From a virus, in the IMG/VR virus record IMGVR_UViG_3300048836_001222, positions 1 through 29,078 of that record: a stretch of DNA of 29,078 bases. One strand, given 5' to 3'. Positions 1 to 29,078 of this stretch are shown in pieces. Position 1 is the first letter of the stretch; the number at the start of each line of letters is the position of its first letter. Position numbers and translations under genes: made by a program. A model generated the notes under the pieces. The model did not search any database. It was not told where the DNA came from and saw only the letters and a program-made list of their open reading frames with translations.

Positions 1-717
1 TCACTTGACGTTTGCTCCAGAATCCTTAGCGACACTGTCTTCCCACCATTGCTTGAGCAAATCCTCCGGGACCGATCCATCGGGTTGAACCAATCGCAAA
101 ACGGGGCGATGGTGCGTGATGCGGATGGCTGAGTAATGACGAACTTGCTCGCGGTTTCTGCAGTTCCATTCGGCCGGCAAAATGTAGCTGGGGACCGCAT
201 GACGCAGCAGCGCCTTGGTCAGCAAGACTTCGTCGTTGCCGCCACGGTAGATGCGTCGCCAATAAGCCAAGGCGTCGAGAACGCGTTGGCACTTGCGAAG
301 CATGACGACGCCCGAGTTCATCGATGGCACACCGCAGATCCCGACCTGGTCGCAGCGTCTTGAGACGCCGTGAACATAGATCGCTTCGTAGCCGAATCGC
401 TCGGTTAGCAAACCGGCCGGTGCGATTGCCGAGGGTTTGAGTACCACCGTGTCGGCATCGAGGTAGACCGTTCGTTCAAATGGTAGCCATGGAATGAATC
501 GAGGTTTGACTTGATACCCGCCAGAAGCTTGAACATCGAAGCGATACTCAACGTCCGGGCACGTGTCGGCCGGTTGGTCGGTAAACAACGCGACGGGGAC
601 GTTTGGGCAGTGATGCCGCAGCGACAATAGGGAGCGGCGAAGCTGCCACAACGATCGACCACCGATCGCGATGTACATCACACCGAGATTTTCCGTTGGC
701 TTTGGGTAGCGACTCAT
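1..717 (-). CDS. GT-A fold glycosyltransferase (GT8-like)
   Basis: This 238-aa protein has the layout of a GT-A nucleotide-sugar glycosyltransferase. A DxD metal/nucleotide-sugar motif lies in YLDADTVV (D87-D89), a GT8-like PSMNSGVV segment at about 131-138, a later NDEVLLTKALL helix, and a C-terminal THH motif in ITHHRP. It probably transfers a sugar to a phage structural protein or a host surface glycan; the acceptor cannot be read. I start it at the ATG at 715-717 because this ATG overlaps the stop of the upstream gene as ATGA. The frame stays open for another 120 codons upstream, but that part lies inside the neighbour and is Arg/Pro-rich shadow. It is the last gene of the operon in the window and its TGA is bases 1-3. 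Family-level call is good; substrate is unknown. Confidence 0.82.
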   Translation of the reverse strand: MSRYPKPTENLGVMYIAIGGRSLWQLRRSLLSLRHHCPNVPVALFTDQPADTCPDVEYRFDVQASGGYQVKPRFIPWLPFERTVYLDADTVVLKPSAIAPAGLLTERFGYEAIYVHGVSRRCDQVGICGVPSMNSGVVMLRKCQRVLDALAYWRRIYRGGNDEVLLTKALLRHAVPSYILPAEWNCRNREQVRHYSAIRITHHRPVLRLVQPDGSVPEDLLKQWWEDSVAKDSGANVK

Positions 718-2090
718 CCGTGCTTGCGGAGTTGGGGATTGACGTGGTCGATTGCTGCCGCGATCTCTTCTGCGGTGGGTTCGATGCTGAGGAACTCGAT
801 AAGGTTGTTGATCACTTCCTCGGGGTAAGTGGTCAGTTCGCTGAAGTCGATGTGGAACACGGGGACTTCCGGGTGCGATGCGATAAAGGCGTCGCGGTGC
901 TCGAGGAGACTGCGTTGCAATCGTTCGCAGTCTTCGTCGGTGGCGGCGAACCATTGGCCTCGATGTTTTTCGGATCGTGACTTCAAACTGCGGATCGATG
1001 CTTCGATGTCTCGGTTGACGGAGATGATTCGCAGCGAATCGCCGAGGGCTTCGTGGAGTTGTTTGACGAAGCGGCACAGGTGCGGGTACTTGCCGGCAGC
1101 GACGGTTTTGTCGCGGTTCGCTTCAGCTTTGCGTTGGACGATCCAGGACTTCAGTTTTTGCACGAGTTGGTGATCGGGCCAAACGGGATCGATCGCCGGG
1201 AATCGCATGGCGCTTTCGCAGAGTTGGGCCAGGCCGACCGCTTCGCCTCCGCCGGTTGCTTCGTAGCCGGAGAGTTGATTGCCGAGATGGACGCCGAGAT
1301 GGTGCATGACCATCGCGACGCACGAGGTGCCTGATCGGTGCGGTCCGAGAACGGCGAAGAAGGGCGAGTCGCTGTGGTCGGCGTTCTTGGCGTCGTTGAA
1401 GAAGCGGGTTTGTTCCCACTTGCGTCCGCAGATGTTGGACTTGGTGGGAAGCTGGCCGACCATCCAGCGATCGGGCGTGTAGACGGCAATCGATTCTTTG
1501 TCGATGTTCTTGCCTTGCACGAGGGCTTGGTAACGACGCTGGGTTAGCCGGCCGAGATGGTGATCGATGTGGTGACGTTGTTGCCACTCGTTCCAGTGCA
1601 GGTGCCGGTACAAGACCTTCATGTTCTCGCGACCGCGGAGCATGAAGGCGTGGGTGCGATTGACGTTGTAGGGCCGGTAAACGTAGTCGCTGATTCGCTG
1701 CGGCGGATGTTTACCGGCGAACAGATGTTGGCCACCGAGGTAAGCGAGTCCCCAGTCGGCCGGCAGCTCGTCGGCGTATTGTTGCAATCGCTCGGCGAAG
1801 TCTTCGACGAACCCGGCGTCATCTTCAAAGACCACGTACGAGTCGATGCCTTCGATCAGGCACTTTTCGAGGATGAGGCAGTGCGATCGGTAACAGCCCC
1901 AAGCTCCGTTGCCGGCTTTCCACTGAGGCGGCGTCGCGCAGCGGCGGCCGTCGATCGCGGCGAAGCGTTCGGGTTGCGGGAACGGCCAGGGATCGGGGAG
2001 TTGTTGCAACCACTCTTTGAGTCGATCTTCTCGGCGATCGAGGTTCATGAGGAAACATCGTTCAACGATGCTGCGGTCACGCGTGATCAT
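714..2090 (-). CDS. GT25-type glycosyltransferase fused to sulfotransferase-like domain
   Basis: This 458-aa protein carries two enzyme-like domains. Residues about 8-200 match glycosyltransferase family 25 (LPS-type): NLDRREDR at 16-23, GCYRSH at 65-70 and the acidic FEDD at 88-91. Residues about 243-458 look like a PAPS-dependent sulfotransferase: a P-loop-like GPHRSGTS at 249-256 and a later NRDIEASIRSL segment in the place of the 3'-phosphate-binding motif. The product could glycosylate and sulfate one acceptor, but that is inference. I chose the ATG at 2090, which overlaps the upstream stop by 14 bp; the ORF extends 43 codons further, but only as an overlap with the upstream gene. Its stop overlaps the next glycosyltransferase as ATGA, so the two are coupled. 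Confidence 0.78.
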   Translation of the reverse strand: MITRDRSIVERCFLMNLDRREDRLKEWLQQLPDPWPFPQPERFAAIDGRRCATPPQWKAGNGAWGCYRSHCLILEKCLIEGIDSYVVFEDDAGFVEDFAERLQQYADELPADWGLAYLGGQHLFAGKHPPQRISDYVYRPYNVNRTHAFMLRGRENMKVLYRHLHWNEWQQRHHIDHHLGRLTQRRYQALVQGKNIDKESIAVYTPDRWMVGQLPTKSNICGRKWEQTRFFNDAKNADHSDSPFFAVLGPHRSGTSCVAMVMHHLGVHLGNQLSGYEATGGGEAVGLAQLCESAMRFPAIDPVWPDHQLVQKLKSWIVQRKAEANRDKTVAAGKYPHLCRFVKQLHEALGDSLRIISVNRDIEASIRSLKSRSEKHRGQWFAATDEDCERLQRSLLEHRDAFIASHPEVPVFHIDFSELTTYPEEVINNLIEFLSIEPTAEEIAAAIDHVNPQLRKHG

Positions 2091-2634
2091 CGTCGTCTGG
2101 CTCGGGTGCACCATCGGGGAACTTTTTCTGGAACCGTCGAATGGCAGTGGTGACGAGTGACTTGGCGATGGTGCGGGTGAATCTTCCATGGGGTAGGCCT
2201 CGTGCTTCGGCTTCTTCAAGTAACCAATCCGTGATCGTTTCGATGTTTTGCAAACAGCCCTCGACGCCCCAGTCGTTCATCGTGTCGGCGCGGGTGTCGC
2301 AGTTGCAGGATTCGCTCGGCCGGGCGAACCAGGCGAGCATCTTCTTGAGTTCGTTGCCGGGACCGGGACGGTAGTCGGCGATCTTGAGCGTTGTCAGGTC
2401 GGTCTGGCGATCGGGCAGGTAGCTGCGGAGCATCGCATGCAGTTCACGCGTGTCTTGCTTGCGACGTTTCTTGTTGACCAGGGCCATCCCGATCGTGACG
2501 ACATTGATCGCTCGCGGGTTGGATTCGTTTTGGCAAGCGTTGCAAGCGGCGGGCGTGACTTTGGCTGGGCAGCCGGCCATGCCCGAGGCGACTTCGCAGA
2601 TGTTGTTGGGTGTCAGGTGCGGGCAGTGGATCAT
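2077..2634 (-). CDS. Cysteine-rich protein linked to glycosyltransferases
   Basis: This 185-aa protein of unknown function has two visible parts. The N-terminus has Cys4, Cys13, Cys22, Cys30 and Cys33, ending in AACNAC, which looks like a metal-binding knuckle. The second half has an ELKKMLAWF helix, a CNCDTRA stretch, then WGVEGC and NIETITDWLLEEAEARGLP. I recall this second half as a conserved region of small proteins found next to glycosyltransferases in planctomycetes and actinobacteria, but I know no named domain. It starts at an ATG overlapping the upstream stop (ATGA) and ends inside the glycosyltransferase/sulfotransferase gene. The context suggests an accessory factor for surface or virion glycosylation, or a distal tail component. 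Confidence 0.7.
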   Translation of the reverse strand: MIHCPHLTPNNICEVASGMAGCPAKVTPAACNACQNESNPRAINVVTIGMALVNKKRRKQDTRELHAMLRSYLPDRQTDLTTLKIADYRPGPGNELKKMLAWFARPSESCNCDTRADTMNDWGVEGCLQNIETITDWLLEEAEARGLPHGRFTRTIAKSLVTTAIRRFQKKFPDGAPEPDDDDHA

Positions 2635-5150
2635 GCGGTCATCGCTGCGACTTCGCCGTCGTAGGCTCCGGAGCTGGAGGGTGGTTCACCGGGGTCTTCG
2701 CAATCGCTGTCGACTAGCTCCCAACCGCACGACCAAACCCAAGTGCTGTTGCACGGTTCGCTCGACCCTTCACTGCTGGTGTGCGACGGTTCGTCGGTGG
2801 ATTCGTCTTCGGAAGGCGGGTCGCCGGAATCGTCGTCGGAGCGACTGTCGATGGAAGGATCGTCAACTGAGGGGTCGTTGCTGTCGTCGCGACTGCCGCT
2901 CGCTTCGTTAGAGTCGCTTTCGTCGCGGGAGTCGCTGCTGGCGTCGAAGTCTGAGTCGTCGATCGATGGCGTGTCACTGTCGCCGGATCGCGAGTCGTGC
3001 GATGGTTCGCTTTGGCTATCGCTGCCGAAGGAGGAGGAACCGTCGAACGTGCTGGGCGGGCTGGCTGAATCGGAGGCGTCGGATTGCGATGCGTCAGAGT
3101 CGGAAGCATCTGAAGCCGAATCGGAATCATCGCTGGTCGATTCGGATTCGCTGGTGCTTTGGCTCTCGCTCTCGCTTCCGCTGCCGGCGGATGATGCGGA
3201 GTGATAGCTGGTCGAGGTTGACCAATAGCGTGATTCGGAGTCGCTTTGATCGGGTGGCGAACCGCTGTCATCGCTGTGGTCCGATGCGGAGCTTTCGGGC
3301 GGCGAGGTGCTTTCGGATTCACTGGCCGATTGGCTGTCCGATTCGCTGGTGGATTCGGATTTTGAGTCGGAGGTTGATGCAGAGTGTGAATGGCTGCTGG
3401 CGGTTGAGCCACTTGGTTCCCAGGATTCGGATGGTGCTGAATCGGATCGGCTTGTGGACTGGCTAGCGGATTCGCTTGTTGATTCGCTACTGACGGATTC
3501 GCTTTGTGAATCACTCGAGGTTGATTCGGAATCCGATTGCGAGCTGTCGCTGGTTGATGACTCGCTGGCCGATGATTGGCTGGAAGCGGAGTCAGACGAG
3601 GACGATTCGGTTGTTGTCGATCCGCTTAACGAGATCGAGTCGCTCTTTGAGCTAATCGATTCGCTGCTGCTTGAATCCGAGGCCGAGCTTTCTGAGGACG
3701 TGCTGCTCGCGCTCGATGAAGATGACTTGCTGGAGAGCAATGACTCGCTTGAGGTCGACGATAGACTTGATGAACTATCGCTGCTGGAGTGGCTCGATGC
3801 TGAGCTTGATGATTTGCTACTTGTTGATGTTCCGCTTGAGGACGATGGGCTGGAAGATGCGGAGCTGGATGATACGGAGCTTGATGATGACGACGATGGC
3901 GAACTGCTGGAGCTTGATGAAAGACTGCTTACGCTCGAACTGCTCAGCGAGCTGCTGCTCAGGGATGAGCTACTCAGGGATGAGTCGCTCGAAGAACTGC
4001 TGCTGACCGACGAACTACTGCTGCTCGACGGGCTGCTGGATGATGAAGATGAGGAACTGGAAGAAGACGAAACACTCGATGATGAGCTACCTGATGATGA
4101 TGACGAGCTGGACGAGCTGCTGCCGTCACAGCATCGGCATCCTATCGTCACGTAGTCGCCGGTGTCCTCGTGGAAATGACAAATGATCTGTTGCGACGCG
4201 AGGAGTGCGTAGTCGCAGACGTTGTAAACTGCGACGCGGACGCCGATCGCTCGCCAGCGTGTGCCATCGAAGCGGAGTTCGCGGGCGGTGCCCCAGGACT
4301 TGGCTTTGAGTCGCTTGGTCGGTTTGCATAGCAGCGTCTGCTTCGGTGGGTCGATGACCCAGGAGCGACGGCCGTCGAAGGTGACGACGAGGTATTGGTC
4401 CTCGCCGCTGCCTTCGATTGGTCCGCGGATGCGTTGGGCGGAATGATTGCGAGCGGTGATGCGAACAGTTGCGCCGGATGGATCAACAACCGGTGCGATC
4501 TCGCCTTCGGTGTCGAGTTCGAACAAGTCGCAATCGGCCGCGCCGGTTCGGACTCCGCGACGGGCTGCGATGCCGCCGGCGGGAACCTTGACCAGATAGA
4601 CCGGATCGGCGGGGCGGCCGACGCGGACGATCGCCCATTGTTTGCCGGTCGCGCCCGTGTCTTTTCGCCAGAGGATCTGTGCCGATCCGTCGGGCTTGGA
4701 TTGCAACGTATCGCCGCCGGATTCGGCAACGTCGGCGAAGCGGTGCCAAGTTTGGCTGATGTCGACTTCCGCTGCGACGATGCCGTCGAAGACAACTCGA
4801 CCGACCTCCTCTTCGCGGATCGGCTCGATGGCGACGCCGAAGCGGCCGGTGTGTTCGTCTTCGTTGGGCCGCGCCGTTTGGATCGTGGCGTCGCGGACGA
4901 AGCGGGCCAGTTCAACGGGACCAGCTTCTGGGTCGGTGATCGGTGATTCGAAACCGACGATGCCGCCGATCGGAACGACCGCAGCAGATTTATTGTGAAC
5001 GCGAACGGTCGAGGCGTTTCGCAGATGGGTGCGTGGGCCTGAGCCGCCGGGGAGTCGATTGCGGTGCGCTGCTTCGGCCGCGGCCAACAGTCGGTTGTAT
5101 TCGACCGCGGTGATGTTGAGACTGTCGCCGGGTCGAACACGTCGTGACAA
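2631..5150 (-). CDS. Serine-rich distal tail/fibre-like protein
   Basis: This 839-aa protein has three parts. Residues 1-~340 form a globular, mixed region with N-terminal PGDSLNITAVEYN and a Cys cluster GCRCC just before the repeats. Residues ~342-798 are almost entirely Ser with Asp, Glu, Thr, Ala and Gln: poly-Ser first, then SD/SES-type dipeptides like the stalks of bacterial SD-repeat adhesins. The last ~40 residues hold Cys and Trp (CNSTWVWSCGW). Mixed Ser codons argue for selection on the protein, not for simple DNA slippage. The start is a TTG directly after the in-frame TAG of the upstream gene. Position after the tape measure suggests a tail fibre, adhesin or spike, and the long Ser tract is an obvious glycosylation target for the transferases downstream. 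Role is inference. Confidence 0.75.
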   Translation of the reverse strand: MSRRVRPGDSLNITAVEYNRLLAAAEAAHRNRLPGGSGPRTHLRNASTVRVHNKSAAVVPIGGIVGFESPITDPEAGPVELARFVRDATIQTARPNEDEHTGRFGVAIEPIREEEVGRVVFDGIVAAEVDISQTWHRFADVAESGGDTLQSKPDGSAQILWRKDTGATGKQWAIVRVGRPADPVYLVKVPAGGIAARRGVRTGAADCDLFELDTEGEIAPVVDPSGATVRITARNHSAQRIRGPIEGSGEDQYLVVTFDGRRSWVIDPPKQTLLCKPTKRLKAKSWGTARELRFDGTRWRAIGVRVAVYNVCDYALLASQQIICHFHEDTGDYVTIGCRCCDGSSSSSSSSSSGSSSSSVSSSSSSSSSSSSSPSSSSSSSVSSSSSSDSSLSSSSLSSSSLSSSSVSSLSSSSSSSPSSSSSSSVSSSSASSSPSSSSGTSTSSKSSSSASSHSSSDSSSSLSSTSSESLLSSKSSSSSASSTSSESSASDSSSSESISSKSDSISLSGSTTTESSSSDSASSQSSASESSTSDSSQSDSESTSSDSQSESVSSESTSESASQSTSRSDSAPSESWEPSGSTASSHSHSASTSDSKSESTSESDSQSASESESTSPPESSASDHSDDSGSPPDQSDSESRYWSTSTSYHSASSAGSGSESESQSTSESESTSDDSDSASDASDSDASQSDASDSASPPSTFDGSSSFGSDSQSEPSHDSRSGDSDTPSIDDSDFDASSDSRDESDSNEASGSRDDSNDPSVDDPSIDSRSDDDSGDPPSEDESTDEPSHTSSEGSSEPCNSTWVWSCGWELVDSDCEDPGEPPSSSGAYDGEVAAMTA

Positions 5151-5942
5151 CTAAGAGATTCCCAGTGCGTAAAAGTTACCTTCGGGATACACCTGCTCGA
5201 CGTAGGCTGCCGCCGGCGTTTGCAGGACGCGGTCGCCGACGACCTCTTCGTCGTGCTTGACCCACAAGTAATCCCAACCTCGTTTGTTGACGGTGCCGAT
5301 GTTGCCGAGTTGCAAGTTGGGTTGATTCGGGCGGGCGGCGAAGTGATAGGTGATATCGACCCAGTTGTTGTCGTCCTCGCCACCTTCGCCGCCGAGAAAC
5401 AACGCCTCGCCGGGACCGAAGATCGACCACGAGCCGCTGTTGGTCCGGCCGGTCATAGCGACGACGGCCAACAGGTACGACGTCGAAACCCACTCAAACT
5501 TCTTGCGGACCGAGAACTCGAACGCGGGGACCGTGATGTCGACGCCCGAGACACCTGAATCGCTGACGCCGATCGCTCCTCGATAATTCGGAGAAGTCTT
5601 GCCGGGGGCGGCGAATATGCCTCGTGTCAGGAGCGATTGATTGATGTGAGTCGTTGCGCCCGTTGTGTTGAACGAGACCGGATCGAGTTTGGTTTCGTTT
5701 TGGTTAGCGGTAACGAGTGCGAATTTCTCGTTGATGTGTTCGGCGTCGATTCGCAGGAACGGAATCGATTCGGGATGATTGGTTTTGAAGTGTTGCAGCA
5801 AGGCATCGGCTGCCGCGGGCGGGTCGACGATGCCTCCGTTACTGGCGACGTACGAAACGGTGTCGGAGGTTTGCGTGCCGCGAGTTGCTTTGGGCGAGAG
5901 GGCTGCGACTTCGAAATTGTATCCGCCGGCAGAGATGCTCAT
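5151..5942 (-). CDS. Putative phage tail structural protein
   Basis: This 263-aa protein lies between the tape measure and the Ser-rich fibre-like gene, where distal tail or baseplate proteins are usual. It has no signal peptide or membrane segment. It is mixed alpha/beta with many Gly, Asn and Thr residues, and has a loop with EDDNNWVDITYHF near residue 190. I do not recognise a named domain. The ATG shares one base with the tape-measure stop (TGATG). Its TAG stop is followed at once by the TTG start of the next gene in the same reading frame, so occasional amber read-through would make one fused 1,103-residue product. Confidence 0.72.
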   Translation of the reverse strand: MSISAGGYNFEVAALSPKATRGTQTSDTVSYVASNGGIVDPPAAADALLQHFKTNHPESIPFLRIDAEHINEKFALVTANQNETKLDPVSFNTTGATTHINQSLLTRGIFAAPGKTSPNYRGAIGVSDSGVSGVDITVPAFEFSVRKKFEWVSTSYLLAVVAMTGRTNSGSWSIFGPGEALFLGGEGGEDDNNWVDITYHFAARPNQPNLQLGNIGTVNKRGWDYLWVKHDEEVVGDRVLQTPAAAYVEQVYPEGNFYALGIS

Positions 5943-8900
5943 CAGGTAAACACCAACCCGCGGCCGTTGGAACGCTCAGCCAGCTTGCGAGTGTTCTGGG
6001 CGGTCTCGACGATGGCACGTTGAACGTCTTCGCTTAGACCGAGCCCGGATCGTTCGCCCGTTGGATCAAGTCCGCCACTGCCGGCGGCCAGCAATTCGTT
6101 GGACTTCATCAGGTGTTGGCCGATGGCGATCAGTCGCGCGTTGATTTGTTGCAGCCCGGAGTCGAGATTGTCGGTGGGGACTTCGTCGATGGTAGGTTCA
6201 GGTTCTGCGACTGGTTCTTCGACGATCTTGTTGGGTTCTGGCTCGACAGCTTCGGCTTCGATGACCAGTTGCGGAGCGACAAACACTTCGGGTTCTTGAT
6301 CGATCTCGACCGGCTTGTCCTTGTCGACTGGCGGATCGAGCGCGAGTGGTTCGATGCGTCGAGCACCGCTGCCGAAATTAAGGCCGCGTGAATCGAATTT
6401 GCCGGTGACCGATTCGCCAGATTGGTCGTCGACCTCTTTTCCAGCAAAGTCATCGATCGAGGCTTTAGCTTCGCGATCGAGTTTCAACGCGACAGCGTCG
6501 TCTTCGAGCTTGGCAGGCGGAAGCTTGAGCTTGCCGTTTGGGTTGGCTCGCTCGGCAATCGCGGCGGCTTTGGCTTCCATCTCGGCGATGCCGGCTTGCA
6601 GCTTCTCGATCCGCTCGTCATTCGCAATCGGGTTGCCGTCCGCGTCGGTGGCGGGCATTCCGGCTTGGGCTTGAGCGGCTTCCAGTGAGGCTTTGGCTTC
6701 GGCGATCGCGGCGGCCAGTTCGTTGGAGACTGACGGGTTTTCGCTGTCGGCATCGGCCGGTTGATCGTTGTCGGCGGGCTTCAGTGCGTTGGCTTTGTCG
6801 ACAGCGGCTTGGAAGTCGGCTTCGGCCTCGGCGACCTTTGATTGGCGATCGGCTTCGGCGAGTGATCGTTCGGCTCGTTTGGCGGCGGCGTCCGCCTTAG
6901 ATTGTCGCCGCATGTCGTCGAGCGTTTCGCGGACACCGGCCGTGAATTCTTCGGTGTCGGCGACACGTTGCTCGTTTGCTTGTGCGTTGTCGTTGAGCTG
7001 GCGATCGCGCTCGGCGTCGATGGCTGCGTTTTGTTGGTTGGTGTCAGCGTCGATCGCAGCGAAGTCAGCGTCGAGGTCTTGGCCTTCGCGTGACTTTCGT
7101 CGCTCGTCGAGTTGACGTTGCAGGTCTTCCTGCATCGCCTTTCGGTTCGCTTCGATTTCGGCTTTGCGTTGGCGTCGACGTTCGGCTCGGCCGGCGATCG
7201 CGGTTTGGCGTTTGCGTTCTTCGGCGGTGTTGTTGGCGTTGGTTTCGGCGTCGATGCGGCGAACTTCGGCTTCGACGTTGATGTCGTCGTCGAAGAGTGA
7301 CTTGAGTTTGACCCATGCCTTGCGGAGAAAGCCTACGGTGCTGTTCCACATCTTGCGGACTTCGCCCACGAACACGGCCCATGAATCGGCGAGGTAATCG
7401 ATCGTTTCGACCCAGGCTCCTTCGACACCGGCAAGTGCGTTGACAAGCACGCCACCGATTTGGATGGCGACGTCGCCCGCGATGTCGACCAATTCGTGAA
7501 GCCGGAGAAAACCTTTCTTGAGGAAGCCGACGGTGTGGTTCCAGCCCTTTTGGACGGCGGACGTGAGAATGGTCCAGCCATCGGCGAGGTATGCGACCGT
7601 GGCGTTCCAGATCGCACGCAAGCCACCGAAACCTTGGATGAGTTGATCGGCCAGTTTGTAGACGGCATCGCCCCATGCGTCGGCAAGGTACGCTGTGAAC
7701 TGTGCCCACATGCCGGAGAGCCATGTTGTTCCTTTGGTCCATTGCAGTTTGATGTAGGACCAGAGCACATCAACGGCGGCGTTGATGTCGCCAGCTTTCA
7801 GTGCGTTGGCGATCGCTCCGAACGCGGCCATCGTGTCGGCTTTGAGTTTTTGGAATGCTCCTTTGAGGAACTCGATCGAGCTGCCGATGGCTCCGGATGT
7901 GTAAAGGAAGTAGGCACCGAGCGCGGCGACTCCGGCGACAACTAGGCCGATCGGTGAGAACAACAACGCCATCGCTCCGGCCGCGGCACTGATCGCTCCG
8001 GTGAGCAAGCCGAACGCGCCGGATAGGCCGCCGGTGACGGCTGCGTAAACTCCGGCCAACGCGATGTTGATCTTCTTGACGGCGACCAGACCGAGGAAGA
8101 TGGCTTTGATGCCAGTGCCGACCGCTTTCAATACGACCCAACTGGCGGCGAGTGTTTTTGACGCGACCGACAGTCCGAGCGTGATCCCTTTGAGAGCGAT
8201 CATCGCGGTACCGACTCCGGCCGCGGCAACTTTCATGGCAGCGAAACCGGCGACGGCGGTGAGGATCGCGGTTCGGTTTTCGTTGGCCCAGGCGAGCGTG
8301 CTGCGAAGGAGACTGCCAACGGCGGTTAGCAATCCGCCGGCGAATCCGTCGAGGCTGGAAGAGAGTTGATCCCAGGTATCTGAGATTGCTGCGACGCCTT
8401 GTTTCCAGAGACCTCGCAGGTAAGCCCACATCACTTTGGCCGCTCCCGTGATGTCGCCCGCTGCCAACGATGCGGCGATCGATTTGAATGCAGCTTGTGA
8501 ATCGACTGCGATTTGTGCGAACGCGGTCTTGAAGAAGGCCGAGACACGAGCTAGCAAGCCGGACGTTTTGGCGAGATAGATGCCGAGGCCCGCGATGCCG
8601 GCGACGACGAGTCCGATTGGCGAGAGCAGCGCGGCGACTGCGGTTCCGGCCATGCCGACCACGGTGCCGATCGCGGAGAAGATGCCGAGCAGACCGCCGA
8701 CCGCGACGGAAGCTGCCGCGGCAGCGGATCCGATCGTAAGCAAGGCGGCTCCGGCGGCAACGACACCGACGGCGACCAAGGCGGCGATTTGGACGGCTCG
8801 TTTGTTTTCGCCGATCCAATCGGTGATGGCGGATGCGGCCGATGAAAGATTTTCGGTCAGGCGTTGGATCGGTTTCTCGAGGGCTTCGCCGATCGCGATG

Positions 8901-9922
8901 CGGACGGCCTCGAAGGAACTGGCCAACACTCGGAACGCACCTCCAAGACCGGATTCCATTTGTTCGGCGGTTCTCTTGGCGATGCCACCGGCTCCTTCGA
9001 GTTCACCTAGCAGCACTCGCGTGTCGGTGACAGTCTTGCCGATCGCCGAGGCGGCAGTGATGCCGAGCAAGCCGAACACTTCGTTGAACTTGGCGGCGCG
9101 ATCGGCGGTTCCGAGATCCTTCGTGGCTTCGGCGACTTCGCCCAACACGTCGACGAGAGGCCTTGCGTTTCCGGCTGCGTCCTTGGTGGCGACACCGAAC
9201 ACGTCTTGGAACTTTTGGGACTCGGCGGCGGAGAGCGTTAGCAAGCGTTTGAGTGCGTTACCGGCACTGCTGCCTTGGATGCCGACGTTGCCGAGCGTGC
9301 CGAGGATCGCGAGCGTTTCTTCGAGGCTCATGTTCGCGTCGGCTGCGACGGGACCTGCGTATTGCAACGCTTCTCCCAGCGACTCGACGCTATTGAAGCT
9401 TTTGTTGGCGGCGGCGGTCAGTGCGTCGGCGACTCGCGGGGCTTGGCCGGCGTCCATGTTGAATTGCCGGATCGCGGCGGCGAAGATGCCGGAGGCGAGC
9501 GTCGCGTCGGTGCCGGTCGCGCGGGCGAGATTCATCACGCTGCCGGTCATGTCTTCGATTTGTCGCGAGTCGAAACCGGCTCGACCGAGTTCGGTCATCA
9601 GGTTGGCGACCTCGACGGCCGAGAAACTGGTGGTTGCCCCGAGCTGCTTCGCCTTGGCATTGAGTCGATCAAACGCCGCGCCGGTGGCTCCTGTGACGGC
9701 GGCGACTTGGCGAATCGCGTCGTCGTACTCGGCGAACTTTTGAATGCCAGCTCCCAGTGGCGCAGCCATTGCCACGCCGAGTCCGGTTAGCTTCGTGGCC
9801 AGCATCGTGGTCGATGATGCGAACGAGCTGAGTTGTTTCTGTGCTTGGCGCAGACCTTTCACGAGCGCTGAGTTCTTCAGCGTCAGTTCGACGAAGGCGG
9901 CACCGGCACGGACTTGGGACAT
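5942..9922 (-). CDS. Tail tape measure protein
   Basis: This 1,326-aa protein is the tail length ruler. The first ~370 residues match the TP901/PhageMin_Tail type: a GRAGFDSRQIEDM segment, then FNSVESLGEALQYAGPVA, LEETLAILGTLGNVGIQG and SSAGNALKRLLTLS. The middle contains very hydrophobic Ala/Val/Gly helices, and residues ~900-1150 are charged and coiled-coil-like (Arg/Glu/Ala/Asp-rich). It contains an internal duplication: a block starting SPIGLVVAG at ~431 recurs at ~652, each followed by a kAGDI..A....W.Y unit. I start at the ATG at 9922, which begins MSQVRAGAAFVEL; a further 29 codons upstream only translate the GGAGTCTGGAGTC-type repeat. It follows the chaperone pair, the usual order. 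Confidence 0.93.
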   Translation of the reverse strand: MSQVRAGAAFVELTLKNSALVKGLRQAQKQLSSFASSTTMLATKLTGLGVAMAAPLGAGIQKFAEYDDAIRQVAAVTGATGAAFDRLNAKAKQLGATTSFSAVEVANLMTELGRAGFDSRQIEDMTGSVMNLARATGTDATLASGIFAAAIRQFNMDAGQAPRVADALTAAANKSFNSVESLGEALQYAGPVAADANMSLEETLAILGTLGNVGIQGSSAGNALKRLLTLSAAESQKFQDVFGVATKDAAGNARPLVDVLGEVAEATKDLGTADRAAKFNEVFGLLGITAASAIGKTVTDTRVLLGELEGAGGIAKRTAEQMESGLGGAFRVLASSFEAVRIAIGEALEKPIQRLTENLSSAASAITDWIGENKRAVQIAALVAVGVVAAGAALLTIGSAAAAASVAVGGLLGIFSAIGTVVGMAGTAVAALLSPIGLVVAGIAGLGIYLAKTSGLLARVSAFFKTAFAQIAVDSQAAFKSIAASLAAGDITGAAKVMWAYLRGLWKQGVAAISDTWDQLSSSLDGFAGGLLTAVGSLLRSTLAWANENRTAILTAVAGFAAMKVAAAGVGTAMIALKGITLGLSVASKTLAASWVVLKAVGTGIKAIFLGLVAVKKINIALAGVYAAVTGGLSGAFGLLTGAISAAAGAMALLFSPIGLVVAGVAALGAYFLYTSGAIGSSIEFLKGAFQKLKADTMAAFGAIANALKAGDINAAVDVLWSYIKLQWTKGTTWLSGMWAQFTAYLADAWGDAVYKLADQLIQGFGGLRAIWNATVAYLADGWTILTSAVQKGWNHTVGFLKKGFLRLHELVDIAGDVAIQIGGVLVNALAGVEGAWVETIDYLADSWAVFVGEVRKMWNSTVGFLRKAWVKLKSLFDDDINVEAEVRRIDAETNANNTAEERKRQTAIAGRAERRRQRKAEIEANRKAMQEDLQRQLDERRKSREGQDLDADFAAIDADTNQQNAAIDAERDRQLNDNAQANEQRVADTEEFTAGVRETLDDMRRQSKADAAAKRAERSLAEADRQSKVAEAEADFQAAVDKANALKPADNDQPADADSENPSVSNELAAAIAEAKASLEAAQAQAGMPATDADGNPIANDERIEKLQAGIAEMEAKAAAIAERANPNGKLKLPPAKLEDDAVALKLDREAKASIDDFAGKEVDDQSGESVTGKFDSRGLNFGSGARRIEPLALDPPVDKDKPVEIDQEPEVFVAPQLVIEAEAVEPEPNKIVEEPVAEPEPTIDEVPTDNLDSGLQQINARLIAIGQHLMKSNELLAAGSGGLDPTGERSGLGLSEDVQRAIVETAQNTRKLAERSNGRGLVFT

Positions 9923-9925
9923 GAT

Positions 9926-9968
9926 GGGAGTCTGGAGTCTTAAGTCTGGAGACTGGAGGAAGAAGAAG
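9926..9968. repeat. Dispersed GGAGTCTGGAGTC-type repeat, copy R1
   Basis: Between the chaperone-like stop (9969) and the tape-measure start lies a purine/pyrimidine-periodic stretch with GGGAGTCTGGAGTCTTAAG, followed by GTCTGGAGACTGGAGG and AAGAAGAAG. The same unit occurs at 12801-12842 and 16482-16518, and in reverse complement at 13199-13232 and 16558-16587. It is noncoding. It lies directly upstream of the tape-measure ATG on the minus strand and so forms its 5' leader. Confidence 0.8.
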
Positions 9969-10202
9969 CTAAGCCGGCGTGCCGGCTTGTGCTTTGACGA
10001 ACTTAGCACCGAGAAGGCCCGCGACTTGTTCGACGGATGCTTTGGCGGGGGCCGGTTTAGTTGTGACGCAGGGGTTGAAGTCGTCGGGCTTGAAGGGCTT
10101 GCGTCGGCGTTTGCGATCGCGATTGACTTCGGCGGTGATCCAGACGATCGTGCTTGCCAATTGCCAATCGTGTTGACGGCGGGCGTTTGCCATCCAGACC
10201 AT
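9969..10202 (-). CDS. Tail assembly chaperone-like protein, probable -1 frame product
   Basis: This ORF lies between the upstream chaperone-like gene and the tape measure. It encodes MVWMANARRQHDW, then TAEVNRDRKRRRKPFKPDDF. I recall a phage family with an L-T-L-R-Q/E-x-x-W-M-A core followed by a basic R-R-x-P-F-x-P-x-D-F stretch. Here the LTLRQ part is encoded upstream of the first ATG, in the same open frame, overlapping the end of the preceding gene in the -1 register (open from about 10441). The functional product is therefore probably a -1 frameshift extension of that gene, as in lambda G-GT. Independent start at ATG 10202, 12 nt after the upstream stop, is the alternative and gives 77 aa. 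I see no canonical X XXY YYZ heptamer. Confidence 0.65.
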   Translation of the reverse strand: MVWMANARRQHDWQLASTIVWITAEVNRDRKRRRKPFKPDDFNPCVTTKPAPAKASVEQVAGLLGAKFVKAQAGTPA

Positions 10203-10213
10203 TTGGCGGAGCG

Positions 10214-10714
10214 TTAGCGGGCCGGGATCGACGCCGAGGATGCCGGCGAGGTGACAGATTTCACGTTCAAGCCGGGCACCTCCAGATTCGCTTCGAGCTC
10301 CGCGACCATCTTGTCGGCCAGCGTCGGATCGTCCAGCTTGCGATGCAGCATCTCCATCCCGCGTGCCGTCACCTCGCGTTGATGCGTCACCGCTTTCGCG
10401 AGAAGACGGCGTTGGTCCTCCGGGAGGAAGTCCAACAACGCTTCAACAAGCGAGTTGCGTGCGTCGGTCAAGCAATCGCCTGACAAACCCGACTCGAACG
10501 CTTCCTGGTTGACGGAGTCTTTATCCGCTTGCGGCTTGCAGACCGCGAACAGGACTTCACCGAGAAGGAGGAAGTCTTGAGTCATCTGGGGGATCAGATC
10601 GCCGTCGACGGCGTCGAGCAGACGAACGCCGGTGAGCGTTTTGACGCGGCGAAGCGTGGTGTTGTCGATGTCGACGATCCAAACACGACCGTGGCGGTCA
10701 ACGAATTTTTGCAT
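10214..10714 (-). CDS. Phage tail assembly chaperone-like protein
   Basis: This 166-aa soluble protein lies between the major tail protein and the tape measure, the place of the tail assembly chaperone (lambda gpG position). It opens with FVDRHGRVWIVDID, has helical segments such as RNSLVEALLDFLPEDQR, and ends in a Ser/Pro/Ala tail. I recognise it by context and general character rather than by a strong motif. A DUF4303 gene on the opposite strand now separates it from the major tail protein gene. The region 10715-10786 in front of its ATG is AT-rich and sits between two diverging genes. Its 3' part overlaps an open -1 frame that holds the conserved part of the next gene. Confidence 0.7.
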   Translation of the reverse strand: MQKFVDRHGRVWIVDIDNTTLRRVKTLTGVRLLDAVDGDLIPQMTQDFLLLGEVLFAVCKPQADKDSVNQEAFESGLSGDCLTDARNSLVEALLDFLPEDQRRLLAKAVTHQREVTARGMEMLHRKLDDPTLADKMVAELEANLEVPGLNVKSVTSPASSASIPAR

Positions 10715-10786
10715 GGGGTTGCCGTTTACTTAGGAATATTGATTAAAATCTAAACTCGTCGGTCGCGGTGGTCTGTCCGAAGTCAA
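10715..10786. promoter_or_regulatory. AT-rich divergent intergenic region, possible promoter
   Basis: This short spacer separates the minus-strand chaperone-like gene from the plus-strand DUF4303 gene. It holds the only AT-rich run nearby (TTTACTTAGGAATATTGATT followed by AAAATC at about 10727-10750). A TTGCCG at 10723 with a TAAAAT-like box about 19 bases on could be a weak plus-strand sigma-70 promoter for the inserted gene. The match is poor. Confidence 0.25.
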
Positions 10787-10828
10787 ATGCACCCCGGCCG
10801 ACTTTCCTTGTTCGTTGAAAGGAAACAA

Positions 10829-11341
10829 TTGGACAACACCGAACTCTTAACGAAGCTCCAGAACGAATTAAGCAATGCGATTGCTTCGCACTACGCTGGC
10901 CTAACACGTGAATTCGATGACGTCTGTGGTTATGCAGTTTGTGCTCCAGCCACCTTCGAGCACGTGTTTCCTGCGTACCAGTTGAAATCGGAACTACGGG
11001 ACCGCCCAGCCGATTCATTGGGCCTCGCAACTTATTTCCCACCAGAGTGGAATTCGTTCGGCACTGTCTTCTTTACTGACGAGTTGAATTCGCTGGTGAC
11101 AGAAATCTCGAATCGCTTTTGGGGAGATGAGAGCCTCGAACCCAAAGTAGTTTATGAAGTGATATTGAAAGCAATGGTCGACCTTGAACGCGACGGCGTC
11201 TTCGGTCCACGATCGGACGATCGTTTTCTTTCAATTTGGGACATCGGTGGTGATGAATCAATGATCATTTCAACCTCCGAAGAATTAAATTCTGAAACCG
11301 TTCACTCGCGTGTGCTAGCAGCTTTTGGACGAGTCATATAG
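10829..11341 (+). CDS. DUF4303-family protein inserted against the operon
   Basis: This 170-aa protein resembles the DUF4303 family: a CGYAVCAP strand near the N-terminus, YFPPEWNSFG in the middle (family pattern near a conserved Trp), and then a long helix with LERDGVFG, SIWDIGGDES and STSEELNSE. Family members are uncharacterised; many sit in accessory islands. It is on the plus strand inside a minus-strand tail operon and is visibly more AT-rich than its neighbours, so I read it as a later insertion (a moron). The TTG start at 10829 has a good AAAGGAAA ribosome site about six bases upstream; an in-frame ATG at 10787 would add 14 residues but has no such site. It stops 13 bases before the end of the major tail protein gene, without damaging it. 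Confidence 0.75.
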   Translation: MDNTELLTKLQNELSNAIASHYAGLTREFDDVCGYAVCAPATFEHVFPAYQLKSELRDRPADSLGLATYFPPEWNSFGTVFFTDELNSLVTEISNRFWGDESLEPKVVYEVILKAMVDLERDGVFGPRSDDRFLSIWDIGGDESMIISTSEELNSETVHSRVLAAFGRVI

Positions 11342-11354
11342 GAGTCGAGGAAAC

Positions 11355-11771
11355 TTAAGTCCCACCACTGGCACCAACATTCATTCCACCACCGGTGGAT
11401 GATTGCGTCGGCTTCAGCGTCACGTCGGCCGAGACGACCTCTTCCAGGTTTTGGTTGACGTTGAAGTTCATCACTTCGCAGGTCAACGTCAGTGCTCCGC
11501 CGGCGTCGGAAATGCCGACGTCGCACGGCGTGCCGCTGCTCCACAGGCCTTGCAACATGCCGAACGATGTGTCGCCACTCTTGTTCAGAACGGTGAACTC
11601 GATCGAGGCGTCTTTGAGCGTGCCGACCGTCGCTCGCCAGCCGTTGTTGTCGCGCGTGCTCGCGTCCGCTTCAGCTTTCTCAAGCGACACGGTCAGGTCT
11701 TTGACATTTTTGATTTCGGCACCGTCAATGGTAAGGACGGCGTCGAGACCGAGGACTACTTCAGCGGACAT
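11355..11771 (-). CDS. Major tail (tube) protein
   Basis: This 138-aa protein is compact and beta-rich, as tail tube subunits are. It begins AEVVLGLDAVLTIDG and has LTVSLEKAEADASTRDNNGW, an element often seen in phage major tail proteins (the Val/Leu-x-Asp..R...W stretch). It ends in a flexible Ser/Gly tail. It lies between the gp10-like gene and the chaperone-like gene, matching the usual head-tail order: tail terminator, tube, chaperone, tape measure. No ribosome site stands out in front of the ATG. Confidence 0.82.
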   Translation of the reverse strand: MSAEVVLGLDAVLTIDGAEIKNVKDLTVSLEKAEADASTRDNNGWRATVGTLKDASIEFTVLNKSGDTSFGMLQGLWSSGTPCDVGISDAGGALTLTCEVMNFNVNQNLEEVVSADVTLKPTQSSTGGGMNVGASGGT

Positions 11772-11801
11772 ATTGGGTTGGATCCATCCTGCGTTATGAA
11801 A

Positions 11802-12356
11802 TTACTTGACGGAGTCCCGCCAGAATTTGGGGAGTTGGGCTCGATGGGTTTCGAGGGCCGGTTTCATGAACGGACGCTTGGGGTATCGCCGAGGCCTTTC
11901 GGCTCCGCGACGTTGGTTCTCTTCTTCGATCAGACGGCGGGCGCGGTTGGCTTGGGCGGCGGTTCGCAGTTCGATCCGAGCAAACTTGCCGGGGCCGATA
12001 ACGCGGATCGGTCCGTGCTGGCCGACTCGGAATCGATGCCTTTTTAGTTTGCGGCGTTTCTTGGCGATGCCGCCGAACTCGTGGAGGTTCCACAATCGGC
12101 CTGCGATCTCGTTAACGGGGCCGACGACGACGCCCGGTGTTCGTCGATCGACCTCGTAGCGGAATGATCGTCGCAGCCGGCCAGTCGGCGAACTCGGCGG
12201 GCTTCCGGGCCGCGACGGGTTCTTGCGTTTGCGGATGCTGCGATATGCCGTTTTGCGAATCGTACCGCCAGCGTGCCCGAGCGATTTGAACGACGCTTGG
12301 TCAGCCTTCTTCTTGACGCGAGCAGCATCGAGGCGGACTCGCGTCCGAATGTGCAT
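11802..12356 (-). CDS. HK97 gp10-like / phage virion morphogenesis protein
   Basis: This 184-aa strongly basic protein has many Arg and Lys residues. It has AGGTIRKTAYRSIRKRK near the N-terminus, then a Pro/Ser-rich loop with PTGRLRRSFRYEVD, then VVVGPVNEIAGRLWNLHEFGG, and ends RPFMKPALETHRAQLPKFW. The A-x-x-L-H-E-F-G-G and R-P-F-M-x-P-A-L elements are typical of gp10-like and virion-morphogenesis (minor tail/neck) proteins. I start at ATG 12356, which shares a base with the upstream stop (TGATG); a GTG one codon earlier is also possible. It follows the predicted tail terminator. Confidence 0.83.
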   Translation of the reverse strand: MHIRTRVRLDAARVKKKADQASFKSLGHAGGTIRKTAYRSIRKRKNPSRPGSPPSSPTGRLRRSFRYEVDRRTPGVVVGPVNEIAGRLWNLHEFGGIAKKRRKLKRHRFRVGQHGPIRVIGPGKFARIELRTAAQANRARRLIEEENQRRGAERPRRYPKRPFMKPALETHRAQLPKFWRDSVK

Positions 12357-12799
12357 CACTTGGCAAGTTCAAACGTGAGCGTCAGCAAGCTGGTGAACTG
12401 GTTGAACTGAGTCCAATGCTCGGTCGAGTACAACACTGCGTTCTCGACCTTGATGCAGCGGGCGGCGACGTACGAGTTGAGTCGTTTTAGCCGGAAGTAG
12501 TCGGCCAGTTCTTCGACGAACATCACCAGCGGGTCGATCTCTTTCGCGTCCCCCTTGGAGAACTTCTTTTGGATGGCGACGTCGATCGTGGCGTGGTACT
12601 TGTTGCTGACGCGATCGAGCGGCAAGTATTCGACTTCGCGAGGGACCACGGTGACCCGTAGTTCCTTCATGTCTTCAAGGTCGAAGTTGGGAACGTAAAG
12701 CCGCTGCGCCGAGAGACTCTTCTTGCTGAAGTCGCCGGCGTTGATCTCGGCCACGACGCTGTCGGCGATTTGGATGACGGTTGCAAGTGGGGCTGTCAT
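12356..12799 (-). CDS. Putative tail terminator / head-tail joining protein
   Basis: This 147-aa protein has no signal peptide or TM segment. It has an N-terminal helix (IQIADSVVAEINAGDF), a central strand LRVTVVPREVEYLPLDR, then a helix that reads VMFVEELADYF and a final strand with LLTLTFELAK. This layout (helix, V-x-V-x-P strand, long helix, Y-x-x-L-T-F strand) is like small tail terminator proteins in siphophages. The 3' end overlaps the gp10-like gene. The upstream flank (12801-12842) is repeat R2 and then the plus-strand four-helix-bundle gene, so the link to the connector gene upstream has been interrupted. Confidence 0.72.
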   Translation of the reverse strand: MTAPLATVIQIADSVVAEINAGDFSKKSLSAQRLYVPNFDLEDMKELRVTVVPREVEYLPLDRVSNKYHATIDVAIQKKFSKGDAKEIDPLVMFVEELADYFRLKRLNSYVAARCIKVENAVLYSTEHWTQFNQFTSLLTLTFELAK

Positions 12800-12800
12800 A

Positions 12801-12842
12801 AGGGAGTCTGGAGTCTTTAGACTGGAGTCCGGAGGAAGAAGA
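12801..12842. repeat. Dispersed repeat copy R2 (left flank of IVP gene)
   Basis: The stretch holds GGGAGTCTGGAGTCTTTAG followed by ACTGGAGTCCGGAGGAAGAA. Its GGAGTCCGGAGG (12825-12836) is the exact reverse complement of CCTCCGGACTCC at 13198-13209 on the other side of the four-helix-bundle gene. The GGAGGAAGAAG end also gives a strong ribosome site for that gene. Confidence 0.8.
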
Positions 12843-13196
12843 ATGAGAGATCACACAAAGCTGCGGGCGTTCGAGTTAGCCGATTCGCTGGCATTGATGA
12901 TTTACGAAATGACTCGCACGTTTCCGAAGGAAGAGCTGTTCGGTCTGACTTCGCAAATGCGACGAGCGGCCGTTTCTATTGCAAGCAACATTGTTGAAGG
13001 CTGTGCCAGGTCGTCGGAGACGGAGTTCATTCGCTTTCTTGAAATCGCGTATGGTTCCGCTCGGGAGTTGGAATATCAAGCGACTCTCGCAACCAGACTT
13101 GGATATCTTGAGAGCGAGAAAGCTGGCGAATTGGACCGCTGTAGCGTTGAAACATCAAAGGTCCTCAACGGCCTCATTCGTTCCCTCCGTCGCTGA
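12843..13196 (+). CDS. Four-helix bundle protein (23S rRNA-IVP family)
   Basis: This 117-aa protein is a typical member of the four-helix bundle/23S rRNA intervening-sequence protein family (PF05635-like). It has RDHTKLRAFELADSLALM at the start, then LTSQMRRAAVSIASNIVEGC, then RFLEIAYGSARELEYQATLA and a final VLNGLIRSLRR helix. The ATG at 12843 has a near-ideal GGAGGAAGAA ribosome site. It is the opposite way round to the late operon and flanked by inverted copies of the dispersed repeat (12801-12842 and 13199-13232). Related proteins include the accessory (Avd-type) proteins of diversity-generating retroelements, but there is no reverse transcriptase here. Its last 42 bases overlap the 3' end of the connector gene. 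Function is unknown. Confidence 0.9.
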   Translation: MRDHTKLRAFELADSLALMIYEMTRTFPKEELFGLTSQMRRAAVSIASNIVEGCARSSETEFIRFLEIAYGSARELEYQATLATRLGYLESEKAGELDRCSVETSKVLNGLIRSLRR

Positions 13197-13595
13197 AACC
13201 TCCGGACTCCCGACTACAGACTCCTGACTGACTAACTTGGTGTGGATGCGGAGTTTGATGCGAAACGGATCGCTGTATCGCCACGGCGGTTCGTTGCCGA
13301 TCGACATCAGCTCGTAAACAAAGGTGATCTCACCGTCGGTTTCGATGATGCGATCGCCGCGGCGGGGCCAGGTTCCGATGACGCTGCTGAGCAGGTCTTT
13401 CGTGTTGATCAGAAAGTCGCGAACTTGGGCGCGAGTGACGATGCCCTCGCCATCGTCTTGCTCATATTCGGACTTGCCGATCGTGGCGGGTAGCTCGACG
13501 GACAACTCGTCACGCTGGTAGGTGACCATGCGTGACGCGTGCTGGGTTAGCTTCTGAGAGAGCCACGCTTGACCACGCTGGAGCATGTCGCTCAC
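13155..13595 (-). CDS. Putative head-tail connector / stopper protein
   Basis: This 146-aa protein has the look of a small neck protein: a helical N-terminus (MLQRGQAWLSQKLTQHASRM), strand VTYQRDELSVELPATIGKSE, then RDFLINTKDLL and WPRRGDRI. The R-G-D-x-I element after a hydrophobic helix is common in head-tail stopper proteins. I start at the GTG at 13595, whose GTGA overlap matches the junction one gene upstream; ATG 13586 is the alternative. The last ~27 residues after RIHTK translate repeat R3 and the antisense of the inserted four-helix gene, so the original C-terminus was probably shorter. The gene is therefore intact but extended by an insertion. Confidence 0.72.
   Translation of the reverse strand: MSDMLQRGQAWLSQKLTQHASRMVTYQRDELSVELPATIGKSEYEQDDGEGIVTRAQVRDFLINTKDLLSSVIGTWPRRGDRIIETDGEITFVYELMSIGNEPPWRYSDPFRIKLRIHTKLVSQESVVGSPEVSATEGTNEAVEDL
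13199..13232. repeat. Dispersed repeat copy R3 (inverted, right flank of IVP gene)
   Basis: The sequence CCTCCGGACTCCCGACTACA followed by GACTCCTGACTGAC is the reverse complement type of R1/R2. It begins two bases after the four-helix-bundle stop, and it is read through as the extended tail of the connector gene on the minus strand. Confidence 0.78.
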
Positions 13596-13879
13596 GATTT
13601 GGTGGAGCGGGCGTTGGCGGCCTGCTTTGACTTCAACATCGAAGCCGCCTTCTCGCTCACCTCCTCGCGCCAAGCCTCGTCGCAACGACGTTGATATTCG
13701 CTGGCGATCGCCTCGGCTTCTTCATCGAGCTGTTGTTGGCGGGCGTTGACGGATCGCGTGTATCGGTCGACGATGTTTGGCTTGTTGGCGTCGCGGTCTC
13801 GTTGCCTTGCGGGTAGCAAAGCGATCGCGACGAGGACCAAGACGACGACGATTGCAGTTCCAAGAATCATAAGTTTCAC
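13592..13879 (-). CDS. Small N-terminal TM, coiled-coil protein (spanin-like?)
   Basis: This 95-aa protein has one TM helix near the N-terminus (ILGTAIVVVLVLVAIALL) and then a charged, helical tail: VNARQQQLDEEAEAIASEYQ, CDEAWREEVSEKAASML. An N-in TM followed by a periplasmic coiled coil is the plan of an inner-membrane spanin, but also of many other small membrane proteins. It starts at a GTG overlapping the stop of the two-TM thioredoxin-like gene (GTGA), and its stop overlaps the connector gene the same way. It forms part of a three-gene envelope block that sits between the capsid and neck genes. Role is inference. Confidence 0.65.
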   Translation of the reverse strand: MKLMILGTAIVVVLVLVAIALLPARQRDRDANKPNIVDRYTRSVNARQQQLDEEAEAIASEYQRRCDEAWREEVSEKAASMLKSKQAANARSTKS

Positions 13880-15111
13880 ATACCTCGCTTGATGAGAATG
13901 AATCCGAGCAGGATGCCGGAGACGACGATCAACGCGAGCGTCGCCAGTTCACCGGCGTTGGCCCAGATCAGTGCGTTCCGGCCGCCGGGGGTTCGGTCAA
14001 AGAGACGATCACGATTGCGGTCGCGATCACGGTCAAAGGGTCGCCACGTCGGTTCGTTGGGTTCGACCGGGCAGTAACCATCGGGACAATCTTCGGGGGC
14101 CAGTTGCAATGTCGGCGAAATTGCCGAGTCCCAGGAATAGCCGCGAGCTTTCAACGCTCCGGTCCGTTGGGCTTGTCGCGTTTGCTCGTGCAACTCGTAA
14201 CCGTGTTGAAGGTCGTCGAAGAGTTCTGCGGGGCTCGAAGGGAGCATCGCATGGCCGGCCGCGTGGATGTGTCCGCCGGTTGAGTCTTGAAACAGCACGA
14301 CGGGGAACTGGCTGGCTGGAACAATCGATTCAAAGCGAGTCCGATAGAGCTTGTTGTCTTCGGTGTAGACTTGGAACTCGCATTCGTCCTTGAGCTTTGA
14401 AAGCGACGGGTCTTTGGTGAACCACTCGATGAGCTGTTCGCTCTTCGCATCTTTGCCGACGAACAAGGCGATTTGGTATCGCTTGGGACCGGGATCCGGC
14501 GCGACGATCGGTTCGTCTTTGTTGAACGTCGGTTTGATGATGATCGGAGCGGGTGCGGTTGGTGTTGGCGTTGCCACGGGCGTAGTTGGTGCGGGCGCTG
14601 CGCCGACTGCGGGTTTGGTTGGCGTGGTTGGTTTAGCTGCCGCTGGTGCCGATGGTTTTGGTTCGGTGGGATAGGTAACTCGCGCTGGTGTCGGCTCGGT
14701 GGGGTACGTTACGCGTGTCGGGGCCGGTGTGGCCATCGGTTGCGGAGTCGGCTGGACGATCGGGATCGTCGGGACAACGCGATACGGCGTAAACGTGGGG
14801 CGTGTGACGCGGCGACAGGGCGGGCAATTGCTGCCGTACTGTTGCTTCAGTTCGCCTTGAGCCTCAAGGTTCACTTGTGTCGGTTCGGGCAGCTTCTCAA
14901 TTGATCGGCTGACTTGGGGAACGGGTGTGGCGGGAGGAACTTGCCACGTGGTGTCTTGCTGAGGCTCTGGGTTTCGATGCAGTGCGGTGAAGACCGCGCC
15001 GAGCATCACGGCGTGGAGTACAGCGACCACGATCAGTCCGACGCTAAGCCGGATCCGAATTTCATCCTTCATATTTTTCACGTTGCTCCATGCGTTGAGT
15101 AAAGATTGCAT
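13876..15111 (-). CDS. Two-TM protein with Pro-rich linker and thioredoxin-like domain
   Basis: This 411-aa protein has a TM helix at 22-44, then a CPPC motif (GSNCPPCRR), then a long Pro/Thr/Ala-rich linker with a repeated VTYPTEP unit, a thioredoxin-like domain and a final TM helix at about 389-408. The Trx-like part shows IALFVGKDA, a long helix, FQVYTEDN and ASQFPVVLFQDSTGG with a cis-Pro-like position. CPPC could be redox active, but it lies before the linker, not inside that domain. I chose ATG 15111, just after the previous stop (15137); ATG 15072 is also possible, and the 37 codons further upstream overlap the lipoprotein gene. It may anchor or couple an envelope complex. I do not recognise the family. 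Confidence 0.68.
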   Translation of the reverse strand: MQSLLNAWSNVKNMKDEIRIRLSVGLIVVAVLHAVMLGAVFTALHRNPEPQQDTTWQVPPATPVPQVSRSIEKLPEPTQVNLEAQGELKQQYGSNCPPCRRVTRPTFTPYRVVPTIPIVQPTPQPMATPAPTRVTYPTEPTPARVTYPTEPKPSAPAAAKPTTPTKPAVGAAPAPTTPVATPTPTAPAPIIIKPTFNKDEPIVAPDPGPKRYQIALFVGKDAKSEQLIEWFTKDPSLSKLKDECEFQVYTEDNKLYRTRFESIVPASQFPVVLFQDSTGGHIHAAGHAMLPSSPAELFDDLQHGYELHEQTRQAQRTGALKARGYSWDSAISPTLQLAPEDCPDGYCPVEPNEPTWRPFDRDRDRNRDRLFDRTPGGRNALIWANAGELATLALIVVSGILLGFILIKRGM

Positions 15112-15136
15112 TTGTTGGCGATTGGGTTGTGAGAGT

Positions 15137-15739
15137 TCATCGTGACTCGTCGACGATTTCGTAGCTGCGATAAGGGAGCGAGCTGGCCGGATCATTGAGG
15201 ACGGTGAGAGCGAATCCGCCATAGCCAGCCCAGAGACGCACGAACTGTTCGCGGGGCGTCAGTTCAAACCGGCCGGGATAGTTGTTGTCGAGGATCGCGG
15301 CGTATTGCTGGCCATCTCGCTCGACCCATCCGACGAAGGTGCAGCAATGGGCCGGCTTCCACCAAAGGATGGCGCCTCGTCGTGTTGCGTTTGCCCAGTC
15401 GAGGAACCGCGGATCGGCTTTGACCGTGTAGCTGTAATCGATGCCGGCTGCGTCGAGTCGGTCTCGCAGCCGCGTGTCCCATTCGCCGTCGCTGTAGGTC
15501 GCTCGCCAGCGTTCGCCGAGTTCAAACTCGTTGAGCCATCGGAAATGGTTGACCAGCGAAGCGTGAACGCAACTGCCTTGATTGAGCCGGCCAGTCCAAT
15601 TGCGTTGATGGAGCTGCGGCGGGAGATTCGCGATCGGTTGCTCAGGCGGCGGGGCCGGCAGCGGTCGGACTTGAACATCACGCTCCGGCAAACAACCGGT
15701 GCAGACGAGGAGGGCGCACGCGAAGATTAGATTTCGCAA
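15137..15739 (-). CDS. Predicted lipoprotein papain-like/C39-like cysteine protease
   Basis: This 200-aa protein has a short hydrophobic signal (LIFACALLVCTGC) with a lipobox-like VCTGC; the Cys is residue 16. The mature part reads like a papain-fold or C39-like peptidase: NQGSCVHASLVNHFRWL with Cys57, HCCTFVGW with His131, and ILDNNYPG with Asn152 or 153 completing a Cys-His-Asn set. It could cleave a virion or host envelope protein, or cut peptidoglycan cross-bridges. I start at the TTG at 15739, which has an AAGGA site seven bases before it; the frame goes on to 15808 but overlaps DUF2190. It leads a three-gene envelope-linked block. Confidence 0.75.
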   Translation of the reverse strand: MRNLIFACALLVCTGCLPERDVQVRPLPAPPPEQPIANLPPQLHQRNWTGRLNQGSCVHASLVNHFRWLNEFELGERWRATYSDGEWDTRLRDRLDAAGIDYSYTVKADPRFLDWANATRRGAILWWKPAHCCTFVGWVERDGQQYAAILDNNYPGRFELTPREQFVRLWAGYGGFALTVLNDPASSLPYRSYEIVDESR

Positions 15740-15788
15740 CTTGGCATCCTTGCGTGGGAGTCTTTGAAAGAAAGCGAGAGACGAGACG

Positions 15789-16139
15789 TTACTGCAGCAA
15801 CCGCACACGGATGGTCGGCGTGCTGGGCGGTGCGTCTTCGACGGAGATGCCGATCATCGAGTGGTCGTATTGGTTCTTGATCACGTGGTGGCTGATCTTG
15901 GACCAGTAGAGAATCGTGCCGGCGGGGATGTTGGTGGTTGGGTCTTTGACGATTTCAAAGACACCTTGAACGGTGATGCTGCCGCGGGCTCCGGCGGCGA
16001 TGCCGAACTTGGCGACACCGACGAGCCGGCCGAGGACGACCACGTCACCGGCGGCGATGTCAGTTTCAGGAACGAACGGGACCGTCACGCCCTCGTGGAC
16101 GTAGATCGCCCCGACGGGTGCGATGATTGGATTGCTCAC
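15789..16139 (-). CDS. DUF2190-family capsid protein, copy 2
   Basis: This 116-aa protein is a DUF2190 member, a family found next to major capsid genes and often proposed to decorate the head. It shows AIYVHEGVTVPFVPETDIAAG, then VVVLGRLVGVAKFGIAAG and GSITVQGVFEIVKD. It is a diverged paralogue of the next upstream gene: both have VVVLG/IVIQG, LVG, GSI-V-GVF and KD at the same positions. It begins at a GTG, ten bases after the other copy's stop. Confidence 0.85.
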   Translation of the reverse strand: MSNPIIAPVGAIYVHEGVTVPFVPETDIAAGDVVVLGRLVGVAKFGIAAGARGSITVQGVFEIVKDPTTNIPAGTILYWSKISHHVIKNQYDHSMIGISVEDAPPSTPTIRVRLLQ

Positions 16140-16148
16140 GGCGGTTCA

Positions 16149-16478
16149 TCACTGGCTCAGGCGAACGCGAACGAAATTGTCGGTGGCGGCGGCATCGGCC
16201 ACGACCTTGCCCAAGTAAAACGTGCCAGCGTCGACTTCAGTGACGATGCCGTCGTTGGTCGCGTAGACCTTCTGGCCGGCGGTGTAGACTTCGGCATCGG
16301 CGGGATCCTTCGGGATGTCGAAGACGCCCTCAACGGCGATCGAGCCGAGGACGTCGGCCTTGAGATCGCGTTTGGTGATGCCGACCAGATCGCCTTGGAT
16401 GACGATCGAGCCAACAGGGACATCAACGTCGGGAGTGAAGTCGACGTGCTTGCCGTCGTGAACGTATTGAGCTTGCAT
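16149..16478 (-). CDS. DUF2190-family capsid protein, copy 1
   Basis: This 109-aa protein is the other DUF2190 paralogue: AQYVHDGKHVDFTPDVDVPVG, then IVIQGDLVGITKRDLKA, then GSIAVEGVFDIPKDP and a terminal VRVRLSQ. I start at ATG 16478. The ORF is open 16 codons further but that part only translates the repeat (R4). It follows the protease/capsid fusion gene, as DUF2190 genes usually follow capsid genes. Confidence 0.87.
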   Translation of the reverse strand: MQAQYVHDGKHVDFTPDVDVPVGSIVIQGDLVGITKRDLKADVLGSIAVEGVFDIPKDPADAEVYTAGQKVYATNDGIVTEVDAGTFYLGKVVADAAATDNFVRVRLSQ

Positions 16479-16481
16479 GGG

Positions 16482-16587
16482 ATTGAGTCTGGAGTCCTGG
16501 GTCTGGAGTCTTGAGGAAGAGTGCAATACATCGGGGCGTGATCCGGAGGCTTTGCTAAAGACTCCGGACTACAGACTCCCGACTATT
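16482..16587. repeat. Inverted pair of the dispersed repeat without a gene (R4/R5)
   Basis: R4 (16482-16518) holds GAGTCTGGAGTCCTGGGTCT and GGAGTCTTGAGGAAG; R5 (16558-16587) is inverted, with ACTCCGGACTACAGACTCCC. Only about 40 bp lie between them and they hold no gene. The same inverted arrangement flanks the four-helix-bundle gene at 12801-13232. R5 runs into the stop codon of the capsid gene (16583-16585). Confidence 0.75.
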
Positions 16588-18607
16588 CGCCAGCGACCTT
16601 GACGGCGGCGCGGTGGTCTTGGCTGTTAACGCCAAAGTCGATGTACGATCGGAAACCCATGCCGAGCGTGTTCGGCGGCATTTCGACTCGCTCGATGATC
16701 GGCGTGCGGCGGCCGTTGAGGAACACGATCTCGAACGCGGGGAGCACGTTCGGGTTGGCGAACAGATACCAAGCACTGGCCGAAGCGCCTTGGTAGTATG
16801 AATCCGACAAGTGCGGCGTCGAGATGATGCGGTACTTGTTGCGGTGCGGGTTGTCGACTGGGATCTTGGTCGGCGAACCTTGAGCGTCGATCATCAACTG
16901 AGCCGAGCCCATCAACAGTTCCGCTTCGGTTTCCAACTCGACCGGCACCACCAAGTACTCGGGCCGGATGTTGATCGGCTTTTGGTCCTTGGGTTTGCCG
17001 CCGGGGCCAGCCTTCTGTTTGCGGAAGGTGGTCTTGGCAACGGTCAGGGCATCGGGACCGAACTTGGTGTCGGCACCTTGCAGCAAGTTCGCGTTGGCTG
17101 ACGAGAAGAACCCAGCGTTCTTGAGCAGCAAGGTGAAGAACAAGTCATCGATCGACTCGGCACCACTGCGTCCCATTTGACGAGGGATGTCCATGAAGGC
17201 GGACAAATCATCGTTGATGATGTCGTGGCGAGTCAGCGTGAGGATTTGACCGTAAGTGTCAGCCTTGTTGCTGTACTTTTGGTCCGACAGTTTTCCGTGT
17301 TTGAGTTCGCCGTCGGCCGCGACTTGTTCAAATCCGCCGGTACCGAGCAATCGGTAACGGGCGACCTCTTTGAAGTCGGTTACCGTTCCGACGCTGCACA
17401 GATCAAACGCGGCGATCGGCGTGTTCTGATAAGCGGCCAGCAACGTCTTGTTCATGACGTTTTCCATGATGCTCGGCAAGCTCATGGAACTGAAACCCGC
17501 GCGGATCGTTGCCGTACCGTCGCCGAAGACTCGAGGAACGTCGATCCCTTCGCTGCGAGCACATTCGGCGACGAGTTCTCGCAGACCGATGTGGCGAAGC
17601 GGATCGGCGGCGTTGAGCGTCTTCTCACCGTAGCTGGCCAGCAGCGTTTTCTCTTCGATGCCAACCGACAGACACGCTGCAGCTTCGAGGATTTCGCGAT
17701 TGTAACGCGGCGAGTGATGCGCTTGGTCGGGAGCTTTGGGGCGTTCGCTTCGCAGCACGGCGAGTTCCGTTTTGGTGATGGACCAGCCTTGCTCGATGGC
17801 GTCGGCTTCAATGGTTGGATGGTTGCCCGCACATAGCTTGCGGATGCCGGCGATGCGGCGAGACTCTGCCGCGGCTTCGGCCCGCATCTGCTCGACCGGC
17901 GAGGTTTGCTTCGGTTCGGTTTTGGATTTGGTGGTCATGTTCAGACTTGCGTTGACAGGTTCGAGATCGTCCATGGTTTCGGTGTCGTCGCCGGTTTCAT
18001 CCGTCTCGTCACCGTCAACCATCCCAGCGGCCACGCGGGCTTCGGTGTTGTCGTCAGCACCGAGCGCGACGAAGGAGACTTCGCCGAGGGTAGACTTGCG
18101 AGCGATGTAGACTGGACCTTGATGTTCGCGGCCGTTTGCCTTCGCGGTCTTGCCTTCGGGAATGAACACGACCTTGTCGGCACTCGCACCAAGCGACGCC
18201 TGCCACGGGAATCCGTTCTCGCTCGTTGCGATCACTTCCTGAGCAGTGACTCCGACACCGCTGATGACGCCGGCGACCTGGAGCGACTTGTCGGTGATCG
18301 TGATGTCGTCGGTGTGGCCAACGATGCTGCCGCGATCATGGTCCTTCAGGATCGGTCGCGACTTGCGAGTCACACGCATGCCGGCCAAGTCAACGACGAC
18401 CGGATAGGGCCAACCGCCAAGACGCATCGCGCCGCCGGTGTACGCGGTCATCGAGAACTTGCGGAGGGACGGTTTGTCGTCGCCTTCGACCGGTGGATCG
18501 GCCGCGGCGAGCGTGATCGTCGCTGCGTCATCGCAAACGATACGCAGCGAACTGGGGACGGATTCGGCTTCGGCTTCAAGCGGTTTGTTGTTCAGCGTCT
18601 TCGGCAT
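16583..18607 (-). CDS. Fused prohead protease and major capsid protein
   Basis: This 674-aa protein is two virion genes in one. Residues ~48-195 are an HK97-type prohead protease: His90 in LKDHDRGSIVGH, a Ser in PWQASLGA (Ser138, at the position of the SxG catalytic motif), and KSTLGEVSFVALG near Glu176. After an acidic linker (~196-225), the residues from ~340 on form the major capsid protein of the Mu gpT-like kind: LPSIMENVMNKTLLAAYQNT, ARYRLLGTGGFEQV, LTRHDIINDDL and RPEYLVVP. The protease presumably frees or matures the capsid part. The ATG at 18607 overlaps the portal stop by 32 bp. The fusion order (portal, protease-capsid, DUF2190) is a common one. Confidence 0.9.
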   Translation of the reverse strand: MPKTLNNKPLEAEAESVPSSLRIVCDDAATITLAAADPPVEGDDKPSLRKFSMTAYTGGAMRLGGWPYPVVVDLAGMRVTRKSRPILKDHDRGSIVGHTDDITITDKSLQVAGVISGVGVTAQEVIATSENGFPWQASLGASADKVVFIPEGKTAKANGREHQGPVYIARKSTLGEVSFVALGADDNTEARVAAGMVDGDETDETGDDTETMDDLEPVNASLNMTTKSKTEPKQTSPVEQMRAEAAAESRRIAGIRKLCAGNHPTIEADAIEQGWSITKTELAVLRSERPKAPDQAHHSPRYNREILEAAACLSVGIEEKTLLASYGEKTLNAADPLRHIGLRELVAECARSEGIDVPRVFGDGTATIRAGFSSMSLPSIMENVMNKTLLAAYQNTPIAAFDLCSVGTVTDFKEVARYRLLGTGGFEQVAADGELKHGKLSDQKYSNKADTYGQILTLTRHDIINDDLSAFMDIPRQMGRSGAESIDDLFFTLLLKNAGFFSSANANLLQGADTKFGPDALTVAKTTFRKQKAGPGGKPKDQKPINIRPEYLVVPVELETEAELLMGSAQLMIDAQGSPTKIPVDNPHRNKYRIISTPHLSDSYYQGASASAWYLFANPNVLPAFEIVFLNGRRTPIIERVEMPPNTLGMGFRSYIDFGVNSQDHRAAVKVAGE

Positions 18608-20078
18608 GGTCTTCCGTGACTTCGGGTTCGGATGAAGAATCAGTTTCGTCGGACTCGATCGTTAGACCGAGGTCACGCATCAGTGCGATCTCTTTGGCAC
18701 GTTGTTTAAGTTCCGTCTCCCAATCACGCCCCTGCCGCGCGAATTCGATAGCCAGAGTTGTCGTATGACTGGCGAGACGGATTTTTTGTGCGTTGGCTTC
18801 CTTGGCCGGGTCGACGTGTTCGTGCCCGTCCCAAAACCATTGGTGCTCGAAGGTTGAATCGAGCGTGCGAAGCGAGTTGGGCAGGTAGCCCTCGATGAGG
18901 ATGGCTTCGCGGAGCCACGCTTTGAGAATGCGGTCGAGCACAACGCGGGCGAGTTGCGTTTGCTCGACACGAATTGATTTGAAATACGTTTGATGATCGA
19001 GCCGACCGCTGGCATAGTTGTAACCGCTGGAATTCCCTGCGGCCACGTTGAACGGCATGTTCAAACAACGAGCGATTTCGTTGAGGATTTCCTTCTTGAA
19101 CTCGGCGTACGTCGTCGAAGGTTGCTCCGACTTCATCTGAGCCATCTTCCAACCGCCCGGCATGGTCAGAAGCATCCGCTTCTCGAGTTCGATTGGCTCG
19201 AACGGTTCGGCCGCGTCGGCCTCGCCATTGGCCGGCGCGTCGGTGTAAAGAATCCCGGCGAACTCAGCAGCCGTTTCAGCAGCGGCGAGAACAGCGAGCG
19301 TGAATCGGCGGAGTTGCGCGAACAGCGGCAGGGCCGGCGTGATGTCTGGAATGCCGCGAATTTGTCCCGGCCGATCGCAGCGGAAGTAGTGCAGCACATC
19401 GCTGGCAGGCACGGTGTCGTATTCATCGTCGACCAAAAACATCCCGTCGCCTGGATGTTGGCGAAGGATGTCATACGCGATCGGATTCCCGTCGGCATCA
19501 AAACGAATGCCATCGAGATAACGTCGCGTGTCGGGAACCAACGTTGGCGTAGCGACTTGATCCGCCTCGATCAAACGCAGGTCCAGCTTGACTGCCGAAT
19601 CGATTCGTTCGTTGCTGGTCAGCAACCCGAACGCCTCACCATCGGCAACGCGAGCAAGACGCATGGTTCTCAGCTTCTCGGCAAGCCCGATCGCTTCGCA
19701 CCAACCGAAGAACTCGTACTCAACGAATCGATTGGCACCATCGTCACCGGTCAGCATCTGCAATCGCGGTCCGGTTCCGACCACATCATTGGCGAGCGTT
19801 AGCGTGATCCCGCGAGCGTAGCTGTTATTGGCGACCTCGTATCGCGATCGATTGCGAAGCGTACGCCGCACATCGGGGCTATTCGCGGTCGCGGCCGACA
19901 AACCGTCCGCACGCGACCAGTGCTTGTAATTGTCGAGCGTCGTGTTTGCGGCGTCGTACTTGGCCCGCAAACGCGAAAAGAAGGGCTGCCGGGGCGAGCG
20001 TCCAGAGGCGGCGGGCAAGGTTGCCGATCCACCGCGCAATTGCTCGATAATCCCTGACAAGCGTCCTCGGAAAAACAT
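18576..20078 (-). CDS. Portal protein, lambda family
   Basis: This 500-aa protein is a lambda gpB-type portal (PF05136-like). Near the N-terminus it reads KYDAANTTLDNYKHWSRAD, then LRNRSRYEVANNSYARGIT and LANDVVGTGPRLQ. Further on come DVLHYFRCDRPGQIRGIP and the late RCLNMPFNVAAGNSSGYNYA with LDHQTYF, all typical of the family. I choose ATG 20078; 29 further codons are open upstream but translate repeat-like noncoding DNA. The C-terminus is acidic and overlaps the capsid gene. A portal of this kind fits a packaging machine with the GpA-like terminase upstream. Confidence 0.92.
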   Translation of the reverse strand: MFFRGRLSGIIEQLRGGSATLPAASGRSPRQPFFSRLRAKYDAANTTLDNYKHWSRADGLSAATANSPDVRRTLRNRSRYEVANNSYARGITLTLANDVVGTGPRLQMLTGDDGANRFVEYEFFGWCEAIGLAEKLRTMRLARVADGEAFGLLTSNERIDSAVKLDLRLIEADQVATPTLVPDTRRYLDGIRFDADGNPIAYDILRQHPGDGMFLVDDEYDTVPASDVLHYFRCDRPGQIRGIPDITPALPLFAQLRRFTLAVLAAAETAAEFAGILYTDAPANGEADAAEPFEPIELEKRMLLTMPGGWKMAQMKSEQPSTTYAEFKKEILNEIARCLNMPFNVAAGNSSGYNYASGRLDHQTYFKSIRVEQTQLARVVLDRILKAWLREAILIEGYLPNSLRTLDSTFEHQWFWDGHEHVDPAKEANAQKIRLASHTTTLAIEFARQGRDWETELKQRAKEIALMRDLGLTIESDETDSSSEPEVTEDHAEDAEQQTA

Positions 20079-20099
20079 CCGTGCTATTTCCCGTTGCCG

Positions 20100-20205
20100 T
20101 CCCCGGCAGCCCTTGAAGAAGTCTGTAATCCTGAGTCTGCAGTCTTGAGACGAGTTCGGATTCATCCGCTCTCCAGCCTCTAGCCTCTAGCCTCCCGCCT
20201 AATCG
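20100..20205. repeat. Repeat-like spacer before the portal gene
   Basis: This gene-free spacer has GTCTGTAATCCTGAGTCTGC and AGTCTTGAGACGAG, a degenerate copy of the GGAGTCTGGAGTC family, and then a pyrimidine-rich run with CTCTAGCC repeated twice. The 29 codons in front of the portal start come from it. No promoter is evident. Confidence 0.5.
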
Positions 20206-20403
20206 CTATCCAGCCGAAGGCGGCACGATCTTGTTGAAGCGAAGACCGCGATGCGGTTTCGCCACGGCCTTCTTGGCAGCGAGATGTTTGTCGGCCGCGA
20301 TTTGATCGGTCAGCTTGTGCTGCTCCACCGATCCCGCATCGCCAGACGCTTTAGCAGGTCCAGCGGCGTTCTCGCGAATCTGATCTTGAAGGTCTTCTGG
20401 CAT
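20206..20403 (-). CDS. Small phage protein, 65 aa (copy A)
   Basis: This 65-aa protein is charged and helical, with MPEDLQDQIRENAAGPAKAS, SVEQHKLTDQIAADKHLAAK and RGLRFNKIVPPSAG. Short proteins with Q-I-x-x-N-A-x-G-P-x-K-A and I-A-A-D-K-x-L sit between terminase and portal in many planctomycete and other phages, though I know no function (a head-tail or portal accessory protein is possible). A near-identical copy lies at 20559-20756, with few differences in 65 residues. Both copies keep intact frames. Confidence 0.78.
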   Translation of the reverse strand: MPEDLQDQIRENAAGPAKASGDAGSVEQHKLTDQIAADKHLAAKKAVAKPHRGLRFNKIVPPSAG

Positions 20404-20558
20404 TTCACTTAACCCCGAAAAACGATTGCCCTCCCTTTCTTAGTTATGCGATCTGTCGCATCGGTGTCCCAAACTCTTCTCGCGTTTTCCCACACGCTGA
20501 CCAATATCGAGGCTTCTCATTCCGGTCAGCCGATACGGTTCAAGGTCTTGGTGAAAGA

Positions 20559-20756
20559 TCAGCCAGCCGAAGGCGGCACAATCATGTTGAAGCGGAGTCC
20601 GCGATGCGGTTTCGCAACGGCCTTCTTTGCAGCGAGATGTTTGTCGGCCGCGATCTGATCGGTCAGCTTGTGCTGTTCAATCGACCCCGCATCACCGGAC
20701 GCCTTCGCAGGCCCCTCAGCGTTCTCGCGAATTTGGTCAACTAGATTGTCTGGCAT
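20559..20756 (-). CDS. Small phage protein, 65 aa (copy B, tandem duplicate)
   Basis: This is a second copy of the 65-aa gene, differing from copy A at about 7 positions (MPDNLVDQ for MPEDLQDQ, GSI for GSV, FNM for FNK and others). The two are 155 bp apart in the same orientation, and their flanking sequences are unrelated, so the duplication is limited to the gene. Copy B sits next to the decayed terminase end (20858-21115). It may have come in with that fragment from a related phage, or be a local duplicate. Confidence 0.78.
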   Translation of the reverse strand: MPDNLVDQIRENAEGPAKASGDAGSIEQHKLTDQIAADKHLAAKKAVAKPHRGLRFNMIVPPSAG

Positions 20757-20857
20757 GTTCGGGTCTCAAAGGCATTGGTCGCTCTCAGGTTACCTATGCC
20801 GTGATTCCGCAAACGTGACGACTAAGCAAAAACTTTTGGTCAATTTTTCTCTCGTCA

Positions 20858-21115
20858 TTAAAGATCTTGGATGGTGATCCGCTCACGCTTTGACGCAGAT
20901 GGTTGATGGGTGCCGCACAACGAGGTCCCCTGCATCGAAGCTACGACGGCGGAGTCGACGAGCCAGTGGTTGTCGGAGTGTTCGGGGCGTGCTTTTCGTT
21001 CGTCGACGGTCTGGCCTCGGCCTTCGGTGCGGACGATGTACTTCGCGGTGACTTTCTCAGCGACCGTGCGATATTGGTCACAGCGAGCGCCAATGACGCA
21101 TCGTCAACACTGCGA
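20858..21115 (-). pseudogene. Decayed 3' end of a terminase large subunit gene
   Basis: Read on the minus strand in one frame, this segment gives VTAKYIVRTEGRGQTVDERK, ARPEHSDNHW and ASMQGTSLCGTHQPSASK, then RERITIQDL and a TAA at 20858. It aligns with the last ~80 residues of the intact terminase (VTAEYFVRTEGRGRTVDEWK, PDNHWLDCLVGSAVAASMQG, PSAPKRERVSF). It lacks about five residues after DNHWL and has a stop (TGA) near 21104-21106. Upstream similarity fades quickly. It is a remnant of another, older terminase copy, with about three-quarters of bases alike by eye. Confidence 0.8.
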
Positions 21116-21211
21116 GAAGGCTACGAGAAACCAAGCTTCCGAGATTGCGTTGCTGAACCAGCGTGTACAGAGTGCCTAAACCCATTGAACTGCCAACCGC
21201 GATCACCCGGT

Positions 21212-21227
21212 GTCGGCCACCGGAGCA
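21212..21227. repeat. 16-bp inverted repeat, left copy
   Basis: The 16-mer GTCGGCCACCGGAGCA is repeated exactly, in inverted orientation, at 23284-23299. Similarity continues a few bases on either side (CCGG before, ATTCG after). The pair encloses the EF-hand gene and its spacers. Confidence 0.75.
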
Positions 21228-21503
21228 GATTCGCGAGGCTGTAATCTCGGTCATTATCTGACCCAGGACACGCCCACCTTAGTCACGAAACGCCGCCCGG
21301 AGAGCTCACGAAATGCTCTGGGAAATACCGATGTCGAACTGATATCTCTACAACTGCGGTCAGCATCACCGCGAGCAAATTGGACGAAACTTGGAAACCG
21401 TAGTTTGTCCAATCGCCGCAGCGAATGCAGGCAGCTATCAGTCCGCTCAAGTGCAATAAACCCGATATTACGAGCGAAGCAATCGCACTTCGTTCGGCCG
21501 GCA

Positions 21504-21549
21504 GGGGCGAAGCCCCGATCATTTGCCTAGCCCAGCCCAACGGGCTGGG
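21504..21549. repeat. REP-like hairpin pair, possible terminator
   Basis: Two perfect hairpins stand side by side: GGGGC-GAA-GCCCC (21504-21516) and CCCAGCCC-AAC-GGGCTGGG (21531-21549). They lie 38 bases downstream of the EF-hand stop on the minus strand. No U-run follows on that strand, so a REP-like element is a better reading than a classic terminator, though it may still slow polymerase or protect the mRNA. Confidence 0.6.
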
Positions 21550-21586
21550 AAATGAACAGAAACGAAATGTCAGGGCCGACGGCAAG

Positions 21587-22855
21587 CTAATTGGGAAAGG
21601 TTCGGAATTCCTTCCACGAAATCGTACCATCCTTGTTGGTGTCGAGATCGTCGAACGTGATGAGGTCGAATATTCCTGGGAACCAAAGGGTTGCGTAATG
21701 GGAAGCGGAGAAGGGGGGAAGCACTTTACCGGATTGGCCGGCACGGTACTCTTTCTCAATGGCATTCCACTCATCTTTCGAGATCGAGTTGTCGATCGTG
21801 AGATGGTCGATGAAGAGTAATGATGTGCTGCGCGGGCTAACGAGACGATACTCATTCCACGAAACACGATCATCTTGGTTTGCGTCCAGGCGAGAAAAGT
21901 AGCCGCGATCGGTTTCCAAACTCATTCTACCAATCCACTCTGTTCCTTTGACATCGTCGAAATGAATCTCGCCATCTTCGTCCTTGTCTAAGAATGCGAA
22001 CTCGCGAGCCGGATTTTCGCCGGTTTGCACGAATTCAAGAAATGAAAGTTCCAAGTCACCATTCAAGTCTCGAAGGCGAAATACTTTTTGCTCTAGAGTC
22101 AAGTATTCGTCGTCGCCACGTTTATGAGCTTCCGCCAGGAATTCGTTTCTCGTAATGGCTCCATTCGAATCAAGATCAGTCTGTACATACGACGCAATGG
22201 TGTCACCGCCCTCGTACGAGAAGGGTGGCAGCTTTTCATATAGCGAGAGGATTTCGTGGTAAGAGATGTTGCCATTCTCGTCGCGGTCGTACAAGGCGAA
22301 TTCGCTTTCAAGACGTTTTTGGGAGACCTTCACTTTCGGTTCAGCAGGCCTAACTTGCTCGCGTTCTGCTCTTTCTGATTTCACGTACTCTTGCCTCGTG
22401 ATCTTACCGTCGCCGTCGGCATCCCATCTGTGATAGTTAGAAAACGCTAATTGCGAGAACCCCAAGAATTCCTGGTGGAACGAAACCATCCCATCCGCAT
22501 TTCGGTCTAGTTGTGAAAACTCGGGATAGATTCTTCGCGACCGGTTGTTCATTGAGTAGAGCTGAGACACCATGTAGGCTTCGTACTTGAATTCCTTCGC
22601 GAGTCGTTCGGCTTTCTCGATTGCAGTCTGGGTATTCCGTTGGAACTCGGTTTCACTAATCTGTCCGTCGTTATTCGAATCCAAGAGAGCGAACTCTGAC
22701 TTCAAATAGGAGCTTCGTTTCGACGTGGACGGCATCGGTTCAATTGCACGCATGCCTTCCTGGGCGAATAGAACAGTGCCAGATGCAAGCAGCAACACAA
22801 CCGTATATGTAAGTTGGCAAGTAATGTGGAAATGCATTTGCCGGTCCAGAATCAT
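21587..22855 (-). CDS. Secreted multi-EF-hand calcium-binding protein
   Basis: This 422-aa protein has an N-terminal signal (VVLLLASGTVLFAQ, cut near residue 31) and at least nine EF-hand loops, among them DSNNDGQISE (59), DRNADGMVSF, DADGDGKITR, DRDENGNISY, DLDSNGAITR, DKDEDGEIHF, DANQDDRVSW and DTNKDGTISW (405). Loops have Asp at 1, 3 or 5 and Gly at 6. It is a secreted Ca2+-binding protein of a type abundant in planctomycete chromosomes. I start at ATG 22855; ATG 22837 is also possible, and 62 more codons upstream are open but look noncoding. It is more AT-rich than the phage genes, sits between the intact terminase and a terminase remnant, and is enclosed by a 16-bp inverted repeat. I infer host-derived cargo. 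Its function in the phage is unknown. Confidence 0.86.
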   Translation of the reverse strand: MILDRQMHFHITCQLTYTVVLLLASGTVLFAQEGMRAIEPMPSTSKRSSYLKSEFALLDSNNDGQISETEFQRNTQTAIEKAERLAKEFKYEAYMVSQLYSMNNRSRRIYPEFSQLDRNADGMVSFHQEFLGFSQLAFSNYHRWDADGDGKITRQEYVKSERAEREQVRPAEPKVKVSQKRLESEFALYDRDENGNISYHEILSLYEKLPPFSYEGGDTIASYVQTDLDSNGAITRNEFLAEAHKRGDDEYLTLEQKVFRLRDLNGDLELSFLEFVQTGENPAREFAFLDKDEDGEIHFDDVKGTEWIGRMSLETDRGYFSRLDANQDDRVSWNEYRLVSPRSTSLLFIDHLTIDNSISKDEWNAIEKEYRAGQSGKVLPPFSASHYATLWFPGIFDLITFDDLDTNKDGTISWKEFRTFPN

Positions 22856-23358
22856 GAGAAGTGTTTGCGCGAAGCGAATGCCAGAAAAGTAAGAAAAGCG
22901 ACCAAGTAGCCAGAATGGAGACGTCGGAAACGGTCGGAATGTTCCCATTGGAAAGAAAGAATTGACGAAGTCCGTCATGTCAGCAGTCGATGCTCCACCT
23001 CTCGTTGTCATGGAACTCACGACATGTCGTTTTCGTTTCAAGCATTTATGTTGGTGCCACCCACCTTATCGAAGCAATCTGGCAAATCGTGCCCCAACTA
23101 CCCTCAGTTGCATCGACCGAAAGCAGCTTCGAATTGGCGTTCGCGGCCGCAGCGCCAACCACCGACCGCAGCTTGTGGCCGAAGACCGCGCAGTCAATCT
23201 GATAACGCTTTGCAGTTTTCGCCAGGTTTCGTTCGTGCACAAGGTCGAACCGTCCTGTGCACCAAAAGCGGCCCCCGAATTGATGCTCCGGTGGCCGACG
23301 CCGGAAGCTTTGTCGATAGGCGTCGATAGGGGTGGGAGCAGACTTTCGGGCGGTAGAG
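22856..23358. other. Gene-free spacer between terminase and EF-hand gene
   Basis: About 500 bp without a supportable gene. It holds the right copy of the 16-bp inverted repeat (23284-23299) and a short tandem GTCGATAGG repeat (about 23312-23330). A 129-aa minus-strand frame is open from 23435 through much of it, but has no recognisable motif and starts inside the terminase gene. It is probably the upstream region, with any promoter, of the EF-hand gene. Confidence 0.55.
23284..23299. repeat. 16-bp inverted repeat, right copy
   Basis: TGCTCCGGTGGCCGAC is the exact reverse complement of the left copy at 21212-21227. Confidence 0.75.
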
Positions 23359-25626
23359 TTAGCTTCGTTTCTTGCGTTGGAGTTCTTTGAAGCTGACTCG
23401 CTCACGCTTTGGTGCAGATGGTCGGTCGGTTCCAAACAACAACGCTCCCTGCATCGACGCGGCGACGGCGGAGCCGACTAGGCAGTCGAGCCAGTGGTTG
23501 TCGGGTTGCTCGGGGCGGGCTTTCCATTCGTCGACGGTTCGGCCGCGGCCTTCGGTGCGGACGAAGTATTCGGCGGTGACTTGCTCGGCGAACATGCGGT
23601 GTTGGTCGGGGCGATCGCCGAAGATGGAGAGACAGCCCCGATCGCCCATTGAAACGGCGAGTCGCGCGTGCGTGAATGACTTCCACCAGTTGGTGTCGTA
23701 GATCACGTGGCGGATGGCGCGTTTGCCGTGGATCGTGGGGACTCGCCAGTTGAGTCCGACTCGGTCGCCCGGCCGGCGTTTGTATTCACTGAACGGGTTT
23801 GAAGACGCTCCTACGAAACGGCCGTGCGAAGGAAGCAAGATCGAAGCATGGGGGCTTTGCCGGCAGAATTGATAAACGACGTCGGTGGAGTGGCCCCAGT
23901 TGGCGTCGATCAAACAACGACCGATCTTCATTGCCGCTCCGTCGTCGCGCTGCCATTCGCGGCCGAGCAGTTGATCGGTCAAAGATTCAAGGCCGGCGTA
24001 GATGCTGCCTTCGAGTCCGGTTCCCTCGCTCGCGGTTGCAAGCGTGTGTCGCGCGTCGCGAAGGGTGAAGTACGTTCGCTGCTGATCTGGGTACGATCCG
24101 TAGTCGACGACGTAGCCTGTGAAATCGTCCTCCCAAGCGGCGACGACGTAGAATAGAAGTTTGCCTTGGACGTCGATGAACGCGGTGAGATGATTACCGG
24201 CAATGGGGACTCGGGCTCGCGGCATGTGGTTGATCTTGGCGGCGACTCGATCGGCGGTTAGTTGATCGGCACCGATGGTTTCTTCCGGCAGCGGTTCGTT
24301 TTGGTACTCGGCAAAGAAGGCGGCTTCGTCTTGAAGTTTAAGATTCATCGCATGTTGGATTGCCGATAGTTCGTCGTGGTTGAATCGTTCTTTCCACGAG
24401 ACATCCGCGCCGGCGTCCATCGCGGCTCGGTTCTGGCGATAGAACTCGGTGCCGGCCGCTCCGCCATCGCCGGCCCGCAATCCCTCGCTGCGGATTTCGG
24501 CGTAGCGATGCCACAACGTATCGTTGGTGGGAAACGCATTCATCATGCGCGTCCGTTCGCCGTTCCATTCGGGATGCAGGTCGCGATTGAGAATGTTGTC
24601 GGCCATGTCGCCGGGGCGGATGACGGTGCATGGCATGATGCCGGAGATCTTCTTGCCTGGGCCGGCGAGCCCGAGCACCGCGCCGGCGAGGATCGCTTCA
24701 CGGTTGGCGCACTGCGATAACGATCGAGCGGATTCATCGGTTTGCGGGTCGTCCAATACGACGAGCGATGGTCGCACGGTCTTGCCATCGGGTCGTTTGA
24801 ATTTCATGCCTCGGATGCGTCCAGTCAGGCCGGCGACCTTGATGATCGCGCCGCTTGCTTTGCTGCCGGCAATCGTGGGCAAGACGATTTCTTTCGCAGT
24901 CCAACCGATCTGCGTTCGCTTGCCTTGATAGAGCTGCCCGTTGGCGCGGTTGGAGATGCCGTCCAACGCTTGGATCGGAAAGCAGACTTCGGGATAGTCG
25001 GCCAGCAGCAATTCGTTGGCATCGAGTTCGGTCTTGATCGAATCGAGCATGTCGCAGGCGTGACCTTCGTCGCTGCCGATCAAACAAACGAAGTCGCGAT
25101 AGCCATTCAACACTGCCCAAATGCACGCGACCTCCGCGAGCGAGCTCTTCCCCGATCCGCGCGCCATCGCTAGCGAGAATAAGCCGCCACGAACGACCGC
25201 TTCCTCGATCTTGCGAATGACTTTGATGTGGTCCGGCGACCAGGAGAGATGAAACGTGAGGCCGAAATACACTTCGCAAAAGAACTGAAAGCTACCGGCG
25301 GCTCTGGCTTTTCGTTCGATGTCATCGACTTCCGGCAACTCACCGATGTCTCGACCGGCGAGCGCAACGGCGGCGTTTCGCGCGCGGGCTTTCTCTTTGA
25401 CCTTAGCGTAGGGGTCTTCATCGACCGGCGGCTTCGGTGCATGTCGCTTCTCGATCAACCACGCGGTGAACTTCAATAGGTCAACGTGGGTGCCGTCTCC
25501 GATGCGAAGGCCCGCCTCGGTTCGGTAGCGATAGAGTTGCCGTTCGTTGAGCACGGTGCCGAGCGGCGTGCTGTTGACGGTCCGGCAGATCTGGCTCGGC
25601 TTCATCCGTTGAATATCAATCGCCAC
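23359..25626 (-). CDS. Terminase large subunit (GpA-like)
   Basis: This 755-aa protein is the packaging ATPase/nuclease. It has Walker A ARGSGKSS (155-162), Walker B LVVLDD (288-293) with a following PQTDE, then FIDVQ at 483-487, the first RuvC-like nuclease acidic site, and a later DANWGHSTDVV. The order fits the GpA-like terminase family. The N-terminal ~100 residues are an extra region: QLYRYRTEAGLRIGDGTHVD and FTAWLIEKRH resemble the end of the 68-aa gene just upstream. I start at GTG 25626, which overlaps the upstream stop by 11 bp; ATG 25605 is the next choice. It is the second gene of the late operon. An older partial copy of its 3' end lies at 20858. Confidence 0.92.
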   Translation of the reverse strand: MAIDIQRMKPSQICRTVNSTPLGTVLNERQLYRYRTEAGLRIGDGTHVDLLKFTAWLIEKRHAPKPPVDEDPYAKVKEKARARNAAVALAGRDIGELPEVDDIERKARAAGSFQFFCEVYFGLTFHLSWSPDHIKVIRKIEEAVVRGGLFSLAMARGSGKSSLAEVACIWAVLNGYRDFVCLIGSDEGHACDMLDSIKTELDANELLLADYPEVCFPIQALDGISNRANGQLYQGKRTQIGWTAKEIVLPTIAGSKASGAIIKVAGLTGRIRGMKFKRPDGKTVRPSLVVLDDPQTDESARSLSQCANREAILAGAVLGLAGPGKKISGIMPCTVIRPGDMADNILNRDLHPEWNGERTRMMNAFPTNDTLWHRYAEIRSEGLRAGDGGAAGTEFYRQNRAAMDAGADVSWKERFNHDELSAIQHAMNLKLQDEAAFFAEYQNEPLPEETIGADQLTADRVAAKINHMPRARVPIAGNHLTAFIDVQGKLLFYVVAAWEDDFTGYVVDYGSYPDQQRTYFTLRDARHTLATASEGTGLEGSIYAGLESLTDQLLGREWQRDDGAAMKIGRCLIDANWGHSTDVVYQFCRQSPHASILLPSHGRFVGASSNPFSEYKRRPGDRVGLNWRVPTIHGKRAIRHVIYDTNWWKSFTHARLAVSMGDRGCLSIFGDRPDQHRMFAEQVTAEYFVRTEGRGRTVDEWKARPEQPDNHWLDCLVGSAVAASMQGALLFGTDRPSAPKRERVSFKELQRKKRS

Positions 25627-25822
25627 GGTGTTTCTCCTGCAATAGCCAAGCGGCGTAATGGACAAGGTTGATCGTTCCGTCGGCGTTGGTCGGTGCGCCG
25701 TCGGCGAGATCTTGCGAAATCTGCTCGTCCGGCACGATCTGCCGATACGAACTCGTCAGAAGTTTGGCCAATTGCTCGACCGTCAAACGGTTCGGGTTAA
25801 CGCTTCTTGATTCGCCTGCCAT
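25616..25822 (-). CDS. Small terminase-associated protein (possible small subunit)
   Basis: This 68-aa protein is the first gene of the minus-strand operon. It starts at ATG 25822 with a GGAGG site about ten bases upstream; the frame continues to 25978 but that part is unlikely to be coding. Residues 47-66 (NADGTINLVHYAAWLLQEKH) resemble the terminase N-terminus (GDGTHVDLLKFTAWLIEKRH), so both share a short helical domain. Position and overlap with the terminase gene suggest a DNA-recognition or small-terminase role; this is inference. Confidence 0.72.
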   Translation of the reverse strand: MAGESRSVNPNRLTVEQLAKLLTSSYRQIVPDEQISQDLADGAPTNADGTINLVHYAAWLLQEKHRGD

Positions 25823-25917
25823 GGCGGAAAGCCTCCGATGCTTGGGGTTGTTCGCGACACGCCGCACACGCGGGCGACTGTCGCATTGTTTTGCATGTTT
25901 GGCATGGTCGGCCGCAT
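25823..25917. promoter_or_regulatory. Divergent control region between late operon and cassette array
   Basis: The region between the minus-strand terminase operon and the first plus-strand leader must hold promoters for both sides. GCATG occurs three times in 26 bases (25893, 25902, 25914), within TTGCATGTTTGGCATGGTCG and the bases after it. This may be an operator, but the motif is short and no sigma-70 box is clear. Confidence 0.35.
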
Positions 25918-26081
25918 GTTTCACTCGGCGAAACAGGGGCAAACGTGGCCGCGTGTGGGGGTCAAAAGAAAGCTGCAAAATTCCTGAACATTACTGCCAG
26001 ACTTCGCTTGAGGTGTCTCGAAACGCATGGCTCATGTGTGTCAACGAAACGAATTCAAAACCCTTTTTCGGAGACACAAAC
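25918..26081 (+). promoter_or_regulatory. Conserved leader, copy 1 (before the amidoligase)
   Basis: This ~164-bp stretch aligns with three others (27061, 27876, 28419). Conserved parts in order: a CGACACGG/GCACGTCG-like block (here CGAAACAGGGGC), an AAGAAA-rich block, GCTTGAG, then CGCATGGCTCATGTGTGTCA (here 26024-26043), and GGAGACACAAAC just before the gene ATG. Copy 1 is the most diverged. Two overlapping ATGs occur at 26027 and 26034; the second is in frame with the gene at 48 nt. Confidence 0.8.
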
Positions 26082-26939
26082 ATGCACGCCAACGACATCG
26101 CCTTCGGTATCGAAATCGAAACCCACATGCCCGGCCACGACCGTACACCGATCGGCGGCTACCACAACGGATTGCCGGTCGCTTGGCTGCCGGCCGGATG
26201 GAAGGCCGAACGCGACGGCAGCATCCGCACGCCGATGGGACGCAAACCCTGCGAGTTCGTATCGCCGATCCTTCGCGGGTACGAAGGGCTGCGAAACGTA
26301 GAGACCGCGGTCGACGCGATCAAAGAGCGCGGGGCGCGGATCAACGAATCCTGCGGCCTGCACATCACCATTTCTTGGAACGGCGATGCGGCCGCCTTGG
26401 CCCGGTTGATTTCCTTGATCGCCAACCACGAGAAGGCGATCTACGCAGCGACCGGCACCCGACGACGCGAACGAAACCAATGGGCGAAGCAAATCAAGAC
26501 CTACGGCAACAAGGACGCGGCGAAGATGCGATGCGAAAGCGACCGCTACCACCTTTTGAACCTGACGCACTTGGCCCGCGGCAAGAACCGAATCGAGATT
26601 CGGGCCTTCGCCGGGACACTCAACAAAACCAAACTGATCGGCTACATCCAAATGATCCTCGGCTTGGCCGAACTCGCCCTCAACACCAAACGCTGCTCGG
26701 GTTGGGACTACGCCAAGAAGCCCGGAACCAAATCTTGCTGGGACCGCCCCGAAGCGGGCCACGGTGAAACGGAACTCAACCGGCTTTTCTACCGACTCGG
26801 ATGGACGAAGGGTTGGTACAAGGGCGACCTTCGCGACAAACGGTTCGGCGAACTGACCAACGGCGAAACCGGATGCGACTTCCGGCCGGTCAAAAAGAAA
26901 CTTCTCGACCTGGCCCGCAAGTACGACGCGGCGATTTGA
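26082..26939 (+). CDS. Amidoligase (COOH-NH2 ligase) family enzyme
   Basis: This 285-aa protein belongs to the Amidoligase_2 (GCS/GS-like) group, ATP-dependent enzymes that join a carboxylate to an amine to make peptide-like bonds. Seen here: FGIEIETHMP at 8-17 with the metal-binding Glu pair, EFVSPIL at 58-64, CGLHITISW at 91-99 and RIEIRAFAGTLN at 170-181. Family motifs for ATP/Mg are thus all present, so it is likely active. ATG 26082 has a GGAGA site; the in-frame ATG at 26034 would add 16 residues. The gene is divergent to the late operon and the first of four genes with the same leader. Substrate is unknown; amidoligases of phages and plasmids are thought to modify proteins or make peptides. 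Hairpin terminator follows. Confidence 0.87.
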   Translation: MHANDIAFGIEIETHMPGHDRTPIGGYHNGLPVAWLPAGWKAERDGSIRTPMGRKPCEFVSPILRGYEGLRNVETAVDAIKERGARINESCGLHITISWNGDAAALARLISLIANHEKAIYAATGTRRRERNQWAKQIKTYGNKDAAKMRCESDRYHLLNLTHLARGKNRIEIRAFAGTLNKTKLIGYIQMILGLAELALNTKRCSGWDYAKKPGTKSCWDRPEAGHGETELNRLFYRLGWTKGWYKGDLRDKRFGELTNGETGCDFRPVKKKLLDLARKYDAAI

Positions 26940-26962
26940 TCGCCGGCGGCTTGCCGCTTTGA

Positions 26963-26999
26963 AAACGCCGCGGATGGCCCCGCGGCGTTTCTTCGTTTT
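26963..26999 (+). terminator. Rho-independent terminator after the amidoligase
   Basis: A perfect 11-bp stem AAACGCCGCGG/CCGCGGCGTTT (26963-26973 and 26980-26990) with loop ATGGCC is followed by CTTCGTTTTG. It shares GCGGCGTTTCTT with the hairpins at 27814 and 28360. Confidence 0.88.
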
Positions 27000-27060
27000 G
27001 TCGGCGGCCGGCGGGCAACGTCGCGGGCAAACGGCATAAGTAATAGGTAGGGGCCGACAT

Positions 27061-27227
27061 CTTTGATGGACGCGACACGGGGCGTTTGTGCGGCACGTCG
27101 GGCATCTCAAAAAACATGGAAAAACCATGCGAATTCGTGCCGGGATCGGCTTGAGCTTCTTTGAAACGCATGGCTCATGTGTGTCATCGCAAGACGGTTT
27201 TTCATTCACCCAAACGGAGAGACAAAC
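27061..27227 (+). promoter_or_regulatory. Conserved leader, copy 2
   Basis: Starts 62 bases after the amidoligase terminator. It has CGACACGG...GGCACGTCGGG (27073-27102), AAAAAACATG, GGCTTGAGCTTCTTTG (about 27148-27163), CGCATGGCTCATGTGTGTCA (27167-27186), and CGGAGAGACAAAC before the gene ATG. The ATG at 27177 is in frame with the gene at 51 nt. Confidence 0.83.
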
Positions 27228-27497
27228 ATGACCCTCGGACAACTGATTTCGCTTTTGGAAGAGTACCGCGACGAACACGGCGAAGACTGCGAGGTGCGGT
27301 TGATGACGCAGCAGAACTGGCCCTTTGAAAACCACATCGCCGGTGTGACCAGCGGCGCGGAGATGAACGAAGGCGACGACGAGGACGAGGACTACGACGA
27401 CCAAGACGTCGCCGAGGACGCGATGGTCTACATCGTCGAAGGCGGGCAGATCTGCTACGGCAGCAAACGGGCTTGGGAAACCTGCCGCGATTGCTAA
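27228..27497 (+). CDS. Small acidic protein of unknown function
   Basis: This 89-aa protein starts LGQLISLLEEYRDEHGEDCE, a pattern (LGQLI..L......E) I know from short proteins of phages and plasmids without assigned function. It continues LMTQQNWPFENHIAGV, then a strongly acidic stretch (EGDDEDEDYDDQDVAED) and ends AMVYIVEGGQICYG and a Cys-rich tail. The acidic run suggests a DNA mimic or a target of an amidoligase, but nothing shows this. ATG 27228 has a GGAGA site. An upstream in-frame ATG at 27177 would add 17 residues. Confidence 0.8.
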   Translation: MTLGQLISLLEEYRDEHGEDCEVRLMTQQNWPFENHIAGVTSGAEMNEGDDEDEDYDDQDVAEDAMVYIVEGGQICYGSKRAWETCRDC

Positions 27498-27510
27498 CCG
27501 CGAACCATTC

Positions 27511-27550
27511 GGCCGGCGGCGCGACGAGCGCCGCCGGCCTTCTGTATTTT
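27511..27550 (+). terminator. Strong hairpin terminator
   Basis: Perfect 12-bp stem GGCCGGCGGCGC/GCGCCGCCGGCC (27511-27522 and 27528-27539), loop GACGA, then TTCTGTATTTT. It closes the acidic-protein gene. Confidence 0.88.
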
Positions 27551-27572
27551 CAAATCCAACGGAATTCAAAAC

Positions 27573-27788
27573 ATGACCAATCGAGATTCGATCGAACACG
27601 CATACACTGCGGCGCACATTCGGGCGCTGACCCTTCTTGAAAACTTGCACCAACGGATCGAGGACATGCCGGCACCCAGCGACGACGGGCCGGCGATCGG
27701 ATGGGATGACGTCGGTACGCTTCGCCACCTTTGCGCCCGCTTGGAAGAACTGATGGAACCGAACGAACCGGACGACGACGGATCGTAA
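27573..27788 (+). CDS. Small helical protein of unknown function
   Basis: This 71-aa protein reads MTNRDSIEHAYTAAHIRALT, LENLHQRIEDMPAPSDDGPA and ends LEELMEPNEPDDDG. It is mostly helical and acidic at the end. It is the only gene of this block without the conserved leader; just 22 bases separate it from the terminator before it, with AACGGAATTCAAAAC in front of the ATG. It is therefore probably expressed by read-through or a weak own promoter. No named family recognised. Confidence 0.66.
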   Translation: MTNRDSIEHAYTAAHIRALTLLENLHQRIEDMPAPSDDGPAIGWDDVGTLRHLCARLEELMEPNEPDDDGS

Positions 27789-27813
27789 ACAGCGAATATC
27801 GAAGAGCCCGCAA

Positions 27814-27850
27814 CACGCCGCAACGTTGGCCCGACGCCGCGGCGTTTCTT
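27814..27850 (+). terminator. Terminator-like hairpin of the GCGGCGTTTCTT family
   Basis: ACGCCGC (27814-27820) pairs with GCGGCGT (27839-27845), followed by TTCTTTC. Its right arm sequence matches those at 26984 and 28384. Confidence 0.7.
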
Positions 27851-27875
27851 TCAGTGCGGCTGGTTTATCGAAGCT

Positions 27876-28031
27876 CTTTCCTGACGCGACACGGCGGCAC
27901 GTCGGGGCCAACAAGAAACATGCAAAAAGACTGGGAATTACTGCCGGAACTAGCTTGAGCTTGTTGGAAACCCATGGCTCATGTGTGTCACCGAAACGAT
28001 TTTCATTCCTTCCGCAAACGGAGACACAACT
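27876..28031 (+). promoter_or_regulatory. Conserved leader, copy 3
   Basis: The shortest copy, 156 bp. It has CGACACGGCGGCACGTCGGG (27887-27906), AAGAAACATGCAAAAAG, GAATTACTGCCGGAACTAGC, TTGAGCTTG, CCATGGCTCATGTGTGTCA and GGAGACACAACT. The ATG at 27981 is in frame with the gene at 51 nt. The first block lacks the ~12-bp inside piece of copies 2 and 4. Confidence 0.83.
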
Positions 28032-28331
28032 ATGGCCAATGAGACCGCAACCCAAAACCCCGAGACCGCCATCCGCGCCGAGTTGGCAAAACTCGAATGG
28101 ATGATTCCCGACGCCAAACGCGACCTCGCGAAGGCCGCCGCGAAGATGGCCGACCGAGCGATCAGCGCGGTCAAGGAATGCGAGGCGATGATTGCCGGCG
28201 AACCCTGCTCGATGGGTTGGACCGAGTTCGCCGAACAAGATGCCCGCCGCGCTAACGAAGCCAAGGCACGGCTGACCGCCTTGTTTGAACGCCGCCAATT
28301 GCTGCAGTACCTGATCGGCGAAAACGATTGA
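28032..28331 (+). CDS. Small helical protein of unknown function
   Basis: This 99-aa protein is an Ala/Lys/Glu-rich helical hairpin type: MANETATQNPETAIRAELAK, LEWMIPDAKRDLAKAAAKMA, VKECEAMIAGEPC and LTALFERRQLLQYLIGEN. No TM helix, signal or named domain is visible. Leader copy 3 directly precedes it and a GCGGCGTTTCTT hairpin follows. The upstream in-frame ATG would add 17 residues. Confidence 0.78.
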   Translation: MANETATQNPETAIRAELAKLEWMIPDAKRDLAKAAAKMADRAISAVKECEAMIAGEPCSMGWTEFAEQDARRANEAKARLTALFERRQLLQYLIGEND

Positions 28332-28359
28332 CCGCCGGCGAACCCACCCCTTCGCCGAC

Positions 28360-28396
28360 ACGCCGCGACGTTCGCCCAACGCCGCGGCGTTTCTTT
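28360..28396 (+). terminator. Terminator-like hairpin of the GCGGCGTTTCTT family
   Basis: ACGCCGC (28360-28366) pairs with GCGGCGT (28384-28390), with an inner GCGA-CGT-TCGC hairpin, then TTCTTTGTCT. It is near identical to the hairpin at 27814. Confidence 0.72.
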
Positions 28397-28418
28397 GTCT
28401 GGGCATCATTCGCCGGTC

Positions 28419-28586
28419 CTTTCGACTAGCGCGACACGGGCCGTTTCCGGGCCACGTCGGGCGTTCCGAGAAACATGAAAAATCATTGCAAATTGCTGCC
28501 GGAATTGGCTTGAGCTTCTTTGGAACGCATGGCTCATGTGTGTCATCGCAAGACGATTTTCTAACCCTTCCAACACGGAGCAAAAC
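28419..28586 (+). promoter_or_regulatory. Conserved leader, copy 4
   Basis: Has CGACACGGGCC (28432-28442), GGGCCACGTCGGGC (28449-28462), GAGAAACATGAAAAATC, GGCTTGAGCTTCTTTGGAAC and CGCATGGCTCATGTGTGTCA (28526-28545), then ACGGAGCAAAAC before the gene. The short frame at 28529 (Met-Ala-His-Val-Cys-His-Arg) ends after 11 codons at 28564 in this copy. The ATG at 28536 is in frame with the gene at 51 nt. Confidence 0.83.
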
Positions 28587-29078
28587 ATGCCCAGCAACGA
28601 AGCCCGATCCACCTGCACAACAACCCTGCCGTCCATCTTTGAGAAACTGGAAACGTTGGCACCGAACGACGCACGCGATATTCGAATTGCCTTCGAGGCC
28701 GTTTGGGAAAACTTCTACCATTTGGCCGATTGCCTCCAAAGCGCGGCGTCTCGCTTTCGAGGCGAGGAACGCCGATTGTTGACCGCCGAATTCGAGCGAA
28801 CGGAGGAGGCGATGGGTGCGATGGCAAAGAGCCGGTTGAAGGCCATCATGCCTGACGCACCGAACGGCGAGTCGCAAGCGGACGACGGTTCGCCGGCACT
28901 CGAATGCCTTGTGTATGAGACCCAAAAACTTCTAGAGACCCTGACTTCGGAAGTCGACGAATTGGAGCTAATCGAACCTGGTGACATCGAAACGGCCGCT
29001 ATCAACCGCGAGGCTTTAAAAGAGTTACACGACACGATTCTGGCCGCGTCGAAAAGATTCAACAGCTACGTCCGATAG
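28587..29078 (+). CDS. Helical protein of unknown function
   Basis: This 163-aa protein is rich in helix-forming residues: PSIFEKLETLAPNDARDIRI, FEAVWENFYHLADCLQSAAS, RRLLTAEFERTEEAMGAMAK, and a C-terminal acidic part with LTSEVDELELIEPGDIET. No family recognised. It has leader copy 4 and begins at ATG 28587 after a GGAG site. Its TAG is the last three bases of the window, so its terminator is not seen. Confidence 0.78.
   Translation: MPSNEARSTCTTTLPSIFEKLETLAPNDARDIRIAFEAVWENFYHLADCLQSAASRFRGEERRLLTAEFERTEEAMGAMAKSRLKAIMPDAPNGESQADDGSPALECLVYETQKLLETLTSEVDELELIEPGDIETAAINREALKELHDTILAASKRFNSYVR

Follow-up and report, generated by a model that had tools for sequence, protein, structure and literature searches.

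The small-gene block at the end of a temperate-phage contig carries a previously undescribed start signal that stands before several small accessory genes and is, judged from its sequence, probably a transcription promoter. The stretch analyzed here (the window) is the complete IMG/VR record IMGVR_UViG_3300048836_001222, a linear phage fragment of 29,078 nt. We consider it fairly likely that each copy of the element is a self-contained phage promoter followed by an unstructured 5′ UTR, and that it drives one accessory gene or a short operon. An earlier note on this DNA had described the repeats as a common control region that could be a promoter, an RNA leader or a translation element; a phage control region is retained here, and the list of functions is narrowed towards a DNA promoter.

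Four element copies in the window

The minus strand of the window encodes terminase, lambda-type portal, capsid and tape-measure proteins. The element block is on the opposite (plus) strand and diverges from the terminase genes, which also form the left border of the block in mapped relatives. Alignment of the four copies confirms the ordered blocks reported in the note, namely GCTTGAG, the 20-mer CGCATGGCTCATGTGTGTCA and a GGAG Shine-Dalgarno sequence before an ATG, with a single mismatch in the 20-mer of copy 3 (which reads CCCATGG...). As the note states, copies 2 and 4 resemble each other most (79% over 163 nt), and the four copies do precede four unrelated small genes at the contig end. 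The cores start at 26026, 27169, 27973 and 28528, and the true start codons behind them are at 26082, 27228, 28032 and 28587 (Table 1; gene calls are from a home-made codon model). Spacing predicts a transcription start for copy 1 at A26043. A search of the window at three mismatches returned exactly four sites, all on the plus strand, and the reversed pattern returned none. The earlier description needs one correction, as a fifth small gene, gene 2b, has no copy of its own in the window; its relative in Aporhodopirellula (Rhodopirellula) rubra has one.

Table 1. Features of the window from the terminase genes to the end of the contig
Feature	Position	Strand	Remarks
Terminase genes (large subunit and small gene TERS68)	23359–25822	-	GpA_nuclease 1e-25
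TERS68, small terminase gene	25616–25822	-	
Element copy 1: phased A-tracts, GCTTGA at 26006, core CATGGCTCATGTGTGTCA at 26026–26043	25966–26043	+	
Predicted 5′ UTR of copy 1 with Shine-Dalgarno GGAG	26044–26081	+	no conserved RNA structure
Gene 1, 285 aa, putative amidoligase	26082–26939	+	Pfam Amidoligase_2 5.1e-20; PHROG 2443 5.7e-31
Terminator-like hairpin 3′ of gene 1	26963–26990	+	consensus scan only
Element copy 2: GCTTGA at 27149, core at 27169–27186	27109–27186	+	
Gene 2, 89 aa, family P91, no known function	27228–27497	+	own element in 25/25 records
Terminator-like hairpin 3′ of gene 2	27511–27539	+	consensus scan only
Gene 2b, 71 aa, without element in the window, Shine-Dalgarno remnant kept	27573–27788	+	
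Repeated GC-rich hairpin followed by TTTCTTT, 3′ of gene 2b	27813–27851	+	direct repeat D4
Element copy 3: GCTTGA at 27953, core at 27973–27990	27913–27990	+	one mismatch in 20-mer
Gene 3, 99 aa, no known family	28032–28331	+	
Terminator-like repeat 3′ of gene 3	28358–28396	+	repeat and consensus scan
Element copy 4: GCTTGA at 28508, core at 28528–28545	28468–28545	+	
Gene 4, 163 aa, no known family	28587–29078	+	stop codon is the record's last codon

Anatomy of the element

A profile was built on 274 distinct copies, 113 of them less than 85% identical. In its upstream half, A-rich patches lie at about −57, −47, −36, −26, −15 and −5 from the core C, and among the 113 copies below 85% identity the A content is periodic at 10.5 bp over −62 to −3 (matched by 0 of 2000 column permutations), indicating a property of the DNA helix. 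GCTTG[A/C] at −20 from the core C is followed by 15 bp and then by the core, which is almost invariant from 0 to +15 (CATGGCTCATGTGTG, then T) and continues with Y and A at +16 and +17. The profile was seeded with the 18-mer, so this invariance is partly ascertained; positions 14–17 nevertheless vary under the same rule. Past +17, only a Shine-Dalgarno sequence recurs. The core forms an imperfect dyad, GAAACGCATG-GCT-CATGTGTGTC, and some copies have one extra base between CATGGCT and CATGTG, with the genes behind them intact.

Across 28 mapped records, 153 sites score far above all other positions, and in 147 of these the next gene start lies 53–116 nt from the core start (median 60). The profile shows an upstream and a downstream box at a fixed, slightly flexible spacing, and the position of the transcript start is a prediction. 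The few weaker sites are variant copies within the element block, and no weak copies were found before terminase or replication operons in the 28 records. Terminator-like hairpins occur upstream of 47% of the sites vs. 11% of random windows. The note had suggested a search for covarying stems; RNAalifold on the 113 diverse copies gave an energy of 0 and no common fold in any stretch tested, and Rfam contained no match.

Distribution in planctomycete phages and prophages

The earlier note held that a lack of hits in other genomes would reduce the element to a simple local duplication. That outcome is strongly contradicted by the 274 distinct copies, which come from planctomycete phages and prophages, and local tandem duplication is ruled out by the many genomes concerned and by the relationships of the copies (below). 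The exact 18-mer was found in 59 stretches of IMG/VR contigs, usually several times per contig, and a 20-base bipartite pattern in 44 stretches of GTDB genomes, all titled as planctomycetes; together these exclude chance, although some single 18-mer matches in IMG/VR that lack the rest of the element (e.g., L015 and L054) are chance matches. Two named hosts among the GTDB matches were looked up, and both are Pirellulaceae. With up to three mismatches allowed, 57 of the 241 genomes of Pirellulaceae contain the element; the reversed control pattern gave one match each in only four. No match was found in INPHARED phages or PLSDB plasmids and a search of Rfam returned chance matches only, in agreement with the note's statement that it knew of no described element with such a sequence.

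The genomic copies cluster in prophages and share a single direction within each cluster; seemingly dispersed copies mostly belong to other prophages or to remnants, which carry the same small genes. Serine integrases are present, and CI-like and ImmA-like genes lie nearby in some phages, indicating that the phages are temperate.

Genes behind the element and evolution of the copies

Thirteen gene families lie behind the copies. The gene types of the block (a putative amidoligase, HARE-HTH, DUF4314 and many orphans) suggest accessory genes that resemble host-takeover or lysogenic-conversion genes. Of the 153 copies, 125 are most closely related to the copy in front of the orthologous gene in a different phage, and only 3 to a copy within the same phage. 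The copies therefore track orthologous genes and evolve in place, which makes them old, and core invariance is accordingly kept by selection rather than by recent duplication. The same relationships reject integron-like cassettes with recombination sites. Of the exchangeable cassettes proposed earlier, the variable gene content remains (13 families); free exchange is not supported, given the conserved gene order of the block between phages, the element before P91 in all 25 records and the 125 of 153 orthologous pairings.

The number of elements per block varies. A single canonical element precedes the whole block, as one apparent operon, in the D083 prophage (L232, offsets about 6620–8350), unlike other Pirellulaceae phages with one element per gene.

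A second core class

In related phages from outside Pirellulaceae, the A-tracts and GCTTG (one base off in some leaders) are retained, and a different core, CGAGGTAACTG, follows at identical spacing. These prophages of other Planctomycetia were found through the sigma profile described below, and the class is described from 14 aligned copies, several of them near-duplicates. At three mismatches its pattern matched at chance level, with similar counts in controls, and only matches with up to two mismatches were counted as real. The leader is present once in these prophages, and the order of terminase, a block with HARE-HTH, methyltransferase, replication genes and sigma gene is kept. Constant A-tracts and GCTTG with a different core at the same spacing indicate that the element consists of separable modules, of which the −10 half has been swapped.

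For the most part, core type tracks host lineage, the exception being a second-core element inside a Pirellulaceae genome: one second-core unit, which has a sigma-like gene of its own and lacks clear A-tracts, lies inside a prophage whose own block uses the canonical core. Two core types under a constant upstream half, both in one genome, amount to a natural experiment on the reader of the −10 half. A small mobile unit inserted into the structural region of a prophage (L231, G083:C1:4827001-4847000, offsets about 8150–16100) comprises a serine recombinase, a capsid-like protein, HARE-HTH and a sigma-like gene, with the second core before the HARE-HTH gene.

Promoter reading and its alternatives

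Helical phasing, the lack of RNA structure, the one-base insertions, the fixed direction and the frequent upstream terminators together favor an element that acts as DNA, with a promoter as the most probable kind. RNA polymerase would bind the element: the A-tracts would serve as an upstream region that is UP-like or bent, GCTTG would form the −35 side and CATGGCTCATGTGTG an unusual −10 side, and the transcript would begin close to the conserved A of core +17, some 40 nt ahead of the ATG. In our own reading the spacing would fit TTGNTG, 17 bp, a hexamer, 6 bp and YA. The one-base insertions are tolerated, as would be expected between contact modules of a polymerase. Phages with one such promoter would run the block as an operon, and in many Pirellulaceae phages the promoter would have been multiplied to about one per gene. 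Several points count against the promoter reading. The core is not recognizable as a sigma-70 −10 box, and a promoter consensus scan of the region called none, CATGGCTCATGTGTG not being close to TATAAT; fifteen nearly invariant bases are much for a −10 region; and the imperfect dyad could mark an operator. By eye, a sigma-54 site (TGGC-N-TGC) was rejected since the GC of the −12 box is missing, and an RpoH-like CTTGA/CCCCAT site since its spacing is off by 3–4 bases.

As the core is not TATAAT, an alternative sigma factor or an activator is probably needed. We slightly favor a host-encoded factor as the reader, since core type mostly follows host lineage with one exception; the phage's own sigma is the main alternative. 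With somewhat less than even confidence, we propose a non-TATAAT promoter class specific to planctomycete phages that has a polymerase-associated reader (the candidates being an alternative sigma of the host and an activator conserved in the phages), a constant upstream half and a −10 half swapped between bacterial lineages, and that has been multiplied to about one copy per accessory gene.

It appears unlikely that the elements are instead promoters for the ECF-like sigma that the phages encode, which would then activate the accessory block as a single regulon. The sigma gene lies beside AAA/P77 genes in 20 of 21 full records, its product matches Pfam Sigma70_r2 above gathering, and sigma factors or transcription complexes make up its listed fold matches. 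Sigma profile and element occur together in 46 genomes (57 with the element and 65 with the sigma, of 241; Fisher p = 1e-23, kinship ignored), and R. rubra has four sigma genes near four element clusters; such co-occurrence is, however, expected for any two genes of one phage. The sigmas of canonical-core phages are on average only 28% identical and those of other-core phages are no more distant, while in region 2.3–2.4 the value is 75% for D083 (canonical) vs. Z282 (other core) and averages 27% among canonical-core phages. The DNA-binding regions of the sigma do not change with core type, making it an unlikely sole reader of the core. A little less probable still is a core that serves as a regulator binding site, operator or activator, common to all units, with the promoter proper elsewhere in the leader. 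The imperfect dyad would suit such a site, the block encodes a DNA-binding HARE-HTH protein in all 21 full records and in most of the distant prophages, and some phages have a CI-like HTH repressor. However, one-base insertions between the half sites occur in copies with intact genes behind them, the roughly 30 nt from core to Shine-Dalgarno sequence leave little room for another promoter, and the HARE-HTH sequences do not divide by core type. Neither HARE-HTH nor the methyltransferase was retained as the core determinant, no separating residues being found in their shared domains.

Readings at the RNA or peptide level fare worse. A riboregulator, antiterminator or translation element that acts within the 5′ UTR would explain why the start codon follows at a fairly even distance (median 60 nt) and why a Shine-Dalgarno sequence lies behind all copies, but it is improbable: no stretch tested gave a consensus fold, Rfam had no match, and a 10.5-bp helical phasing is meaningless in RNA. 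The ATG inside the invariant core would allow a short leader peptide starting ATGGCTCATGTG (MAHVC), to which we give almost no credence and which we reject on the frameshifts caused by the one-base insertions and on the CGAGGTAACTG class, which has no ATG at that position; moreover, its codons are invariant without any wobble-position change, and no Shine-Dalgarno sequence precedes the core ATG.

Comparison with known systems

ECF and other alternative-sigma promoters consist of two boxes at fixed spacing with high stringency, a constant upstream box and a changeable −10 half. The present element shares the two boxes, their fixed spacing, the high stringency and the constant and changeable halves, but its boxes are not GGAAC/GTC and the phage's ECF-like sigma does not follow core type. 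The lambdoid put and nut antitermination leaders likewise recur in phages ahead of early genes, but they are RNA elements with structure or boxes, and none were seen in the present leader. SPO1-type early (host-takeover) promoters are TATAAT-type host sigma-A promoters in lytic phages. Modules of this type resemble the block described here in having small function-unassigned genes, one or few per own promoter and terminator, and differ in that our phages are temperate and the core is unlike TATAAT. Among SPO1-type early genes, gp49 is under an early promoter (PMC10531801).

The Start-Associated Sequences (SAS) and extended SAS (ESAS) of cluster K mycobacteriophages are a further point of comparison; SAS are 13 bp long, overlap the Shine-Dalgarno sequence 3–7 bp before the start codon and have a proposed role in translation, and ESAS are 17-bp inverted repeats (PMC3203893). 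Both SAS and the present element are short, phage-confined repeats, mostly in one orientation, before many unrelated small non-structural genes; both are tied to the same gene families in related phages, and for both the role is a proposed one. The present element differs in lying about 60 bp upstream, in being bipartite with phased A-tracts, and in looking transcriptional. Its core, at a median of 60 nt before the start, excludes identity with SAS.

Our literature searches found no paper on promoters of planctomycete phages, and the phylum has few genetic tools. If the promoter reading is true, a stringent, compact promoter with hundreds of natural copies could serve as an expression tool and would help to establish which planctomycete sigma factor is used for the element. 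The element also flags a block of small, function-unassigned phage accessory genes for study.

Other features of the window and related prophages

Two near-identical 65-aa genes (MPxxLxDQIRENAxGPAKASGDAGS) lie close together in the window at 20206–20403 and 20559–20756, where mapped related phages mostly have one. A 463-aa protein with many EF-hand repeats is encoded at 21587–22978, between the phage terminase and portal genes. In the SV_7m_r prophage (L117/L118, G002:C1 about 6590940–6595290), three consecutive recombinase-like genes (413, 323 and 336 aa), which resemble a recombinase-in-trio element, interrupt the amidoligase gene. In the L246/L247 prophage (G199:C1:103001-163000, offsets about 30000–41000), the block, methyltransferase and terminase are replaced by an operon resembling CRISPR-Cas type I genes (a 1058-aa helicase/nuclease-like protein and its neighbors), and the phage sigma is kept.
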